This document shows, piece after piece, positions 1 through 64,000 of a DNA stretch of 64,000 nt; position 1 is the first letter of the stretch; each line of letters starts with the position of its first letter. The notes below the pieces were generated by a model. It saw only the letters and a program-made list of their open reading frames with translations. It was not told where the DNA came from and did not search any database. Source of the stretch: Shimia sp. Alg240-R146 (GTDB lineage: Bacteria > Pseudomonadota > Alphaproteobacteria > Rhodobacterales > Rhodobacteraceae); assembly GCF_947331465.1 (NCBI RefSeq), contig NZ_CAMZOK010000003.1, positions 248,001 through 312,000 of the forward strand, in the 5' to 3' direction. The position numbers and the translations under genes are program-made.

Positions 1-107
1 GTAAAGATGTGGTCGAGCATATCTTCGCGGATCAGATAACGAATGTTCGTGACGGGCAATCCTACGCGGGCTGCTAATTCTTTGGGTGTTTCGAGAGGCT
101 TAGTCAC
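1..107 (-). CDS. Excisionase/MerR-type HTH protein, N-terminal part
   Basis: This is a partial gene running off the left edge. A GTG start at 107 sits just behind an AAAGGTGAG ribosome-binding site (about 111-118). The visible 35 residues begin V/M-T-K-P-L-E-T-P-K-E-L-A-A-R-V-G-L-P, then V-T-N-I-R-Y-L-I-R-E. That pattern (TPKELAARVGLP followed by an R-x-L-I-R recognition helix) is typical of excisionase or MerR-like winged-helix proteins of integrative elements. It is transcribed away from the repressor at 217, with a palindromic operator between them. This suggests an excision or transfer switch, but the C-terminal part is not visible and the exact role is inferred. Confidence 0.6.
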   Translation of the reverse strand, partial: MTKPLETPKELAARVGLPVTNIRYLIREDMLDHIF

Positions 108-177
108 AGCTCACCTTTCTGTTGTATTTTTGATCGCAAGTCTGCAAGGTGAACAGGATCGAACAAAATGCAGCATA

Positions 178-204
178 AGTGAATTTATTTTCACTTTTAG
201 TGAA
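178..204. promoter_or_regulatory. Operator between divergent HTH genes
   Basis: Three copies of one hexamer lie in alternating orientation: AGTGAA (178-183), TTCACT (190-195) and AGTGAA (199-204). The first two form an 18-bp palindrome with a 6-bp centre; the last two are inverted with a 3-bp centre. The site lies just before the repressor start at 217 and between two divergent genes, the usual place for repressor autoregulation. Binding by the 217-621 product is inferred. Confidence 0.6.
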
Positions 205-216
205 TGGAATTGACGC

Positions 217-621
217 TTGTCAACGGATTTATCAGGAATCGGCCTGCGCCTTCGAGAAATTCGCAAAACGAATGACCTGACACAGCAGGTCATGGCGGCC
301 GCCATTGATGTCACTGACCGTACCTACAAGAACTACGAGCAAGAGAAACGCGACCTTCCTGCGGCTGCAGCCATCACGATCTGCGATGCCTTTGGTGTAA
401 GCTTGGAGTGGTTATTGGCTGGACGTGGCAAAGCGCGAAGCAGCGATGATCCGGAACTGGCAGAAATCAGCGCTAAAGCTGTCTTGCTCGAAAACGCCTC
501 AAGACAAACTGATCTGCCGATTGAAAAGCTCTGCAAGATAATCGGCTTTGTCGCGTCTCAGGCAGTGCAGTCAGGTGACGCCCCCACAGAGCTAGCAACC
601 AAATATTTTGATACGTTGTAA
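217..621 (+). CDS. CI-like XRE family repressor
   Basis: A 134-residue DNA-binding protein. Residues about 6-65 form an HTH_3/XRE domain (GLRLREIRKTNDLTQQVMAA, then a helix with TDRTYKNYEQ, then a helix ending FGVSLEWLLAGRG). The C-terminal half is helical and probably mediates oligomerization; it has no LexA-like Ser-Lys protease signature that I can see. The start is TTG at 217, because no ATG precedes the first conserved helix; the ribosome-binding site is weak (GGAA). It probably represses the divergent excisionase-type gene and itself through the palindrome at 178-204. A small membrane-protein gene follows after 15 bp and is likely co-transcribed. Confidence 0.8.
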   Translation: MSTDLSGIGLRLREIRKTNDLTQQVMAAAIDVTDRTYKNYEQEKRDLPAAAAITICDAFGVSLEWLLAGRGKARSSDDPELAEISAKAVLLENASRQTDLPIEKLCKIIGFVASQAVQSGDAPTELATKYFDTL

Positions 622-636
622 AGGTAACTCATTGTT

Positions 637-909
637 ATGACCGACATAAGCCACGACACTCAAACATCAAAGCTGGGCCCCTGCGACCAAGAGATCTTCA
701 CATTCGCCCGGCAGATTTCCATCGCTGGCGGCGTCCTGATGTTCTCCGGCGCACTCGGTCTAGTCGCGACAATGAGCCAAACAACCTGGGATGCACCCCG
801 GATCCTATTCATCGCAATGCTAGCCCTCGGTCCGTGCGGCCTATTCCTAGGCAATAGGTTAGTTCGGATTCTGATGAAACACCGCCGGACAGAGCTAAAC
901 ATATTTTGA
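637..909 (+). CDS. Small two-helix membrane protein
   Basis: A 90-residue protein I do not recognise. Two hydrophobic segments are clear: about residues 28-48 (ISIAGGVLMFSGALGLVATM) and about 56-75 (ILFIAMLALGPCGLFLGNRL), followed by a basic tail (RILMKHRRTELN). It is therefore likely an inner-membrane protein with a short periplasmic loop. It starts with ATG 15 bp after the repressor stop, so an operon with the repressor is likely. Its role is unknown; small membrane proteins next to repressors are common in integrative elements. Confidence 0.6.
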   Translation: MTDISHDTQTSKLGPCDQEIFTFARQISIAGGVLMFSGALGLVATMSQTTWDAPRILFIAMLALGPCGLFLGNRLVRILMKHRRTELNIF

Positions 910-1038
910 GCTCTAGCACCGAACACTAAGTTAGGCTCGAAACAAGATATTCCTGTCCTAGACTGTGTTTACTATACAATAGACCACTTGGCAGCTGAGT
1001 TGCTGATGTGAGAAACAAGAAGCCAGAAAGACATTCTT

Positions 1039-1818
1039 TTGGGACTGATTTTAGATCTAAAAACCGACGAAGTGATTGTTGATCACACCTCAAAAGAACA
1101 CTTGCACACAACCGAAAAGGGCAACCCTGTTCTAAGTAGACTTGGCCCCATGCAGGTCCATAGTGTTTTCCGGCGTTTAAAGGCTTCGGGCAAGAATCGC
1201 CGAAACCGCAGCGCCAAACAGATCGGAGACAATTGCCCGCTTATTTACGCACTCAAAGGAAGTGAAAATTTATGGGTTTCCAGACACAGCATTAAACAGC
1301 TCAATACGTACATCCCACTAATCATTTCGACAATTTGCGATGCGCTAGAAGGTGATGTTGATTGTATTGTACTTATTCCGTCACGGCACCCTCTCGCAAA
1401 GATGTTAGCATCTCGATTGGGGAAAGCTATTGGCATCCCAGTACACGAACATATCTTCAGAAAGGCAACTTTTTTTGAAGCTTCAACGCGCGTCAGAGCC
1501 CTATTAGGCAACAAAGCAAACATCATTGGTGCCGGGGTTTCCCCTGATGATGAGAAAAGACTTCGTCGTATCGTAAAAGTAGGAATGCAGCAGGCCGCTG
1601 CGCCATATTCGGCAAAGGACATCGGAACGTCCTTACGGCAGCATTTTGACCCGTTAAAGTTTCGTGGTGGAGCATCGCCTTTAGGAGCCGAAGATCGCGT
1701 ACTTTTTGTTGACGATTTGTTGGCTACAGGTGAGACATTGCTAGCCGCCCATGACCTGTTGTATGGTCCGGGGGAACAAACCTCGAGTCGAGCAGCAACT
1801 TGGTTCAGCAAGGTTTGA
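1039..1818 (+). CDS. Type I phosphoribosyltransferase-fold (ComF-like) protein
   Basis: A 259-residue protein. Near residues 220-233 it carries RVLFVDDLLATGET, a clear PRPP-binding motif (hhhhDDxxxTGxT) of type I phosphoribosyltransferases. The layout, with a region DCIVLIPSRHPLAKMLASRLG followed by a long basic helix, then the PRPP loop, resembles ComF-type proteins. The substrate is unknown. The reading frame is closed by a TGA at 1009-1011, so TTG at 1039 is the earliest good start; its ribosome-binding site is poor, and ATG at 1150 is the alternative. It sits between element regulators and an Avs-like defence gene and just before a candidate small RNA, so a defence or signalling role is possible but unproven. 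Confidence 0.65.
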   Translation: MGLILDLKTDEVIVDHTSKEHLHTTEKGNPVLSRLGPMQVHSVFRRLKASGKNRRNRSAKQIGDNCPLIYALKGSENLWVSRHSIKQLNTYIPLIISTICDALEGDVDCIVLIPSRHPLAKMLASRLGKAIGIPVHEHIFRKATFFEASTRVRALLGNKANIIGAGVSPDDEKRLRRIVKVGMQQAAAPYSAKDIGTSLRQHFDPLKFRGGASPLGAEDRVLFVDDLLATGETLLAAHDLLYGPGEQTSSRAATWFSKV

Positions 1819-1858
1819 AGCCGATAACTATCTGTAGCCAAACAGAAAAACTAAACGA

Positions 1859-1888
1859 TTGACTCTCACCCCCAGGATTTACTATATC
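1859..1888 (+). promoter_or_regulatory. Candidate sigma-70 promoter
   Basis: TTGACT at 1859-1864 and TATATC at 1883-1888 are separated by 18 bp. This matches a sigma-70-type promoter reading rightward, 40 bp after the phosphoribosyltransferase-like gene ends and where no protein-coding gene follows. It would start transcription near 1895. Confidence 0.5.
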
Positions 1889-1894
1889 TTAGGG

Positions 1895-2088
1895 CGTTAG
1901 AGGTAAAACTTTAGCCGAGTGCGTTTGAGGTGCCCCGCTCGATAAAGACCAGAAGCATCCCGCGTAGGCGCCTGCTAGGGCCGTGTCGTAAAGACAGAGT
2001 ACTAGTGAACTTGGCAGCGGCTTGTTCTTTGACCATTAGGTCATCGTAAATTATGGAAATAGCAGGCTTTACGGCCTGCTTTTTTCTT
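1895..2088 (+). ncRNA. Candidate structured small RNA (about 190 nt)
   Basis: No convincing gene lies between 1818 and 2198. Within this gap, a promoter-like pair (1859-1888) and a strong intrinsic terminator (2061-2088) bracket about 190 nt that contain several short hairpins, for example TGTC-GTAAA-GACA and GACC-ATTA-GGTC. The stretch is not a family I recognise. It has no reverse transcriptase beside it, so it is not an obvious retron. It lies between the phosphoribosyltransferase-like gene and the tail of the Avs-like gene, which it faces convergently. Its existence as a transcript is inferred. Confidence 0.4.
2061..2088 (+). terminator. Intrinsic terminator
   Basis: AGCAGGC (2061-2067) and GCCTGCT (2074-2080) form a perfect 7-bp stem around TTTACG, followed by a T-rich run. 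The run lies on the plus strand, so it ends rightward transcription of the candidate small RNA or of the gene upstream. It may also insulate the convergent Avs-like gene. Confidence 0.75.
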
Positions 2089-2197
2089 TTTTGAGCCTGA
2101 GCTCTGGCCCCCAAGCTCTCCACGCAGATCGATGACAAAACCTCCAATCTCGCACCACACTCACTCCGAAACACAATGGAAAATGTTTAAAGGCCGA

Positions 2198-5100
2198 TTA
2201 TTCGAAACGCTGCTCGCGTTCTTCATCTCTTTGTCTATCACGAACCCGTTCGCGTTCGATTTCCATTTCCAGCCGGCCTGACACCGACTTTGCAGCCTTC
2301 GCTATCTCTTCCCGCTCATGCAGCTTCAGTTCAGCAATGGCATCGGCCCTCGGCTGCATGACATCTGCACGGCTCCCAGACCACGACGACGGGGTAACAC
2401 GATCTGCGTACGCGTGAAGGACTGGTTCGTGCTCTGGGGCAGCTTCAAGAAACTCAACAGCGGACGGCGTTATGGAAGAACCATCTCTGTTCCCATCCCC
2501 TTTCTCCCAAAGTTCAATGCCTGACGCGACCAAACCCCAGACATCCGTTTCGTTCTGTTGCTGACACCACTCAATCAGATCGGCGACATCGATCTTGGAG
2601 AGCGGGCAGCGCCGTATACCCCCGTTACGAATGAAAAACCTACGTCGGCTTTGCTGGTCATCTGTCCCTTGGAAAACACGATACAGAAATGCCTTGGGCA
2701 TTAGACCCGCTGTCGTCTCAATCGCTTTCTCGAACGAATGAATGTAGCCGTAACGTTCGTCCACCACAGAGAAGATGGTATCCAACCACTCAGTCTTTTC
2801 AGTGTCATTGCCATCGAAGCTCATTGCAGCCTTGATGACATTTTCCATGCGATAATCTTTGCTGCCACCTGGGTCGCTATGATCCGACAACAGTGATTTG
2901 GTGGCCGCCTTTAAACCAAGGTTTCTCAGTTCAGGCCCCAACGTATCGACCGCAGGGTCCTCCCCGTGCAGCTTCATACTGAGCGCTTCAAGCAAAGTGT
3001 CGTCGCCGCCCGACTTCATCACTAGTTTTTGTGCAAGCTCCAACAGTCTTTCTGACGGAAGATGCGCGTAGTTGTCTCGCCAAAGGATAGGTCCGAACAT
3101 CCAGGTTCGTGTTTCTTCCTGATCGAGCAGAGCTATGCACCGATCGAGATCGGCCTCCGTGAACTCGTTCCACGGATGCAATCCCACGAGGACTTTCTGA
3201 AGTTGTGGGTGTTCCGCACATTCATCCAAAATTTCTCTTGAAAGTCCGTTATCGTTTGCTGCGATCTCTTCGATGAAGCCACCGATCACCGCAAAGTCGT
3301 GGTTCGAACCGGATGAATTAGCGAGATGTCCGAGCAAAGCTTGCCAACCTTTGCGATAGTTGTGGACACCCTTCGCAAGGCCGACACCGAACGCCCTACG
3401 ATAGGGCATCCATTCGTTTGAGAACAAGTCAGCCCCCAATTCATCGAATGTATGGTCTGAAGCCGCAAAGCTCTCACCTAAGTCTGTTGCCTTTGCCGCC
3501 AACCGATCCTCAGCCGCGCTGTATCTGTCGTCGTTGCTCTCGTCGAACTCTTCATCAAGCGCCCAATGATCATGGCCTTTGCCAAGCACGTATGTATTGA
3601 TCTTTGCGATCAGGTCGCGAGGCTCCAGATCCCGATCTAGGTCAGCCAGGTCTTGGGGAAGTGGTTCTGGCTCAGCTTCGCCTTTTTGTCTCTTGTGGTC
3701 GAAGTATATGATTGAACGAACCGCTTTCCAGCCTGCTCCCCATGGCTCGTGATCATTGATCGCCCGCGCTGCTTCGACCAACTTATCCCGCATTGCTTCC
3801 TGATGCCACAGACCGCGAAATTCATTCGCTAGGGCCTGCCGCGCACGGCTCTTGATGTCCTCGTCATCAGAATTTGCAAGCCGCACTGCCAGATCGATGA
3901 AAGCAGTGCGCCACTCGACAAGTTGGTCATGGCTGGGACGGTAGCCATAGTCCCTTGGCCGTGCCCCAAACTCGTTTAGACCGAAGCCTGTCCATGGTGG
4001 CCCATCTAGAGCTGTCGAGAGCAGCTTCAGACCCAAGGAACGTCTTCCCACTTCTTCAGAACTCAGACACCCCTCCACTATGGCTAAGCGTTGTGCCAGA
4101 GAAGCATGAGTGCCGGACAGATAGGGCTGAAAGAATCCCGAGATCTTTCCCCTTACAGCATCATAGTTGTTGTTTTCATCTTCATGGTCCGCGACGCGGA
4201 TCAGAAGTGACATGCAACGGTCAAAGGCATCGGTCTCGTATGCCAAAGACTGGAGCAGGTTCAGGATCGTGGTCCTACGCGGATTATGCTTCGGCTCCAT
4301 TCCTTGAAAGTCTGGCGACGTGAGTTCGGCTTCGATCCGATCAAGCAGCGCATCTGGTGCGACAGGCCCAATGTAGTCCAGTATCCTCGAGCCATTCTCA
4401 TCGAGGTCTGAAATACGGCCCAACAGGCCATTCGGTTGCAGCCAAGCCTTAACAATCTCTCGGGCAATTGGATGATCATGCATCAGGCCAAGCCTGTGAG
4501 CGAAGGACATCAGAAGCCGATTGTTTCCTTGTGCTTCAAACGTCGATGTCAGGGTCTCGACAGGGACACTCTCAAGCGCGGAGCTTGCCAGCCTGTTTGC
4601 GACGGCATGTGGCAGTATCGCTCTCCAATGGGCTCTCCGTTGGACAACATGTCGATCCGCCAGCTTGCTGGCGGCTCGGAAAAGTTGAGCCTTTGTGTGT
4701 CCTGAAATCGAGCCCAACACTTCCAGTTCATTCTGACCGACCTCTGGGTCAGAAACCGAGAACGAATACACCAGTGACAGAGTCTCGGCCTGTTCGCGAA
4801 GGTCACCATCGTCTCCCTTCCGCTGTTGGAAGAGACGGTCGAACAATTCTGCGTCTGACAACTGGGCTAGGCCCTCACCCTGTTCAACCCTTTCTGCGAT
4901 TGCCAAGGCCACCCTGGAATTGCCATCGGCAAACTCGGCGACTCGTCGTGCGTTACCCTGTCCAATTTCGGGAAAACGGCGTATCAGAAGTTCTTCGGCG
5001 ACTTCCGGTCCGTTCGCCTCGATGTGGATCACTTCAGTGGTTTGCGGTTTGTCGTCTCTGATGTCGTATTCGACTGTGATCAGGCTGACATCTCCACTTG

Positions 5101-6052
5101 CAGTCGAAACCTTGCCTGCCAATATCGAATGCAGTTCGGATGGGCAATTGTCTAGGATCATCACCGCGCGACGCCCCTCGGCAATCAAACGATCAAGCAT
5201 GGCCGACGCTGAGGGGTCGGGGTCTTGTCCCGTATCCACATAGACAGCGATAGTCCGGTCGAGTGGATCATTACCTACAGTTTCGTCAAAGAGTGCTTGC
5301 GCAATTCGTGTTTTACCAACACCTGAAAGCCCCGTGATCCGGATTGCCTTGTTTGATGTGCGGATCAAACGCCGCATAGGTTCTATGGCGTCCTCGATTG
5401 AATACTCCTGACCCTGATCCGTCGGCAAATGGACGGTGATCCCTGGGGCAGAAATGAGAGTGTCAGGTGATCCCTTTGGAGGGTTGCTCCAGGCTCCATA
5501 GGGCTGCCATCCCGAATAGCCTTGACCGAGCTTGCCCTTCAACCACAGCAACACCGACGGGTGCTGTCGAACCCATTGAACCAGCTTGGAACGGTCGAAG
5601 AAATCGAGGTGGATGTCCTCATTGTTGGGATCATTGGCCACAGCCTTTCGCATGGCGTCGAGGCGATCCTTCTTCATCGGTGGCGAACAATCGTCGGCGA
5701 GGCTCACAATGATGTAGCTGCCCCCGATCTTCGCTTGGTTTGATATAGTTAGATGAAGATCGCCGTTTTTCGTCATCTCCGCTGTAGTCGCGGACTTCGG
5801 CATCGCGTCCTTCTTGGACTGAAGGATCGTATCAGGGCGGCTAATGAAACCTGTGTCCAGTTTGGGGACATTCACCTGCACATGTATGTCGATGCCGTCG
5901 TCAGGCGCTTTGATCGATCCAGACCAACTGACACTCGAAGGGCTATGTCCATGTGCGGCGACCTCTGCTTCAGCGAGCCGTGCAATCAACTCTTCCAACA
6001 GAGTATCGGAGAGCCGCAGCAAATCATCCTTTTCAATATCAAAAATCGCCAT
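2198..6052 (-). CDS. Avs-like STAND NTPase with Mrr-like N-terminal nuclease domain
   Basis: A 1284-residue protein, probably an antiphage sensor-effector. The N-terminus (about residues 40-80) has W-S-G-S...DDGIDIHVQV...ILQSKK, the D-x(n)-Q-x-K arrangement of Mrr/PD-(D/E)xK nucleases. A P-loop NTPase follows with GLSGVGKTR (about 240-248, Walker A) and AVMILDNCPSE (about 297-307, Walker B). The remaining 800 residues are helical and repeat-like, as expected of a sensor region, and end in a highly charged tail. Effector, STAND NTPase, then helical sensor is the Avs layout. I chose the ATG at 6052 (AGGTAGGGA ribosome-binding site) over an upstream start at 6127 whose extra residues look untranslated. 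It stands alone, convergent to the candidate small RNA. Confidence 0.75.
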   Translation of the reverse strand: MAIFDIEKDDLLRLSDTLLEELIARLAEAEVAAHGHSPSSVSWSGSIKAPDDGIDIHVQVNVPKLDTGFISRPDTILQSKKDAMPKSATTAEMTKNGDLHLTISNQAKIGGSYIIVSLADDCSPPMKKDRLDAMRKAVANDPNNEDIHLDFFDRSKLVQWVRQHPSVLLWLKGKLGQGYSGWQPYGAWSNPPKGSPDTLISAPGITVHLPTDQGQEYSIEDAIEPMRRLIRTSNKAIRITGLSGVGKTRIAQALFDETVGNDPLDRTIAVYVDTGQDPDPSASAMLDRLIAEGRRAVMILDNCPSELHSILAGKVSTASGDVSLITVEYDIRDDKPQTTEVIHIEANGPEVAEELLIRRFPEIGQGNARRVAEFADGNSRVALAIAERVEQGEGLAQLSDAELFDRLFQQRKGDDGDLREQAETLSLVYSFSVSDPEVGQNELEVLGSISGHTKAQLFRAASKLADRHVVQRRAHWRAILPHAVANRLASSALESVPVETLTSTFEAQGNNRLLMSFAHRLGLMHDHPIAREIVKAWLQPNGLLGRISDLDENGSRILDYIGPVAPDALLDRIEAELTSPDFQGMEPKHNPRRTTILNLLQSLAYETDAFDRCMSLLIRVADHEDENNNYDAVRGKISGFFQPYLSGTHASLAQRLAIVEGCLSSEEVGRRSLGLKLLSTALDGPPWTGFGLNEFGARPRDYGYRPSHDQLVEWRTAFIDLAVRLANSDDEDIKSRARQALANEFRGLWHQEAMRDKLVEAARAINDHEPWGAGWKAVRSIIYFDHKRQKGEAEPEPLPQDLADLDRDLEPRDLIAKINTYVLGKGHDHWALDEEFDESNDDRYSAAEDRLAAKATDLGESFAASDHTFDELGADLFSNEWMPYRRAFGVGLAKGVHNYRKGWQALLGHLANSSGSNHDFAVIGGFIEEIAANDNGLSREILDECAEHPQLQKVLVGLHPWNEFTEADLDRCIALLDQEETRTWMFGPILWRDNYAHLPSERLLELAQKLVMKSGGDDTLLEALSMKLHGEDPAVDTLGPELRNLGLKAATKSLLSDHSDPGGSKDYRMENVIKAAMSFDGNDTEKTEWLDTIFSVVDERYGYIHSFEKAIETTAGLMPKAFLYRVFQGTDDQQSRRRFFIRNGGIRRCPLSKIDVADLIEWCQQQNETDVWGLVASGIELWEKGDGNRDGSSITPSAVEFLEAAPEHEPVLHAYADRVTPSSWSGSRADVMQPRADAIAELKLHEREEIAKAAKSVSGRLEMEIERERVRDRQRDEEREQRFE

Positions 6053-6221
6053 CCAACTATCCCTACCTAAAAATAAGGATAGTATATCACCACAGACACA
6101 CAATCTATAGTGGATAGCGCAACACAAACTACTATAATGAGATGCAATTACTATTTCACCCCAGTTTCGGCGCTGCCTTTCCGAAGCACCGGAAGCGAAT
6201 GAAAATTCGTGTGTTAAACAA

Positions 6222-6509
6222 TCAGCCGGATATCAAGATAACCTGTCCCACCTGTACTTCTATTGCGTTCAGATTCAGCTCGTGGATGGTATACTCGCCA
6301 GCACGGCCGGTGATATGGCGACGGTAGGTTTTGCCTGTTTGGTCGATGAACAGGCAACGGATATCACTGTAGTCACCCCAAACGCCAGCGATGGCCATTA
6401 GAGGGATGCCTTCGGGCAAACGCTCAACTTTTTGAAAGTCGCGATAGTCGATGCCGTATTCTAGGGCTTGCCGGAAACCAAGCGTGAATTGGGTGTGGTC
6501 GAATTGCAT
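6222..6509 (-). CDS. Hypothetical protein after the mob operon
   Basis: A 95-residue protein starting M-Q-F-D-H-T-Q-F-T-L-G-F-R-Q-A-L. I do not recognise the family. It has no signal peptide or membrane segment, is acidic, and contains RRHITGRAGEYTIHELNLN near its centre, which looks like a compact beta fold. The ATG at 6509 has a GAAAGG ribosome-binding site; an upstream in-frame start at 6572 would overlap mobA and is less likely. It lies 28 bp after mobA in the same direction and is probably the last gene of the mobilization operon. Confidence 0.55.
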   Translation of the reverse strand: MQFDHTQFTLGFRQALEYGIDYRDFQKVERLPEGIPLMAIAGVWGDYSDIRCLFIDQTGKTYRRHITGRAGEYTIHELNLNAIEVQVGQVILISG

Positions 6510-6537
6510 GTGGTGCCTTTCTGCGTCCTGAAATTCG

Positions 6538-8106
6538 TCAAAGCGTGTGTCCCGCGCTGCGGTGGCTATCACGTGCCTCTAGCTCTCGTTCAGCCGCTTC
6601 TCGGCGTCTTTCGCTAGTTTCCAGCTGGTCTCTAACCCCGCCTGCAGCGTCGCGTAATTCTGCTCCTCGCGCAGCAAGTCGGCCAATGTGGTGACGGACG
6701 TGAGATGCGATTTCATCAATAGCGCCACGCAGTGCGCCAAGCCATTCACCTTGCTTTCGATCCTGCTGGTCGAGCGTTTCTCCAAGGCGTGCAATTCCTT
6801 GGCCGAACTCTCGCAGGCCGTCACCAACCGTTCGACGGATGCAAGCAATTCGCGCTCCAATGCTGTCAGGGGTGTTGTCGGTGGAATGGTCATCTAAGGC
6901 TCCTTGATCTCGATACAGATGATGGGCCGTTGCGCCATCGTGCAGGTCTTCAACTCCGTCCGGTCGGGGTCCAGCGTCACCCATGTCTGCCCCGCCTGTT
7001 CGATCCGCATCATACCCATCTGCGTTAGCTCCGAGCGCGTGATCAAACCCGTCCAAAACCAACTCGCCATCAGCACTGTCGCGATCCAGGCTGAGACCAT
7101 CCCCACGATCACCCACGGCGAGATCGTCAACCAGCGCCTGATCGTCTCGCTCCGCCTCTCCAACTCGCTCCTGCTGTCGTTGAGAAAGAACTTGATATCG
7201 GTCTCGATTGTATGCAGCGCGCTGGTCGCAATGCTGCTGAAATCGCTCCTGAAGCTCTCCAGCTGAGATGCCATCAAGGCGGCGTGGTCGCTCCGGATCG
7301 TCTCCAGGTCCGCGTTCAATTTCTCGGCGAGGCGGTTCGGCTTGCCAGTCGTCATGGAAAATCTCTCCTTTCAAACGCCAGCGCTCGCCAGTGTCGGGGT
7401 CTTTGGCGGTGATGTAATTTTTGCTAGCACGGGGGATCTCGAAGCCCGCATCGACCAAAACATCAATCATGCTAGCGCGGTCAGTGATGATGCCGACGCT
7501 GATCTGATCGAGGATCCAATCGTGTAGCGCTTCGCGACCTTGCGCGCGCGTCGGCGCTTCAATCGTCGCTCTCACTTCACGGGCGCGTTCTGGGTCCAAA
7601 GGGTCTGCCCAACCGTGAGTCTTGTTCATCAAATCGCGCAGACTGGAAAAAGCGCGCTCATGGCCTGGCGGTGCGATGTTCAGCGCCTTGCCGGTGCTGA
7701 GCTCAAGGCGTGGCGTGCAGAAGTGCAACTCGACGTTGCCCTCATGCGAGTGGCGCACCCAAAGGCAGTCGTATTGATCCCTGTCCAGCCCAGCAAAGGC
7801 CAGAGCCTCAAATAGCTCAATGGCCTCTTGCTGGGCGGCGAGACTGGGATCATCGCTATCGGCAAAACTGATGACGCCTGCCGTGTAGCTCCACTTGTTG
7901 GGGCTCGCATCGATCAGGTCGCGGGTGTGGTCTGGATTGCCGTGCAGCACCTCGGGAAACGGGACGCGGATCTTGGTTTGCGGCTGGCCGGTGTCATCGC
8001 GGATGAGATTGCGGTTCTCGTCATAGGCCAGAACTTCACGCGCTGTCAGGTAGTCTACGGGAGCTGCACCGCCACCAGTGCCGGTGGAGAAGAACGAGAT
8101 GATCAT
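6538..8106 (-). CDS. mobA: Relaxase MobA, ColE1/MOBP5 (HEN) type
   Basis: A 522-residue relaxase expected to nick oriT and lead the strand during mobilization. The signature near residues 117-130 is WVRHSHEGNVELHFCTPRLE: an H followed seven residues later by E and nine later by H, then F-x-x-P-x-x-x-L. ColE1-family relaxases have H-E-N in these places, so the third residue is H rather than N here. The C-terminal third is low-complexity, rich in Asp, Arg and Gln, with a long helical end. It overlaps mobC by 4 bp, and two other genes, mobB and mobD, are read from another frame inside it, exactly as in ColE1-type plasmids. Confidence 0.85.
   Translation of the reverse strand: MIISFFSTGTGGGAAPVDYLTAREVLAYDENRNLIRDDTGQPQTKIRVPFPEVLHGNPDHTRDLIDASPNKWSYTAGVISFADSDDPSLAAQQEAIELFEALAFAGLDRDQYDCLWVRHSHEGNVELHFCTPRLELSTGKALNIAPPGHERAFSSLRDLMNKTHGWADPLDPERAREVRATIEAPTRAQGREALHDWILDQISVGIITDRASMIDVLVDAGFEIPRASKNYITAKDPDTGERWRLKGEIFHDDWQAEPPRREIERGPGDDPERPRRLDGISAGELQERFQQHCDQRAAYNRDRYQVLSQRQQERVGEAERDDQALVDDLAVGDRGDGLSLDRDSADGELVLDGFDHALGANADGYDADRTGGADMGDAGPRPDGVEDLHDGATAHHLYRDQGALDDHSTDNTPDSIGARIACIRRTVGDGLREFGQGIARLGETLDQQDRKQGEWLGALRGAIDEIASHVRHHIGRLAARGAELRDAAGGVRDQLETSERRREAAERELEARDSHRSAGHTL
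6579..6893 (-). CDS. mobD: MobD/MbeD-like mobilization protein, nested in mobA
   Basis: A 104-residue, fully helical protein beginning M-T-I-P-P-T-T-P-L-T-A-L-E-R-E-L-L-A-S-V. The LERELLASVERLV segment followed by heptad-like helices resembles MbeD/MobD accessory proteins of ColE1-like plasmids. It lies entirely inside mobA in another frame on the same strand. The start is well supported: ATG at 6893 directly follows the mobB stop TAG and is preceded by AAGGAG. It probably acts with MobB at the relaxosome or membrane; I infer this from the family. Confidence 0.75.
   Translation of the reverse strand: MTIPPTTPLTALERELLASVERLVTACESSAKELHALEKRSTSRIESKVNGLAHCVALLMKSHLTSVTTLADLLREEQNYATLQAGLETSWKLAKDAEKRLNES
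6894..7355 (-). CDS. mobB: MobB/MbeB-like mobilization protein, nested in mobA
   Basis: A 153-residue protein with a helical N-terminal half (about 1-75) and one strong transmembrane segment at about residues 78-98 (SPWVIVGMVSAWIATVLMAS). The C-terminal part should lie beyond the membrane. This layout matches MbeB/MobB of ColE1-type systems, which anchor or stabilise the relaxase. It is nested inside mobA in a different frame. A strong AAAGGAGAG ribosome-binding site precedes the ATG at 7355, which argues strongly that it is real and not a shadow. It is translationally coupled to mobD. Confidence 0.78.
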   Translation of the reverse strand: MTTGKPNRLAEKLNADLETIRSDHAALMASQLESFRSDFSSIATSALHTIETDIKFFLNDSRSELERRSETIRRWLTISPWVIVGMVSAWIATVLMASWFWTGLITRSELTQMGMMRIEQAGQTWVTLDPDRTELKTCTMAQRPIICIEIKEP

Positions 8107-8573
8107 TCGCCGCCGCCTGTGTGTGCCGTCACGATCTGCGCCAACTGCCGTTCGATGGCCACCAGCTGCGTCGCGACCTTAAGCGCATCGATCTGGCTCG
8201 CGCGGCCAGACTTGACCGCGCCGTTGATCCAACGGGAGAGCTGGTTGAGGTTGCCGCCGACACGGGCAATCGCAAAGGTCAGCTTCGGGTCAACTCGGGG
8301 GACCGGCTTGCGCCGACGTGCCTCGGTCAGCTCCAGGGCCTCGCGCATCAGCGTGGCATTGGGCAGGCCAGCGGCGCGCGCCTTGGCAACAAGTGCTGCC
8401 TTTTCTGACGGGGTGCATCGAAAGATCACGCTCTCGGAAAAGCCCTCTTTGACGCCGCTTGCGTGCGTCTGGTTGGGGTTTGAAGGGGAGGCTTGCCGCC
8501 CCTCACAAGTCCCGCCGATGTAATCGGTGGGTAACCTTGCTCTCTGCTCTTTGTGGGGATCAGTTGCGTTCAT
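8103..8573 (-). CDS. mobC: MobC-like relaxosome accessory protein
   Basis: A 156-residue protein. The N-terminal 45 residues look disordered; the centre has SESVIFRCTPSEKAALVAKA followed by GLPNATLMREALEL, a ribbon-helix-helix-like DNA-binding arrangement. Then comes AIARVGGNLNQLSRWIN, the characteristic MobC motif (G-x-N-x-N-Q-x-x-R). It is expected to bind oriT and help the relaxase melt or nick DNA. It overlaps the gene before it and mobA after it by ATGA-type 4-bp overlaps, which shows a tightly coupled operon. Confidence 0.85.
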   Translation of the reverse strand: MNATDPHKEQRARLPTDYIGGTCEGRQASPSNPNQTHASGVKEGFSESVIFRCTPSEKAALVAKARAAGLPNATLMREALELTEARRRKPVPRVDPKLTFAIARVGGNLNQLSRWINGAVKSGRASQIDALKVATQLVAIERQLAQIVTAHTGGGE

Positions 8574-9451
8574 GATCTCAGCCCTGCGGCCTCGATTTCA
8601 GCAGGGCTCACCAGGTTTGCAGCCAGTAAGGCGGTAACTTGGCCGGGTGTGATGTGGCGGCAAAGGGGGTGCTTGTCCGTGACCCAGTCGGCCAAGCCTT
8701 TCAGCAGTTCGGCTTCTTTGGCTTTGCCTGCTTCTCGCGCCTCCTCAACATCTTGAAGGTATTTCAACCAACGGCCAGACGTGAACCAATTGTCGGAGAA
8801 ACACACTTTGGAGCGGGTGAAGCCTTCGCTTTCGGATGCATAGGCTTGGACGGCCTGCAGCAAGTCCTCCGGTGCGATCCCCTCCTTCATGGCCTGCTCG
8901 ATCTGGGCAAGACAGGACGCTTTGCAGCGCAATCGGTCGGATGGATACGCCGCCAAAATCTTCTCAGCTTCTTCATCCACCGCCGCCTCGCGCTTGCGCG
9001 TAGGTGGTTCTTTCACAGGTTCAATGGTAAGGTTCGTGTCCCGATTTGAGACCACCCCCGTCTCACCGTTGGGACTTTTCCCCCGAATTTTTGAGACGTT
9101 TCCCCCCGTCTCACTTTGAGACACAACCCCATCAGGACCGCTGCCCGCGCCTTTCGGACGCGAGCTGGGGCCGAGAGTGATATCAAGGTGCAGCTCATAC
9201 TGATTGGATCCGCGCCCACCATCGCCATCCCCTCGGGCATGGCGCGTGACAAGCCCAATTTCCTCCAACGTCGTCATATGCCGAAAAAGAGTTGCTCGAC
9301 CCATCTCACATTCATCGGCCAACCGTTTTGCGCTTGGGTTGCACTGGCCCGTTTCTTTATTGTGAAAGTCCGCCAGTTGGATCAGCACGATCTTGGCGGC
9401 GGGCTTGAGACCTTTGACATTCGCGGCCCAGATCAATGCCATTCCACTCAT
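8570..9451 (-). CDS. Winged-helix protein, putative replication initiator or operon regulator
   Basis: A 293-residue protein. Residues about 1-85 form an HTH_36-type winged helix (KIVLIQLADFHNKETGQCNP, SAKRLADECEMGRATLFRHM, then EEIGLVTRHARGD). A charged linker rich in Ser, Gly and Glu follows, then a helical C-terminus including SEGFTRSKVCFSDNWFTSGR, as in DnaD-like or plasmid Rep-like proteins. It is the first gene of the mob operon and overlaps mobC by 4 bp. In small mobilizable elements such a protein often starts replication; a purely regulatory role is the alternative. Confidence 0.6.
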   Translation of the reverse strand: MSGMALIWAANVKGLKPAAKIVLIQLADFHNKETGQCNPSAKRLADECEMGRATLFRHMTTLEEIGLVTRHARGDGDGGRGSNQYELHLDITLGPSSRPKGAGSGPDGVVSQSETGGNVSKIRGKSPNGETGVVSNRDTNLTIEPVKEPPTRKREAAVDEEAEKILAAYPSDRLRCKASCLAQIEQAMKEGIAPEDLLQAVQAYASESEGFTRSKVCFSDNWFTSGRWLKYLQDVEEAREAGKAKEAELLKGLADWVTDKHPLCRHITPGQVTALLAANLVSPAEIEAAGLRS

Positions 9452-9474
9452 GGCAAAAGACCTGTTAAAACATG

Positions 9475-9515
9475 AGTATCAGGTTCGCACCATGTTCGAC
9501 TAATGTCCTGATACT
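9475..9515. repeat. Inverted repeat before the rep/mob operon
   Basis: AGTATCAGG (9475-9483) and CCTGATACT (9507-9515) are perfect 9-bp inverted arms around a 23-bp centre that holds GTTCG twice, 11 bp apart. The site lies 24 bp upstream of the leftward operon. It could be an operator, an oriT/origin element or, because a run of T follows 9515, a rightward terminator. I cannot tell which. Confidence 0.45.
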
Positions 9516-9524
9516 TTTTTGCCT

Positions 9525-9669
9525 CTAAGTACTTGTTTTCATTGATGGAGAGAATGGATTGCAAATCCGTGTACACCGGTTCGATTCCGGTACTCGCCTC
9601 CATTTAAAATCAAGCACTTAGATCATTCCTTCCCATGTTTGGGCCCTACCGTTTACAGGGGCGTTTACA
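9525..9669. repeat. Integrase arm-type repeats around the att core
   Basis: CTAAGTACTTG (9525-9535) and CAAGCACTTAG (9611-9621) are inverted copies with one mismatch, placed on either side of the tRNA fragment. A direct repeat CGTTTACA occurs at 9650-9657 and 9662-9669, at the integrase stop codon. Paired inverted and direct repeats around a tRNA core are what arm-binding sites of tyrosine integrases look like; binding itself is inferred. Confidence 0.45.
9555..9602 (+). other. tRNA-Cys(GCA) 3' fragment, element attachment site
   Basis: The 48 bases begin in the anticodon stem, contain the loop TTGCAAA (anticodon GCA), a perfect T-stem pair ACCGG/CCGGT around TTCGATT, an acceptor half ACTCGCC, a discriminator T and the encoded CCA. 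No matching 5' half (expected to start near GGCGAGT) lies upstream, so this is a displaced 3' copy and not a working tRNA. The integrase gene begins its 3' end 62 bp away. A 3'-tRNA copy next to an integrase marks the junction of an element integrated in tRNA-Cys. Confidence 0.85.
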
Positions 9670-10741
9670 TTTTTGTGTTTTCAGACTGCGATTTGGCCTG
9701 ATTAAGTTTGCGCAAAACAGCGTCACTTTCGTCCGGGCTAACCTGCGCGTAATGCTCGATAACCTGCGCGGCGTAGCGCACGGACCACCCCATCAGGACC
9801 GCAATTTGACGCAAAGACAGGTCCGCATTCAGCAATCTTGTCGCAGCTGTCCCGCGTGTATCGGACAGAGTCTTCTCACGACCATCGATCCATGGCGGAA
9901 TTTGTGCTTCGCGCCGCCACTTCGTTATTTGGTTTGATGCCCAACGGGCCGTCAAAGGCCTTCTCAACTCGGACACCAGCAGCATTTCCTGATCCTCCGG
10001 TGTATCTGAAATCAGTTTCGCAAGGGCTGCAGTGGCTGGGATATACGCGATCTGACCACGTTTGCTTGTGCGAAAGCGAAGCCGTTTGCCGTGCGGCGTG
10101 TCTTCGAATTGGTCCATCTGAACCTGGACCAGGTCGGCCGCCCGCAGACCGGTTTCACATCCCGCCGTTAAGATCCGCTGGACCCATTTGGGCGCATGTT
10201 TTTTGAACTGCGCAATATCACCGCTGGTCCAAATGATCTCGGTGCGATTCGATTGATAGAGCTTCTTGAGCTTGTGGCAGTGGTGCTCTTTTAGTTTTCC
10301 CTCTTCCACCGCCCAATTCAAAATGCGGGTCGCATGTGTGCCAGCCATGTCATGCTGCTTGGGTGAATGGAGCCACTTCTTGCGCCAATTGTTCACCTCA
10401 CCCCGCGAGGCGCGCTCTTCGAACATTGCGACAGGGTCCGCTCCGAACTCCTCGCGAAAGAGTTCCAGCCACTTTCGGATATCTGCTTTGGAACGCTCGG
10501 CCTTGGGCAAAGACGCGCTGGAGAGAAAATCATCAACCAAATAGGTCGTCAGGTTTTCGGAAGGACTGGAAGGCGTGCCGCACATGGTAAAGGCATGGAA
10601 AAACTCGGGCTCTTTAGGGTTTGGCTCCGTCCCTTCCCAGAATTTTGGACCACCTCGCCAAGCGTAGAAGTGGTATCGAACACCGGCCACGACTTTCCGC
10701 CGAACACGGTGAACCCCTTTTGGCAGATTACTTTTGGGCAC
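9665..10741 (-). CDS. int: Tyrosine recombinase/integrase
   Basis: A 358-residue site-specific integrase. The N-terminal half carries an SAM-like core-binding region; the catalytic half shows CETGLRAADLVQVQ (box I Arg), LSDTRGTAATRLL (box II Arg), IAVLMGWSVRYAAQVI and EHYAQV (nucleophile Tyr). The usual His of box II (H-x-x-R) is Ser here, and the second His/Trp is Trp. I chose GTG at 10741 because GGAGGG lies 9 bp before it; the much longer upstream frame has no support. It overlaps the preceding HTH gene by 14 bp. Its 3' end is 62 bp from the tRNA-Cys fragment, its likely target. Confidence 0.9.
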   Translation of the reverse strand: MPKSNLPKGVHRVRRKVVAGVRYHFYAWRGGPKFWEGTEPNPKEPEFFHAFTMCGTPSSPSENLTTYLVDDFLSSASLPKAERSKADIRKWLELFREEFGADPVAMFEERASRGEVNNWRKKWLHSPKQHDMAGTHATRILNWAVEEGKLKEHHCHKLKKLYQSNRTEIIWTSGDIAQFKKHAPKWVQRILTAGCETGLRAADLVQVQMDQFEDTPHGKRLRFRTSKRGQIAYIPATAALAKLISDTPEDQEMLLVSELRRPLTARWASNQITKWRREAQIPPWIDGREKTLSDTRGTAATRLLNADLSLRQIAVLMGWSVRYAAQVIEHYAQVSPDESDAVLRKLNQAKSQSENTKM

Positions 10742-10985
10742 GGCGAGCCCTCCGTTGCGTGACAAGGCTCGGCCGCGTCTCGGCATCACGCTCCACAGCG
10801 TTGATTCCCTGAACAGCATCCAACCGCGCCCGAATGAGCTTCGGATCGTACCAACCCTTCCGGCCAGGCACCGGAGCGATACCGGTCCGACGACAGAAAT
10901 CGTAAAACGACGCGCTCGGTTCTCCAAACCCAAACAACAATGCCAGCTCTGGCGTCGGAATGAGTTGAATTTGGTTTGGGCTCAT
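10728..10985 (-). CDS. Small excisionase-like HTH protein
   Basis: An 85-residue basic protein starting M-S-P-N-Q-I-Q-L-I-P-T-P-E-L-A-L-L-F-G-F. The pattern TPELALLFGFGE, then a second helix FYDFCRRTGI, then a wing GRKGWYDPKLIRARLD matches the MerR-like winged helix of excisionases and recombination directionality factors. It lies between a ribbon-helix-helix gene (4-bp ATGA overlap) and the integrase (14-bp overlap), the right place for a directionality factor. The ATG at 10985 is preferred over an upstream start at 11096, which would run through the neighbouring gene. Confidence 0.65.
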   Translation of the reverse strand: MSPNQIQLIPTPELALLFGFGEPSASFYDFCRRTGIAPVPGRKGWYDPKLIRARLDAVQGINAVERDAETRPSLVTQRRARRAQK

Positions 10986-11143
10986 TTCTCGGCCCCCTCG
11001 CCCAATGATTCCTGTCGCGACATAGCTACCCGCAGACAGGATACAACCTGTGCTCCTTGCGAGCGCAAGTTCCGCACTGCCTCCTCTTCGAGCCAAGCTT
11101 TCACGTCCGCTGGCAGGTTAAGTTTGAACTGGGTTGTCTTCAT
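10982..11143 (-). CDS. Short ribbon-helix-helix regulator
   Basis: A 53-residue gene beginning M-K-T-T-Q-F-K-L-N-L-P-A-D-V-K-A-W-L-E-E. The strand TQFKLNLP followed by helix ADVKAWLEEEAVR is the Arc/MetJ ribbon-helix-helix start, and the C-terminus continues helical. The stop overlaps the next gene's ATG (ATGA). It is the first gene of the leftward int operon and diverges from another Arc-like gene at 11213; two palindromes lie between them. It probably regulates integrase or excision, with the divergent partner as alternative regulator. Confidence 0.65.
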   Translation of the reverse strand: MKTTQFKLNLPADVKAWLEEEAVRNLRSQGAQVVSCLRVAMSRQESLGEGAEK

Positions 11144-11161
11144 ATTTACACCTCAACAAAA

Positions 11162-11201
11162 GGACATTAAATGTCCATATAATTGAGGACAAATATTGTC
11201 C
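11162..11201. promoter_or_regulatory. Paired operators between two ribbon-helix-helix genes
   Basis: Two related palindromes lie in the 69-bp divergent gap: GGACATTAAATGTCC (11162-11176) and GGACAAATATTGTCC (11187-11201), with centres 25 bp apart. Both have GGACA/TGTCC-type arms. Arc-family proteins bind such short tandem palindromes, so one or both flanking regulators probably act here to control the int operon. Confidence 0.65.
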
Positions 11202-11212
11202 ATCATGCAATC

Positions 11213-11518
11213 ATGAAAGATGAAGCCTTGGTCCAGTTTAAACTCTTGCTTCCTGCTGCCCTCAAAAAGCGGCTGGAGACGCATGCCACACTCAACCGGC
11301 GCAGCCTGTCACAGGAGATCGTTGTCGCGCTCGAAGACAAGTACCCTGCAGCAGAACCGGATGCGACGTCGGATCCCGCTGCCCGGATGCTTTTCTGGCT
11401 TGCCAAACGAATCCGTCGCAGGAACCCAAAGCCGGGATCCGCCAGAGACAAACAAGCCTCCCTATACGAGCGCATTGCCGGTGATATCGCTGAACGTATG
11501 AAGGACATCGGGGAATAG
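11213..11518 (+). CDS. Arc-like ribbon-helix-helix protein
   Basis: A 101-residue DNA-binding protein. The first 45 residues (VQFKLLLPAALKKRLETHAT, then LNRRSLSQEIVVALEDKYP) match the Arc family: beta strand, helix, N-R-R-S-L-S-Q-E-I helix. The C-terminal half is basic then helical and is not part of the core fold. ATG at 11213 places the strand at the N-terminus; a TTG at 11183 would fall inside the second palindrome and is rejected. It is convergent with the TrbM-like gene, whose stop lies 2 bp away. Confidence 0.75.
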   Translation: MKDEALVQFKLLLPAALKKRLETHATLNRRSLSQEIVVALEDKYPAAEPDATSDPAARMLFWLAKRIRRRNPKPGSARDKQASLYERIAGDIAERMKDIGE

Positions 11519-11520
11519 CC

Positions 11521-12162
11521 CTAATAGGCCACCCACTCGTATCCGTGGTTGCCTTCGTGATCTTCCCACTCAACGCCAACACCGCGTCGCCAGTTCGATG
11601 AAGAGCAACGTCGCGACGGCAAAACCCATCGCGGGGCGGCCGCTGGTGTCGTCCGCTGCCAGCCAAATCTGCCCTGCATACCATAGGTCCCGAGGAGCAT
11701 GTTGTAGCTCTCAGAGCAATCATCATCGCGACCACGTTCACGATGGCTATAGTGCCGAACATCCCAGACGCGGATCGAGCGTACGAAGTCGAACTCGAGG
11801 CCGCTGATGTCGATATCGGCACCGCCCTCCATCACCTGCGCTAGAATGACTTGACCGAGGTTTTCTCCCGCATGATTGCTTGCGTCCCAAACTCGAGGTG
11901 CCGTGCTTTGCAACGGTGCTCGCTCCGCCACCCCCATCGGACAACGCCAGATCTGCAACGGCGGCTCGATCGGCCAAGGCGTGATCCGCCTAATGAAAAC
12001 GGCACGGGCATGGGCACATTCTGCTGAAGCTGGCCACCCGCCAGCCAGGCAAAGCAGAATTGCACAATCAACTTGGTAGGCTTTTGCCGTCTGCGGAGCC
12101 AAGCTGAAAACGACACCCACGGCGATCCCGCCAAGAAAATTCCGGATGGATTTGAGCCACAT
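11521..12162 (-). CDS. Exported TrbM/KikA-like conjugation protein (tentative)
   Basis: A 213-residue protein with a signal peptide (basic MWLKSIRN, hydrophobic FLGGIAVGVVFSLAP, cleavage after QTAKA). The mature start has DCAILLCLAGGWPASAEC, then R-A-V-F-I-R-R-I-T-P-W-P-I-E-P-P, with the C-x(n)-L-C-L-x-G-x-x-P-x-x-C pattern of TrbM/KikA proteins, which occur beside type IV secretion genes. The C-terminal two thirds are polar, with no recognised domain. It belongs to the conjugation backbone, although 23 kb of cargo separates it from the virB operon. The family call is from motif only. Confidence 0.5.
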   Translation of the reverse strand: MWLKSIRNFLGGIAVGVVFSLAPQTAKAYQVDCAILLCLAGGWPASAECAHARAVFIRRITPWPIEPPLQIWRCPMGVAERAPLQSTAPRVWDASNHAGENLGQVILAQVMEGGADIDISGLEFDFVRSIRVWDVRHYSHRERGRDDDCSESYNMLLGTYGMQGRFGWQRTTPAAAPRWVLPSRRCSSSNWRRGVGVEWEDHEGNHGYEWVAY

Positions 12163-12320
12163 ATCAATAAGCGCCTTTTGACATCATACCTATAATATTG
12201 AAGGTTGTCGCCCAACTTCGCCCTGCACACCATATGCGAGCAAGTAATTAAATCCACTCGCGCGCGTTTTGTGGAATATATTCCGTAGAGCAATTCTTGT
12301 GATCTGGCCGAATACAGGCC

Positions 12321-12533
12321 ATGAAATTACGGGTACAAGTAGGGTTAAATATCCGGAATCTAAGAAATTCCAGAGGGTTGAGCCAAGAACAATTAGCTTT
12401 AGCTGCTGAGGTGGATCGCAGCTATATCAGCGAGATCGAGCTCGCGAAATTCTCTGCATCGATCGATATTCTGGAGCAAATTGCGCTTGCTCTCGAAGTC
12501 GATCCACAAGAGCTGTTTAATAAGAGGGGCTAG
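12321..12533 (+). CDS. XRE family regulator
   Basis: A 70-residue protein that is almost only a HTH_3 domain: VGLNIRNLRNSRGLSQEQLA, then AAEVDRSYISEIELAKFSAS, then helices DILEQIALALEVDPQELFN. The short single-domain form resembles controller-type or plasmid regulators. It diverges from the TrbM-like gene across a 158-bp A+T-rich gap that should contain both promoters. A small open frame follows 2 bp after its stop. The DNA target is unknown. Confidence 0.8.
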   Translation: MKLRVQVGLNIRNLRNSRGLSQEQLALAAEVDRSYISEIELAKFSASIDILEQIALALEVDPQELFNKRG

Positions 12534-12535
12534 TT

Positions 12536-12736
12536 TTGCCCGAATTTGAGATTAGTCGCACAACCGCCGAAGCAATCGGCCGTATTACGTGCATCAAAAC
12601 AGGCGTCGAAATCGGCCTACTTTATATGTGGGATAACGGTGACACGCAGGCCGCTCTGAACGGAGACGGCCTGCTTCGATCGACAATCTGCCCAGAGCAA
12701 CGTGCAAAACCGGACCTTGGTGCAAATCGCGGCTAA
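12536..12736 (+). CDS. Small protein after the XRE gene, probably C-terminally broken
   Basis: A 66-residue frame with TTG start, 2 bp after the XRE stop. The first 36 residues (EFEISRTTAEAIGRITCIKT, then GVEIGLLYMWDNGDTQAAL) look like a real folded segment. The remainder (about from 12645) changes character to a polar, rare-motif tail and runs into the island boundary. I therefore read it as a small partner of the XRE regulator whose 3' end was replaced when the catabolic cargo arrived. Function unknown. Confidence 0.4.
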   Translation: MPEFEISRTTAEAIGRITCIKTGVEIGLLYMWDNGDTQAALNGDGLLRSTICPEQRAKPDLGANRG

Positions 12737-12921
12737 CGACCGGAAAGAGCCCAAAGTACCGAAATGCTGCAACGACGCTAATGTCGGCTTCGCGGAAACG
12801 ACGAAAACCGTACGAGGTTGAGTCGGGCAATGGCCGATATCCAGCAAGCACTCTTCATACTGTAACCGCAGACCGAATTGCAGCCATTCGCTGCGCGTAA
12901 GAGCTTGGAGCGGCGTGTGTC
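12646..12921. other. Backbone/cargo junction, left side
   Basis: Between the small frame and the GntR gene lies sequence with only overlapping antisense frames and no ribosome-binding sites. Codon use and protein-like character stop near 12645. I see no transposase, insertion-sequence end or tRNA copy. It marks the change from conjugative-element genes to catabolic genes. Confidence 0.35.
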
Positions 12922-13590
12922 TTATTGGTTCGCACCAATCAAGTCTGAGTATGAACGTTCACCGCGCGTGATTTGCCGCTTTAGGACAGCCAACGCTGTG
13001 TCGAACCTTCCCTCGTCTAAATGCGTCACGATCGCTTCGTGCTCAGCGAACGATTTTTCTGTCCGTTCCGATTGCTTTGAAAGATGCGTCCTCATGGTTC
13101 GCACGATATCGCCGACCTTCTGATATCCTTCCTGCAGGTAATGGTTGCCGCAACAACTGAAGAATGTGTCGTGAAATTCTGCATCCAGTTCCAGATACAA
13201 TTCAAAGCTATCTGCGCTGCGAGCCGCCGCCATTTGTGTGACGATATCTCCTAGCGCTGCAAGAAACGCGTCGCGACTTACATTAATTGCCCGTTCGAGA
13301 GCTGCAGTCTCAAGGAACAGCCGGTACTGGCAAAGCTCAACCACATCATCTTGTGAGAGGGAAAAAACGAAAGCACCGCGCTGCGGTATGATTTCGACGA
13401 GTCCTTGCAGTTTCAATGCCGCCAAAGCTTCGCGAATCGGGGTCTTGCTGATGCCCAATACTTCCGAAAGCTTCGCTTCTTGCAGCGACTCGCCCAAGCG
13501 AAACGCGCCTTTAATGATCCCTTTCCGAATACGCTCTTCAGCAATTTTGCTTAATGAATCCGGCCGCTTAATTTGCATTATCTCAGTCAT
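12922..13590 (-). CDS. GntR family regulator, FCD subfamily
   Basis: A 222-residue transcription regulator. An N-terminal winged helix (SKIAEERIRKGIIKGAFRLG; then SEVLGISKTPIREALAALKL; then GLVEIIPQRGAFVFSLS) precedes an FCD effector domain with the metal-ligand pattern LDAEFHDTFF and EHEAIVTHL. It probably responds to a sugar acid or its breakdown product. It diverges from the TRAP operon, and a palindrome (13654-13671) lies between. Starts at 13590 or 13578 are both possible; 13632 lacks a ribosome-binding site. It is a paralogue of the regulator at 28586. Confidence 0.85.
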   Translation of the reverse strand: MTEIMQIKRPDSLSKIAEERIRKGIIKGAFRLGESLQEAKLSEVLGISKTPIREALAALKLQGLVEIIPQRGAFVFSLSQDDVVELCQYRLFLETAALERAINVSRDAFLAALGDIVTQMAAARSADSFELYLELDAEFHDTFFSCCGNHYLQEGYQKVGDIVRTMRTHLSKQSERTEKSFAEHEAIVTHLDEGRFDTALAVLKRQITRGERSYSDLIGANQ

Positions 13591-13653
13591 GATCGCTTCG
13601 GTCCCAATGGTCACACCCACACGATACCACATGTAAGCTTGATTTCTATATCA

Positions 13654-13671
13654 TATCTGATATCTCAGATA
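13654..13671. promoter_or_regulatory. GntR operator
   Basis: TATCTGA (13654-13660) and TCAGATA (13665-13671) are perfect 7-bp inverted arms around TATC. The site lies 42 bp before the TRAP substrate-binding gene and in the divergent gap with a GntR gene. Near-identical sites occur at 28529 and 29338, so it is a regulon operator and not a chance palindrome. Confidence 0.75.
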
Positions 13672-13712
13672 GTAGCCGAAATGCTAACTTACTAAATCCT
13701 AGGGAGGATACC

Positions 13713-14711
13713 TTGTCTAAGAAATCAAACATCGCACTCGGTGCGATCCTGTCGGCAGGTCTTGCGTTCACTGCGTCTGCCGAAACTGTCATCAAAGTGG
13801 GTCATGGAGCGGCTGAGTCATTTCATATGCACCGTGCTCTTATGCATTTCGAAGAGTTGGTGGAAGCTGGCTCAAACGGTGAGATCGACGTGCAAATCTT
13901 CCCGTCCTCGCAAATGGGTCCTGATCGTGAAATGATTGAAGGCGTTCAGACTGGCGTTTTGGAAATGGCCATTCCGCCATCGTCCTTCTTCGCGGGCTGG
14001 GACCCTGCTTTCGCAGTCATCGAACTGCCCTACATGTATGCGTCCAAGGACATCGCGTTCAACGTTTTGGAGAGCGAAGCCGGTGACGGCATGATCGAGC
14101 GCATCGAAGGGCAGGGCCTTGTGGGTCTTGGCTGGCTGGAGCTGGGTGTTCGTAACGTGACGAACAACGTGCGCCCTATCGCATCTCCTGCTGATCTTGA
14201 GGGCGTCAAACTGCGTACAATGCAGGTACCTGCCCACGTGGCAACGTTCCAGGCGCTCGGCGCAAACCCAACACCGATGAACTTCGGCGAAGTCTACTCC
14301 GCTCTGCAGCAGGGTGTGATCGACGGGCAGGAAAACCCGCTGGCCATCATTACATCGCAGCGGTTCTACGAGGTTCAGTCCTACCTCTCCACGACCGGCC
14401 ATGTCTTTGCTGTCTACATGCCAGTGATCAGCCAGCCATTCTTCGACTCTCTGTCCGCAGAACATCAACAGCTTATCCGCGATTCGATGGCTGCAGCGCG
14501 CACGTTCCAGGCCGAGACTGTGGCTGCCGAAGACGCCTCGCAGTTGGAAGAGATCCGGGCCGCTGGTGTTGAGGTGCTGGAATTGACTGCAGAGCAGCGT
14601 CAGGCTTTTGCCGATGCGACCGAAAGCGTCCGCTTGCAGTATCGTGATGAAGTTGGTGCAGAAACTTACGACGCTTGGGTTGCAGCGGTTGCCGCAGCAA
14701 GCGCGAACTAA
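13713..14711 (+). CDS. dctP: TRAP transporter substrate-binding protein DctP
   Basis: A 332-residue periplasmic binding protein. A signal peptide (MSKKSNIALGAILSAGLAFT, cleavage after ASA) is followed by TVIKVGHGAAESFHMHRALM. The family features are present: GEIDVQIFPSSQMGPDREMI, the conserved Arg/Asn region GWLELGVRNVTNNVRPI, and KLRTMQVPAHVATFQALGAN with PTPMNFGEVYSALQQGVIDG. It should bind an organic or sugar acid for the DctQM permease. The TTG start has a strong GGGAGG site 7 bp upstream. It is the first gene of a rightward operon with dctQ, dctM and an oxidase. Confidence 0.92.
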   Translation: MSKKSNIALGAILSAGLAFTASAETVIKVGHGAAESFHMHRALMHFEELVEAGSNGEIDVQIFPSSQMGPDREMIEGVQTGVLEMAIPPSSFFAGWDPAFAVIELPYMYASKDIAFNVLESEAGDGMIERIEGQGLVGLGWLELGVRNVTNNVRPIASPADLEGVKLRTMQVPAHVATFQALGANPTPMNFGEVYSALQQGVIDGQENPLAIITSQRFYEVQSYLSTTGHVFAVYMPVISQPFFDSLSAEHQQLIRDSMAAARTFQAETVAAEDASQLEEIRAAGVEVLELTAEQRQAFADATESVRLQYRDEVGAETYDAWVAAVAAASAN

Positions 14712-14786
14712 GGTTCCGTTGATCTAAAATCGCAGGTGCGCTGGCAGATGACGCCGGGGCGCCTGCATCCAATTGGGAGGGGTGAA

Positions 14787-15272
14787 ATGTCAGGTCTTAA
14801 ATGGCTTAACGAGAACGCAGAAAGGGCTTTGGCAAGTTTGCTGCTGGCTGCGATTGTTCTGTTGATCAGTGGCAACGTGTTCATGCGTTACATTATGAAC
14901 GCCTCCCTCTCATGGGGTGAGGAACTTACTCTTTGGCTTTTCGTCTGGTTCGTCTGGATCGGCGTCAGCTACGCGTTTCACACCGGCGAACATGTGCGCA
15001 TTACTGTGCTGCGAGACATCCTGAGCGACCGGGGCAGACTGATCGTCGATGCAATCGTCGCTGTTTTGGTTCTTGGCTTTCTCATAATGCTCACGATTGA
15101 ATGCATCAAGCTGATCAGGATGCCTTTTGTTGCCAGTCAGTCGTCGGTCGTCCTGGGGCTGCCCATTCCCATTCTTTATGCCTCGGCGCCTGTCGGCGCG
15201 GCACTTTCAGCGATCCGCGTTGTTCAGCATTTGCTGCGCACCTTGCGTCTGATCGCGCAAACCAAAACGTGA
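14787..15272 (+). CDS. dctQ: TRAP transporter small permease DctQ
   Basis: A 161-residue membrane protein with four hydrophobic helices (about 15-35, 47-67, 87-110, 127-147) and the family signature NVFMRYIMNASLSWGEELT, then LWLFVWFVWIGVSYAF. It pairs with DctM in the Na+-driven transporter. ATG at 14787 with GGGAGGGG just upstream is the right start; a longer frame from 14736 adds an unlikely Arg/Pro-rich leader. It ends 10 bp before dctM. Confidence 0.9.
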   Translation: MSGLKWLNENAERALASLLLAAIVLLISGNVFMRYIMNASLSWGEELTLWLFVWFVWIGVSYAFHTGEHVRITVLRDILSDRGRLIVDAIVAVLVLGFLIMLTIECIKLIRMPFVASQSSVVLGLPIPILYASAPVGAALSAIRVVQHLLRTLRLIAQTKT

Positions 15273-15282
15273 GGGCGAACAC

Positions 15283-16566
15283 ATGCTGGCAACCATTCTC
15301 TTCATAACCCTACTCGCCTTGCTTCTGTTCAGCGTGCCGATCGGGATCTGCCTCGGCCTGGCCACAATGATTGTCATGGTCATTGTTGACGGCACACCGC
15401 CCATGGTCCTGCTTGCTCGGTCTGTGGTGACTGGAGCGGATTCCTTTCCACTGATCGCTGTCCCTTTGTTTATCCTCGCGGGCGACCTGATGCAGCATGG
15501 TGGCATGTCGCGCCGGATCGTCGGTTTCGCAAATGCACTGATCGGGCATATTCGCGGCGGTCTGGCTTATGTGAATGTCTTGGCCTGCGTGTTTTTCGCG
15601 GCCATTTCCGGATCCTCGCCCGCGACGGTCGCGGCCATCGGATCCAACATGATCCCCGAGATGGAAAAAGTCGGCTACACACGGCGCTTCAGCGGCGCAT
15701 TGACCGCTTCTTCGGGAATGATTGGCGTGATGATCCCGCCCAGCATTCCATTCATCATCTATGGCGTCACGGCAGAGGTCTCAATTGGCAAACTCTTCCT
15801 TGCTGGCGTCGTGCCAGGCATTCTGTTTGCGTTGATGTTCATGCTCGTCGCTCGCATTTTGCTCCGCAATGACAAAACGGTTCAGGAATCAACGACGACC
15901 TTTTCAGGTGCCGGTGTCTGGGAGAGCTTCCGGACCTCAATCTGGGCCCTTTTGGTACCAGGGATCATCCTGGGTGGCATCTATAGCGGTATCTTCACGC
16001 CAACCGAGGCGGGTGCAGTGGCTGTCGTCTATGCGGTCATCATCGGGATATTTGTCTATCGCGACATTACGTTCACTGACCTGCCCTCAATCCTCGCAGG
16101 AAGCGCCAAGACCAGCGGAACGATCTTGGTGCTGGTCATCATGGCAACGGCATTCGGGCGTCTGATCACCTTGGCACGCATTCCGACGGAACTGGCTGCC
16201 TCGATCACCAGCCTTTCGGACAACCCGATCATGATCCTTTTGCTGATCAATCTTCTTTTGTTGGTTATTGGCATGTTTATGGAGACGATTTCATCGATCA
16301 TCATCATGACGCCGATCCTGTTGCCCGTCGCAACCGCCCTTGGCGTCGATCCCATCGTTTTCGGCGTCATCCTGACGGTAAACCTCGCCATTGGCTTTTG
16401 TACGCCTCCGCTCGGGGTGAACCTGTTTGTGGCAAGCGGCATCTCGAAGGTTTCAATCGAACAGCTCAGTAAGGCCATCCTGCCCTTCTTTGTGGGTATG
16501 CTGGTTCTGTTGATGCTGATCACCTACGTGCCAGCCATTTCCTTGGCACTACCATCGCTATGGTAG
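15283..16566 (+). CDS. dctM: TRAP transporter large permease DctM
   Basis: A 427-residue polytopic membrane protein, about 12 hydrophobic segments. Family features are clear: VPLFILAGDLMQHGGMSRRI, AISGSSPATVAAIGSNMIPE, MIPPSIPFIIYGVTAEVSIG, GGIYSGIFTPTEAGAVAVVY and GFCTPPLGVNLFVASGIS. It is the Na+-coupled transport subunit that works with dctP and dctQ. Its length is normal for the family. The oxidase gene follows after 25 bp, so substrate uptake and first oxidation are likely co-expressed. Confidence 0.93.
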   Translation: MLATILFITLLALLLFSVPIGICLGLATMIVMVIVDGTPPMVLLARSVVTGADSFPLIAVPLFILAGDLMQHGGMSRRIVGFANALIGHIRGGLAYVNVLACVFFAAISGSSPATVAAIGSNMIPEMEKVGYTRRFSGALTASSGMIGVMIPPSIPFIIYGVTAEVSIGKLFLAGVVPGILFALMFMLVARILLRNDKTVQESTTTFSGAGVWESFRTSIWALLVPGIILGGIYSGIFTPTEAGAVAVVYAVIIGIFVYRDITFTDLPSILAGSAKTSGTILVLVIMATAFGRLITLARIPTELAASITSLSDNPIMILLLINLLLLVIGMFMETISSIIIMTPILLPVATALGVDPIVFGVILTVNLAIGFCTPPLGVNLFVASGISKVSIEQLSKAILPFFVGMLVLLMLITYVPAISLALPSLW

Positions 16567-16591
16567 TCCAACCGAACAGGGCTGGCGCATA

Positions 16592-17737
16592 ATGGACCTG
16601 GATCTGTCACACCCTTCAATCGAAGACCTTCGGCTTGCGGCACGAAAGCGAATACCAAAGTTTGCTTTCGAGTATCTCGACAGCGCAACAGGTCGCGAAT
16701 TGGGCTTGAAGGTAAACCGGGACGCACTTGACGCGATCGGATTCATGCCCAGCGTCCTGTGCGGGCGAACCAAAGCAGATCTGCAAACCGAGTTACTGGG
16801 CCAGACCTTTGACCTGCCATTTGGAATTGCGCCAGTCGGCATGTCAGGCCTGATGTGGGCGGGGGCCGAACGCATGCTGGCGCAGGCTGCCGTTGCCCAT
16901 AACATCCCGTTTTCACTGTCCAGCGTGGCCGTTGCATCCCCCGAGGATGTCGCACCTCACATCGGTCAGAATGGCTGGTTTCAGCACTATCCGGTTAACA
17001 GCTCTGACCTGCGACGAGAAATGTTGCCACGTATCAAGGCGGCGGGCTTTCACACGCTCATCATCACCGTTGATGTCCCGGAAGAAAGCCGGCGCGAACG
17101 TCAAAGGCGGGCAAACCTGACCGTGCCACCAAGAACCGACCTGCGAACGCTGATCGAGATGGCCGTGCGTCCCGCGTGGTGCCTTGCACATCTGCGGGAA
17201 GGGATCATGCCGCGGATGCGGTTCTTTGACGACTATGTTCCCCAGCGAGGCCGCGAGAGCTTTACCCATGCTGGTGCTCTCATTCGAGGCATTCCAGATT
17301 GGCAATACCTTAATGAACTGCGCGAAGAATGGGACGGCAATTTGGTCGTCAAAGGTGTGCTGCGGCCGGAAGATGCAAAACGCATGGTGGACATGGGGGC
17401 TGATTGCATCTGGGTTTCAAACCATTCTGGCCGCCAGTTCGAAGCCGGCCCCGCCGTCATCGACCAGTTGCCGAAGGTCCGAGCAGCGGTTGGCCCAGAC
17501 GTGCCTCTGATTTACGATTCCGGCGTTGCCTGGGGGCTCGATATTATGCGCGCGTGGGCCTTGGGTGCTGATTTCGTCATGGTGGGCAGAGCTTTTCAAT
17601 ATGCGGTCGCGGCATTCGGAGCGAAGGGCATCGAGCACCTCGTGCACATTTTGCAGGCCGACATCACAGCGAATATGAGCCAGCTGGGCGCCGAACGACT
17701 GGACGAGCTTGCACAATACCTTTTGGATGCTGCATGA
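16592..17737 (+). CDS. FMN-dependent alpha-hydroxy-acid oxidase/dehydrogenase
   Basis: A 381-residue protein of the lactate dehydrogenase/glycolate oxidase family, which oxidises 2-hydroxy acids to 2-oxo acids. Seen: PFGIAPVGMSGLMWAGAERM, LIITVDVPEESRRERQRRAN, the catalytic Lys region LVVKGVLRPEDA, and the catalytic His/Arg in WVSNHSGRQFEAG. Two positions differ from the family norm: the usual H-G-G-R is H-S-G-R, and the usual D-S-G-V-R is DSGVAWG, so the flavin-phosphate/backbone Arg is Ala. This suggests an altered substrate or partner. It is the last gene of the TRAP operon and is convergent to mgsA. Confidence 0.8.
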   Translation: MDLDLSHPSIEDLRLAARKRIPKFAFEYLDSATGRELGLKVNRDALDAIGFMPSVLCGRTKADLQTELLGQTFDLPFGIAPVGMSGLMWAGAERMLAQAAVAHNIPFSLSSVAVASPEDVAPHIGQNGWFQHYPVNSSDLRREMLPRIKAAGFHTLIITVDVPEESRRERQRRANLTVPPRTDLRTLIEMAVRPAWCLAHLREGIMPRMRFFDDYVPQRGRESFTHAGALIRGIPDWQYLNELREEWDGNLVVKGVLRPEDAKRMVDMGADCIWVSNHSGRQFEAGPAVIDQLPKVRAAVGPDVPLIYDSGVAWGLDIMRAWALGADFVMVGRAFQYAVAAFGAKGIEHLVHILQADITANMSQLGAERLDELAQYLLDAA

Positions 17738-17770
17738 GTTGAACGGGTGAAATCCGACGGATTGGGCAGG

Positions 17771-18175
17771 TTAAGCTGTGGGCTGCCCGCAGAGCCCGCT
17801 GACGATGAGATCTGCCGTTGATTGCGAACACGCCATGGGCAGATCATAAACGGTCGCAAGACGTGTCAGCGCTTTGACATCAACGTCATGCGGCATCGGG
17901 GAGAGTGGATCGACGAAGAAGATCAACGCATCAAGCTCCTCTTCACAGATAAGCGCGCCAATCTGTTGATCACCGCCCAATGGGCCGCTTTTTAATCTTG
18001 TGACGGCTAGCTTCGGGAATGATTCACTGATCCGCCCACCAGTCGTACCAGTTGATACGATACGCACATCAGATAGGTAGGACTTGTTGTGCCTCACCCA
18101 TTCTACAAGTTCATCTTTTCTTGCGTCATGCGCCACGAGCGCAAAACACAAATGCTCAGCGGATGAACTGTTCAA
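17771..18175 (-). CDS. mgsA: Methylglyoxal synthase
   Basis: A 134-residue enzyme converting dihydroxyacetone phosphate to methylglyoxal and phosphate. Family motifs are complete: [39 protein letters not shown] (catalytic Asp in GGDQQ), [20 protein letters not shown] (His and Asp) and [13 protein letters not shown] chose TTG at 18175, behind GGGAG, over the upstream start at 18247, because the enzyme's usual N-terminus then aligns; it overlaps the cupin gene by 20 bp. It is the last gene of the long leftward sugar operon. Confidence 0.9.
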
Positions 18176-18671
18176 CGTAGTCTTCTCCCAGCCCGACCTC
18201 GTCAAAGTGCTTTCGGCAAAGATCGATCTTGGTGAAAACATCTTCAAAGCCGGTGACTTCGCCCCAGGGATCGACGTAACACATCACACCGTTGACCTGA
18301 AAATAGGTCACCATCTCTTCGACTTCATCGGGGACGACGAGCGTATGGGTCTCTCCCGGTGGCTCGTAGACATAACCGCCTTCTTCAGCGACCCAGTCGT
18401 GCTCCAGATAGTGCCAGCGGCCTTTCAGGACAAACCCATGAACCGGCTGCGGATGACGATGGCGCGACAGGACACCAGCTTTGCGGACTTTCAGCAGGTT
18501 CATCCAATAGCCTTGCGAGCGGTTTAGGCACAGCGGGCGAAACCAGACATTCTCAGCTTGCGGCACCCAAAGCTTGTCATCTTCGCTCATGGCGTTGGGT
18601 ATCACGATCTCTTCCTGCGCATCCTTCGGGAACGGCAATTGGTACGGCATCCGGCTTGTATCTTCAGTCAT
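18156..18671 (-). CDS. Cupin protein, dihydroxyacetophenone-dioxygenase-like
   Basis: A 171-residue cupin. The metal-binding motif is [20 protein letters not shown] (two His plus a third), followed by [17 protein letters not shown] with the second cupin His. The fold and the tail ([14 protein letters not shown] before the motif, [13 protein letters not shown] after it) resemble the 2,4'-dihydroxyacetophenone dioxygenase-type cupins often found in sugar-catabolic operons, where they may act on sugar-acid intermediates. The actual substrate is unknown. ATG at 18671 has GGAGAG upstream. It ends inside mgsA and starts 10 bp after the SDR gene. Confidence 0.75.
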
Positions 18672-18681
18672 CTTGCTCTCC

Positions 18682-19383
18682 TCACATTGCCAGATAACCG
18701 CCGTCGACCGGATAGACTGATCCGGTGACGAAGCTGGCATTCTCACTCAGTAGCCAGTGCACAAGCGCTCCAACTTCTTCGGGTTTTCCCCACCGCTTCA
18801 TTGGCGTGCGCGCCATGATGCCTGCGGTCCGGTCGGGGTCGTCTCGCAGCCCTTGGGTCATCTCTGTCTCGATCCAGCCCGGAGCGATTGCGTTCACGCG
18901 GACGCCGTCTTCAGCCCATCTTCCAGCCAGCGCCTTGGTCAGTTGTGCGACGCCGCCTTTTGAGGCCGAATAAGCGGGTACGAGTGGGCCGCCAAAGGTG
19001 CTGAGCATGGAGGCGGTGTTGACGATTGCACCGCCGGTTTCCGTCAACAAAGGATGCGCCGCGAGGCAGCATCGCATGGTGCCCGTCAGGTTCACGTCCA
19101 GCACGCGTGCAAAAACGTCGATGTCGTATTCGTCACCGCGCAACAGGATGCCGGCGCAGTTAACGAGGGCATCAAGTTGGGTAAGCTCACCAAAAGTCGC
19201 ATCAACAGACGTCTGGCTCGTGACGTCCAGAAGCCATGTCGTGATCCTATCCTGTGGATCAAACGCATCAATCTCTGCCTGCGAAACCGATGCTGCGACA
19301 ACGGACCAGCCCGCCGATGCGAGCGACCTTGCAACACCTGCGCCGATCCCGCGTGTCCCACCAGTGACAAGGACTTGTTTCAT
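18682..19383 (-). CDS. Short-chain dehydrogenase/reductase
   Basis: A 233-residue classical SDR. The NAD(P)-binding TGGTRGIGAGVARSLA motif is at residues 7-22, N-C-A-G at about 93, catalytic Ser in NTASMLSTF, and Y-S-A-S-K at about 138-142, followed by GVRVNAIAPGWIETEM. It probably oxidises a sugar or sugar acid in this pathway. It overlaps the KDPGal aldolase gene by 4 bp (ATGA), so it is translated with it. The specific substrate cannot be read from the sequence. Confidence 0.85.
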   Translation of the reverse strand: MKQVLVTGGTRGIGAGVARSLASAGWSVVAASVSQAEIDAFDPQDRITTWLLDVTSQTSVDATFGELTQLDALVNCAGILLRGDEYDIDVFARVLDVNLTGTMRCCLAAHPLLTETGGAIVNTASMLSTFGGPLVPAYSASKGGVAQLTKALAGRWAEDGVRVNAIAPGWIETEMTQGLRDDPDRTAGIMARTPMKRWGKPEEVGALVHWLLSENASFVTGSVYPVDGGYLAM

Positions 19384-20006
19384 TCTCGCCTCTTTATTGC
19401 TTCGACAAACGCCCTAGCGCGTCTGTCGATGTCTTCGATTTCATAATCGGGTTTGAACAAGGCTGATCCCAGTCCAAAGCCATTCACACCCGCTGCAAGA
19501 TAAGGTGGCATTGTTTCGGGTGTAATCCCGCCCACTGCCGCGATGATCGCGTCTTTGGGCAGAACGGCCCGCATCGCAGCAATAGCAGCGGGCGGTACCA
19601 TTTCAGCCGGAAAGACCTTCAGTACTGACGCGCCAATCTCCAACGCCGCAAAGGCTTCGGACGGCGTCACGATGCCAGGGCACCAATATAACCCTCGCGC
19701 GATGGCGGCTTGGCCGACATTCGGGTTCATATTGGGCGATACGATGATCAGGCCGCCGGCATCGGCAACCGCATCGACCTGATCTACTGTCAAAACGGTC
19801 CCTGCGCCGACAATTGCTTGCGATCCATGCCGCTTCGCAATCGCAGCAATCGACTCCAGCGGGTCTGGTGAGTTCAGCGGGACCTCGATAATCCGGAAAC
19901 CAGCATCGACCAGAGTGTCAGAAACAGAGGCCGCGTCTGCCGCCGCTAACCCTCTCAGGATCGCAATCAGCGGGTTCTGAGAGATAGCTGTCGCAAGTTC
20001 GATCAT
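19380..20006 (-). CDS. dgoA: 2-dehydro-3-deoxy-6-phosphogalactonate aldolase
   Basis: A 208-residue class I aldolase that splits KDPGal (or KDPG) into pyruvate and glyceraldehyde 3-phosphate. It shows the KDPG-aldolase features: LIAILRGL with catalytic Glu/Arg region at residues 12-19, RIIEVPLNSPDPL, VGAGTVL, CPGIVTPSEAF and the Schiff-base Lys in ASVLKVFPAE, then AVGGITPE and GFGLGSALF. The N-S-P-x-P pattern and the adjacent dgoK favour the galactonate form. It overlaps both neighbours by 4 bp. Confidence 0.9.
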   Translation of the reverse strand: MIELATAISQNPLIAILRGLAAADAASVSDTLVDAGFRIIEVPLNSPDPLESIAAIAKRHGSQAIVGAGTVLTVDQVDAVADAGGLIIVSPNMNPNVGQAAIARGLYWCPGIVTPSEAFAALEIGASVLKVFPAEMVPPAAIAAMRAVLPKDAIIAAVGGITPETMPPYLAAGVNGFGLGSALFKPDYEIEDIDRRARAFVEAIKRRE

Positions 20007-20923
20007 CCGACCAACCCCGCCGCCTGGGCAATCAGGAAATGGCCCTTTGCTACGATATCATCAGGCGCGTGCCGGCATTCAAGCCCCGCAAGGCGCAAAG
20101 CGATCTCATATCGCTCTGATAGGTCGTTCCGCCCCACGATGGTAACCGCGTCCATTTCAGACTCGTCTATGATGGCTGCGGCAATTTCTGTGCCAATCAG
20201 CAAACCAGACATATAGTCGGCCGTCGCACCATTGGGGATCTTTCCCATTAGTGGCAACGTTCGGACGTGGAAAAGGCTGTGCAAAAGGTTTGATGAGCCC
20301 TCAAGCCCGGCCTTTGCCCCAATGGTAAACGCCTCTTCGTCAAAGGTGTCGTCTGTCATCAGGGTGCCCAGAATCGTATGGCCTTTGAGTGCCGCGAAAA
20401 TCTCACCCGTCATATAGGTCGAGAAATCCACGATCTTGCCATCCGCAACCTGCACCCACTTGCTATGGGTGCCCGGCATCACGAAAGCGCCCTCGCTCAA
20501 ACCAAGGGCAGAAGCGCCGATGATCTGGGCCTCCTCTCCGCGCATTACGTCCGGTCCACCAGCATGTTCGACAGAGGCACCCGTCACGAAGTGAACGCGA
20601 ACACCGCTTTCGGTGTCATGTGGTACAAGGGCCTGCGCGAGGCGGCACGCCCCGAGCGGCATCTGTTCATATGGTGTTTCAACCCAGCCGTTTCGGCTTG
20701 TGATCATTCCTGATGCAAGGATTGGAAGATCGGTTTGCGACACCCAAGGACCAATGAGGCGGTCGAGGACCGCCTCAAAGGTATTTCCAGACACCTGCAT
20801 AATGCCTTCGGGAGAAGAGACACCCTCAATAACCTGGCCATCCGTATCGATAAGAAAAGCGCGAAGCGAACTCGTCCCCCAATCAACACCGATGAGGGCT
20901 GGTTCAGATACGGCCGAATTCAT
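20003..20923 (-). CDS. dgoK: 2-dehydro-3-deoxygalactonokinase
   Basis: A 306-residue sugar-acid kinase that phosphorylates 2-keto-3-deoxygalactonate at C6. The start (LIGVDWGTSSLRAFLIDTDG) has the ASKHA-type phosphate-1 loop, followed by SGMITSRNGWVETPY and the conserved PGTHSKWVQVADGKIVDFST, with MTGE after it, which are DgoK hallmarks. It overlaps the RraA-like gene by 20 bp and dgoA by 4 bp. With DgoA it completes the lower half of a De Ley-Doudoroff-type route. Confidence 0.9.
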   Translation of the reverse strand: MNSAVSEPALIGVDWGTSSLRAFLIDTDGQVIEGVSSPEGIMQVSGNTFEAVLDRLIGPWVSQTDLPILASGMITSRNGWVETPYEQMPLGACRLAQALVPHDTESGVRVHFVTGASVEHAGGPDVMRGEEAQIIGASALGLSEGAFVMPGTHSKWVQVADGKIVDFSTYMTGEIFAALKGHTILGTLMTDDTFDEEAFTIGAKAGLEGSSNLLHSLFHVRTLPLMGKIPNGATADYMSGLLIGTEIAAAIIDESEMDAVTIVGRNDLSERYEIALRLAGLECRHAPDDIVAKGHFLIAQAAGLVG

Positions 20924-21593
20924 TCAACAGATCCTCAACGGTTTTGCCTTTTGCGACCCATTCGCGTGTCTTCTCTTCGCGATCCGCCTGTTCTTGTGCC
21001 AGGCGCACAGTTTCTTCAGCAATTTGCTGCGGAACCACGACGACCCCCATCAGATCAGCGACAATGAAATCGCCAGGGTTCACGACCACGCCGCCACAGG
21101 CAATGGGAACATTGATCGAAAGCTCTTCCTTACGTTCTGAAAACATCGTGTGCGTCCCGCGTGGCGTGATCGCGCGCGTCCAGATCGGCCAGTTGATGTC
21201 TTCCAGCTCATCCGTATCGCGACCCGTACCGTCAACAATCATGCCGCGAATTCCGCGGTTCTGAGCCAATCCGCCCATGAGGCCGCCGCAGACCGACGTT
21301 TGCAGATCGCCACCCGCATCAACCACGATAACGTCGCCTGGCTGTGCCATCTCAAGCGCTCGTAAGGGGTCAACAAGGTCCCCCTTGGACAATTGAACCG
21401 TGACGGCCTGACCTGTCACCTTTGCGCGAAAAGCCGGTTTGATGGCGCTGTCCATCACGCCAGTGCGGTACTGCACATCTGCAAAAATAGCGGCGGCGGA
21501 ATAAGCCTCCAACACCTTGTCGAATTTCTTCAGCAAATCTGGGTTTCGGTCGAAGTCGTTGAAGACCCTGAGGTCTGTGCTCACGTCTGGCAT
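20904..21593 (-). CDS. RraA-like/HMG aldolase family protein
   Basis: A 229-residue protein of the RraA-like fold. Seen: ALEMAQPGDVIVVDAGGDLQ, GGLMGGLAQNRGIRGMIVDGTGRD (the R-G and D-G-x-x-R-D substrate-binding pattern) and VNPGDFIVADLMGVVVVP. Members include 4-hydroxy-4-methyl-2-oxoglutarate and other oxoacid aldolases and some proteins without enzyme activity. In this operon an aldolase, decarboxylase or epimerase-like step on a 2-oxo acid is plausible. It lies 12 bp after the 2-hydroxyacid dehydrogenase gene. Confidence 0.78.
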   Translation of the reverse strand: MPDVSTDLRVFNDFDRNPDLLKKFDKVLEAYSAAAIFADVQYRTGVMDSAIKPAFRAKVTGQAVTVQLSKGDLVDPLRALEMAQPGDVIVVDAGGDLQTSVCGGLMGGLAQNRGIRGMIVDGTGRDTDELEDINWPIWTRAITPRGTHTMFSERKEELSINVPIACGGVVVNPGDFIVADLMGVVVVPQQIAEETVRLAQEQADREEKTREWVAKGKTVEDLLNEFGRI

Positions 21594-21605
21594 ATCTGTC
21601 TCCTA

Positions 21606-22637
21606 TTAAGCGGTGAGTGCGGCCAACGCATCGGCGTTGACGGTGTAATCTGGCTGTTGCCCTGTCAGGACTTTGGCCACTTGGGTCGCTGCGGTGACGC
21701 GGGCCGCAAGAATGGATTCTTCTGAGTAATAGGCCGCATGGGGCGTCACGAGCACATTTGGCAGCGTGAAAAGCGGGTTATCATCGGGAGTCCAATTCGC
21801 CCTTTTGGCCGGTTCTTCTTCCGGATCATCCAGACCTGCTGCGGCCAAATGCCCCCCGCTCAATGCGCGGAAGAGTGCGGCGTTATCGACTGTGGGGCCG
21901 CGCCCTGTATTCACAAGAATGGCCCCGGGCTTCATTGCCGCAAACTCGGCATCCGACAGAAAGTGACGGGTGTCGGGAGTCATCGGCGCCTGCATCAAAA
22001 GATAGTCGGAACGGGCCAGTAAATCGGGTTTGCTCACAAGTTCGACGCCAAGGTTAGCGGCGACATCTGAAGGCAAGAAAGGATCATAGGCGATGACCCT
22101 GACTCCAAAGGCCCGCGACCGCGCCAGGATCGCTTGTCCAATCTTGCCCAGAGATACGATACCCATTGTGCGCCCGCGCAATCGATAGACTGGCTGACCG
22201 CTTTGCCATTGCCAGATGCCTGCGTGGGTCGCGCGATCATAGTCGGGCAATTTACGCGCGAGCGTCAGCCAAAGAGAAATGGCATGATCGGCGACTTCCT
22301 CGGTGCAGTAGTTTTGGACGTTGGTAACAAGAATGCCTTTGTCAGTCGCAGTTTCCACATCCACGATGTCAACACCGACGCCATAGCGCGCGATGACTTC
22401 ACATTTTTGCATTCGCAAGATGGTGTCCCTACCGATCCGCGCGTACTGGTTCATCATCGCCGCACAATCAGGGGCAACTTCGAACAAATCCTCCTGGTTC
22501 TTGGCCTGAAGCGCGATGACCTCTGCGCCGGCCGCTTCAAGGATCTCGGTCTCAACGTCTACGTTACCAAAGTCGTAATCAGTGATCACGACCTTGGGCC
22601 TATCTGTGCGGGGTTTTATTGTGACGGGATCAGTCAT
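21606..22637 (-). CDS. D-isomer-specific 2-hydroxyacid dehydrogenase
   Basis: A 343-residue NAD(P)-dependent dehydrogenase. The Rossmann motif is GIVSLGKIGQAIL (about residue 156), and the catalytic triad is visible: Arg in NTGRGPTVDN, Glu in DDPEEEP and His in TPHAAYYSEES. The form with C-T-E-E-V-A-D-H in the N-terminal half resembles CtBP/phosphoglycerate-dehydrogenase-like members. It would interconvert a 2-oxo and 2-hydroxy acid. It overlaps the VOC gene by 8 bp. Confidence 0.85.
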   Translation of the reverse strand: MTDPVTIKPRTDRPKVVITDYDFGNVDVETEILEAAGAEVIALQAKNQEDLFEVAPDCAAMMNQYARIGRDTILRMQKCEVIARYGVGVDIVDVETATDKGILVTNVQNYCTEEVADHAISLWLTLARKLPDYDRATHAGIWQWQSGQPVYRLRGRTMGIVSLGKIGQAILARSRAFGVRVIAYDPFLPSDVAANLGVELVSKPDLLARSDYLLMQAPMTPDTRHFLSDAEFAAMKPGAILVNTGRGPTVDNAALFRALSGGHLAAAGLDDPEEEPAKRANWTPDDNPLFTLPNVLVTPHAAYYSEESILAARVTAATQVAKVLTGQQPDYTVNADALAALTA

Positions 22638-23124
22638 AGGCGCCTGCCGAATACGTCAACTCATACGAGTGGCTATAGAGCTCGAAGATGTTGCCGAACG
22701 GATCTTCCATGTAGACCATTCGATAGGGTTTTTCGCCGGGGTAATATTTACGCACCTGTTTCATGCGCTGCTTGCCGCCCAGGCTCTCGATGACTTTAAT
22801 GCGGCCTTCAAGATCTTCATCCTGCACACAGAAGTGGAACAATCCGCGACGCCAGTATTCGAATGGCCGTTCTTCTTCGATTGTCTTGGGGAATTCGAAC
22901 AATTCGATGCCGACGCCGTCGCCCATTGAAAGGTGGGCTATGCGGAATTTGCCCCAGCCCTCGCCGAATACGTCATCGCACATCTCGCCGATGGCGCTGT
23001 CGTCGTGTAGGATTTCGGTCGGTTCCATCAGCACATAAAGACCAAACGCCTTGGAGTAGAAATCTACGGCCTTTTCGAGGTCCGGAACCGTGATGCCGAT
23101 GTGAGAAAACGTGAGTGCAGCCAT
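22630..23124 (-). CDS. VOC (glyoxalase/dioxygenase) family protein
   Basis: A 164-residue single VOC module pair. It begins LTFSHIGITVPDLEKAVDFY (metal His), has GVGIELFEF (Glu), RGLFHFCVQDEDL (His) and PFGNIFELYSHS (Glu), so all four metal-ligand positions of the superfamily can be placed. It could be a glyoxalase-type isomerase, a lactonase or a dioxygenase. The presence of mgsA in the same operon makes a methylglyoxal-related role worth considering but unproven. Confidence 0.75.
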   Translation of the reverse strand: MAALTFSHIGITVPDLEKAVDFYSKAFGLYVLMEPTEILHDDSAIGEMCDDVFGEGWGKFRIAHLSMGDGVGIELFEFPKTIEEERPFEYWRRGLFHFCVQDEDLEGRIKVIESLGGKQRMKQVRKYYPGEKPYRMVYMEDPFGNIFELYSHSYELTYSAGAYD

Positions 23125-23148
23125 GACAGGCTCCTTCTTTCTTGGGTG

Positions 23149-23937
23149 TTAAAGAATGTTGCGAACGATGCCACCTTCGATCCGGTGCGCCGCACCGTTC
23201 GAGGCGGTGCTTGCGGAAATCGTGACGATCATGCGGGCGACTTCGTCAGGTTGGACGAAGCGTTGGATCAGTGAGGTGGGCTCATCGGATTTGAAGTAGT
23301 TATTCACGATCGTGTCGAGTGGCTCGCCCTTCTGGTCGGCAAGGCCGTCAAAGTAAGCCTCGACACCTTCGGTCCAGGTTGGGCCCGGCAAGATTGAGTT
23401 GACCCGCACTTTCGTGCCTTTGGTCAATTCTGCCATGCCACGGGTCAGACCTAACATGGCAGTTTTGGTCACCGAATAATGCACCATCTGGGGCAACGGT
23501 TTGACAGCTGCTTCGCTGGCCATGTTGATGACAGATCCCTCGCCACGTTTGAGCATGGCGGGCAAGAAAATCCTGCTCATCCGAACGGCGGACAGAACGT
23601 TGATGTTGAAATAGTGCAGCCAGTCCTCATCGGTCAGCTCTTCGAACGGCTTGACCGAGAAGATACCGACATTGTTGACCAAAATGTCAACATCGCCCTG
23701 CGCTTTGGCAAACTCTGCCAATGCGGTCGCATCTTCGCTCTTGGACAGGTCGGCCGCGATGCCGGTGACATCGCCAAGTGATGACAGGTCATTCACGCAC
23801 GCAGTGACCTCTGCCTCTGTGAGGCCATGCACGATCAGTCGTGCACCTTCCTGCAAGTAGGTCTTTGCGGTCGCCTTCCCGATACCTGATCCTGAACCGG
23901 TGACCAGAACAAGCTTGTCTTTCAGTCCTAAATCCAT
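23149..23937 (-). CDS. Short-chain dehydrogenase/reductase
   Basis: A 262-residue SDR. TGSGSGIGKATAKTY at residues 14-28 binds the cofactor, N-N-V-G follows at about 89, catalytic Ser in INMASEAAVK and Y-S-V-T-K further on, then GTKVRVNSILPGPTWTEGV. The C-terminal RIEGGIVRNIL replaces the common V-D-G-G ending. It is probably a sugar or sugar-acid dehydrogenase. It sits between the ABC permease gene and the VOC gene in the leftward operon. Confidence 0.85.
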   Translation of the reverse strand: MDLGLKDKLVLVTGSGSGIGKATAKTYLQEGARLIVHGLTEAEVTACVNDLSSLGDVTGIAADLSKSEDATALAEFAKAQGDVDILVNNVGIFSVKPFEELTDEDWLHYFNINVLSAVRMSRIFLPAMLKRGEGSVINMASEAAVKPLPQMVHYSVTKTAMLGLTRGMAELTKGTKVRVNSILPGPTWTEGVEAYFDGLADQKGEPLDTIVNNYFKSDEPTSLIQRFVQPDEVARMIVTISASTASNGAAHRIEGGIVRNIL

Positions 23938-23952
23938 GTCACGTCCCCTATT

Positions 23953-24939
23953 CTACTTGACTTTCTTCGCAGATGATTTGCGCCCAAAAACACGCCACAT
24001 CAGGCCGGAGATTTCGGCACGCCACATGTCGATACCAACTGCCAGAAGGATGATCAGACCCAGTACAATGTTCTGCACTGAGGATGGCGCTGCGTTCAGG
24101 TTCAACCCATTCTGGACGATCACAATCGTCATTGCGCCCATCAACGTGGCAAGGATATTGCCCCGCCCGCCTGCAAGGCTGGCCCCGCCCACGACGGCGG
24201 CCGCAATGGCCTGCAGTTCAAGCGTTTGACCGTAATTGGGTGAACCGGAGTTGAGGCGCGCTGACATCAGGATTGCCCCTACCGCCGTCATGAAACCGGC
24301 AATGACAAACGTCATCGTCTGAACTTTACGCACGTTGATACCGGTCAGAACGGCAGCCGCAGGGTTGCCGCCAACGGCATAAATCTCGCGGCCCAGCTTT
24401 GTGAAGTTCATCGTGAAAGCGGCGAGTGCGTAAAAGAACACGAGGTAGAAAAAGGGCAACGGAACGCCAAGCAACTTACCGTAAAAGATTGGCTCCAACG
24501 CCGGATCAAGCGAGAAGATCGGCGAGCCATTATTGAACGTCAGCGCAAGACCACGGAATGCAATCAACGCGGCCAAAGTCGTGATGAACGAGGGTATTCG
24601 CCCGTAAGCCGTTATCAAACCAATAAGAAGCCCCAACAAACCGCCCACAAGAAGGATGAGCGGAAGTGCTAAGACAAGCGGAATGCCCATGAACTTGAGC
24701 ATCTGAGCAAGGATCATGGTCAGCAGGGCCACCATCGAGCCCGAGCTTAGGTCAATGCCGGCTGCAAAAATCACGATGGTGGACCCGATGGCAATTAACG
24801 CCACGATACTTACCTGCAACGACAGGTTGGATAGGTTGCCGGGATTTAGGAACCGATCGGTGGTCAGTGCAACGATAAGCGCGACAATCACCATGGCCGC
24901 AAAGGGACCGATCAACTGTGTGTCAAAAACTCGCTTCAT
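23953..24939 (-). CDS. Sugar ABC transporter permease (RbsC type)
   Basis: A 328-residue membrane protein with about nine hydrophobic helices. Family features: the region IVIFAAGIDLSSGSMVALLT, GRIPSFITTLAALIAFRGLA, YAVGGNPAAAVLTGINVRKV and AAVVGGASLAGGRGNILATL, which is the conserved EAA-like G-G-x-S-L-x-G-G-x-G motif of carbohydrate ABC permeases. It forms the channel with the ATPase gene just before it (4-bp ATGA overlap) and the binding protein at 26547. Confidence 0.92.
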   Translation of the reverse strand: MKRVFDTQLIGPFAAMVIVALIVALTTDRFLNPGNLSNLSLQVSIVALIAIGSTIVIFAAGIDLSSGSMVALLTMILAQMLKFMGIPLVLALPLILLVGGLLGLLIGLITAYGRIPSFITTLAALIAFRGLALTFNNGSPIFSLDPALEPIFYGKLLGVPLPFFYLVFFYALAAFTMNFTKLGREIYAVGGNPAAAVLTGINVRKVQTMTFVIAGFMTAVGAILMSARLNSGSPNYGQTLELQAIAAAVVGGASLAGGRGNILATLMGAMTIVIVQNGLNLNAAPSSVQNIVLGLIILLAVGIDMWRAEISGLMWRVFGRKSSAKKVK

Positions 24940-26459
24940 GCGAACGCCTCCTCAGGCTTGGTATGCAAGGCGTCCGCAGATGCCCGCACAAGATCATCGT
25001 GGTTAAGGTCTGATGCCTTCACAGTGCGCTTGATCGCGCCGTGCTGAACGACCGCAATCCGATCACTCATCGCCAATAGTTCATCGTGGTCCGAACTGAT
25101 CAGTATGATGGATTTGCCTGCACGCGTCAGTTTGTTGATAAGTTTGTAGACAGCGATCTTGGCGCCGATGTCGATCCCTTGGGTGGGTTCATCAAGGATC
25201 AGGATATCTGATTGAGAGAACAGCCAGCGCGCGATCACGATCTTTTGCTGGTTTCCACCGGACAGGAAATTCACCGTCTTTTCTTCAGCTTGGGTCGAGA
25301 TTTCCAGGTCGCGTATCAGGTCATGGGTGGCCTGCGCCTCGGCCTTGAGGTTCAAGACGCCAAACCGGTTGAGACCACCCAATGAGGCCGCCGTGATGTT
25401 TCCACTGGCGCGGAAGTTAAAGAACAACCCATCATATTTGCGGTTCTCTGGAACCAGAGCCAAACCTGCACGGATCGCATCGATTTCACGCCGAAAACGG
25501 ACCGGCTTGCCGCTTAGCAAGATCTGACCAGCACTCAGTTCATCGGTGCCGAACAACGCTCGGGCAATTTCCGTCCGACCGCTGCCCAACACGCCACCCA
25601 GACCAAGAACCTCACCTTTGTGAAGCGTAAAGGAGGCGTCAGTCACGCCAAACTCGGTAACCAGGCCTTGCGCCTCAAGTACGACGTCGTCGGACGCATT
25701 GTGTTCTTTCGGATAGTGCTCACCGATGTCTTCGCCGACCATGGCGCTAACGATATCAGAAACATTGATTTCAGTTTCGCCGCTGGCCCGCACCACGCGG
25801 CCATTGCGCAGGATGGTCACCTCATCGACGATCCGTTCGACCTCGTCGAGACGGTGAGACACATAAAGAATTGCGGTGCCACGGCTGCGCATGTTGCGCA
25901 AAAGCTGGTGCAGGCGTTCGATCTCTTCTTCGCCAAGGGCTGCCGTCGGCTCATCCAGAATGATCATTCGGGCGTCCATTGCGATGGCTTTGGCGATTTC
26001 AACAAGTTGTTGTTCGCCAACAGAAAGCGTTCCGGTGATCGCATTGGGCGACACATCAACGTCCATTTCTGCGAGAACACGGGCGGCATCATCATGAACT
26101 TTTTTCCAGTTGATCACTCCAAGACGCGACCGAGGCATATTGCCGAGGAAAATGTTTTCACCCACCGACAAGGTTGGCACGATTGAAAACTCTTGAAAAA
26201 CAGTGGCGATCCCATTGTCACGGGCAGCTTGTGGATCACTGATCGTCACCGCCGTTCCGCTATGCAGTATTTTGCCGCTATCGGGCTGCTGAACGCCGGA
26301 AAGCGTCTTGATCATTGTGGATTTGCCGCAGCCATTCTCGCCCAACAGCCCGTGAATAGAACCTGGCATGAGCTTGATGCAGACCTTGTCGTTCGCAAGA
26401 ACACCGGGATAGGCCTTGCTGATGTCGACAAACTCCCAAAGGGGCGTTTCGCTGGTCAT
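24936..26459 (-). CDS. Sugar ABC transporter ATPase (RbsA/MglA type)
   Basis: A 507-residue duplicated ABC ATPase. The first half has Walker A GLLGENGCGKSTMIKTLSG, signature TLSVGEQQLVEIAKAIAM and Walker B MIILDEPTAALG; the second half has GLGGVLGSGRTEIARALFG, a degenerate Walker A as usual for this class, with FLSGGNQQKIVIARWLF and ILILDEPTQGID. It energises import with the RbsC-type permease. I start it at ATG 26459 (GAGG site), not at 26486. Confidence 0.92.
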   Translation of the reverse strand: MTSETPLWEFVDISKAYPGVLANDKVCIKLMPGSIHGLLGENGCGKSTMIKTLSGVQQPDSGKILHSGTAVTISDPQAARDNGIATVFQEFSIVPTLSVGENIFLGNMPRSRLGVINWKKVHDDAARVLAEMDVDVSPNAITGTLSVGEQQLVEIAKAIAMDARMIILDEPTAALGEEEIERLHQLLRNMRSRGTAILYVSHRLDEVERIVDEVTILRNGRVVRASGETEINVSDIVSAMVGEDIGEHYPKEHNASDDVVLEAQGLVTEFGVTDASFTLHKGEVLGLGGVLGSGRTEIARALFGTDELSAGQILLSGKPVRFRREIDAIRAGLALVPENRKYDGLFFNFRASGNITAASLGGLNRFGVLNLKAEAQATHDLIRDLEISTQAEEKTVNFLSGGNQQKIVIARWLFSQSDILILDEPTQGIDIGAKIAVYKLINKLTRAGKSIILISSDHDELLAMSDRIAVVQHGAIKRTVKASDLNHDDLVRASADALHTKPEEAFA

Positions 26460-26502
26460 GCTATTGCCTCGACTTGAAGGTGACATTGAGTTGGCTAGCG
26501 CC

Positions 26503-26532
26503 TCCCGGCGGCACGTTCTTGCGCCGCCGGGA
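26503..26532. terminator. Strong stem-loop between binding protein and ATPase genes
   Basis: TCCCGGCGGC (26503-26512) and GCCGCCGGGA (26523-26532) are perfect 10-bp arms around a 10-nt loop. It lies just after the substrate-binding gene in the direction of transcription and has no long U-tract. Such hairpins often protect the upstream mRNA and lower expression of the ATPase and permease genes, so that binding protein is made in excess. Confidence 0.6.
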
Positions 26533-26546
26533 AACAGGGAGAAAGG

Positions 26547-27581
26547 TTAGTATTCTCTGGACGGCTGTGGGAACAGCTTCTCTGGCTCTTGCAGAACGCT
26601 AACCGCGCCCTCCATGTCCTCGATCGAGGTTGGTGTCTCGATCCACCCTCCGGGATAAGTGCCATTGAGAGCGTCAAGAGTTGCGTGCATCGCGGCTTTG
26701 CCCATCAAGAACGGCGACGTGTTGACGGTCGCCGTGATGTTGCCTGCAGCGATTTCTTCAAGTCCAGAAGTGTCGCCGTCGTTGCCGAGCAAAACGATGT
26801 CGTCCCGACCAAGCGCCTTGGCGGCAAAAGATGCACCAATGATCATATAGTCGTTTGCAGCAAAGATCATATCCAGATCAGGGTTGGACTGAAGAATGTC
26901 CATGCCTGCAGTATTGCCGCCCTCGACGTTCCATTTGCCGTCAATGGACACGACAACCTCAAAGTTTTCATTGCCTTCGATCCCGTCAAGGAAACCACCC
27001 ACGCGCTCGGTGGAGTGATAGCCCGGCTGGCCCTCGATGATACCAACTTGCAGGGGCTCATCGCCATAGTTCTCGATGGCCCAGTCTGCGATGGCGTGGG
27101 TGCCATTGCGTTGTGAATAGCCGACAACACCGTGGATCGGCGTCGGGAAGTTAGGGATGTCCGAGTTGATCATCAAGACGGCCATTCCGGCGTCGACAGC
27201 CTGCTCAAGCAGGGGGGCCGCGGCGAACTCGTCATGGGTTCCGAAGATAATTGCGTCAACGTCTTGCGTCAGCACATCCTGGATCATGCCCATCTGGCCG
27301 TTAATGTCCGCGCCCGACTGCGGGGCGAGCATGAAGACCTCAACGCCGGCTTCGGCAGCAACAGCTTTGATGCCCTCACCGATAGCGATGTAGTAGTTGA
27401 ACTCGGTCGCTGGCGGCATGTAGGCGATCCGAAAAACCTCATTCGTCGGCGTGATGGCGTCAATTGGGGCTTGTGCACCATCTTGAAGCAGTACCGGTGT
27501 CGGATAGTTTTCCGCAAATGTCACAGTTGCCAGCATGGCGAAACCAGCAGCAAGTGTTGTGTTCATCAATCGTTTTGTCAT
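26547..27581 (-). CDS. Sugar ABC transporter substrate-binding protein
   Basis: A 344-residue periplasmic binding protein of the RbsB/LacI-like group. A signal peptide (MTKRLMNTTLAAGFAMLATV, cleavage after TFA) is followed by the mature domain with FRIAYMPPATEFNYYIAIGE, VDAIIFGTHDEF, AVLMINSDIPNF, PLQVGIIEGQPGYHSTERV and DMIFAANDYMIIGASFAAKA. It captures the sugar for the permease and ATPase that follow. It lies 26 bp after the lactonase gene. Confidence 0.9.
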   Translation of the reverse strand: MTKRLMNTTLAAGFAMLATVTFAENYPTPVLLQDGAQAPIDAITPTNEVFRIAYMPPATEFNYYIAIGEGIKAVAAEAGVEVFMLAPQSGADINGQMGMIQDVLTQDVDAIIFGTHDEFAAAPLLEQAVDAGMAVLMINSDIPNFPTPIHGVVGYSQRNGTHAIADWAIENYGDEPLQVGIIEGQPGYHSTERVGGFLDGIEGNENFEVVVSIDGKWNVEGGNTAGMDILQSNPDLDMIFAANDYMIIGASFAAKALGRDDIVLLGNDGDTSGLEEIAAGNITATVNTSPFLMGKAAMHATLDALNGTYPGGWIETPTSIEDMEGAVSVLQEPEKLFPQPSREY

Positions 27582-27606
27582 TTTTCTCCTCCCAGAGAAT
27601 GGTTAC

Positions 27607-28476
27607 TTATCCAGTGAAGGGCGTGTCATTCACGCCGTGAACGCCGGGTTTGACGGCAAATAATCCGCCGGAGTCCGGTTCTTTTTTTAAGGCAGCCTCA
27701 TCGCTCATCAGGCGAGAGGTCGTAATGAAGAGCGTGTCGAGGTCTGGTCCCCCGAACGCGCAGCAAGTTGGTTTCCACACCGGGACGTTTATGACGCGAT
27801 CAATGGTGCCGTCGGGCCCAACCCGCACGACGCGGTGGCCTTCCCATTCGGCATTCCAAACACCGCCTTCGGCATCGACACAGGATCCATCCGGCAATCC
27901 GGGCTCAGCTTTAAAAGATGCGTGCACACGCCGTCTGGAAACGGACCCAGTGTTGGTATTGTAGTCAAAGGCCACAATTTCGCGGTCTGGAGTATCGGCG
28001 AAATACATCGTGGTGCCAGCTGGGGAAAAACAGGTGGAGTTGGCGCAGGATACTTTGTCGATCAGAGTTCGAACCGAGAGATCGCTGTCGATGCAAATCA
28101 CCGACGAATCCGGCGAACCCGACGCTTCGTTCATGCCGCCGACGACAAGACGTCCCTGCCGATCGGTCCGCCCGTCGTTCAATCGAGTTTCGGGGTTTTC
28201 AGGTTCGAATCGCGTGACGAGGGTTTCAGACTTCGTTTCTGGATCAAACAGAACAACCCGATCAGCATAGGCTACGATCAATCCGCCAACTTCTCGTGGG
28301 GCAAAGCAGCAAACCCGTTCGGGCATTTCATGCGAAGCGCTGGAAGAGGTCGAAGGGTCATAAGACCAAAGGGCGCGGCCTTCGATATCCGTCCACCAAA
28401 CAAGCCCGTCTGCGGGGTTCCAAAAGATCCCTTCGCCATGCTCGTTTTTGCAGTCGAGAACCAGCTCCGCATGCAT
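27607..28476 (-). CDS. SMP-30/gluconolactonase family lactonase
   Basis: A 289-residue six-bladed propeller lactonase. It begins with the conserved CKNEHGEGIFWNPADGLVWW (metal Glu), then FEPENPETRLNDGRTDRQGR (N-D-G-x-x-D), SCANSTCFSPAGTTMYFADT and PDGSCVDAEGGVWNAEW, which provide the metal-binding Asn and Asp. It hydrolyses sugar lactones to acids. ATG at 28476 has GGGAGG 10 bp upstream; the longer frame from 28500 has no such site. It is the first gene of the long leftward operon, whose promoter lies over the palindromes at 28507-28546. Confidence 0.9.
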   Translation of the reverse strand: MHAELVLDCKNEHGEGIFWNPADGLVWWTDIEGRALWSYDPSTSSSASHEMPERVCCFAPREVGGLIVAYADRVVLFDPETKSETLVTRFEPENPETRLNDGRTDRQGRLVVGGMNEASGSPDSSVICIDSDLSVRTLIDKVSCANSTCFSPAGTTMYFADTPDREIVAFDYNTNTGSVSRRRVHASFKAEPGLPDGSCVDAEGGVWNAEWEGHRVVRVGPDGTIDRVINVPVWKPTCCAFGGPDLDTLFITTSRLMSDEAALKKEPDSGGLFAVKPGVHGVNDTPFTG

Positions 28477-28506
28477 CAAAAATTTCCTCCCAGGGTGCAA
28501 TTCTGA

Positions 28507-28546
28507 TATCTGATATTCCAGCTTGCCCTATCTGGTGTATCAGATA
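28507..28546. promoter_or_regulatory. GntR operators in the divergent promoter
   Basis: The best site is TATCTGG (28529-28535)/TCAGATA (28540-28546) with a TGTA centre, one mismatch from the site at 13654. A weaker site starts with TATCTGA at 28507-28513 with a poor second arm. They lie between the divergent lactonase operon and the second GntR gene, so both directions are probably controlled together. Confidence 0.65.
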
Positions 28547-28585
28547 TCTTGACCCTTGCAACTCATTTTTTAGGGAGGCCTGTTT

Positions 28586-29257
28586 ATGGCACTCGAACGG
28601 CCCAAATCGCTCCGGGAATTAGCGCTGGAACATTTGCGAAACAGCATAATTGATGGCTCTCTAAAGATGGGGCAAATCCTATCGGAGCGGAAAATCTCGG
28701 AGGAGTTGGGCGTTTCAAAATCCCCGGTGCGCGAAGCGCTTGCACAGTTGCGGGACGAGGGATTGGTTAGCATCGAGCCGCAGAAAGGCGCCCGCGTGTT
28801 TTCGCTTTCTGATTCGGAAGTCACGCAGATCTGCGACTTCAGGCAAGCAATCGAAACGGCTGCATTTGAATATGCCCTAGCAAGAGACCCTGATGGCCTG
28901 GCCGAGGGCATGCTGCGAGTGGTGAAGGCGATGGAGCGCGAACGCGGGCGCGCCAATGAGAAAGAGTATCTGGCACTTGATACACAGTTTCATCAGTTGA
29001 TTTTTGAGCACGCCGGAAATGATTATCTCACGGCGAGCTATACACGCTACGTCGGCAAGATTGCCGCGCTTCGAACCCATTTAGCGAAGTTGCCACAACA
29101 TACTGAACTTTCATTCGACGAGCATAGGAAGATTACCAAAGCCGTGCGCCAAGGAGACATGTCGGAAATCAAGGCACTCCTGGTAGAACACATTGACCGT
29201 ACGCGGCAGGCCTACAAGAGCGCATCCATCGTGTTGGAAGGCATGAAGACGTCCTAA
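28586..29257 (+). CDS. GntR family regulator, FCD subfamily (second)
   Basis: A 223-residue paralogue of the 12922 regulator. The winged helix contains SEELGVSKSPVREALAQLRD with nearly the same recognition helix, and the FCD domain has LDTQFHQLIFEHAG and DEHRKITKAV metal-ligand positions. The similar helices agree with the finding that all three operators share one consensus. It diverges from the lactonase operon and is followed by an intrinsic terminator. ATG at 28586 has GGGAGG upstream. Confidence 0.88.
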   Translation: MALERPKSLRELALEHLRNSIIDGSLKMGQILSERKISEELGVSKSPVREALAQLRDEGLVSIEPQKGARVFSLSDSEVTQICDFRQAIETAAFEYALARDPDGLAEGMLRVVKAMERERGRANEKEYLALDTQFHQLIFEHAGNDYLTASYTRYVGKIAALRTHLAKLPQHTELSFDEHRKITKAVRQGDMSEIKALLVEHIDRTRQAYKSASIVLEGMKTS

Positions 29258-29279
29258 GGATCACGAACGACTATCTGAG

Positions 29280-29307
29280 GGCGGCCCCCAAAAGGGGCCG
29301 CCTTTTT
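29280..29307 (+). terminator. Intrinsic terminator after the second GntR gene
   Basis: GGCGGCCCC (29280-29288) and GGGGCCGCC (29294-29302) form a perfect 9-bp stem with a 5-nt loop (CAAAA), followed by TTTTT. It separates the regulator from the second ABC operon, which then has its own promoter and operator. Confidence 0.9.
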
Positions 29308-29337
29308 CATGGCCGAGGCTTCCGTTTCGTTATCGGT

Positions 29338-29361
29338 TGACATCTGAGATATCAGATGTCA
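29338..29361. promoter_or_regulatory. GntR operator before the second ABC operon
   Basis: TGACATCTGA (29338-29347) and TCAGATGTCA (29352-29361) are perfect 10-bp arms around GATA. The inner ATCTGA/TCAGAT matches the sites at 13654 and 28529. It lies 22 bp before the ATG of the ABC ATPase gene and so probably blocks transcription when bound. Confidence 0.8.
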
Positions 29362-29383
29362 GGCAGGGCTTGGGAGGAATACG

Positions 29384-30946
29384 ATGTCGTTAAGCTTGTT
29401 AGGGAATCCAAGCGTTTCGCCACCCCTGATTCGATTGGATCGGGTGAGCAAGAGCTTTGGCATGAATGTCGTTCTGGACGGCGTGGATTTTGATTTGCAC
29501 CCTGGTGAGGTTCACGCCCTATGTGGGGAGAACGGCGCCGGTAAGTCCACCTGCCTAGGGCTTCTCTATGGCCTACATCAACCATCTGGTGGACGAGTTC
29601 TTCTCAACGACAAGGAAGAACGGATCGATACTCCCTCACATGCGCAATCACTCGGTGTGGGGTGCGTATTTCAGGAGTTGAGTCTCGCCGGCGCACTTTC
29701 TGTCGCGGAAAACATCTATGCTGGGCGTGCGCCAACCCACTTCGGTGTCGTTGACTGGCCGGAGTTGCGCCGCCGCGCTGAAGAGCTTCTGGCTGAATTC
29801 GGTCTTCGCATTGATGTGTCAAAACCCGTCGACAGCCTGCCGATCAGTTCCCGCCAGATTGTCGAAATTGCCAAAGCACTTTCCCTCAATTCGCGTATTT
29901 TGTTGCTGGACGAACCCACATCCGCACTGGCCCCAGACGAAGTCGATGCTTTGTTCGATGTCCTCCGTTCTCTGACCAAGAAAGGGATTGGGATCGTCTA
30001 CGTTAGCCATCACATGGCCGAGATTTTCCGGATTTCCGATCGCGTCACGGTCCTGCGGGACGGCCGCAAGATCAGCACCTTGCCCGTTTCAGAAACGTCT
30101 CAGGAACAGGTCGTTGCTGAAATGATCGGCGGGGCGCACCCCGACGAGATTAACCGATCCGAAGATGCCACCGGCGAAGTGGTTCTTGACGTCAACAAGC
30201 TGTCGCATCCAGGAGTTTTCGATGACATTTCTTTTTCCATCAAGGCTGGGGAAATTGTCGGTATGGCCGGGCTGATGGGCGCGCGCCGCAGTGAAATCGT
30301 CCGTTCACTCGTTGGGCTCATGCCCGGCGCGACGGGCAACATCCATATGCATGGGCAGCCCGTCAAATTCACTTGTTTGCGCCAAGCCATGCGGCACAGC
30401 GTTGGCTTTGTTCCCGAAGAACGCAAAACCGAAGGGCTCTTCCTTGAGCAATCGCTCAGCGACAATCTGATCGCCGCGAGCCTGTCTGATCACACACGCC
30501 TTGGAGTTATGCGCAGAGCTTCGATTAAGGGCGCTGCCACAACGGCGATTGACGCGTTTAGCGTCAAAGCAAGCGGTGTTTCCGAGGAAGTCGGGGCACT
30601 CTCGGGTGGAAACCAGCAAAAGATCATGTTGGCCAAATGGTTGAAACGCGCACCCGACCTTTTGATCGTGGAAGAGCCGACAAAAGGTGTCGACGTGGGC
30701 GCCAAATTCCAGATTCATACTGAATTACTGCGGCGTGCAGCCGATGGCATGGCCATTCTGGTCGTGTCCTCTGACTTCCCGGAATTGCTGTCGTTATCCT
30801 CGCGCATTCTTGTCGTCCACGATGGCCAACTTAAGGGCGATATCGCCGCGCAGGAAGCAACCGAGGACGTTGTCTTGCAGATGGCCGCAGGGACCGCAGC
30901 CCCGTCAATCGCACCGTCAAACACAATTACAGGAGCCACATCATGA
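29384..30946 (+). CDS. Sugar ABC transporter ATPase (second system)
   Basis: A 520-residue duplicated ATPase. First half: Walker A CGENGAGKSTCLGLLYG, Q-loop CVFQELSLAG, LPISSRQIVEIAKALS (signature with S-S-R-Q instead of S-G-G-Q, as is usual in this half) and ILLLDEPTSAL. Second half: GLMGARRSEIVRSLVG in place of Walker A, LSGGNQQKIMLAKWL and LLIVEEPTKGVD. It is close to the 24936 ATPase in layout but clearly different in sequence, so the cluster has two separate importers. GGGAGG precedes the ATG. It overlaps the permease gene by 4 bp. Confidence 0.92.
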   Translation: MSLSLLGNPSVSPPLIRLDRVSKSFGMNVVLDGVDFDLHPGEVHALCGENGAGKSTCLGLLYGLHQPSGGRVLLNDKEERIDTPSHAQSLGVGCVFQELSLAGALSVAENIYAGRAPTHFGVVDWPELRRRAEELLAEFGLRIDVSKPVDSLPISSRQIVEIAKALSLNSRILLLDEPTSALAPDEVDALFDVLRSLTKKGIGIVYVSHHMAEIFRISDRVTVLRDGRKISTLPVSETSQEQVVAEMIGGAHPDEINRSEDATGEVVLDVNKLSHPGVFDDISFSIKAGEIVGMAGLMGARRSEIVRSLVGLMPGATGNIHMHGQPVKFTCLRQAMRHSVGFVPEERKTEGLFLEQSLSDNLIAASLSDHTRLGVMRRASIKGAATTAIDAFSVKASGVSEEVGALSGGNQQKIMLAKWLKRAPDLLIVEEPTKGVDVGAKFQIHTELLRRAADGMAILVVSSDFPELLSLSSRILVVHDGQLKGDIAAQEATEDVVLQMAAGTAAPSIAPSNTITGATS

Positions 30947-31935
30947 CCATGGTCGCTCATGCAGACACAACACCAAAACCGCCGCTCATACGCCGTATCC
31001 TCAAGGCGTTCGTTGACATCCGCGAACTGACCCTGATCGTTCTGATCGCTTTGATTATCATCGTGATGGCAAATGTTAACCCGTACTTCTTGAGCCTCTC
31101 CAATTTCCGAGCCGTGGCTGTAGGCATGGCCCCGACGGCAATTATCGTTATTGGGATGGCAATTTTGCTGGCATCGGGCGGGTTTGATCTTTCGGTCGGG
31201 TCCGTCATGGCCCTGTCTTCGACAGTCGTTGCGATGTTGCTTTTGACGGGGATGCCAATTCCACTTGCCGTCGTCTGCGGCCTGATCCTGGGTGGCGTTG
31301 TCGGAGTTGTGAACGGAGTACTCGTAACGGGCCTTGGGATTAATCCGCTTATTGCGACGCTGGGAACAATGTCGATTGCCCGCGGTATCGCGCTGGTTCT
31401 AACGGAGGGATTCTCGGTTTCCAGTCTGCCACCTGCATTCGCTTGGATCGGCAAAGCCGACATTGGCGGATTACCGGTGATGGTTTTGCTTACTGTGCTG
31501 CTCGTCATCCTGTTCGATCTGGCCGTACGCCATACGCGGTTTTTCCGTCAGGTCTATTTCATCGGGGCCAATGAAAAGGCCGCAATGCTGTCAGGCATTC
31601 ATGTTACGCGCGTGCGCATCATCCTCTATGCCCTGACAGGCGTTCTAGCCGCCTTGGCTGGTGTCCTTTTGGCCTCTCGTTTGATGAGTGGAACGCCCAC
31701 GGCGGGCAACGGAATTGAACTGCAAGTGTTGGCGGCAGCCGTCATCGGAGGCGCATCCCTTCGCGGCGGCGAAGGCACGATCCTTGGCGCATTCCTCGGC
31801 GTCGTCTTCGTTGCGCTGATCAACAACACGATGACCATGCAGGCGGTTTCGATCTACTGGCAGATGATTGTCATCGGCGGGGTCCTCGTCAGTGCTGTCG
31901 CACTCGACATGCTGATCCGCAGCAAGCGCGGCTAG
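30943..31935 (+). CDS. Sugar ABC transporter permease (second system)
   Basis: A 330-residue RbsC-type permease with about nine helices. Seen: MAILLASGGFDLSVGSVMAL, GLGINPLIATLGTMSIARGI, YFIGANEKAAMLSGIHVTRV and AAVIGGASLRGGEGTILGAF. It overlaps the ATPase gene by 4 bp (ATGA) and is followed by the binding-protein gene after 58 bp. Confidence 0.92.
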   Translation: MTMVAHADTTPKPPLIRRILKAFVDIRELTLIVLIALIIIVMANVNPYFLSLSNFRAVAVGMAPTAIIVIGMAILLASGGFDLSVGSVMALSSTVVAMLLLTGMPIPLAVVCGLILGGVVGVVNGVLVTGLGINPLIATLGTMSIARGIALVLTEGFSVSSLPPAFAWIGKADIGGLPVMVLLTVLLVILFDLAVRHTRFFRQVYFIGANEKAAMLSGIHVTRVRIILYALTGVLAALAGVLLASRLMSGTPTAGNGIELQVLAAAVIGGASLRGGEGTILGAFLGVVFVALINNTMTMQAVSIYWQMIVIGGVLVSAVALDMLIRSKRG

Positions 31936-31993
31936 GCCAACACACCAAATTCAAACGAACCAGTAACCAAACGATCCAACAAGGGAGATCACA

Positions 31994-32989
31994 ATGAACG
32001 ACATCAAAGTAAACCGCAGAAAGCTGTTAACAGCGAGCACCACAGCGGGCCTGGCCGCCGCCTTTGGTCTGCCTATGCTTTCAAAAGAAGCGATGGCGCA
32101 GAACGCTGACAAGGAATACGTCTTCTTGTCCATCGTTACGCAAGTGCCATTCTGGGTGGACTACCGCAACGCGATGGAAGATCTCGAAGAACTGATGGGG
32201 ATCAAGACCACGTTCACCGGCCCACTTGATTTCGATACCGCCGCGCAGGCGCGTCAGCTCGATGAACTGATCGCCCGCCGTCCGGCTGGTATCCTGATCT
32301 TCCCAGGCGACCCAGCCACTTTGGCACCTGGTGTCGAGCGCGCGGTTGAAGCCGGCATTCCTGTGACTTGCTGTATCGGTGACATCCCTGATAGCCCCCG
32401 TTCTACCTTCTTGGGGATCAACGGCGTGCAAGCTGGACGTGTCGGAGGCGAAATGCTGGCGCAAGCTATCGGCGGCAAGGGCAAGGTCATCCTTGGCACG
32501 TTCCCCGCACCTTCAACGCTGGAGCGTGTCGACGGCTACAAGCAGATTTTCGAAGAAAAATACCCGGAGATCGAAGTTGTCGACGTGGTCAATGACCGCG
32601 CCGACCCATCCTATGCGCCAACGGCTTACCTTCAGGCCATTCAGGCCAATCCTGACATCGTCGGCATCGGAGGAACCGATGGTGACAGCGGCAAAGGGGC
32701 TGCAATTGCGGTAAACGAAGCCGGGCGTACTGATATCAAGATCGTTGCGATGGACCGCAACGATGACATGCTCCCATACATCGAAGACGGAACAATTCAC
32801 GGAGCGGTGGCACAGAAGTCATACCTCGAGATTTTTCTCGCCTTCCATATGATGCATTGGCAAAATACGGATGGGCTCAAGGTGCTGCCGGACTGGAAAG
32901 CCGCTGGTATCAACCCCCTGCCCGAGCGTGTCGAGACTGGCGTAATGCCTATCACGGCCGAAAACGTCGCGCAGTTCAAACACGTCTAA
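31994..32989 (+). CDS. Sugar ABC transporter substrate-binding protein (second system)
   Basis: A 331-residue periplasmic binding protein. Its leader has N-R-R-K-L-L-T-A-S-T-T-A-G-L-A-A-A-F-G and cleavage after AMA, a Tat-type signal, unlike the Sec-type leader of the first system. The mature part shows FLSIVTQVPFWVDYRNAMED, RRPAGILIFPGDPATLAPGV, GINGVQAGRVGGEMLAQAI and GIGGTDGDSGKGAAIAV, typical of the RbsB class. A strong hairpin follows the gene. Confidence 0.9.
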   Translation: MNDIKVNRRKLLTASTTAGLAAAFGLPMLSKEAMAQNADKEYVFLSIVTQVPFWVDYRNAMEDLEELMGIKTTFTGPLDFDTAAQARQLDELIARRPAGILIFPGDPATLAPGVERAVEAGIPVTCCIGDIPDSPRSTFLGINGVQAGRVGGEMLAQAIGGKGKVILGTFPAPSTLERVDGYKQIFEEKYPEIEVVDVVNDRADPSYAPTAYLQAIQANPDIVGIGGTDGDSGKGAAIAVNEAGRTDIKIVAMDRNDDMLPYIEDGTIHGAVAQKSYLEIFLAFHMMHWQNTDGLKVLPDWKAAGINPLPERVETGVMPITAENVAQFKHV

Positions 32990-32996
32990 ACGAAGC

Positions 32997-33020
32997 CCCG
33001 GCGCAAGAAACTGCGCCGGG
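32997..33020. terminator. Stem-loop after the binding-protein gene
   Basis: CCCGGCGCA (32997-33005) and TGCGCCGGG (33012-33020) are perfect 9-bp arms with a 6-nt loop. There is no U-tract, so mRNA stabilisation or partial attenuation before the downstream enzyme genes is more likely than full termination. It mirrors the hairpin after the other binding-protein gene. Confidence 0.6.
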
Positions 33021-33042
33021 CGCCCGCAACTGAAAGCGCCTC

Positions 33043-33933
33043 ATGCCAAACCAATGGACATCTTTCCAACTGGCGAGCGGTGATCTGGAACTGGTGATCC
33101 TCCCCGGCATAGGTGGCCGCATTTGGGATGTGGTTTTTCAAGGGAAATCGCTGCTCTTTCAGAACCCTGACCTGCTCGGAACTCAATTTGATATTGATGC
33201 CTTATCTGAGTTGCCAACACGATCCCCGCAGTTCGGTTTTCCGTTGTGGGGCGGTGAAAAAACATGGATTGCCCCTGATACGTCGTGGCAAGATGGTGGG
33301 CCCTTTGCGACGCTGGATAGTGGCCCCTACCAAGTGGTGTCGCAAGATGTTGATCACGTCGTCTTGGAAAGCGCGATCTGTCCTCACTCGCACCTGTCTG
33401 CAGCGCGGCGCATCACTGTTGCGTCCCCCACCAGATGGAACATCGAACATACCGTGACTAACCACGGCACCAAGCCTCGCATGACAGGCATCTGGTCTGT
33501 CATGATGATAAACACACCTGCAAAGATTGGCGTTGCGATGGATAACCCCACAGCTCACACTGTATTTGGGCATGCAGGATCCCTGATCTCAGCTACAACA
33601 AATTGCGTCATTGCGAATTGCGCAGAACAACAGGAATTCAAGGTCGGGCTTGCCAACCCGTACGGGGAGACCCTCATCAAAAATGATGAAACCGGCACGT
33701 GGATGATGTGCTCCACTCCAAAGCTCGCCAGTGGCGACGTTTTTGCCCACGGTCAGCCGGTCGAGATTTTCAACTCGGGTGACTACCCCTATTGCGAAGC
33801 CGAATGGCATTCACCGGCAAGGGATTTGGGCCCCGATCAATCAATGCAATATCGGCAGGACTTTGAAATTGGCTCAGCTGATGCCCCCACATCCCATCGA
33901 ACTCAAAAGGAGTTGGTCACATGCATGTCCTGA
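33043..33933 (+). CDS. Aldose-1-epimerase-like protein (galactose mutarotase fold)
   Basis: A 296-residue protein with the beta-sandwich pattern of galactose-mutarotase-like proteins: LELVILPGIGGRIWDVVFQG at the start, PLWGGEKTWIAP (G-G-x-K/E-x-W), RWNIEHTVTNHGTKPRMTGI and a C-terminal PYCEAEWHSPARDLGPDQSM with catalytic-type Glu. It likely interconverts anomers of the imported sugar or supports its oxidation. The closest subfamily is uncertain. It overlaps the dehydrogenase gene by 13 bp. Confidence 0.7.
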   Translation: MPNQWTSFQLASGDLELVILPGIGGRIWDVVFQGKSLLFQNPDLLGTQFDIDALSELPTRSPQFGFPLWGGEKTWIAPDTSWQDGGPFATLDSGPYQVVSQDVDHVVLESAICPHSHLSAARRITVASPTRWNIEHTVTNHGTKPRMTGIWSVMMINTPAKIGVAMDNPTAHTVFGHAGSLISATTNCVIANCAEQQEFKVGLANPYGETLIKNDETGTWMMCSTPKLASGDVFAHGQPVEIFNSGDYPYCEAEWHSPARDLGPDQSMQYRQDFEIGSADAPTSHRTQKELVTCMS

Positions 33934-34730
33934 TCACAGGTGCTGGCGGGCATCTGGGCCGCAAACTATTTGATACGCTCGAAGCGACCCCTGAATTCAC
34001 TGTGTCTGGGATCGACATCCGGCCTGTGGACCATCCCAACATCCACACCGAAGATCTCTCAGGCGATCCAAAATGGGTTGCACGGCTTAAGGGTGTTGAT
34101 GTCATCGTCCATCTGGCAGGTGACCGGGAACCGGCTGCAAATTGGTCTTCGGCAATCAAACACAACATGGATGCAACGCTCTCTCTCTACCACCATGCGG
34201 CAGCGATGGGCGTAAGACGCGTGGTGCTGGCGAGTTCAAACTGGGTCCACGGTGACAAGCGGTTTGCGCAGGATCGGCTGGACAGCAGTACACCACCGGG
34301 TCCGGTTAACGCGTATGGTATGTCAAAACTCTTCTGTGAACGGACCGGTGCCTATTTCGCCAAACATCACGGGCTTTCGGTCATTTGCATGCGGATCGGA
34401 TGGACACAATGGACACATGACAACCAACCCGGCCCCCATATGGCGATGGGCCGGTGGGGGCAGGAAATGTGGCTAAGTGACCGGGATTTTCTGCAAGGCA
34501 TGCACGCAGCGATTGTTGCCGACAACGTCGAGTTTGCGGCACTGAACCTGATGTCGGACAATCCGGGCATGCGGTGGGATATCTCTGAAACAAAAAGAAC
34601 AATCGGGTATGCCCCTCAAGATGGCGCCAAAGCGAGTATTACACCACTGATCGCAATGAAATCTGCCATGAAAGGCTTCTTTTCCCACAGTCTCGTGAAA
34701 GCCATCGAAAGCCGCTTTCCGGATTGGTGA
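33921..34730 (+). CDS. NAD-dependent epimerase/dehydratase, uronate-dehydrogenase-like
   Basis: A 269-residue extended SDR. LITGAGGHLGRKLFDTLEA binds NAD, D-I-R at the end of strand 2 favours NAD, and V-H-L-A-G-D-R-E-P-A-A-N-W is followed by VVLASSNWVHGDK and Y-G-M-S-K (Tyr/Lys). The short length and the Ser-Ser-N-x-x-x-G pattern are like uronate dehydrogenases, which oxidise galacturonate or glucuronate to aldarolactones. That would suit the SMP-30 lactonase in the divergent operon. It is the last cargo gene on this side. Confidence 0.8.
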   Translation: MHVLITGAGGHLGRKLFDTLEATPEFTVSGIDIRPVDHPNIHTEDLSGDPKWVARLKGVDVIVHLAGDREPAANWSSAIKHNMDATLSLYHHAAAMGVRRVVLASSNWVHGDKRFAQDRLDSSTPPGPVNAYGMSKLFCERTGAYFAKHHGLSVICMRIGWTQWTHDNQPGPHMAMGRWGQEMWLSDRDFLQGMHAAIVADNVEFAALNLMSDNPGMRWDISETKRTIGYAPQDGAKASITPLIAMKSAMKGFFSHSLVKAIESRFPDW

Positions 34731-34744
34731 TCAACGGAGCGAGT

Positions 34745-34931
34745 ATGACAACAAAAGTCGGAATTGTTCCCGCCCGTTGAAGTCGCCAAAAACAAAAGGA
34801 AATTGGGTGCAGATCAAAGTCAGTTGAATGAACTTCCACCTGATATTATTTCTATGGAGCGAAGGTCGACTTTCCAGCAGCTGTTTATCGCTGCAAATGC
34901 AGCCTTGGAAAAGCAGCCATTAGAAGAATAA
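34745..34931 (+). pseudogene. Broken gene ends at the right cargo junction
   Basis: A start with ribosome-binding site (GGAGCGAGT, ATG at 34745) opens a frame of only 11 codons (M-T-T-K-V-G-I-V-P-A-R) before TGA at 34780. In another frame, without a start, an open stretch continues to a TAA at 34931 and reads like a protein C-terminus (LNELPPDIISMERRSTFQQL then FIAANAALEKQPLEE). I interpret this as a 5' end from the cargo side fused to a 3' end from the element side, which places the island boundary near 34780. Confidence 0.45.
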
Positions 34932-34981
34932 TCTCCAAAGTCGGTTTTGTCCGCATTGGCGACCTTCGCCACCATGATTGT

Positions 34982-35014
34982 GAGTGGCTGCTTTTGCGAC
35001 GACGCAGCCACTCC
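34982..35014 (-). terminator. Perfect hairpin after the small exported gene
   Basis: GAGTGGCTGC and GCAGCCACTC form a perfect 10-bp stem with a loop of about 12 nt just after the stop of the leftward gene. No T-run follows on either strand, so it is a weak or Rho-assisted end or an mRNA-protecting structure. Confidence 0.45.
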
Positions 35015-35298
35015 TAACTACCACTCCTCAAAATTTCTAAAACGCGCGCATAGTCTTCGCTGACTGCCCGCACTTGCTCAAAAACCTCACGTCGCTCTTG
35101 GTCCTGGCACCGGAAGTACTGCTCGGCATCGTCAAAGTATGCCTCAGCATCACGCCTCAACAGGTCAGCATATGCCGTGACATCATCGGGATCGGTGGGC
35201 ATCCATGGCGGCACAGGCGGCAGGCAACTGCCCGCGATCGAGGCTGACCCCCAACTCAAAACAGCCAGAGCCGCCCATATTTGTTTCAAAATCGCCAT
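35014..35298 (-). CDS. Small exported protein beside the virB operon
   Basis: A 94-residue protein with a signal peptide (MAILKQIWAALAVLSWGSAS, cleavage around AGS-C). The mature part begins C-L-P-P-V-P-P-W-M-P-T-D-P-D-D-V and is then a single long helix rich in Asp, Glu and Arg with a second Cys at residue 64. A lipoprotein-type Cys at 25 (I-A-G-S-C) is possible but lacks a clean lipobox. It diverges from the virB operon. Its role is unknown; such small secreted proteins recur at the edges of type IV secretion clusters. Confidence 0.55.
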   Translation of the reverse strand: MAILKQIWAALAVLSWGSASIAGSCLPPVPPWMPTDPDDVTAYADLLRRDAEAYFDDAEQYFRCQDQERREVFEQVRAVSEDYARVLEILRSGS

Positions 35299-35382
35299 AT
35301 TATCTTGGCTCAGCCACTCCGTTGCAGTAAATTCGTTTCAAAGCATGAATGGCGCAATAAATCAAAATGCACCTATTGATTG

Positions 35383-35430
35383 CAAGATTATAATATTGTA
35401 TCGGTTCGGTAGTCCATGAGGGACTGCCGG
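35383..35430. promoter_or_regulatory. Operator and leader of the virB operon
   Basis: CAAGATTATAATATTG (35383-35398) is a 16-bp palindrome with one mismatch. The 16 bases ATTATAATATTGTATC (35387-35402) recur exactly at 52542-52557 before the relaxase operon. Next comes GGTAGTCC-ATGA-GGACTGCC-type hairpin sequence (about 35408-35428) in the likely leader. The position and sharing with the mob operon suggest one regulator controls both. Confidence 0.65.
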
Positions 35431-35461
35431 GCTAGTGCACAATTCTGCAAGGCTCGATCCT

Positions 35462-35788
35462 ATGAATTTGATGCAAGACGCCCCCAATGTTGTCAGCGAA
35501 GACGGACTGCGCACACTGCTTGCCGAAGGACATTCGGCAGATGTCGTGTGCCGGGTTACGCCCAAACGTACAGGTGCTCAGTGGTCCGGAATTTGGACCG
35601 TGCATTGCGTCTCGCCCGACGGTGAAACGCGCCGCTTGCTTGTCACCGCGCGCAACAACATGGCCGCCCGAGAATTCAAGACAATCAACGGCTTATCGAG
35701 CTTCCTTGCAGGGCTGGGCGTTTCGATCATTTCTATCCCGATGTCTGAGGGCAAAGTCGCCTCGCATCAGCTGGACGACCTCGACTAA
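35462..35788 (+). CDS. Conserved hypothetical, first gene of the virB operon
   Basis: A 108-residue protein starting M-N-L-M-Q-D-A-P-N-V-V. It contains RTLLAEGHSADVVCRVTPKR, then WTVHCVSPDGETRRLLVTAR and RNNMAAREFKTINGLSSFL, which looks like a small alpha-beta domain without signal peptide or membrane helix. I do not recognise the family. ATG at 35462 with AAGG upstream is preferred; GTG at 35435 would add nine residues. Its 3' end overlaps the start region of the transglycosylase gene, so the two are coupled. Confidence 0.6.
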   Translation: MNLMQDAPNVVSEDGLRTLLAEGHSADVVCRVTPKRTGAQWSGIWTVHCVSPDGETRRLLVTARNNMAAREFKTINGLSSFLAGLGVSIISIPMSEGKVASHQLDDLD

Positions 35789-36431
35789 GCTACTTGCTTT
35801 TGGTGCGTCGCTTCTCGCTGCGCCTGCTTACTCTGAAGGCTTCGTGCTCTCCATGCGCACCGATGGCCAGTTGGAGACAACAGCACCGCAATCCGGATTC
35901 GCGCAAAGATATATCGATGGGATTGGCGCGAACCCACCAGAACTGATCGTCTTCGCTGCACCTGAGCCTGAAGCGCCCCCTCCTGCACCCGCCCGTGCAG
36001 TCCCCCGCCCCGAAATCCTCGCCGCCCTTGAAAGCACTGCGCATCGCTATGGCGGACACCCTGCCCTGCGCCGCGCCGGTCTATCTGTGACTGAATGGCG
36101 CGCGCTTTTCCAAGCCAATATCGAGATCGAAAGTGCCTATCGCCCGAATGCGCGCAGTTCCGCAGGTGCGATTGGCCTCGGGCAGTTGATGCCTGCGACA
36201 GCTGTGCAGCTTGGTGTCGATCCCCACAACTGGCAGGCCAACTTGGACGGCTCTGCCCGTTACCTTCTGATGATGTTGTCGCGCTTTGGCACGCCTGAGC
36301 TGGCACTTGCCGCCTATAACGCGGGGCCAGACGCGGTCGCGCGCTATGGCGGCATTCCCCCTTACCGAGAAACCCAAAATCACGTGCGCCGCGTCATGGC
36401 CGTGCGTGATCGACTGACTGGAGCCTCCTGA
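35745..36431 (+). CDS. virB1: VirB1-like lytic transglycosylase
   Basis: A roughly 228-residue periplasmic murein hydrolase that opens the wall for the secretion channel. A hydrophobic leader (STKLLAFGASLLAAPAYS) precedes a Pro-rich linker, then the SLT domain: ALFQANIEIESAYRPNARSS (catalytic Glu), AGAIGLGQLMPATAVQLGVD and AYNAGPDAVARYGGIPPYRE. The start is uncertain: the only initiation-like codon just before the leader is CTG at 35745, while GTG or ATG codons lie further upstream inside the previous gene. The stop overlaps virB2 by 1 bp. Confidence 0.8.
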   Translation: MRAKSPRISWTTSTKLLAFGASLLAAPAYSEGFVLSMRTDGQLETTAPQSGFAQRYIDGIGANPPELIVFAAPEPEAPPPAPARAVPRPEILAALESTAHRYGGHPALRRAGLSVTEWRALFQANIEIESAYRPNARSSAGAIGLGQLMPATAVQLGVDPHNWQANLDGSARYLLMMLSRFGTPELALAAYNAGPDAVARYGGIPPYRETQNHVRRVMAVRDRLTGAS

Positions 36432-36721
36432 TGCACACACATTTCCGCATGATCCTGTCGCTGGCTCTGACCAGCTTGATGCTTGCCAACCCCGCATTTG
36501 CGCAGAGCATCGACCTCTCGCCGGTCCAGAACCTGCTGCAAGGCATCGTCGACACGATCACCGGCCCCTTGGGCATTGTCATCGGCACCCTGGCCTTGAT
36601 CGGTGTGTTCCTCTCCTGGCTCTTTGGCATTCTGGATTTCCGCCAAGCCCTCTGGGTTCTGGTCGCTATCGCGGGCATCGCGGCTGCGCCGACCATCGTG
36701 ACCGCCATCTGGGGCGCGTAA
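36431..36721 (+). CDS. virB2: VirB2-like pilin
   Basis: A 96-residue TrbC/VirB2-family prepilin. The long signal peptide (MHTHFRMILSLALTSLMLAN, cleavage after AFA) leaves a mature pilin with two hydrophobic helices (GPLGIVIGTLALIGVFLSWL and QALWVLVAIAGIAAAPTIVT) joined by a short polar turn. It should assemble into the conjugative pilus. The ATG overlaps the virB1 stop. Confidence 0.9.
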   Translation: MHTHFRMILSLALTSLMLANPAFAQSIDLSPVQNLLQGIVDTITGPLGIVIGTLALIGVFLSWLFGILDFRQALWVLVAIAGIAAAPTIVTAIWGA

Positions 36722-36728
36722 AACCGAC

Positions 36729-37007
36729 ATGGCAACGCAAACCCGCCTCTTCCTCGGCCTGATCCGGCCGCCAAAGCTCATCGGCTTGCCGATCATGTAT
36801 GCCATGGTTTGGCTGTTCGGGTTTGTGTTGCTGTTTCTCTGGGTTCAGAGCTGGCCGGTGATCATCATCGCAGCTGTGGCCTATCCTGCGCTGTGGAAAG
36901 CGGCTGACTGGGATCCGGCCTTTCTTGAGGTAATGGTCACCGCACTGCAGGAAACGCCGCCGACCTCAAACCGCAAGATCCATTCGGGGGACAGCTATGC
37001 TCCGTGA
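36729..37007 (+). CDS. virB3: VirB3-like protein
   Basis: A 92-residue inner-membrane protein. It starts with an R-L-F-L-G-L-I-R-P-P-K-L-I-G-L-P motif typical of VirB3, followed by one or two hydrophobic stretches (MYAMVWLFGFVLLFLWVQSW and VIIIAAVAYPALW). VirB3 works next to VirB4 in pilus assembly. It overlaps virB4 by 11 bp. Confidence 0.88.
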   Translation: MATQTRLFLGLIRPPKLIGLPIMYAMVWLFGFVLLFLWVQSWPVIIIAAVAYPALWKAADWDPAFLEVMVTALQETPPTSNRKIHSGDSYAP

Positions 37008-39357
37008 TCCGTCGGATGATCTTGCGATGCTGCCAGACTGGGCGCGCAAAGAGCGCCCGATGGCCAGCATGCTACCCTACGTCAGCCTGGTGAATGACAT
37101 AACGATCCGCACGCGCGGCAATGCACTATTCCAGTGCATCCGCCTTGATGGCGTTAACAGCATGACCAGCGATGACGCGCATTTGGAGAAGACCCGCGCG
37201 CTCTTTGCTGCGATCATCGCGCAGATCGGGCCGGAGTACAGTTTCTACGTGCACAAGGTCTCAAAAGCGATTGAGACCACCCTGCCGCCGGTGTCCAACA
37301 AGGGTTTTGCGCACGCGCTGGACACCCGCTGGCAATCGGCCATGGCGCGGGCGGGCCTTCGTGACAAAACGCTCACGCTCACGGTGCTGAAACGTCCTCC
37401 CCTCGGCGCGCGGCTGCGCCTGAAGCGTTCAGACTCAATCGCGCAGATGAAAGATCAGACGGCCAAACAACTGCGCAAGCTCGAGGAAGTTGTCGGGTTT
37501 CTGAGATCGTCTTTTGCTGAGATGAACCCGCGCTTGCTTGGAGCTGAAAGTGGCGAGTTACTGGGCTTCCTAGGTGCGCTCAACATCGGCCAAGAACGGC
37601 CACTATACGCTAAATCCCGCTTTGGCATCATTGCCGAAGATGTGGCGAACACGCGCGTCACGTTTCAGGGGCGAGGCTTTACGCTCGACGATGGGACGGC
37701 GGGCAAGCGGGTTGGCACCAGTTTTGCGATCAAGACCTATCCGGCTAAAACCAACTGCACCATGTTTGATGAGCTGAACCTGCCTGTCGACATGGTGGTC
37801 ACGCATTCTTTCACGCCGATCAACAGCAATATCATGGCCAGTCGGATCAAGCGGCAACAGCGTCTGATGAAGGCCAGCGACGATGGCGCGATTTCACTCG
37901 CCGAAGAACTGGTAGACGCGCTGGACGATCTGGAATCCAAGCGCCTCAGCTTCGGCGATCATCACATGACGGTGACGGTTTTCGCCAAGAGCAAGGAAAA
38001 GCTGGAGACCATCGCAGCCGAGGTGCGCAACATCGCGGCCAGTGAAGGTGTTAATCTGGTGAACGAGAGCTTTGCGGCGCGAACCCATTATTTCGGGCAG
38101 CATCCGGGCAACGGGCAGATGCGCAGCCGCAAGGCCGCCATCACCAACACGAACTTTGCCGACCTCGCAGCGCTGCATCGCGGTCAACTGGGCAAACCTG
38201 GCCACCAAGTGCCTTGGGGCAAACCAATCTCCCTGTTCCCGACGCCTGAACGCTCGGGCTTCCTGTTCAACTACCACGAGGCGGGTCAGCCGGACAAAGA
38301 GCCGACAGGCGGGCATACTCTGATCCTTGGTCGCCCTGGCTCCGGCAAGTCGGTGTTGTCTGCTTTCCTAATGACCCAAGCCCGCCGCTGCGCCGCACGC
38401 GTGTTCGTGTTCGACTATCGCGCAGGCATGGAAATGGCGGTGCGGGCTAATGGCGGGCGATACCGTGCCATCAAGGCTGGAGAAGCAACTGGTCTGAACC
38501 CGCTCCGCACAGAAATCGATGGGCGCGGGCAAGCCTGGCTGTCCGATTGGGTGGCCACGCTTCTAAATCGCGCTGACAAACCGCTGAGCCCAGTTCAGAT
38601 TAACCGCATCCAAGAAGTCGTGCGCCAGAACGCCGGAGCCAGTGATGCCGCCCTTCGCAATTGGCAAGATTTAGCCTCCCTCTTTGTGGCGGGGGCCGAT
38701 GAAGGAGATCTGTTCGAGCGGATCCAAGAATGGACGGCTGATGGGCGTTATGGCTGGATTTTCGGGCAGAGCCTCGAGGACAGCTTTTCGCTTGAGGGCG
38801 ATGTAGTGGGCTTTGACCTAACCGGCATTCTCGACAGCGAAAGCGAGAAAGAGCGCATGGCCGTGCTGTCCTATCTGTTTCGTCGGGTGGAGCGTGTGAT
38901 CGAAGATCGAAAACCGACGTTGATCATCATCGACGAAGCCTGGAAGGCGCTCGACAACCCGTATTTTGCTGACCGTCTGAGTAACTGGCTGGTCACGGCG
39001 CGTAAACAGAACGCCATCGTCGTGATGATGACCCAATACGCGAGCCAGCTTGAGAAAACCCGCACCGGCAAAACGATTATCGAGGCGGTCCCGACGCAGC
39101 TTTTGCTTCCCAACATTCGTGCCTCCGCCAGCGATTACACGATGCTGGGTCTCGCTGAAAAAGAGCTCAGCGTGCTGCTCGGCACCGGCAGCAACTCCCG
39201 TCTGGCGTTGGTTCGTGACGATCAAGGCTCGGTTGTGATCGATACCGATCTCAGCGCCCTTGGCCCCTATCTCACGATCCTTGGCGGCATGGAAAAAGGT
39301 GAGGCGCTGGTCGGCGCGGACTACCGTCAGAACCCTGAATTTTGGAGACAGATTTGA
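36997..39357 (+). CDS. virB4: VirB4 ATPase
   Basis: A 786-residue conjugation ATPase. The N-terminal CagE/TrbE-VirB domain (about 1-400) is followed by Walker A LILGRPGSGKSVLSAF (about 440) and Walker B LIIIDEAWKALDNPYF (about 643), with VVMMTQYASQLEKT after it. The length is normal. It energises pilus biogenesis and substrate movement. Its TGA overlaps the ATG of the tiny lipoprotein gene. Confidence 0.95.
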   Translation: MLRDPSDDLAMLPDWARKERPMASMLPYVSLVNDITIRTRGNALFQCIRLDGVNSMTSDDAHLEKTRALFAAIIAQIGPEYSFYVHKVSKAIETTLPPVSNKGFAHALDTRWQSAMARAGLRDKTLTLTVLKRPPLGARLRLKRSDSIAQMKDQTAKQLRKLEEVVGFLRSSFAEMNPRLLGAESGELLGFLGALNIGQERPLYAKSRFGIIAEDVANTRVTFQGRGFTLDDGTAGKRVGTSFAIKTYPAKTNCTMFDELNLPVDMVVTHSFTPINSNIMASRIKRQQRLMKASDDGAISLAEELVDALDDLESKRLSFGDHHMTVTVFAKSKEKLETIAAEVRNIAASEGVNLVNESFAARTHYFGQHPGNGQMRSRKAAITNTNFADLAALHRGQLGKPGHQVPWGKPISLFPTPERSGFLFNYHEAGQPDKEPTGGHTLILGRPGSGKSVLSAFLMTQARRCAARVFVFDYRAGMEMAVRANGGRYRAIKAGEATGLNPLRTEIDGRGQAWLSDWVATLLNRADKPLSPVQINRIQEVVRQNAGASDAALRNWQDLASLFVAGADEGDLFERIQEWTADGRYGWIFGQSLEDSFSLEGDVVGFDLTGILDSESEKERMAVLSYLFRRVERVIEDRKPTLIIIDEAWKALDNPYFADRLSNWLVTARKQNAIVVMMTQYASQLEKTRTGKTIIEAVPTQLLLPNIRASASDYTMLGLAEKELSVLLGTGSNSRLALVRDDQGSVVIDTDLSALGPYLTILGGMEKGEALVGADYRQNPEFWRQI

Positions 39358-39515
39358 TGCCTAGACTTTGCGTGCTGACCCTCACCTTTTTGACCCTGAC
39401 AGCTTGTGCGGAATACCGGCCGTCAGAAGCAGATTGCTTCAACTCGTTTGCCGAAGTCAGCCGCAGCAACTGCAATTTCGAGCTGCTCGGGCCGATTGGC
39501 AATCTCAGTGAGTAA
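39357..39515 (+). CDS. virB7: VirB7-like small lipoprotein
   Basis: A 52-residue gene. The leader (MPRLCVLTLTFLTLTAC) ends in a lipobox L-T-A-C, and the mature peptide A-E-Y-R-P-S-E-A-D-C-F-N-S contains two more Cys (D-C-F and N-C-N) that could form disulfides, as VirB7 does with VirB9. ATG at 39357 overlaps the virB4 stop (TGATG), and its own end overlaps the following GTG start by 8 bp. The position between virB4 and virB5 fits. Confidence 0.75.
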   Translation: MPRLCVLTLTFLTLTACAEYRPSEADCFNSFAEVSRSNCNFELLGPIGNLSE

Positions 39516-40656
39516 GCACAACCTGCATATCTTTGCGGGCTTGCTCTGTTTCGCCGCGCCAATGTCCGTTGCCCAAGGCGTGCCCACATTTGATGCAGGC
39601 ATGTTCTTGCAGCGCGAGCGTGTGCTGCAGCAAGCCGAACAGGATCTGGCGCTGCAGCGGGAACGGCTGACCAGAGAGGAAGAGCTTGAAGAGCTCGAGC
39701 AAGAACAACTTCAAGCGCTGGAAGACATCCTCGATGCGTCGACGCTTGCCAGCGGGAACTCCGGCGCGCTGGTTGCGAGTTTGGAAGCTGGTTCATCACC
39801 TGAAAGCGGCGCAGAAACGCTTTACGGTCCGGTTGATCCAAACCCCGGCGCAGCCCAGATGTTCGGCGACGCCTCTGGCTCGATCGAACAACTGATCATT
39901 CGCACTTCTCAGGAAACGCACCATTTGTCTGGCGTACGCGCAGCGGGTCTGTCGCCCAAGCAATGGCGTTGCCTGTTGCAGGCGCTGATCTGGCAAGAAA
40001 GCCGTTTCACCATCGGCGCGCGCTCCCCCGTCGGCGCGTTTGGTTTGACCCAGATCATGCCAGGCACAGCACAGGATCTCGGGATTTACCCGGCCTACTA
40101 TGAAAACCCCTACATCCAGGTCACCGGCGGCGCGCGCTATCTCGCACAGATGCTAGCCATGTTTGACGGCAACATCATTCACGGTCTGGCCGCCTACAAT
40201 GCCGGTCCCGGCAATGTGCAACGCTATGGTGGCGTGCCGCCTTTCGCAGAAACGCAACATTACGTTCAGGTCATCCCCGAGCGCTACAACCTCTACCTTG
40301 TCCGCGTTGGCGGCGTTGATGCGCTTGGCACCATTGATCCCGTCTTGCTTGCCAACTCCACCATGAGCCTGACCTCTTTTGGCGCAGGCGTCTATGGCGA
40401 TTACTCCTTGGTCTCGGTGCAAGCGGCCGCGCTTCGGGTGCAGGACATCATTACCCGCATTGGCGACACAGATGACATCCATGCGGCCATGTCGCTCAAC
40501 ACCTACGCGCGGGCAGAACTCGCCCGCCTGACTGCAATCCGCACGCGCCTCAAGGCCGCCCATACCCGTCCGCTTGGCGCCGCAGAGCTGGCCATCGCGG
40601 CCGCACAAGCGCGTGAACAAGACTTCATGCAATTCGATCTGGAGGCACTTCAATGA
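39508..40656 (+). CDS. Second transglycosylase, with VirB5-like N-terminus
   Basis: A 382-residue exported protein. GTG at 39508 gives a signal peptide (SKHNLHIFAGLLCFAAPMSV, cleavage after AQG). A coiled coil follows (about 35-90, many Glu, Gln and Leu), then an SLT domain with LQALIWQESRFTIGARSPVG (catalytic Glu), AFGLTQIMPGTAQDLG and AAYNAGPGNVQRYGGVPPF. A helical C-terminus follows. The mature start Q-G-V-P-T-F-D-A is nearly identical to the start of the VirB5-like protein after it (Q-G-V-P-T-I-D-T). It may be a pilus-tip-linked wall hydrolase. It overlaps virB5 by 4 bp. Confidence 0.75.
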   Translation: MSKHNLHIFAGLLCFAAPMSVAQGVPTFDAGMFLQRERVLQQAEQDLALQRERLTREEELEELEQEQLQALEDILDASTLASGNSGALVASLEAGSSPESGAETLYGPVDPNPGAAQMFGDASGSIEQLIIRTSQETHHLSGVRAAGLSPKQWRCLLQALIWQESRFTIGARSPVGAFGLTQIMPGTAQDLGIYPAYYENPYIQVTGGARYLAQMLAMFDGNIIHGLAAYNAGPGNVQRYGGVPPFAETQHYVQVIPERYNLYLVRVGGVDALGTIDPVLLANSTMSLTSFGAGVYGDYSLVSVQAAALRVQDIITRIGDTDDIHAAMSLNTYARAELARLTAIRTRLKAAHTRPLGAAELAIAAAQAREQDFMQFDLEALQ

Positions 40657-41432
40657 TCCGCATTTTCTCAGCCATCATCACATGCGCAATGCTCGCGGTC
40701 TCACCTGCAAGCGCCCAAGGCGTGCCGACGATCGACACGCGCAACATCGCGCAAGAAATTCGCCAATTGCAGCAGATGCTCGAAGATTTTGGCATTCAGA
40801 CCGACCAGCTCGACACGCTTCTCGAACAGCTGGATCTGGTGCAGCAGCAACTCGACACGCTCAACGAGACCTACGCCGCCCTGACCGGAGCGACGGACAT
40901 TATCGAGATGGCCATGGGTGGTGATCTTGATGGTCTCCTAGACCAAGAATTCGGCGATCTCCTTGGCACCATCCGGCAAATCCAAAGCGGTGATTTCAGC
41001 GGCCTGATCGGTAACGAGGCCCCTCAGATGGAAGGCCGCATGACGCAAGCGCTTGAAGATGCAGGCTTTGACCAAGACAGCCTTTCTGACCTAGCCAACA
41101 GCGGCAATCCGGGGGCTGAGCGTATCGCCAGCCAGGCGGGCACTGGGGCCATTATGTCAGCGGCGGCCGAGAACAGCTATGACGAGGCCGCGCAATCCCT
41201 CGAACGCGTCGAGCAGCTGGTCTCATTGATCCCGGACATGGAAACCCTCAAGGAAGCCGTGGATCACAACACCCGCGTCACGGCCGAGCTGGCCATTGCC
41301 ATGACGCGCATGTGGGAGCTCGAAGCCATTCAAACCGTCGGCGCGGGCCAATCCGGCGTGGTGGATGCCGCCACGCTGGCCGAAGAGCGCCGCTACATGG
41401 ACTTCACGCTGCCAGAGCTGCGCGCGGACTGA
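40653..41432 (+). CDS. virB5: VirB5-like minor pilin
   Basis: A 259-residue exported, mostly helical protein. The signal peptide is MIRIFSAIITCAMLAVSPAS with cleavage after SAQG, followed by long Gln/Leu-rich helices (LQQMLEDFGIQTDQLDTLLE) and a C-terminal helix TRMWELEAIQTV. Helix-rich architecture, size and position before virB8 match VirB5/TraC-type pilus-tip proteins. Its tail is acidic. Confidence 0.8.
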   Translation: MIRIFSAIITCAMLAVSPASAQGVPTIDTRNIAQEIRQLQQMLEDFGIQTDQLDTLLEQLDLVQQQLDTLNETYAALTGATDIIEMAMGGDLDGLLDQEFGDLLGTIRQIQSGDFSGLIGNEAPQMEGRMTQALEDAGFDQDSLSDLANSGNPGAERIASQAGTGAIMSAAAENSYDEAAQSLERVEQLVSLIPDMETLKEAVDHNTRVTAELAIAMTRMWELEAIQTVGAGQSGVVDAATLAEERRYMDFTLPELRAD

Positions 41433-41436
41433 TCAT

Positions 41437-42087
41437 ATGAACAGCGAGGCAGAAATCATCGAGGAAGAGCTCGTCTACGGCGCACGACGACGCGAGCTTA
41501 TTTGGCAGAAACTGGGGCTGACAGGCATGGCGTTTGGCATGGCAGGTTGCCTCGCCGCCGCCCTCGTTGCCCTGTTCGACGTGGACCCGCCGCCCATGAT
41601 CGTGCCCTTTGATAGCGAAACCGGCATGGCCCTCCCCAATGCCATGGTTGAAACGGTCTCACTCACGGAACGCCCCGCTATCATCGAGGCACAGGTCTAC
41701 CGCTATGTCATTGATCGAGAGACGTACAATCAGCTCGACAATGACGTGCGCGTGCGGCGGGTTCTGGATCAGTCGGGTGGAGCTGCATCCGCTGGGCTGC
41801 GCGCGCTCTGGACCAGCGGCCATGAGGCCTATCCGCCCGACAGCTACGGAACAGATGCCCGGCTTGATGTCGAGGTTCTGTCGATCACCCATATCAGCGT
41901 CAATCGCGCCCAAGTGCGCCTTCGCAAGCGGCTCAACTCGCCGCGCGGCACGCAAAACGGGCTCTTCACTGCAACCCTGATGTTTGAGTTTCGGCCCGAG
42001 AATAGCCGGTCGATCGATGATGTCTGGCAGAACCCTTTTGGCTTCACTGTCACCGAATACGCGATCCGCTCGGATCGTTTGGAGTAA
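41437..42087 (+). CDS. virB8: VirB8-like inner-membrane protein
   Basis: A 216-residue bitopic protein. A short cytoplasmic start (EAEIIEEELVYGARRRELIW) precedes one transmembrane segment (about 27-48) and a periplasmic NTF2-like domain ending with F-R-P-E-N-S-R-S-I-D-D-V-W-Q-N-P-F-G-F-T-V, the VirB8 family ending. It connects the inner-membrane platform to VirB9/10. ATG at 41437 is chosen over an upstream in-frame start inside virB5. Confidence 0.9.
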   Translation: MNSEAEIIEEELVYGARRRELIWQKLGLTGMAFGMAGCLAAALVALFDVDPPPMIVPFDSETGMALPNAMVETVSLTERPAIIEAQVYRYVIDRETYNQLDNDVRVRRVLDQSGGAASAGLRALWTSGHEAYPPDSYGTDARLDVEVLSITHISVNRAQVRLRKRLNSPRGTQNGLFTATLMFEFRPENSRSIDDVWQNPFGFTVTEYAIRSDRLE

Positions 42088-42090
42088 CCC

Positions 42091-42786
42091 ATGCGCCGCC
42101 TGTTCCTGATCCTCGCCTTCCTTGTTCCTCTTGTTGGGACCGCCTATGCCGAAACGCAGCCGCGCCAAGGCCCCTATGATGCCCGTGTCAGGCAGTCCAC
42201 CTATCAGGATGGGCAGGTCTATCGCATCCGCACAAGCCTGACCCATGTGACCAGCATTGAATTTGGTCAGGGCGAGACGATCCGCTCAATCATTGCAGGC
42301 GATACCGAGGGCTTCCTTCTCGACGGCGTGCCCGGCGGTCAGGCCTTTGCGATCAAGCCCGTTACACGCGGCGCACATACCAACATCACGGTCTACACCA
42401 ACCGGCGCAGCTACTACTTCAACGTGACCGAAGCGAGTTCACCGACCTTCTACGTCATTCGCTTCACCTATCCCGAGGCGGCCCCTCGGCAATCGCGCAT
42501 TGCCGCAAGCCAACCTGCCAACCACGCCTATGGCGTCAGCGCGCGATCCGAGATCACTCCCCGCGAAATCTGGGACGATGGCACCTTCACGTATTTCCGC
42601 TTTGCCGCGAATGCGCCTTTACCCGCGATCTTTCGCTGGTCCGGCGGTAATGAGCGCAGCGTGAATGCGCTCGCGCGGCCAGACGGCGTGATCCGCGTGT
42701 CAGGTGTCAGCGATCGATGGGTTCTCAGGCTCGGCGACGACGAGATCTGCGTCCAAGAGATGAGCGAGGCAAACCACGATGAGTGA
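42091..42786 (+). CDS. virB9: VirB9-like outer-membrane complex protein
   Basis: A 231-residue exported protein with signal peptide (MRRLFLILAFLVPLVGTAYA) and the VirB9/CagX pattern: GQVYRIRTSLTHVTSIEFGQ, then TNRRSYYFNVTE and a C-terminal domain with REIWDDGTFTYFRFAANAPL. It forms the core complex with VirB7 and VirB10. It overlaps virB10 by 8 bp. Confidence 0.92.
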   Translation: MRRLFLILAFLVPLVGTAYAETQPRQGPYDARVRQSTYQDGQVYRIRTSLTHVTSIEFGQGETIRSIIAGDTEGFLLDGVPGGQAFAIKPVTRGAHTNITVYTNRRSYYFNVTEASSPTFYVIRFTYPEAAPRQSRIAASQPANHAYGVSARSEITPREIWDDGTFTYFRFAANAPLPAIFRWSGGNERSVNALARPDGVIRVSGVSDRWVLRLGDDEICVQEMSEANHDE

Positions 42787-44095
42787 AACAGCTGAGCTTA
42801 AGAAGCGCCTCGAAGCGCTTGAAGGCAAACCACAAAACCCAAGAACGAGACCATCTTTTATGACCGTTGCCTTGGGCATTGGAGCTATCGTGGCCCTCGG
42901 TGGCCTGGTGCTACTGTTCTCCGGTAGCTCTGAACCGGAAGCCCTAGAAACCGCCTCCCCGGATGAATTCCAAGCAGCGGGACCGGGCTTTGGCACTCTT
43001 GAGCCCAGCCCTGCGCCGATCGACACAACTCCGCCACCCGTCGAGCCGGAATCCAGCCCGGAGACCGAAGAGCTTCGCGCACAGATGGACGCGATGCGGG
43101 CCGAGCTTGAAGCCCTACGCAATGCGCCAGCGCCTGAAACCCCAACCGTCAACACAGAAGCACTGGACACCTTGGCCGCTGAGATAGATGCCCTGCGCAG
43201 TGAGGCCGCTGCAACACAGGCCGCCCTGCGCGAGGAGTTGGAAGAACGCGCACGTCAGATTCAGCGATTGCAGAACGATCTGGAGCTCGCACGCCTTGAA
43301 ACACCTCGCATGCCTGCAGCAACCGGCCCAACGGCCGAAGAACTGCGCCTTCAGGAACTCGAGCGGCGACGGCAAGCGGAGCTTGAGGAACTGCAAGCCC
43401 GTATCGCCAGCCCAATTATCGCCTTTGGGGGCACCGGGGGCGGCAACAATGAAACCGCCGCGCAGCAGCGGAGGCTCGATGGCGACACAGACTTTGTCCG
43501 CAATGGCGCTGAACCTGCTGAGGTGACGCAAGCCCAGTTGATCGTGAACCCGTCAAACACGGTCGTTCAGGGCACGATGATCCAGGCCGTGCTCGAGACA
43601 GCGATCGACAGCTCGCTCGCCGGTCAGGTCCGCGCGATGGTATCGGAAGATGTCCACGCCTATGACGGCTCGCGGATCCTGATCCCACGCGGCGCGCGTC
43701 TCATCGGGCGGTATCAATCCGGCCTCGACATAGCACAGCAACGCGTAACAATCGCCTGGGACCGGATCATTCTGCCCAACAACCAGACTGTTGAAATCAG
43801 TGCCTTCGGTGGCGATGAGCTGGGGCGCTCCGGCACAACAGGTTTCGTCGACAGCCGCTTTGGCTCGCGGTTCGGGTCAGCCGCCCTGATATCGCTGATC
43901 GGAGCCTTGCCTGCCGTGGCAGCCCAGAACACCGAAGACGAGATCGCCTCGGATGTGCTCGAGGGCATTGGCGAAGACCTGCAAGACAGCGCGCAAAGCG
44001 TGATGGGCGAATACCTCTCCGTCTCGCCGGTGATCTATGTGGATCAGGGTGCCCGTGTCACAGTGATGGTCGACCGTGATCTGGAGATCTTCTGA
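42779..44095 (+). CDS. virB10: VirB10-like core protein
   Basis: A 438-residue protein spanning both membranes. A cytoplasmic start, one transmembrane segment (about 28-47), a Pro-rich and then a long coiled-coil region (about 95-205), and the TrbI/VirB10 beta-barrel domain: GTMIQAVLETAIDSSLAGQV, SRILIPRGARLIGRYQSGLD and F-G-G-D-E-L-G-R-S-G-T-T-G. The coiled coil is longer than in Agrobacterium VirB10. It couples ATP energy to the outer pore. Confidence 0.93.
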   Translation: MSETAELKKRLEALEGKPQNPRTRPSFMTVALGIGAIVALGGLVLLFSGSSEPEALETASPDEFQAAGPGFGTLEPSPAPIDTTPPPVEPESSPETEELRAQMDAMRAELEALRNAPAPETPTVNTEALDTLAAEIDALRSEAAATQAALREELEERARQIQRLQNDLELARLETPRMPAATGPTAEELRLQELERRRQAELEELQARIASPIIAFGGTGGGNNETAAQQRRLDGDTDFVRNGAEPAEVTQAQLIVNPSNTVVQGTMIQAVLETAIDSSLAGQVRAMVSEDVHAYDGSRILIPRGARLIGRYQSGLDIAQQRVTIAWDRIILPNNQTVEISAFGGDELGRSGTTGFVDSRFGSRFGSAALISLIGALPAVAAQNTEDEIASDVLEGIGEDLQDSAQSVMGEYLSVSPVIYVDQGARVTVMVDRDLEIF

Positions 44096-44097
44096 TC

Positions 44098-45093
44098 ATG
44101 GCGGCCAGCTACCTGCAAAGCTCGATGGACAAGATCCCCGAGGCGCGTGATCCGAAGCTGATCGAACTTTGCATCAACCCCGACGGCACGCTTTGGGCCG
44201 AGTTTCAGGGAGATCACTTCATGCGGTCCGTCAATCGTCGGCTCTCGCAGAGCGAGATCAAGGACTTGGGCAATCAGATTGCTTCGGCCGCGAATACCAC
44301 GCTCAGCCGGACCAAGCCCATCGTCTCGGTCAGCATCACCTACCGTGACCGCCCGATCCGCGCGCAAGTTATCCAGCCCCCAGCCGTTGATGGCGGTTAC
44401 GCAATCTCACTGCGGTTCTTTGCGGACCTGCCATTCGATCAGATCAAGCTGTCTTACCTCTTCGGCAAAGAGCGCAGCAATGAAGGTGCTCGGCGCAAGC
44501 GCAATGCCGAACTGCGCGATGTCGTCGCTACAGGCGACATCGACGCCGCGCTCAAGTTCTGCGTCACCCACAAGCTCAACATGATCGTCTCTGGCGGCAC
44601 CTCGACCGGAAAAACCGTCACGGCGCGCAAAATCCTCTCTTTCGTGCCCACCGACGAACGTATCATCACGATCGAAGAGGCTGCGGAGCTGCGTCCAGCA
44701 CAGCCCAATGTCGTCACGCTGATGTCTGATCGTGATGAAGCCACACGCAGCGCCGATGTTCTGCTGACCTCGACCTTGCGCATGCGGCCTGACCGGATTG
44801 TCCTGGGCGAAGTGCGCGGCAAAGAGGCCATGACCTTCCTCGAGGCGATTAACACCGGCCATGGTGGCTCACTCACCACGCTACATGCTGAAACGCCGCA
44901 ACTGGCGGTCCAACGCCTCGCAATCGCCGCCCTGAAGACCGACGTGCCTATGACCTACCAGGACATGAACGACTACATCACTCGCTCGATCGATGTGATT
45001 ATCCAAGCCGGTCGCCATGAAGGCGCGCGCGGCATTACCGAATTCTACCTGCCATTTGATCCGGCCCAAACGAAGGAAACAGCCCATGTTTGA
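44098..45093 (+). CDS. virB11: VirB11 ATPase
   Basis: A 331-residue hexameric traffic ATPase. Walker A is VSGGTSTGKTVTARKIL (about residues 163-179), the Asp box is ERIITIEEAAEL, Walker B is DRIVLGEVRGKEAMTFLEA and the His box NTGHGGSLTTLHAE. It switches the channel between pilus building and DNA export. It is normal in length and overlaps the DUF4177 gene by 8 bp. Confidence 0.95.
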   Translation: MAASYLQSSMDKIPEARDPKLIELCINPDGTLWAEFQGDHFMRSVNRRLSQSEIKDLGNQIASAANTTLSRTKPIVSVSITYRDRPIRAQVIQPPAVDGGYAISLRFFADLPFDQIKLSYLFGKERSNEGARRKRNAELRDVVATGDIDAALKFCVTHKLNMIVSGGTSTGKTVTARKILSFVPTDERIITIEEAAELRPAQPNVVTLMSDRDEATRSADVLLTSTLRMRPDRIVLGEVRGKEAMTFLEAINTGHGGSLTTLHAETPQLAVQRLAIAALKTDVPMTYQDMNDYITRSIDVIIQAGRHEGARGITEFYLPFDPAQTKETAHV

Positions 45094-45262
45094 ATACAAG
45101 ATTGAACAGATCAACACCGCCAAGACAAAGCCACCGAAGATCGAGGCGCAGCTGACCGCTCTTGGTCAGGACGGCTGGGAGCTGGTCTCCGTCGTGCCGG
45201 ATTTCGACGGCGAGCATATCCTGAAGGCCTTCCTGAAACGCCGCACCGGTGCGAGCGCCTAA
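45086..45262 (+). CDS. DUF4177-like small protein
   Basis: A 58-residue protein: M-F-E-Y-K-I-E-Q-I then a helix and LTALGQDGWELVSVVPDFDG, which ends with a strand and K-A-F-L-K-R. The G-W-E-L-V motif is characteristic of DUF4177. It is too short to have a catalytic domain. It overlaps virB11 by 8 bp and precedes virB6, so it is part of the operon. Its role in secretion, if any, is unknown. Confidence 0.7.
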   Translation: MFEYKIEQINTAKTKPPKIEAQLTALGQDGWELVSVVPDFDGEHILKAFLKRRTGASA

Positions 45263-45283
45263 AGGCAAACCGAGGAGGATCCC

Positions 45284-46282
45284 ATGGGCGTTGTCACCTG
45301 GATGGTTGAGACAACCGACAGCTTTCTGGACGACGCGGCCCAAACCACCTTTGGCAACGTCGCCGGTCAGCTTGGCGGCGTCATTGCCGTGGCCTCCACG
45401 CTCGCGGTGATCGGCGTCTTTCTCAACATGGTGTTTCAGTACAAATCCATGGACGGGCGGACCGCCTTCTGGTTCGCCCTCAAGCTCATGCTCATCTCTC
45501 TGTTTGCGATGAACTGGGTCCAATTCAACGCCGTGGCCAGCGCCCTGATCGACGGCCTAGACCAGCTCGCGGGCGGCATGGTGGCGGGGCTTGGCGGCGG
45601 CGGTGCGGGTGCATCCTACTTTGCCGGGGCCTTTGACGATCTCATCGAGGAGTTTGGTGACTATCTGAACGCGGCCGGTGACAACATGCATTGGATGGCC
45701 GGTGCCCTCATCGGTGCCATCGGCGCGTTCCTGTTAGGCGTCATCGGCGCGCTCTGCGGCCTTGTCCTGATCTTCGCCAAGATCATGCTGGCCTTCATGA
45801 TCGGCATCGCCCCCGTTATGATCGCGCTGTCGCTGTTCGACGTCAGCAAGGACTACTTCCATCGCTGGCTTTCCAGCACGGTATCCTACGCGCTCTACCC
45901 TCTCGTGATCGCAGGCGTGTTCTCCACTGTCGTCGGCATGTCGCGCTCGCTCATGACCGAGCTCGGAGATCCTTCCGGGGCGAGCAACATCGGCGCGCTG
46001 GTGCCCTTCTTCATGATGATGTTCCTCGCAGGCGGTATGATCATCGCCACCCCGCTGATCGTCCGCTCTATCTCGGGCAATTTCATGATGGTCGGACCGC
46101 CAAGTATTCCGGGTCCAAGCGGGTTCGCCAAAGGTTTGATCGGCACCAAAGGGTCAAGAGCGAGGGCGAGGTTTGGAACCAGGTCGAACGCTGAGATTGC
46201 GGGGGCCGGTATACGGCAGGCGGGCGGAGCTACTGTTTCGATGGTTCAGCGAGTGGCAGAACGAGCGAAACGCTTGGAATAA
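45284..46282 (+). CDS. virB6: VirB6-like polytopic membrane protein
   Basis: A 332-residue inner-membrane protein of the TrbL/VirB6 family with about six hydrophobic segments, including LGGVIAVASTLAVIGVFLNM, GALIGAIGAFLLGVIGALCG and the conserved KIMLAFMIGIAPVMIALSLF. The C-terminal tail is basic. GAGGAGG-type sequence precedes the ATG. In many VirB operons virB6 lies between virB5 and virB8; here it has moved to the end after virB11, and the operon stops after it. Confidence 0.92.
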   Translation: MGVVTWMVETTDSFLDDAAQTTFGNVAGQLGGVIAVASTLAVIGVFLNMVFQYKSMDGRTAFWFALKLMLISLFAMNWVQFNAVASALIDGLDQLAGGMVAGLGGGGAGASYFAGAFDDLIEEFGDYLNAAGDNMHWMAGALIGAIGAFLLGVIGALCGLVLIFAKIMLAFMIGIAPVMIALSLFDVSKDYFHRWLSSTVSYALYPLVIAGVFSTVVGMSRSLMTELGDPSGASNIGALVPFFMMMFLAGGMIIATPLIVRSISGNFMMVGPPSIPGPSGFAKGLIGTKGSRARARFGTRSNAEIAGAGIRQAGGATVSMVQRVAERAKRLE

Positions 46283-46354
46283 GGGGTATGCTCTTTATCC
46301 GACCTTCGCTGTTCGTTCGAACGCCACTCGAAAATTAGGTATCGAAGCCATGCG

Positions 46355-48022
46355 CTACCGGTATTCATCAAACGTGTCCCACCAAGGTACCACCTTGTGC
46401 ATTTCACCTTTGAACGGATACTCCCGATTCACACTACTATTATAGCTTGGTGTCTCTTCGTGGACCATGTCCAGATTCCACCCTGCGTTTGAGTCCCCGT
46501 TCGCTTTCGATAGCAGTTCGGTGAAACTAGCTTTCGTTGCCGTAGAAAGAACCCGCTCGTATTGCTGAATAGGAGCGAAAATAACCTTCCTTTTGTCTAT
46601 GTCCTGAACAAGGCCTTGGCTGAAGGCCAATATCTCGTCGTTGGCTCGGCGGAACACTTCTTCTTTGAGTTTCTCCGCCATGACCAGCCAGTTGTCCAAG
46701 GTAATCACCATACCGACAGCTTCGGGAGCGAGGTTGGCTCCGTGTCTGCCAATTCTACAGTGTGCAAAAAAACGCCATAGCTGTTTTACTGCTTTGACAA
46801 GATCATCAAAGCCGCGTTCCGTAGTCGGGTCTTTGCCAAACATGGCCTCACGCGACATTCGTGTTGCTTTGCATTCGGCGACCAACGTGAGGCGGTCCGC
46901 GTCGAAACAGAGGATGTCTGGTGTGTCAAAGGTCTGCTTCTTAACCCTGTACTTGTCTTCCGGCGTCCAGACGAATTGAGGCAGGGAGGCCATTGAGAAT
47001 TTTAGACAATATTCTTCAAAGCGGCGGCCATACTCTTCCCGGACTGGGCCACCACCAGACACCACGTCATAAAATAGACCGGTCGTCATTCGGTCCATGA
47101 TAAGCTGAGGCAACGGGGCGCGGACTCTCAGAGGTTCATCAGAAAAGCTTACGCAAGGAAATTGGCGAAATATGGATGGCTTGTAGGCCACGTGAATGAT
47201 GCTCTGGCGCTCCCGCATTGCAACCTGCCTTGCTTGCTTCAGTGGCAAGCATAAAGGCTTCAGAGCGGACCGATAAAGCTCTTCTGAAACCCCTATAACT
47301 TTGAGAGCTTGGTCTCCAACCAGAACAGGGTGAGACATGAAACTGGCGAAAAGGCCAAAAGAGACTTTTGAGAATTCGGCGACAGAAATCCCAAACTTCT
47401 TGTTGAATTCCTCTCCGCACTTCCCCTGCCCGTATACGAAGTTGTTCCTGTACAGGTTAGCCGAATTAGCAGACCCTATCTGCCAGGGAAATTGTCTGTT
47501 GCCAATTCGGACGAGCTCTCCAAAAATGTTATTTTTATGCCCCCCTACTTTGAACTCCTTGTTTTCCAGCTTTCGCAGTCGATTGACACAATTCACTATA
47601 TTTCCAAAGTGATCATGCTTGAACCGTACGATCTTGCCCCTCTTCGCATTGGACATTGGCGTGGTCAGCCCCTCATTGGCCAGGGTTTCGAGCTCCCATT
47701 TATGTATGGCTAATTCGTGAGGCCCCTGAATGCCGATTGCCTTTGGGTTGATTGTCTCACGATCTATATGCGGTAGTGCAGACTCATAGTTTGTGGACTG
47801 GAGGATGTTTGTTGCCCAGATTAGGTGGAATAGATCTTCATCCTCGAACCGGGACAAAAGCTTAAGAAGTTCCTTTTTATGGTGAGCATGCATGTGAACT
47901 ACGACGCCAGTCCAGTTGCAAACGAGGGCCGCCGCATTCGCAGCGCAGACCGCGCTTCCTGATGCAGCATATAGGAATTTGGCATGGGTTAGCTTGTCCG
48001 TTCTCTTGGTTTGTGGAACCAA
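46355..48022 (-). CDS. Putative PD-(D/E)xK nuclease, cargo gene between virB and virD4
   Basis: A 555-residue protein I do not recognise. Near residues 375-395 it has TPDILCFDADRLTLVAECKA, the D-x(n)-E-x-K core of PD-(D/E)xK nucleases, with downstream LVKAVKQLWRFFAH as the usual helix. The first 350 residues are helical with no obvious motif and could recognise a target. The start is probably TTG at 48022 but has no clear ribosome-binding site. Unlike its neighbours the region is A+T-richer. Standing alone between two conjugation operons and in between their shared machinery, it looks like acquired cargo, perhaps a one-gene restriction-like defence. Confidence 0.6.
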   Translation of the reverse strand: MVPQTKRTDKLTHAKFLYAASGSAVCAANAAALVCNWTGVVVHMHAHHKKELLKLLSRFEDEDLFHLIWATNILQSTNYESALPHIDRETINPKAIGIQGPHELAIHKWELETLANEGLTTPMSNAKRGKIVRFKHDHFGNIVNCVNRLRKLENKEFKVGGHKNNIFGELVRIGNRQFPWQIGSANSANLYRNNFVYGQGKCGEEFNKKFGISVAEFSKVSFGLFASFMSHPVLVGDQALKVIGVSEELYRSALKPLCLPLKQARQVAMRERQSIIHVAYKPSIFRQFPCVSFSDEPLRVRAPLPQLIMDRMTTGLFYDVVSGGGPVREEYGRRFEEYCLKFSMASLPQFVWTPEDKYRVKKQTFDTPDILCFDADRLTLVAECKATRMSREAMFGKDPTTERGFDDLVKAVKQLWRFFAHCRIGRHGANLAPEAVGMVITLDNWLVMAEKLKEEVFRRANDEILAFSQGLVQDIDKRKVIFAPIQQYERVLSTATKASFTELLSKANGDSNAGWNLDMVHEETPSYNSSVNREYPFKGEMHKVVPWWDTFDEYR

Positions 48023-48193
48023 TTACATATTCAATTTGGAAAAAGTCCTGCCGATCTGGTTCATTATAAAATGTGATGTAATGGAAATTTTGCGTTGGGG
48101 CGAATATGGCACCTAGTCGAGTTTCTTTAAAGCCCGGATCTATGTGCTCTGTTGTCGTTCCTACGCTACGCAGCTAACAGCGGCACCCCGCAT

Positions 48194-50086
48194 TTATCCT
48201 TCAGCGGCCTTTTCCATAAATCGCTCAACTTTTTCTGTTCCAGCCTGATAGTCGCTTAAACTGGATTGATCGCCGGATTGGGCATCTTGCCAGCCAGAGA
48301 CCATTGCATGGACCTCTTCGCGACGTTTACCTCCGCCACTAGTAGCATCATGAGCGGCCTCTCTCGGCACTTCCAATGCCCCAATTTTCGTCTCCAGCGC
48401 CTTGATCTGCCCTTGCAGGCCGCGCATTTGATCCCCTGCTGAAGGATATGGCAAATCACCGGTCTGCTTGTCGAAGATCTGCTGAAAGAACCGGTCCTCA
48501 TAGTATTTTATCCGCCTGGCTCGTACGGGCATTTGCGCGTCGACGACCAGAACAATGTCATCAAGATCCATGCGCCGCGCCTCATCCTCGGGTAGCAACG
48601 CGGTCTCTTCGGTCCGTTCAGACATGCTGCGCCCCGCGAACGGGTTGCGGCCGACCGACCGTGAGCGGGTCACAACGCGCTTGGTGGTTTTGCCAACGGC
48701 TTTGCTGAGCTCCTCAATCGTCTTTTCATCTGAGGGGGTCAGATAGAGCTTGATGCCCGCGTTGCCCTGCAAGGCGCGGCGGGCATTTTCGCCATAGATT
48801 TCATCTAGCGCCGGGATCGTCTGTGTGACGATTGCGAGATTGGCGCGGTAGGATCGCAGGGTTTCGATGCTATCCAGAACGATGGGCATTTTGCCGAGGC
48901 GGTTGAACTCATCGAGCATGATCATCACCGGCCAGGGCTCGTCCTTGCCAGGTTCATGATCCTGGAGCGATGCCAGCAAGTCCGAAAAGAACAAGCGGAT
49001 CAGCGGCGCGAGGGGTTTCACCATGAGTGGTTCAACCACGAGATAGACCGAAAGCGGCGTCTTTCGGATGTCGCGAAAATCGAAGTCTGAAGTTGCTGTT
49101 GCGCGATCGATGGCAGGGTTCGACCATTGCTTGAGGCCAGATGTCATCAAGAGCGACAGATAAGAGGTGAGCGTGTCGTTGTTGGTCGAGGCCATGCGCA
49201 CGAAGATCAGCTTCGCGGCTGGATTGACCACTTCATCGGCGCGGCGGCGATATTCCTTTTGCTTGTCCCCGCCAGACGCGGTGATGCGGTAGATCTCGCC
49301 CAGGGTCGGGCGCGTTCGCTCGAACGCCAAAAGCCCTGCCGCCACGAATAGGTCAATACCGCCATCGAGGAGCCCCTGGACGCGATCGTTTTCGGCTTGA
49401 AGGAACAGCGAAGCCAAGAGCTGCAGCTCCATCTGCTGGCGGTCGACATTTTCGAGCGCCGATATGCGCAGCAAAGGGTTGTACCGGTGCGAGCGGCCAT
49501 CCTTCCAGTCTGTGGGCGCGAACCGGAATACCTTGTCACCCTGCGCGGCCCTGTGGCGGGCAGTTGCCTCAAAGTTCTCGCCCTTCACGTCGAGAACCAC
49601 AGCACTGCCCTGATAGGTTAGCAAGTTCGGAATGACAAAACCCGTCGTCTTGCCGCGTCCGGTCGGGGCCACGATAAGTGCATGGGGGAAGACTTTGGAC
49701 ATGACAAAGGGTTTGCGGCTCTTGGGCTTACCCATCTTGCCAAGAACAAACCCATGGCCTGGCTTGCCAAAAAAGCCGTTCCGTTTCATCTCGGACATGT
49801 GCTGCCAGTGGGTTTCACCGAATTTGGTCAGCGCGTCATTCATCAAGACAGCGCTGAGCAAGACACCGGCACCGGAGCTGATCCCGACAATCAAGTGAAC
49901 AATCTGTATATCACTCGAATGGGTCGTGCGAAGCCCTCCATAACCACGCGCCAGCATCAGAAAATCGATTTCCGCCCCGACCCCGAACCAGCGGAACGTC
50001 AGAAATGCCGACGCTAGAACATACCCGAGCATCGCGCCCAGAAGAGCAAAGCTCATGACGCCGAGTGCGATCCGCGCCTTACCCAT
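48194..50086 (-). CDS. virD4: VirD4/TraG coupling protein
   Basis: A 630-residue type IV coupling ATPase that delivers the relaxosome to the channel. Two N-terminal transmembrane segments (about 8-30 and 62-84) precede Walker A LIVAPTGRGKTTGFVIPNLL (about 140) and AVVLDVKGENFEATARHRA, then Walker B PVMIMLDEFNRLGKMPIV. The C-terminal 100 residues are helical and charged. It overlaps the relaxase gene by 8 bp. Confidence 0.95.
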   Translation of the reverse strand: MGKARIALGVMSFALLGAMLGYVLASAFLTFRWFGVGAEIDFLMLARGYGGLRTTHSSDIQIVHLIVGISSGAGVLLSAVLMNDALTKFGETHWQHMSEMKRNGFFGKPGHGFVLGKMGKPKSRKPFVMSKVFPHALIVAPTGRGKTTGFVIPNLLTYQGSAVVLDVKGENFEATARHRAAQGDKVFRFAPTDWKDGRSHRYNPLLRISALENVDRQQMELQLLASLFLQAENDRVQGLLDGGIDLFVAAGLLAFERTRPTLGEIYRITASGGDKQKEYRRRADEVVNPAAKLIFVRMASTNNDTLTSYLSLLMTSGLKQWSNPAIDRATATSDFDFRDIRKTPLSVYLVVEPLMVKPLAPLIRLFFSDLLASLQDHEPGKDEPWPVMIMLDEFNRLGKMPIVLDSIETLRSYRANLAIVTQTIPALDEIYGENARRALQGNAGIKLYLTPSDEKTIEELSKAVGKTTKRVVTRSRSVGRNPFAGRSMSERTEETALLPEDEARRMDLDDIVLVVDAQMPVRARRIKYYEDRFFQQIFDKQTGDLPYPSAGDQMRGLQGQIKALETKIGALEVPREAAHDATSGGGKRREEVHAMVSGWQDAQSGDQSSLSDYQAGTEKVERFMEKAAEG

Positions 50087-51887
50087 GCGTCACACCCTTT
50101 TCGCCATCGGCATCGACGTGCCTCTCGCGTCGGACGTCTATTTCTTCATTGGCGATTTCGTCGAGGACATGCTCCATCGCAACACTGTTTGCCAGCGCAG
50201 CATCGGTCTGCAGATAGGCCTTGGCCGCATAGAGACGGTCCAGACGATCTTCGATATGTTCGTCCAGCGCCGTCTCATCGCCAATCGCCAAGTCCTGGGT
50301 GCCCTCTTCACCGACCAGTTCCTCCATCTCAGCACGCAAGGTCTCGCGTTCCAGATCGTTTCGGAATGGATCTGTGGTTGGGTCGTCCCTCATACGGCTC
50401 AGGAAATCAGCCGTGGTCGGCGGCAACCCGTCGACTATGGCTTCCTGCCGGTCGGCCTCCACCGCCCCACTGTCCTTGAGAACTTCAGCATCGGCCAACA
50501 AACGACCCAAATCACGGTGCACCTGGTCGAGGCGGTCGATCGCCTTCTCCAGTTCATCGGCGCGTGACAGGTCAAAGCCCTCTTTGTCGGCAATTACCTT
50601 CAGATCCTGTCCAAGCCATTGCCGTTCCAGCGCGGCATTACCTGCGCCAATTTCGACACGACGCGTCACCTCCTGCGCGTCAATGCCGGTGCCTTTCAAA
50701 GCCTGTTCAAGACGTTCGGCGAGCGTTGGATCCCGCAAGGCACCTTGGGCCTCGGCCTGAATGTTCGCGGCCGAATAAATCCCACTCTTGGACGCATCCT
50801 CAAGCAAGGTTTGGGACTGCGTTCCCATTGGGCTGAGATGTGACAGTGAACGATAGATGTCGTTCAGCTCATGCTCGAGCGCTGCACGCCGATCGACCGG
50901 GGCGTCTGCAACAATGCGTTCGGCTTGGTTGATTTTGTCATGAAAGGCATCCACGATCTCATCAAACGAATGCTGTTCTTCGGCCATACCATATACCTTT
51001 CCATCTGCTTCAATCGGTTTGCCCTGCCGCAAAAGCGTCGCCGCCTTATCCAAGGCTGCTGCAATGTCATGCTGGTTCTCACGCGAGGCCTCGGCCGCCA
51101 GTCCGCGATAAAGCCGCGCGTTCTGTGCTACCTCACGCAAGGCATGGTCGAGCTCTGGACCAACGCGCTCGCGCTCGGTCAGTTTTTGGCCCGTGGCTTC
51201 TGCGCGACGTTGGTCAACATCGCTTGGCCTCTTTGTCGTGATCCCGCGCTCGAGCTTTCGCGTCGCCTCAAGGCGCAGCCCATAGCAGTCCGACACCTCA
51301 ACCATCGCCTCCCGAAAACTGTCGTAGTTGAAGTGGTGCCCTTCCTTCAGAAAGAAGAACTCCCCGTCCTTGCTGCGCCGGTTCAGAACAATATGCGCGT
51401 GCGGGTGGTCCCGATCCTCATGCACGGCCGCGATGTAGTCGAAGTGACTGCCTTCGCCCTGAAAGAACCGCTCGCAAATCTCGCGCGTGATCTCGGCGAC
51501 ATCCGCGCCGCGCGTGCCAATCGGGAAGGCCATCAGGAGATGCGAGGTGTGCCCCAGCTTCGGGTGGAACCCCTCATTCCACTGCGCCGAAAACCGGCGC
51601 GTAACCTGCTCGATCTCTTTGGCTGACAGGACGCTTTGGCCGTCATAAGTGCCACGGCTGTCGATGATAAAGCTCGACTTGGTGGTCAGGTATTCCAGCT
51701 GATTGCGCAGCTGCGCTTTGTTGTGTGTGCCGCCGTCCCGGATCGCTTTGAAGATCGCGGGAGAATGCCCCATGGCCGCGCGCGCCATCTGCTTGGCACG
51801 GGCGCGTGGCACACTGCCGCGAATGCGGCTCCAGTCGCGATCAAAGAAGGCCTCCTGCGCGGCGGCAACAGCGCTATTCCGGGCCAT
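50079..51887 (-). CDS. virD2: VirD2-type relaxase (MOBP)
   Basis: A 602-residue relaxase. The N-terminal 250 residues are the nuclease: SFIIDSRGTYDGQSVLSAKE near the nucleophile region and the metal motif AAVHEDRDHPHAHIVLNRRS (H-x-D-x-D-H-x-H-x-H). The rest is helical, acidic in parts, and likely binds the coupling protein. ATG at 51887 with GGGAGG upstream is preferred to a start at 51932. It overlaps the accessory gene by 14 bp and virD4 by 8 bp. It is unrelated to the ColE1-type relaxase at 6538. Confidence 0.93.
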   Translation of the reverse strand: MARNSAVAAAQEAFFDRDWSRIRGSVPRARAKQMARAAMGHSPAIFKAIRDGGTHNKAQLRNQLEYLTTKSSFIIDSRGTYDGQSVLSAKEIEQVTRRFSAQWNEGFHPKLGHTSHLLMAFPIGTRGADVAEITREICERFFQGEGSHFDYIAAVHEDRDHPHAHIVLNRRSKDGEFFFLKEGHHFNYDSFREAMVEVSDCYGLRLEATRKLERGITTKRPSDVDQRRAEATGQKLTERERVGPELDHALREVAQNARLYRGLAAEASRENQHDIAAALDKAATLLRQGKPIEADGKVYGMAEEQHSFDEIVDAFHDKINQAERIVADAPVDRRAALEHELNDIYRSLSHLSPMGTQSQTLLEDASKSGIYSAANIQAEAQGALRDPTLAERLEQALKGTGIDAQEVTRRVEIGAGNAALERQWLGQDLKVIADKEGFDLSRADELEKAIDRLDQVHRDLGRLLADAEVLKDSGAVEADRQEAIVDGLPPTTADFLSRMRDDPTTDPFRNDLERETLRAEMEELVGEEGTQDLAIGDETALDEHIEDRLDRLYAAKAYLQTDAALANSVAMEHVLDEIANEEIDVRRERHVDADGEKGVTHG

Positions 51888-52464
51888 CGGCAATGCCTCC
51901 CAGAACGCGGGCAACCTCGCCGGACAGCGCACTTCGGCGGCGCTGCGCCATGTCCTGAACTTGGTCAGCGATGTCGAAGATCAGCCCGGCCAATGCGCGT
52001 ACTTGGGCATGTGCGGAGTTGCCATAAGGCGGTGTCTTGCCCTGGCGCTTTGCCTCGTTCAGGCGCTGCGCAATCTGGTTGATATTGTTGCCGGTGCGAT
52101 TGAGCGAGGCCGATAGTCCCTGCATTTGGCTCGCCAGTTCATCGTCAGGAACGAAGAGATCGTTTGAGGCATGGATCAGCCGCCGAAGCCCCTCCGCACG
52201 GCTGGTGATTTCGTGCCGCGTCAGCACGGCATCAAAGCTCGCCAGCTCCTTTGGTGTGAGCCGGACATTCACCAGTTCAGAGCGCACGCGCGCATCAAGC
52301 TTGCGGCTTTGATCGGCCTTCAATGTGTAGAAGATGCTGCGGGTCGTGACGCCGAATTCGCGCGCCAGATCCTCGATCGGGACACCTTCGGCACGCTTGC
52401 GTACGATAGCAAAACGCTGGTTTTGCGTCAGTCGCTTGTGCCGTGGTGAGCGCGCTCGGCCCAT
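51874..52464 (-). CDS. MobC-like accessory protein with extra N-terminal HTH
   Basis: A 196-residue relaxosome protein. Residues about 8-50 form a homeodomain-like HTH (TQNQRFAIVRKRAEGVPIED then REFGVTTRSIFYTLKADQ), followed by a ribbon-helix-helix segment (VNVRLTPKELASFDAVLTRH) and the MobC-type NRTGNNINQIAQRLNEAKR. Two DNA-binding parts fit a protein that binds oriT and may also regulate the operon. It is the first gene of the leftward mob operon; an operator lies 74 bp upstream. Confidence 0.85.
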   Translation of the reverse strand: MGRARSPRHKRLTQNQRFAIVRKRAEGVPIEDLAREFGVTTRSIFYTLKADQSRKLDARVRSELVNVRLTPKELASFDAVLTRHEITSRAEGLRRLIHASNDLFVPDDELASQMQGLSASLNRTGNNINQIAQRLNEAKRQGKTPPYGNSAHAQVRALAGLIFDIADQVQDMAQRRRSALSGEVARVLGGIADGPE

Positions 52465-52512
52465 GTGAAGTAATCACCCCTATTTCTTGCCAGCATCATA
52501 CAGGCAGCCCTG

Positions 52513-52557
52513 TTATGGCACTTCGCCATAATTGATTCAATATTATAATATTGTATC
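52513..52557. promoter_or_regulatory. Operator region of the relaxase operon
   Basis: CAATATTATAATATTG (52538-52553) is a perfect 16-bp palindrome, almost the same as the one before virB at 35383. Beside it, TTATGGC (52513-52519) and GCCATAA (52525-52531) are perfect 7-bp arms with a 5-bp loop. Both lie between the divergent MobC-like gene and the gene at 52669. A shared regulator of transfer genes is the simplest reading. Confidence 0.7.
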
Positions 52558-52668
52558 AACTGCCGGTATTCCGTTTGGAGCAGCCATAGGCTGCTACCGC
52601 CAGATGCTTGCGCTGACACAGACCGGCGCTACACTGGCGATATTGTTTTTTGTTTTGTGAGGTTCGAT

Positions 52669-53190
52669 ATGGGGCGCGGCGGCTATTCAGGTGGCAGCAC
52701 AATCATTTACCCAGGCGGGCGCGGCTGGTCTTATGACCCGCTTTCTCCGATGACAGGACCCAAGGGCAAGAAAGGCAAGAAGAAAGCCAAAGCCAAGAAG
52801 CCCAAAAACGTGCCGACAAGCGAAGACTTTCTAGAGCATTTTTCCCTGTCGTGTGCCTGCTGCAGAATTTTGGGAATTGAGTGGCCTAGTATCGGCGACG
52901 ACAAGCGTCGAAACCCGCTTCTGGATGCGAAAAGCAACGGGTACCACAAGCCTTTCCGGCAAAAAGTTGGAAGGCAAAGAAAGAAAGCAAATCGGATTCT
53001 TTTGTCCTATGCGGCTCAATGTGCCGCCTCAGATAAAAAAGGCGAAATGCGACCCAAAATCCCAAAATCGATTAGGTTTGCAGCTGAGGTTTCGAGTTTT
53101 TCGTCTCGGCTGGAGCAGAGGATTAAGGAGCAAAAGAACCCTCCGCACGAGCAGGCCGATGCCGACAACTCGCCCCAAACCGTGAAGTGA
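52669..53190 (+). CDS. Lys-rich hypothetical protein, probable insertion
   Basis: A 173-residue basic protein starting M-G-R-G-G-Y-S-G-G-S-T-I-I-Y-P-G-G. A Lys-rich stretch (PKGKKGKKKAKAKKPKN) is followed by a Cys-rich part (SLSCACCRILGIEWPSIGDD), a helix and a polar tail. I do not recognise it. ATG at 52669 has GAGG 8 bp upstream. It runs opposite to both neighbouring operons, and its 3' end replaces the end of a leftward gene (see 53016-53237), so it was probably inserted. Confidence 0.55.
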   Translation: MGRGGYSGGSTIIYPGGRGWSYDPLSPMTGPKGKKGKKKAKAKKPKNVPTSEDFLEHFSLSCACCRILGIEWPSIGDDKRRNPLLDAKSNGYHKPFRQKVGRQRKKANRILLSYAAQCAASDKKGEMRPKIPKSIRFAAEVSSFSSRLEQRIKEQKNPPHEQADADNSPQTVK

Positions 53191-53237
53191 ACGCGGTTGC
53201 CCGCGTCCACTGCTGTTTTGATCTCGTCCAAAGTCAT
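53016..53237 (-). pseudogene. Truncated small plasmid gene (MTLDEIK family)
   Basis: The first 18 residues (M-T-L-D-E-I-K-T-A-V-D-A-G-N-R-V-H-F) have the form of a small protein common on alphaproteobacterial plasmids. After H-F the frame stays open to 53016 but the sequence is now the antisense of the 52669-53190 gene, so the native C-terminus is lost. The ATG overlaps the stop of the preceding gene (ATGA), which shows it once belonged to the ardC operon. Confidence 0.5.
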
Positions 53238-53437
53238 CGCAGCGCCTCCTCAAGGATTGCGAGAGCCCCAAGACAATCGTCGATATAGGGCTGCTCTTCG
53301 CCGTCCAGATCGTTCAGCTCCAGTCGGTTCAATACTGCGTAAAGCGTGGCGCGCGCCTCGCGGGCGGCGCTTCGCAAGCTGACCGCATCTTCCAGACGCG
53401 CGGTCCCGAAATCATCGCTGTGATAGTCAGGGGTCAT
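53234..53437 (-). CDS. Small conserved hypothetical of the ardC operon
   Basis: A 67-residue acidic helical protein: M-T-P-D-Y-H-S-D-D-F-G-T-A-R-L-E-D-A, then LRSAAREARATLYAVLNRLE and a final helix LGALAILEEALR. I do not recognise a function. It overlaps ardC by 4 bp at its start and the truncated gene by 4 bp at its end, so the three were one operon. Its acidity fits an anti-restriction or DNA-mimic partner, but that is speculation. Confidence 0.6.
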   Translation of the reverse strand: MTPDYHSDDFGTARLEDAVSLRSAAREARATLYAVLNRLELNDLDGEEQPYIDDCLGALAILEEALR

Positions 53438-54312
53438 GCTGCCACCTCCTTGCTCTGACCTGCTGCTTGCAAAACAAAGTCGGCAGCTTTCTGCGCTTCA
53501 GATGCCGCACGAAAAATCGCCCGTTTGTCCTCTTTGAGCGCTTTCAACCACCCTTCGACATAGGCGGCGCTTTGGTCAAATTCCGGCGCGACGCCGATCT
53601 GAGCCCCAAGGAAACAAGCACCGATTTCTGCCACGAGCTCTTCAAAGGCATAGGCTTCGCGGTTCGCAAATTTCGTGATCCGCTCCAGCCGCGCTTCGCT
53701 GCCAGTCCAATGGATCACTTCGTGGGCCAACGTCCCATAGTAGCCTGCCGCATTGTGAAAGGTGGCAATCGGCGGCATGTGAATGTAATCTTTGGCCGGG
53801 CTGTAATAGGCGCGCGGGTCATCACTGGTGAGGATCTCCGCCCCCGTCCGGCCAAAGAACGCCTCAAGCTCGGGATCTTCCGCCGTGCCAAGATCGCGCG
53901 GTGCTTCGGGCCGGATGTAGTAGTCCTCGGGCAAACCTTCGATCTGATCCGCATTGAAGACGCGGTAGGCGCGCGCATAGGGCAGCTCCTCCTCGATACC
54001 CAATTCGTTATCTCTAGTGAACGTCCCGTATTTGACCACGGTCGACGACGTTTCGCCTTTGCGGACTTGGCCGCCCAGCTCCTGCGCCTGTTTGTAGGTC
54101 ATCCAGCGGCTGGACACATAGCCATGCTTCGCCGCCATGACCCAGAGCATCAGGATGTTAATCCCGCGATACTCTTCACCGTTGTGTCGGGTTGGCAGGG
54201 TAACGCCGGACGCGCTCCCAGTCCACGGCTTGCGCCATGGCGGCGTGCCTGCCTCGATCTCTGCAATAATGGTGTCGGTGACGTGGGCATAAACATCAAA
54301 CTTCGGTGCCAT
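53434..54312 (-). CDS. ardC: ArdC-type antirestriction protein
   Basis: A 292-residue protein. The N-terminal ssDNA-binding (DUF1738) part starts KFDVYAHVTDTIIAEIEAGT and contains the PPWRKPW motif and RGINILMLWVMAAKHGYVSS with RWMTYKQAQELGGQVRKGE. The C-terminal zincin-like part has YYGTLAHEVIHWTGSEARLE (H-E-x-x-H) and a later FEELVAEIGACFLG (third ligand region). ArdC proteins protect incoming plasmid DNA from restriction during conjugation. The promoter must lie in the structured gap to the right. Confidence 0.9.
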   Translation of the reverse strand: MAPKFDVYAHVTDTIIAEIEAGTPPWRKPWTGSASGVTLPTRHNGEEYRGINILMLWVMAAKHGYVSSRWMTYKQAQELGGQVRKGETSSTVVKYGTFTRDNELGIEEELPYARAYRVFNADQIEGLPEDYYIRPEAPRDLGTAEDPELEAFFGRTGAEILTSDDPRAYYSPAKDYIHMPPIATFHNAAGYYGTLAHEVIHWTGSEARLERITKFANREAYAFEELVAEIGACFLGAQIGVAPEFDQSAAYVEGWLKALKEDKRAIFRAASEAQKAADFVLQAAGQSKEVAA

Positions 54313-54815
54313 TTGTGGCCTCCTCGATCAAAGTGACGCGGGTGAGGCTTTGCGCCCCCTTCCGCCGATGGGCTGCGCCTCGGCCACCTGATCTGACCGA
54401 ATACGCATGTATTCGGCGGAACAGAGTGGGAGAGGGCAAAGCCCGACCCACGGCCTTGAACGGGGCTGTCAATCGGCCACATTTGCGAAGAAAATGTCTG
54501 CGCCGAAATCGGACGACAATTTGCCCCGCGAGGAATGGCTCGCCTGCGAGACAGGGGAAATTGGTGGCTGATTTCGGGGATGGACTAAGGTTGACCGACC
54601 CGGTCAGGGATGTTGGGCGGACCAAACAATTAGAAAGATGCCTGGATTGGGGTGAGCGGGCCCTGGGCCCGTTGAGCCCCGGTCTAGTCGATTGACATCA
54701 GAGTCCGCGCACTAAAGCGCGGTTCCTTAAATCGGAGATCCCGCATGATACTAACTCCAAACTCAACTAGAACAGCGGAAAATAAACCAGCGTTACCTAC
54801 GCAAACCACAGAAAG
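54313..54815. other. Gene-free, inverted-repeat-rich region
   Basis: No supported gene in 503 bp. Within about 54345-54440 the arms are nested: G-C-T-T-T-G-C with A-G-G-G-C-A-A-A-G-C on the outside, TCCGCCGA/TCGGCGGA (54361-54368, 54412-54419) as a perfect 8-bp pair, and CCGAATACGCATGTATTCGG (54397-54416), a perfect 8-bp-arm palindrome. The inner two compete, so it can form alternative structures. The promoter of ardC, an oriT, an origin or a structured RNA are possible. The rest (54440-54815) shows nothing clear. Confidence 0.45.
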
Positions 54816-55652
54816 CTAGTCGCGAAGAAAAACAACCGAAGACACGTTTGGCTTCTCAACGAACACCCCATCGGGCTGAAACGCGACAACAAGATCGAGC
54901 AGATTCTCTAAAAGCTCTTTGATGTTGCGCCTGTAGGGCGCGGGATCATCATATACATCCGTGTGAAGTTTCTTCGAAAGCCAACCAAATGAAGCCGACC
55001 CACCATTTTCCTCAACAGAACGTATCAGCCATAAATATGCAGGACTTACTTTGAACTTTTCAATGTCGTTCCACCTAAAACTGTCTGCGGTTGTGTTTTG
55101 AGGGAAGTCGGAACAGTATAAATCCCTTTCTTCAACAAAGATCGATTCAGGCCAGCTAGCGAGAGCGTTACTAGAAACAGTATCCAGCTGCTCGATGAAT
55201 TCCTGCATTGCAATGAGTCGAGCATGATTGATCTCTGTTCCTTGGGACCACAGATTCTCGGCTATTTCTGCATCACGAGCTGTAGGCTTACCTTCCGTGC
55301 TAAGTTCATCATTACAATACCCAACTAGAGCCAAACCTTTACCAGTGAGGTTGGCGCTTCCTACAAACAGTTTTTCGTCAAAAAAATACAATTTCACGTG
55401 CAGCGCAGACGACAACCTAACTTCAAAACCAGCATCAAGAGCACTTCTCAACGCTGCGAGCGAACATGCACCTGTAACAACGTCTCTGAGGTCACAGCGC
55501 ACTAGTAAGCGATCTGAGCTGAACTCACGTCGATGTCCAAGTACAAAATCAATACCGGGTTGAGATACGAAGGCACTGTAAATCCAGCACCTTCGTGAAT
55601 CCGAAAACTGTTGCTTCAATCTACTTTTCAGCTCTGCAGTTGGGAGAAGCAT
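54816..55652 (-). CDS. PLD-type nuclease, restriction-like effector
   Basis: A 278-residue protein of the phospholipase D superfamily. It has one HKD motif, SALHVKLYFFDEKLFVGSAN (H-x-K-x4-D, then G-S-x-N), followed by L-T-G-K-G. One motif per chain suggests a dimer, as in Nuc or BfiI/NgoFVII-type restriction nucleases. The C-terminal half (about 170-278) is helical with a winged-helix-like end, perhaps for DNA or partner binding. It is the last gene of the operon, 1 bp after the GHKL ATPase gene. Confidence 0.75.
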   Translation of the reverse strand: MLLPTAELKSRLKQQFSDSRRCWIYSAFVSQPGIDFVLGHRREFSSDRLLVRCDLRDVVTGACSLAALRSALDAGFEVRLSSALHVKLYFFDEKLFVGSANLTGKGLALVGYCNDELSTEGKPTARDAEIAENLWSQGTEINHARLIAMQEFIEQLDTVSSNALASWPESIFVEERDLYCSDFPQNTTADSFRWNDIEKFKVSPAYLWLIRSVEENGGSASFGWLSKKLHTDVYDDPAPYRRNIKELLENLLDLVVAFQPDGVFVEKPNVSSVVFLRD

Positions 55653-55653
55653 A

Positions 55654-57417
55654 CTATGAGTTGTTCAATTGAGTCAGCAGCTTCTTAATCCAGCCCCCCC
55701 ACTTTTCCCTAAACTCTTCAAGAGTCTCTTGCGATCTATCATCCCACAGCTCGTCTTCAGCTCGCGCAGCAGCCAATAGAAAAAGGTTCATAGCCAAAGC
55801 TTCTTGCGTATCAGGACCTTTGCAAATTTTGTCATACAGCTCCACTTGGAAAGGATGCCGAGCGTTTAGTGCGATCGTCATAATGTCGCCAGGGCGCTCG
55901 ATCGTATAAAACTGGTTCCCAGGCCAGGACTTCTCAGTAATTGTCACTCCCGTCGCCTTGATCTCTTCAACCATCCTGTCAAGTTCATCTTCTGGAATGT
56001 CATTCCCATGTTCTTGAACCAGCATATCCTTAAGCTTTGTGTCCTGTTCTTCCGGAGGTACTGCGTCCTTATCGATCTTTGTCTTTGTTTTTGCTGGATC
56101 ATTTTTAAAGTTTTGACCGGCTAACTCCGCACTCTGTGCGGCCGGATCTGTTTTCCTACCGGAGACACTTCGCCCGGTCTCAGGCGCTAAACTGTCTATA
56201 CGCGCTTTGATTGCCTTGTGGGCACTCTTGAAACGTTTGCTTAATTCTGCTCTGAGAGCGATCTTATGATCAAAGTCTATGTCATCTTCACTGAGGCCTT
56301 CGTGAAGTAGCTCGACTTCTTCCCTTTCAATGAAGTCAACATCGCGCACTGCCTGCTTGTTGTTGGTAACGCCAAATAATTCATCGAGCTCGGGGCCGAA
56401 GCGAATTTCACACCCCCAATAACGCTCCTTTAGTTCTTGCGGATTAAAGTACCCAAAAGACCCAAAATCAATTTCGCGCCCGGCTCTCACAAAAGATATT
56501 CCGGTGTTTGCCTTATAGTGATCTACAACGGATGCTGTATCTGCATCCCTAGTCCACCTAGCAATATCCTGGCGGATCGTGGAGAATCTAACTTCAACAA
56601 TTGATTTCTTGCCGCTATTCCCAAACTGAACTGGGATTTTTTGAATCTCACCGAAAGCTTCATTGGTTGCTTCGTTCTCAAACCCCGGAAGATTGTTTGG
56701 CGTCATCAAGTAAAGGGGATCGTTAGGGAGCAACTTGATATTTTCAACTTCCTGATCATCCGGTTTTACTATCAGAATTCTGATATCTCTTTTCCGCCCA
56801 TAAGTATCATCGTCGTCGAGAAAATGACGGTAGATCCGGCAGAAACTAGCCTCCATGCGCTTAACTAGCGTCTGAGTTCTTTTAAGGTCTAACCTATCAC
56901 AGTCTTCCCATACAATCAGAGAACCATGCTCTTTGACGGAGACGTCGAGGTGCCGCAGGATCTCGCCGGGAACTTCACACTCTTTCACCTCATTGGTCAT
57001 TTGCTGTTTCGACTTTTTGACTTCGTCTATGTCGAGATGAGTGGTAAGACATTTGCCTTCTTGCCATGAGTAGACTGTAACTCGCTTGCACTGACTGATC
57101 GAGGCGAGTGGAAGCCCAACCCCAAAGCGACCTATCCCCGAGCGCGTATTTAGCCTCGTGCCTTGCGCGAACGCCAAGCAAATCTCCAAAACGTCTGAGG
57201 CCATACCATCACCATCGTCATAGACGGCCAACGAGCCTACGTTGGCGACAGTTCTCTGCACACTGACGTTTTCTTCGATGGCGAGAATTCGAACGTTGTC
57301 AGCTTCTGCCTGAATCGAGTTGTCAACGAGTTCCGCCAAAGCCATCGAAGTATCGCGATAACCCGCATCCCGAAACGATTCAATTGCAGTGGATGCAGGG
57401 AAAATGTACGTTGTCAT
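55654..57417 (-). CDS. MORC-like GHKL ATPase
   Basis: A 587-residue ATPase with a Bergerat fold: N box MALAELVDNSIQAEADNVRI (residues about 25-44), G1 box AVYDDGDGMASD (D-x-G-x-G, about 65-76) and G2 box RSGIGRFGVGLPLASISQC (about 92-110). The middle part resembles the transducer domain of MutL/MORC-like proteins; the C-terminal 200 residues are charged and helical. Prokaryotic MORC-type ATPases occur in restriction-like operons with helicases and nucleases, exactly the neighbours here. Its ATG overlaps the helicase stop. Confidence 0.8.
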   Translation of the reverse strand: MTTYIFPASTAIESFRDAGYRDTSMALAELVDNSIQAEADNVRILAIEENVSVQRTVANVGSLAVYDDGDGMASDVLEICLAFAQGTRLNTRSGIGRFGVGLPLASISQCKRVTVYSWQEGKCLTTHLDIDEVKKSKQQMTNEVKECEVPGEILRHLDVSVKEHGSLIVWEDCDRLDLKRTQTLVKRMEASFCRIYRHFLDDDDTYGRKRDIRILIVKPDDQEVENIKLLPNDPLYLMTPNNLPGFENEATNEAFGEIQKIPVQFGNSGKKSIVEVRFSTIRQDIARWTRDADTASVVDHYKANTGISFVRAGREIDFGSFGYFNPQELKERYWGCEIRFGPELDELFGVTNNKQAVRDVDFIEREEVELLHEGLSEDDIDFDHKIALRAELSKRFKSAHKAIKARIDSLAPETGRSVSGRKTDPAAQSAELAGQNFKNDPAKTKTKIDKDAVPPEEQDTKLKDMLVQEHGNDIPEDELDRMVEEIKATGVTITEKSWPGNQFYTIERPGDIMTIALNARHPFQVELYDKICKGPDTQEALAMNLFLLAAARAEDELWDDRSQETLEEFREKWGGWIKKLLTQLNNS

Positions 57418-59018
57418 TGCTGTGTGCTCCAGACATTATTAAAATAGTTGTAGGCCATGTTTTCGGATGGCATTCCGTTCAAGTTGTCCACCACATCGAT
57501 CACTCTCGCGCGTTCATTCCCACCATTTTTTGGCCCCCTAATAGCCCGACCGATCATTTGCGAATAAAGAACGACGGATGCCGTCGGCCTAGTAATGAAA
57601 ACGGTATCGGTATTGGGTGCGTCAAATCCAGTTGTCAAAACTCCATAGTTAATCAGTAGCTGCACTTTGCCATCTTTGTATTCAGCGATGTATCTTGCTC
57701 GATCTTTCGGATCGGTTTGTCCAGTAACCAAGCGGGCAGCTATGTTCCGTGCAACACATAAATCACTTAGCAATTCTGCATGAGCTATAGAGCAAGCGAA
57801 CAAAATGACTTGCCGTTTGGCGTCTGACAGCTCCATCATGCGATTGAAGATCAACAAGTTCCGCTCGTGTTGCCCTCCAAGACGTCTCAAGAAACTCTCT
57901 GGAAGTTCCATGAGCTCTGAGAGCTTGGCCATTTCACTCTCGCTTAGGTCAATTGAGACGTCTGTTTCAATTTTTTCGCGATCAAGACGGGCCAAGACAC
58001 CCATGTCTTGTAGGTAACCGATACCATCCTCCAGCTCTCTACCGCTATCGTCACACAAGCCGATTTTGGTATTGTCGAAAAATTCAGACAACTCTCTGTT
58101 TTCTTCACGGTTTTCGCTGCGACCCGGTGTTGCAGATAGACCAACCAGTTTTGGCGGAGTACTTGCCATGGATAGGGAGTTAATGGCTATTTCATAGGTT
58201 GGCGCAATGGCTTTATGTGCCTCATCGATAACGATCATTTTGGTGGCCGCCGCTATTTCTCTTAGCAGGCCTAAGTCTCTTGATGCAGAGGTTAAAAGGG
58301 CGTGGATTGACTGAAAACTGGCCACCACGAATCCTCTCAGCGGGGCATCCGAAGGTCGTTCAAACCCCCCCCAAATTCTAGTAACAGATGCCTGATGATC
58401 ACCTTTTGTTGACCAGCTTCGTTCAATTGCCTCAACTGCTTGTGTGCAAAGTTCTTCCGAGTGAGCGAGCCATACAATCAAAGCGGGGCCAGGCGGCTCG
58501 GCCCTCAACGCATCAACCATCAGCTCACAGGCCGTTCTAGTTTTTCCCGCGCCAGTTGGCATGTGTAATAGTATTCGGGAACTAGGAAGTTTCAGCGCAG
58601 CAATGGCTCTTGCTTTGACATTATACTGATACTCATGCAGCGGTGCCGAAACGGGAATAGAATTACTTGCCGGAGGGCTCACCTCTGCGACAGGCGGGAG
58701 GAATTCGGGACCCAACTCAAGAGTCTGCACTAGGCGTTGAGCGCTGCTGGAGCTGCTTGACCAAATTACTTTAGAGCTGGTCCCTAAGATGTACTTTCGG
58801 TCGAAGTCATCGACATGGTTCAGCACCATTTTCCTTATCTGGGAGTTTCCAAGTATTGATGAACCGTATCTTTGAAGAAGAATATCAATCAGCTTAGGTG
58901 CGGTTACACGAACACGGAACCACTTCTCCATGTTCTCAAGCGTTTCCATACCCACAAGTTCTGATAGCTTTGCTACACCGAACCTACCAAGCACAGATTT
59001 CAGTTTACCCGTTCCCAA
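57414..59018 (-). CDS. Superfamily II DEAD/DEAH helicase
   Basis: A 534-residue helicase. A helical N-terminus (about 1-125) precedes the motor: I MHMPTGAGKTRTACELMVD-type Walker A (LLHMPTGAGKTRTACEL), II MIVIDEAHKAIAP, III GLSATPGRSENRE, and VI YSQMIGRAIRGPKNGGN with LINYGVLTTGFDAPNTDTV before it. It resembles the R/Res subunit of restriction-like helicases. The start is TTG at 59018 with a perfect GGAGG 9 bp upstream. A 136-bp gap separates it from the PAPS-reductase-like gene; it is coupled to the GHKL gene by ATGA. Confidence 0.88.
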   Translation of the reverse strand: MGTGKLKSVLGRFGVAKLSELVGMETLENMEKWFRVRVTAPKLIDILLQRYGSSILGNSQIRKMVLNHVDDFDRKYILGTSSKVIWSSSSSSAQRLVQTLELGPEFLPPVAEVSPPASNSIPVSAPLHEYQYNVKARAIAALKLPSSRILLHMPTGAGKTRTACELMVDALRAEPPGPALIVWLAHSEELCTQAVEAIERSWSTKGDHQASVTRIWGGFERPSDAPLRGFVVASFQSIHALLTSASRDLGLLREIAAATKMIVIDEAHKAIAPTYEIAINSLSMASTPPKLVGLSATPGRSENREENRELSEFFDNTKIGLCDDSGRELEDGIGYLQDMGVLARLDREKIETDVSIDLSESEMAKLSELMELPESFLRRLGGQHERNLLIFNRMMELSDAKRQVILFACSIAHAELLSDLCVARNIAARLVTGQTDPKDRARYIAEYKDGKVQLLINYGVLTTGFDAPNTDTVFITRPTASVVLYSQMIGRAIRGPKNGGNERARVIDVVDNLNGMPSENMAYNYFNNVWSTQQ

Positions 59019-59154
59019 TTGATTGGTCCTCCAAAATTTTTCGTTCCTGATCGTGCTAGATTTCTCTAGAAGAGACCAGCCCTAGATCTTTGATTTTGGG
59101 TAAATTTTCACCGTTTCCAATTCTGAACCAGTCTCTTTATTTTTTGGAAGCCGC

Positions 59155-59994
59155 TCATTTATGGCAGGCCAAACAAACCTTTTGCTGGCCATAAATTTCA
59201 TCTAGATCAACAGCGCCTTGCTCCGGCCGTAAAGGATCAACCTTTCTCTTCGCCTTAGCCCGTTCGACACGCTTTTCATGATCCGCGCGAATTTGAGCAA
59301 TGCGTTCTGGCTTTTCCAGCTCAAGCAGTGTCTCACCTTCACTCCACGAAAACGGGGATCCGTGATCAAGAGAGGTTTTCTCCATTTGCTTGGCCCTCTC
59401 GAAGGCTTCAGGGTGACGCTCCTTTAGACCAACCCACTCAATCTTTTGCTGAAAGAAACAAAACGTGCAGCCACTTCTGGAACGCCAATCATAGTAAGAT
59501 GGAAGGCCGAGCCCCGAGTTCTCAAGAATTTCAAAAACGCCAGTCTTGTCGATCCCATCATCTTTGAACGGCAGCTTGGTAATCAGACTGCCATTTTTCG
59601 AGTTCAGGCCTTGGCGAAAATCTTCGTCAGCCCGGATCGCGACATAACTATAGACAGTATATCCCTGCTCGGTAAATTCGGATTTGACCCACTTTTCAAA
59701 AGGCTTGATCTTTAGGTCCTTCGTACACCAACGCGTCTGAGCTGACGGAAGGAATTGATTATACTGGGCAAGGTAGAACTTAAAATCTCGCCCCGGATCC
59801 AAGTACCGGATCTTCTTACCAAGGAAACCCTCGAGCATAGCTAAATACTCATAAACCTCGTCTAGTTCTTCGCCAGTGTCAGTGAAGAAATACTCAATAT
59901 CGAGTTCGGGGTGAGCCTGGCTCATATAGATCGCAAGGGCTGAACTATCTTTGCCCCCAGACAAGCCTAGGACATGTTTAACTTTGTCAGCCAT
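59155..59994 (-). CDS. PAPS-reductase/DndC-like PP-loop protein
   Basis: A 279-residue PP-loop ATP pyrophosphatase family protein. It has LGLSGGKDSSALAIYMSQ (residues 10-27), then IEYFFTDTGEELDEVYEYL, QTRWCTKDLKIKPFEKWV and SGCTFCFFQQKIEWVGLKER, and ends C-L-A-C-H-K. The Cys positions (W-C-T, G-C-x-x-C, C-x-x-C) could hold a 4Fe-4S cluster as in DndC, which acts in DNA phosphorothioation; BREX type 4 also has a PAPS-reductase-like protein. A role in sulfur-based DNA marking is therefore plausible. It overlaps the NTPase gene by 8 bp. Confidence 0.8.
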   Translation of the reverse strand: MADKVKHVLGLSGGKDSSALAIYMSQAHPELDIEYFFTDTGEELDEVYEYLAMLEGFLGKKIRYLDPGRDFKFYLAQYNQFLPSAQTRWCTKDLKIKPFEKWVKSEFTEQGYTVYSYVAIRADEDFRQGLNSKNGSLITKLPFKDDGIDKTGVFEILENSGLGLPSYYDWRSRSGCTFCFFQQKIEWVGLKERHPEAFERAKQMEKTSLDHGSPFSWSEGETLLELEKPERIAQIRADHEKRVERAKAKRKVDPLRPEQGAVDLDEIYGQQKVCLACHK

Positions 59995-62900
59995 CTACTT
60001 CCTCACTCGCGTCTGATTGTTTGATCCTCGCTGCCCCGACTTTGGCCAATGCAGCAAGGATTACGTTTCTACCGGTGCCTTCCGCAGCTTGCTGCAACAC
60101 TTCTTCAATCTTCCTACTAAGGTTGTTCACCTGTTCATTGTCGGAGTCCAAAACATCAAATTCCTCCATCACAGGCGTGGGCCGATCATCAACGCTGACA
60201 ATCAACGCCATTGCAGAGCGCTTGTCTTTCCGCCCAGCCACACGCGCTACAGACTCGTGTTGATTGAACTGCTGCGCAAGCAAGGTGAGTTGAACAACTG
60301 CTCGGTCAATGTCGCTATCAATCCATGCTTTGGCGGGTTTGTTGATACCTAGCCCCGCAAGTGCCTCCATCGACTGTAGGTCATCTCCGAAGCTTGTGAG
60401 CTGGGTGATGAAAGATCGAAGCCGCAAGTCACCTGCAACATCTCGGATATTCTTGGCGCGCTCATTCAGCTCTCGGTACGCTTTCGCAGTGCGCCCGTGA
60501 ACTTGTAACTCATTCAGAATGTGTTCGCGCATTCTTGTGAGCATCGCGGGGTAAGCCGCACGGATTTCGATGAGCCCTTCTTTGATGTTTTGAGCGATCT
60601 CAGAGATTCCTTGATCTGTGAGAATGTCGATGTCCTGTCCGTAGAGGCCAGGAATGTCATCAAATGCGAATTTTTGTGGGTCATTAGAACGCTTAAAGAG
60701 CGCTCTGACTTTTTTTGCGTGCTCAGGAAGACGTGCGGTTCGTTGAACCCAAGGTGCTGAAGTCTCGTAAGCTGCGATGAGCGCGCGCCCAACTTCTAGC
60801 GGACTTAAGGTTGAGATTGGTTTGTCTACAACTTCACCGACCGCGTTTGCCAGCTCAGTAAGCAGCCTCTTAGTCGTTCGGTTCATTTCAATCCAGCGCA
60901 GCTGGACCATTTGCGGGGCTCTCAGAACATAGTCCACGTCGACATCCGAAATAGTCGATAGAAAAATACCTTCCCGATAGTGTGACAGGTTCCGGCGTTC
61001 AGCTAGCATGAACAGCACAGCAAGGAATGGCATCAAACCGTCCTTCAACCCAAAAGGAGGTGCCCGCCATAGGTCATAAACATCGGTAAGTTGTACGTTG
61101 CGGTTACCGCGCTCCTTCAAGTAGTCTTTCGTTGCTTTCCAAATGGGCAACAGATTTGCGACATCTTCTCCGGATGGTGGCACAAACTTCCATTCGTTGC
61201 CCTCTTCTAGGTACAATCCATTGGCCTCAACGAGCGATACGAACAGAGCTTTTTCCGCTGGGAACTTCTTAAACCCAAGCCCAGGAATACCTTCTTTAAG
61301 GACGGCAGCATGCAGTAACAGCTTGAGCGCTGAATTGGCCGATGCCGATGGCTTGGTGCGGTTAAGCAGTTCGTTGTTTAGTTTGGGCGACTGCGAAAAC
61401 CGACGGTCTGCCATTTCTGAGGCCAAAACTGTGAGGTTCCGGCGCACGGAAATTGGAAGATCAACAATTCCAGTTTGCCATTCTGCGCTTGCGATTAATT
61501 GCCAGACCTCATGCTCAATCCGGCCTCCAATCGCCTCGATACGATCGTTAAGCTCTCTGCGCGCAATTTTGTCTCGGTGGATCTCAGCATTCGATGCCAA
61601 GATATCCTTCAAAGCGGAGTGCTCTCGTGCAAGTGCCACAAGGTTCTTCGATTTTTCAGACCTTACAACCGCGAAGTCAGCTCCCCACCCATACTCACTA
61701 AAATCCTCAACAATGCTTGGCGTCGCATCGTCCAGTGAAATGATAAATGCGCCAAAGCATCCATTTGTAGGTGCGAAGCTGGTAGCATAGTTTTCTACCT
61801 GGCTTTCAAGCAATACCTTGAGTTCGCACCAGCGCAGAGCACCAGTTTCGCGGTAGTGCCGTTTCGCCACGATATTTGGTGAAGACAACGCGTTTGAGAT
61901 TGAGCTGAGATCGAAGTCTGATCTTTCCCTCAATGCCTCATCGAGCGCCACTTCTATGTCGAAGTCGCTCCCGTCAAAGAGAGAGTAAGTGCCTCTGAAC
62001 TTTCGAAAAACAACAATCGACGCCGCCTCAAGTTCTGACAAAAGCTCCTCTACCGCGGCGCTTGTTTGGTTCATTGAAAGGCGAAGTGCGTCTAGTGTCG
62101 CACCTACCCCAGTTTGCTTTTGCGTCAGCTCTAAAATGGCTAGCGACTTCAGAAGTTGCACACCGATCTCACCGCCATCTTTCGCTTCCCACCGCGCAAT
62201 TGCATCCCTCGCATTTGCAAAGTGGTGGCTGTCCAAAGACACGGCGATTGCAGCTTGCAGATTGAAATCGAGATAATCCCAAAAATCAGCCAATCCGTAG
62301 TCTTTCGGATCGTCTTTGCTCGCCTTCTCAAGGTAGTCCTGAAAGCCAAACAGCTCGGAGGACCCTAAGAAACTGAAGATGCTACGCTGGTTTTGCCCAT
62401 AACTACGTCGAGATGCAGGCCCGAGCACCAATGTAACAAGCGGATTGAGGGGCCAAGCGCTGGTAAGCAACTCTTTCGAAACGGCGGACGCGCCGCGTCG
62501 AGCGTCGGCAAGGAGTTCCACAGCAGCTTCTGCGTTCTGCCTAGCGCTATCCGGCTGATCTGCAGCAATAATCGCCTTGCTAACCAGTTCAATCTGCTCA
62601 TCGCCAGATACGTTGACGGGAATGTCGATGAAGCGACCTTGGATCTTTCCCCACTCATCTTTGATATCGCGTGCCAAGCGGCTCGCATATTCTTGGAATG
62701 ACTGATGAAGGATACCCACAACGATGAGGCGGCCGCCGCTTCTCGAAGCTGCTTCACCAAGTAGTTGGAAAAAATAGGCATCTCCTGATGAGGTTGCGGC
62801 ATGCTCGAGCAGCTTCCCCATTTCATCCAAAAAGAGGACTAACCCTCCAGAGTGTTCACTGTCCTCGGAGGCCAAATACTGCAAGTACTCAATGACCTTT

Positions 62901-63337
62901 TCAGGCGTATCAAACTTCCTTTGGCGCGCTGCAAGTCTCGCATCCTTGATCCCATCACCGATCAGCTGAAAAGGTTCCATGCTGCGCCCCACGACGGACA
63001 CACATTTCCAGCCATCACGCCTCGGAGGAAGTAACCTCCATAGTTCCTTTGCAAACTCTGGATCAGTCTTGCTCGCGGCCGTCGCCCGTTCTTGCTTACC
63101 CCCACTCAACAACGCGGAGAGAGCGAGTGCGAGGCTCGACTTCCCACTTCCATACGGACCAGTCCAAGTGAAGGCACCTTGCCCGCTCTCAAATTGTTGG
63201 TGTGAAAAGTTACTGAGGATTTCCCGTACAGATGATGAGAAGACAAAGCCCTCTAGGGCTTCATTGCGGTCATCTTGATCAATTCGAACAGATCGCAGAA
63301 AGCGCCCATTCACCGAGACAATTTCGTTAAGCGGCAT
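59987..63337 (-). CDS. Large P-loop NTPase of a defence operon (BrxC-like, tentative)
   Basis: An 1116-residue protein. Near residue 60 it has TWTGPYGSGKSSLALALSAL (Walker A) and near 165 GLVLFLDEMGKLLEH (Walker B), with ERVQEYASRLARDIKDEWG-like text after it (SFQEYASRLARDIKDEWGKI). The remaining 800 residues are helical without recognised motifs. Size, N-terminal P-loop and partners recall BrxC/PglY-type ATPases of BREX systems. It overlaps the DUF4007 gene by 11 bp and the PAPS-reductase-like gene by 8 bp, a tight module. Confidence 0.7.
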   Translation of the reverse strand: MPLNEIVSVNGRFLRSVRIDQDDRNEALEGFVFSSSVREILSNFSHQQFESGQGAFTWTGPYGSGKSSLALALSALLSGGKQERATAASKTDPEFAKELWRLLPPRRDGWKCVSVVGRSMEPFQLIGDGIKDARLAARQRKFDTPEKVIEYLQYLASEDSEHSGGLVLFLDEMGKLLEHAATSSGDAYFFQLLGEAASRSGGRLIVVGILHQSFQEYASRLARDIKDEWGKIQGRFIDIPVNVSGDEQIELVSKAIIAADQPDSARQNAEAAVELLADARRGASAVSKELLTSAWPLNPLVTLVLGPASRRSYGQNQRSIFSFLGSSELFGFQDYLEKASKDDPKDYGLADFWDYLDFNLQAAIAVSLDSHHFANARDAIARWEAKDGGEIGVQLLKSLAILELTQKQTGVGATLDALRLSMNQTSAAVEELLSELEAASIVVFRKFRGTYSLFDGSDFDIEVALDEALRERSDFDLSSISNALSSPNIVAKRHYRETGALRWCELKVLLESQVENYATSFAPTNGCFGAFIISLDDATPSIVEDFSEYGWGADFAVVRSEKSKNLVALAREHSALKDILASNAEIHRDKIARRELNDRIEAIGGRIEHEVWQLIASAEWQTGIVDLPISVRRNLTVLASEMADRRFSQSPKLNNELLNRTKPSASANSALKLLLHAAVLKEGIPGLGFKKFPAEKALFVSLVEANGLYLEEGNEWKFVPPSGEDVANLLPIWKATKDYLKERGNRNVQLTDVYDLWRAPPFGLKDGLMPFLAVLFMLAERRNLSHYREGIFLSTISDVDVDYVLRAPQMVQLRWIEMNRTTKRLLTELANAVGEVVDKPISTLSPLEVGRALIAAYETSAPWVQRTARLPEHAKKVRALFKRSNDPQKFAFDDIPGLYGQDIDILTDQGISEIAQNIKEGLIEIRAAYPAMLTRMREHILNELQVHGRTAKAYRELNERAKNIRDVAGDLRLRSFITQLTSFGDDLQSMEALAGLGINKPAKAWIDSDIDRAVVQLTLLAQQFNQHESVARVAGRKDKRSAMALIVSVDDRPTPVMEEFDVLDSDNEQVNNLSRKIEEVLQQAAEGTGRNVILAALAKVGAARIKQSDASEEVDG

Positions 63338-64000
63338 GTGACCCTCTCAAGACGGCAGTGTCGGAGGACCAAAGGTTCTCTGCAAAGTCTTGGGGAAACT
63401 CCCCATGTCTAAGAAGCTGCTTCAATCCAGCCGTCTCAGACCAGGAAATCAAACCGTCAGTCATGTCAGCAACATCGGCCAACCGATCTATCAGCTCCCA
63501 CTCCTCAAGTACGAAAACCCTTCCAGGAGACCCAGGCTCTAGTAACATTGACTGAACGCTAAGCGTGTTTGCGGAAGACGTGCGCTCCCAAAAATCGCAC
63601 ACCGCATAGAGGAAAACGCCGTTAGACAGGCTCGGTTTTCGCCCCAAGTTCATTCCGAACTTTCCACTGGACCGCCGCCGGATCAAACCCAGCTCGGTCA
63701 GCGGAGAATTGAATGCCTCTTCGTTTGGGCCCCGCTTTGGGACGCTAGGGACGTAGTTAGCCAACAAGACGCTTATATCGTTTGACAACGTCTTTTCCGT
63801 TGGCACCTTCCATCCACGCTGTTCAATAAATTCTATCAATCTTCGCAGAACCGTATCGCGGTCAAAGTTTGGCTCATTGAAAACATTGAACAACCAGTAG
63901 GTGGCTGTATGCTTTGGATTAGAGGCAATATCCCAGTGGATTTTCCAAAGAGACGAGGCGCTTTCAAGGTATGGATCGCGACCATTGGGCCCAAGTAACA
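63327..64000 (-). CDS. DUF4007 family protein, 5' end beyond window
   Basis: The open frame continues through the right edge, so the true start lies outside; the ATG at 63893 is internal. The visible 220 or so residues include GPNGRDPYLESASSLWKIHW, then IASNPKHTATYWLFNVFNEP, and a C-terminal part with GWKVPTEKTLSNDISVLLANY. The W-x-x-H-W and T-x-x-Y-W-x-F-N features are typical of DUF4007, a family found in phosphorothioation- and BREX-like modification loci. It is the first visible gene of the leftward operon and may bind DNA. Confidence 0.78.
   Translation of the reverse strand, partial: LLGPNGRDPYLESASSLWKIHWDIASNPKHTATYWLFNVFNEPNFDRDTVLRRLIEFIEQRGWKVPTEKTLSNDISVLLANYVPSVPKRGPNEEAFNSPLTELGLIRRRSSGKFGMNLGRKPSLSNGVFLYAVCDFWERTSSANTLSVQSMLLEPGSPGRVFVLEEWELIDRLADVADMTDGLISWSETAGLKQLLRHGEFPQDFAENLWSSDTAVLRGSHAA

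Follow-up and report, generated by a model that had tools for sequence, protein, structure and literature searches.

A GapS1-like PD-(D/E)xK nuclease gene, predicted to act against phages, in the variable virB6-virD4 interval of a conjugative element

The locus

The window, i.e. the 64-kb stretch of Shimia sp. Alg240-R146 DNA that was analysed, carries a conjugation backbone in which a single gene lies between virB6 and virD4. The relevant features, in window coordinates, are the following.

45284..46282, plus strand: virB6, the left conserved flank (TrbL/VirB6, 4.6e-33)
46283..48193, no strand: variable cargo interval between the stop codons of virB6 and virD4
46355..47893, minus strand: gene for a GapS1-like PD-(D/E)xK nuclease, probably of 512 aa with the ATG at 47893; the open reading frame reaches a TTG at 48022
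48194..50086, minus strand: virD4 coupling protein, right conserved flank (T4SS-DNA_transf, 1.7e-85)
50079..51932, minus strand: relaxase (VirD2-like), right conserved flank

The original prediction had pointed to an open reading frame at 46355-48022 of the minus strand, and this frame (555 codons open from the TTG) is indeed there, as is the string DILCFDADRLTLVAECK that had been read as its core; the naming of the flanks as virB6 and virD4 is confirmed by the two domain matches given above. The encoded protein is likely to be shorter than the frame, because the alignment of homologues begins at Met44 of the 555-aa frame and the stretch MHAHHKKEL is identical in the homologue of Roseovarius pacificus. 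The start would then be the ATG at 47893, upstream of which no clear ribosome-binding site was seen, and all residue numbers refer to the resulting 512-aa protein.

The gene lies tail to tail with virB6 at a distance of 72 bases, and on its other side 300 bases separate the virD4 stop codon from its start. Differences from the R. pacificus homologue, with which the protein shares 75% identity, are distributed over the codon positions as 105/66/276 across 512 codons, a pattern that argues for selection on the protein and against a chance reading frame. The GC fraction of the gene (0.493) lies below the lowest value for the conjugation backbone (mean 0.591, minimum 0.546 over 274 overlapping segments of the same length), in agreement with the earlier remark that it is richer in A+T than its neighbours. 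Repeats, promoters and terminators were at chance level within 46200-48300, there were no Rfam matches within 45000-49500, and tRNA genes are absent from the 64-kb window.

A predicted PD-(D/E)xK nuclease core

Within the protein the following parts and residues were distinguished, all encoded on the minus strand; counts refer to a set of 29 homologues.

47039..47893: N-terminal helical region, residues 1-285, of which residues 99 onward are common to GapS1
46559..47038: PD-(D/E)xK nuclease core, residues 286-445, ordered helix, strands, helix, strand (AlphaFold2 models, VIA-align)
47015..47017: Glu293, in 27/29 (Gln in 2)
46916..46918: Asp326 of the PD motif, in 29/29
46874..46876: Glu340 of the ExK motif, in 26/29 (Asp in 3)
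46868..46870: Lys342 of the ExK motif, in 29/29
46781..46783: Gln371 on the helix after the ExK strand, in 28/29

The set of 29 includes GapS1-type proteins, three of which score above the GapS1 cut-off (see below), and leaves out L021 (identical to the L020 protein), L037 and duplicates of one gene. A narrower alignment, A1, holds 14 sequences with 16-75% identity to the window protein, leaving out L005 (frameshifted) and L016 (truncated, adjoining IS66); it has 12 invariant columns, among which are Glu293, Asp326, Glu340, Lys342 and Gln371. The protein thereby carries the motif of the PD-(D/E)xK superfamily, i.e. Asp...(Asp/Glu)-x-Lys with a Glu on the first helix.

Structure prediction, proposed at the outset as a check on the fold, points the same way. 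The full-length AlphaFold2 model, built from 5 sequences, has a mean pLDDT of 61.5, with values of mostly 80-93 in the core; it is poor for residues 12-142 and 216-261, so that the N-terminal half is of low confidence. The C-terminal 257 residues modelled alone reach a mean of 70.4 and a pTM of 0.76. The modelled elements follow one another as helix 286-303, strands 308-311, 327-331 and 334-342, helix 362-381 and strand 388-398, and both models contain the alpha-beta-beta-beta-alpha-beta core. Conserved residues and modelled core together support the original prediction of a PD-(D/E)xK nuclease candidate and place the protein in this superfamily; a modelled structure lacking such a core, by which that prediction would have been refuted, was not obtained.

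A comparison of the models with known structures by VIA-align gave the nicking enzyme Nt.BspD6I as best match (Z 10.5 for the full model and 10.8 for the C-terminal domain, the latter over 163 residues at 3.9 A; 6qnz_B), and for the same domain FokI (Z 10.2, 166 residues, 4.0 A; 2fok_B). Both differ from the window protein in that identity is 8-10% and the N-terminal part is unlike. No match to a DNA-recognition domain was found in the window protein, the N-terminal part of which is poorly modelled. Further matches, i.e. HindIII, NucC, Can2, SduA, LmuA and similar, had Z below 8.1, where values under 8 may reflect just a common arrangement. NucC, Can2/Card1, Shedu SduA and Lamassu LmuA thus resemble the protein in fold with a middling Z of 5.4-7.8, and differ from it in other accessory domains and in the lack of a sequence family match. 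Nt.BspD6I, FokI, HindIII, NucC, Can2, SduA and LmuA are all PD-(D/E)xK nucleases. Plain Foldseek searches against PDB and BFVD returned nothing at E<=0.001 (best E 0.003 or worse), and phmmer against the PDB sequences gave chance matches only.

A divergent relative of GapS1

GAPS1 was reportedly named by Mahata et al. 2024. The NCBIfam model NF047931 (antiphage GapS1) matches the window protein over residues 99-464 (E=2.7e-17, 62.8 bits), and it matches all 14 members of A1 as well. Since the curated cut-off of this model is 320 bits, the window protein lies far outside the subfamily proper. At the level of profiles, hhalign aligned A1 with five GapS1-type proteins, three of them above the 320-bit cut-off, across 335 columns covering residues 99-451 (probability 98.8%, E=6e-17); residues 1-98 fall outside this alignment. 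Because the alignment spans residues 99-451, the homology extends past the nuclease core, the feature by which a wide GapS1 superfamily is delimited here, and into the N-terminal part that had at first been left unassigned.

Like GapS1, the window protein is a single protein of about 500 aa with the PD-(D/E)xK motifs at equivalent positions, whereas it differs in its score and in falling into a separate group of the tree (midpoint root); in two of the three GapS1 proteins above the cut-off, moreover, Asp replaces Glu340. In the tree of the 29 sequences those three cluster with L067, L068 and L018, and the window protein with the other 22, the two groups being separated by a starred branch (97/95) in a topology that is midpoint-rooted and has several long branches. 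The combination of a score far below the cut-off with clear profile homology suggests a divergent sister branch of GapS1 and not strict membership. Representatives of this branch come from Roseobacter, from Rhizobium/Sinorhizobium, and from Pseudomonas plasmids and phage-like contigs. The window protein has no match in Pfam, PADLOC or PHROGs, and none of the families in PADLOC-DB 2.0.0 (5027 models) matched it at E<=1.

As the nearest folds are those of restriction and nicking enzymes, the protein could in principle be a stand-alone restriction enzyme (a type II orphan or type IV-like) that acts on a recognised sequence or modification and is without an infection sensor. HSDR_N of Pfam matches weakly in 5 of the 14 A1 members (best E 0.0059), and in R. 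pacificus (L004) a type I restriction-modification set ends, with a restriction subunit, 9 bases upstream of the homologue. The interval is however without a methylase, the PADLOC restriction-enzyme models give no match, and the GapS1 homology continues beyond the nuclease core; we consider such an enzyme quite improbable. Action of the nuclease against phages is the reading favoured here.

In the literature, PMC12774648 places a GAPS1-like protein in a Klebsiella prophage, and PMC12908700 describes a K. pneumoniae GAPS1 as protective against many phages. A mechanism for GAPS1 was not found in the literature searched, which took in few subscription papers.

The interval between virB6 and virD4 within the genus

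VirB6 matches occur at 12 places in 8 of the 25 genus genomes. Besides the window's own, nine regions were compared, leaving out the two weakest VirB6 places (G022:C20 and G002:C3); seven of them (L050-L055 and L057) have both virB6 and virD4 in view, and L056 and L058, in which virD4 falls outside the stretch, were left uncounted. The gapS1-like gene is present in none of the nine and hence in none of the seven with both flanks. Searched as a whole, five of the six genomes behind the seven elements lack a homologue, the exception being G022 with a frameshifted homologue at another place; genomes G005, G010, G011, G014, G024 and G002 have no gapS1-like match anywhere.

The flanks of the six closest elements are well conserved (virB6 83-97% and virD4 85-93% identity), and DNA similarity ends no more than 33 bases from the stop codon of virB6 and 2-192 bases from that of virD4. 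The block from virD4 to mobC, which served as internal control, is collinear across 4.2-4.4 kb in all six. What lies between the flanks measures 1.9-9.6 kb in the seven elements and is different each time:

L050: retron reverse transcriptase (RT_VI, 3.1e-91)
L051: Lamassu LmuA (7.9e-129), LmuB (3.3e-184) and LmuC (3.4e-52)
L052: Gabija GajA (5.7e-211) and GajB (1.5e-172)
L053: PADLOC candidate PDC-S06 (8e-286) with SbcC- and SbcD-like proteins
L054: Druantia DruE (5e-166) with a 1072-aa partner lacking a match
L055: two proteins scanned, neither with a PADLOC match, one with a Hint domain
L057: E1/JAB-like (ubiquitin-like) protein, weak (2.6e-16), with a metallo-beta-lactamase-like protein

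By PADLOC, five of these seven intervals thus have a strong match, one a weak match and one none. The original prediction had assumed that the two conjugation operons normally adjoin, which does not hold: other cargo separates them in all seven close relatives. The comparison that it proposed, with relatives that lack the gene, showed other cargo at the place in each of the seven.

Next to virD4 and with the relaxase near, the gene might also be thought to assist conjugation as a fixed component, for instance in DNA processing or entry exclusion. It is nevertheless missing from the interval in 7/7 close relatives that share the backbone, and its homologues are found in unrelated contexts, which makes such a role very improbable indeed. 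That the gene is a constant part of the conjugation backbone, the second of the two outcomes that the original prediction had named as fatal to it, is refuted by the same absence, and the gene is to be regarded as variable cargo.

An empty virB6-virD4 site was not encountered among the seven intervals, and neither an integrase nor a clear repeat was found at the edges of the window's interval. The simplest route of exchange would therefore be recombination within the conserved flanks. We found no description of this cargo site in the literature searched, and the accessible part of the Sulfitobacter plasmid paper PMC13386836 does not describe it.

Two of the intervals merit a separate remark. 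The Hint-domain protein of L055 and a 262-aa protein without a family match (L055:1993-6480) form a candidate new system, and the 1072-aa protein that precedes the DruE helicase (L054:7037-10255), for which PADLOC gives no match, could be a divergent partner protein of Druantia.

The same interval on more distant plasmids

For the wider plasmid set, 13 regions were hand-picked from the 40 listed of 265 matching records, and seven of them show virD4 or a relaxase. In these seven hand-picked intervals defence genes occur in three (L073 Qat, L075 CBASS and L082 AbiL) and other cargo in four, i.e. mercury genes (L077), a nickel transporter (L078), an aldehyde dehydrogenase with an IS (L083) and metal efflux (L085). 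A defence-only hotspot is accordingly rejected for this wider set, 4/7 intervals being without defence genes, and the metal and metabolic cargo implies that the site by itself is no proof of defence. The interval is a general cargo site, with a bias towards defence seen in raw counts in the window's genus.

Distribution of homologues and their neighbourhoods

Homologues are present in 24 of 72,556 plasmid records (17 with at least 80% query coverage) and at two loci of the genome contig collection. With the own genome included in each case, they occur in 2 of 100 relatives; at the level of the family the A1 profile detects them in 4 of 394 genomes, and at that of the phylum NF047931 does so in 11 of 398, three of the latter over the cut-off and none in the 14 control genomes. 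Among viral contigs the A1 profile found three loci, two of which carry the same gene, and A4 one locus; no relative came up on these contigs when the window protein, L012 or L014 served as query. Such a sparse and patchy spread is as expected of a mobile gene.

Defence genes lie near several homologues: the type I restriction-modification set mentioned above in the case of L004, Gabija in that of L008 and L059, RT_III-A and IetAS in that of L007, and a ThsB1-like TIR protein in that of L012. The neighbourhoods viewed for L006, L014, L018, L063 and L072 have no defence genes. The neighbours tested were picked for their defence-like appearance, so these cases imply no rate or enrichment.

Some Lamassu systems act against plasmids. 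The presence of Lamassu and Gabija at the same site in relatives, the carriage of the gene on a conjugative element and the many plasmid-borne homologues are therefore compatible with a nuclease whose main targets are rival plasmids or conjugative elements on entry, to the benefit of its own element, instead of phages. Its named relative, GapS1, counts as an anti-phage protein, however, and some homologues lie on contigs that are chromosomal or classed as viral, so that we judge a main role against plasmids unlikely.

As to individual homologues, two are decayed, namely the frameshifted L005:7932-9532 of Shimia aestuarii and L016:7962-8564 of Phaeobacter inhibens, truncated near IS66. One genome, G341, has two distant GapS1-like genes (L059 and L060), each near a recombinase-like ORF as judged by its first residues only. 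A homologue with 30.7% identity (L011) lies on pSymA of Sinorhizobium meliloti 1021, a laboratory strain that has been studied in depth.

Proposed function

The window protein is probably a single-protein anti-phage effector of the wide GapS1 superfamily, a triggered nuclease whose gene is exchangeable cargo in the virB6-virD4 interval. The motif and modelled fold, the GapS1 homology, the status as cargo and the selection on the protein are read from sequence and model, and on this footing anti-phage action of the protein can be inferred with good support. The original interpretation of a single-gene nuclease on a conjugative element that could act against phages or rival plasmids is, taken as a whole, supported.

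The N-terminal helical region of about 285 residues would probably sense an infection signal and/or keep the enzyme inactive. A sensor or inhibitory role of this region is favoured because a lone nuclease, without methylase or antitoxin, must stay harmless until triggered. Once triggered, the C-terminal PD-(D/E)xK domain, with Glu293, Asp326, Glu340, Lys342 and Gln371, may cut nucleic acid, either DNA or RNA. This cutting would halt the infection, most simply via abortive infection, as the interval holds no partner methylase or antitoxin that could protect the host.

More tentatively, and with less confidence than in the function of the protein itself, the gap that separates virB6 from virD4 in this alphaproteobacterial T4SS may be a permanent place for the swapping of cargo, filled in the genus mostly by anti-phage systems, and the GapS1-like protein may be the first member to be studied of a large branch, so far without a name, that senses a phage signal other than that of GapS1. 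If so, uncharacterised occupants of the gap, for instance that of L055, would be new defence systems. A single-gene anti-phage family of recent description thereby gains a branch that had no annotation, and one precise place with conserved flanks is indicated at which a widespread group of marine conjugative elements exchanges cargo, much of it defence. This place can be read across many genomes, which could lead to new systems and would allow a direct test of the uptake of anti-phage genes by conjugative elements.

Other genes in the window

A search of the own genome for RepC gave no match, the control being likewise without a match anywhere. At window positions 2201-10933 (minus strand) proteins of 1309 and 522 aa without a Pfam match lie beside an HTH_36 protein and a phage-type integrase. 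An ArdC-type anti-restriction protein (ArdcN 8.1e-39, MPTase-PolyVal 2.4e-47) is encoded at 53434-54312 (minus strand), adjoining relaxase and mobC, and is kept in six of the seven elements with both flanks. Finally, the region 54816-63337 (minus strand) contains SspC (E 0) and SspD (2.3e-127), defence genes of the Ssp type, and after them a ResIII/DEAD helicase, an MzaB-like HATPase and a DrmC-like PLD protein; with this cluster the element that carries the GapS1-like gene bears a further load of defence genes.
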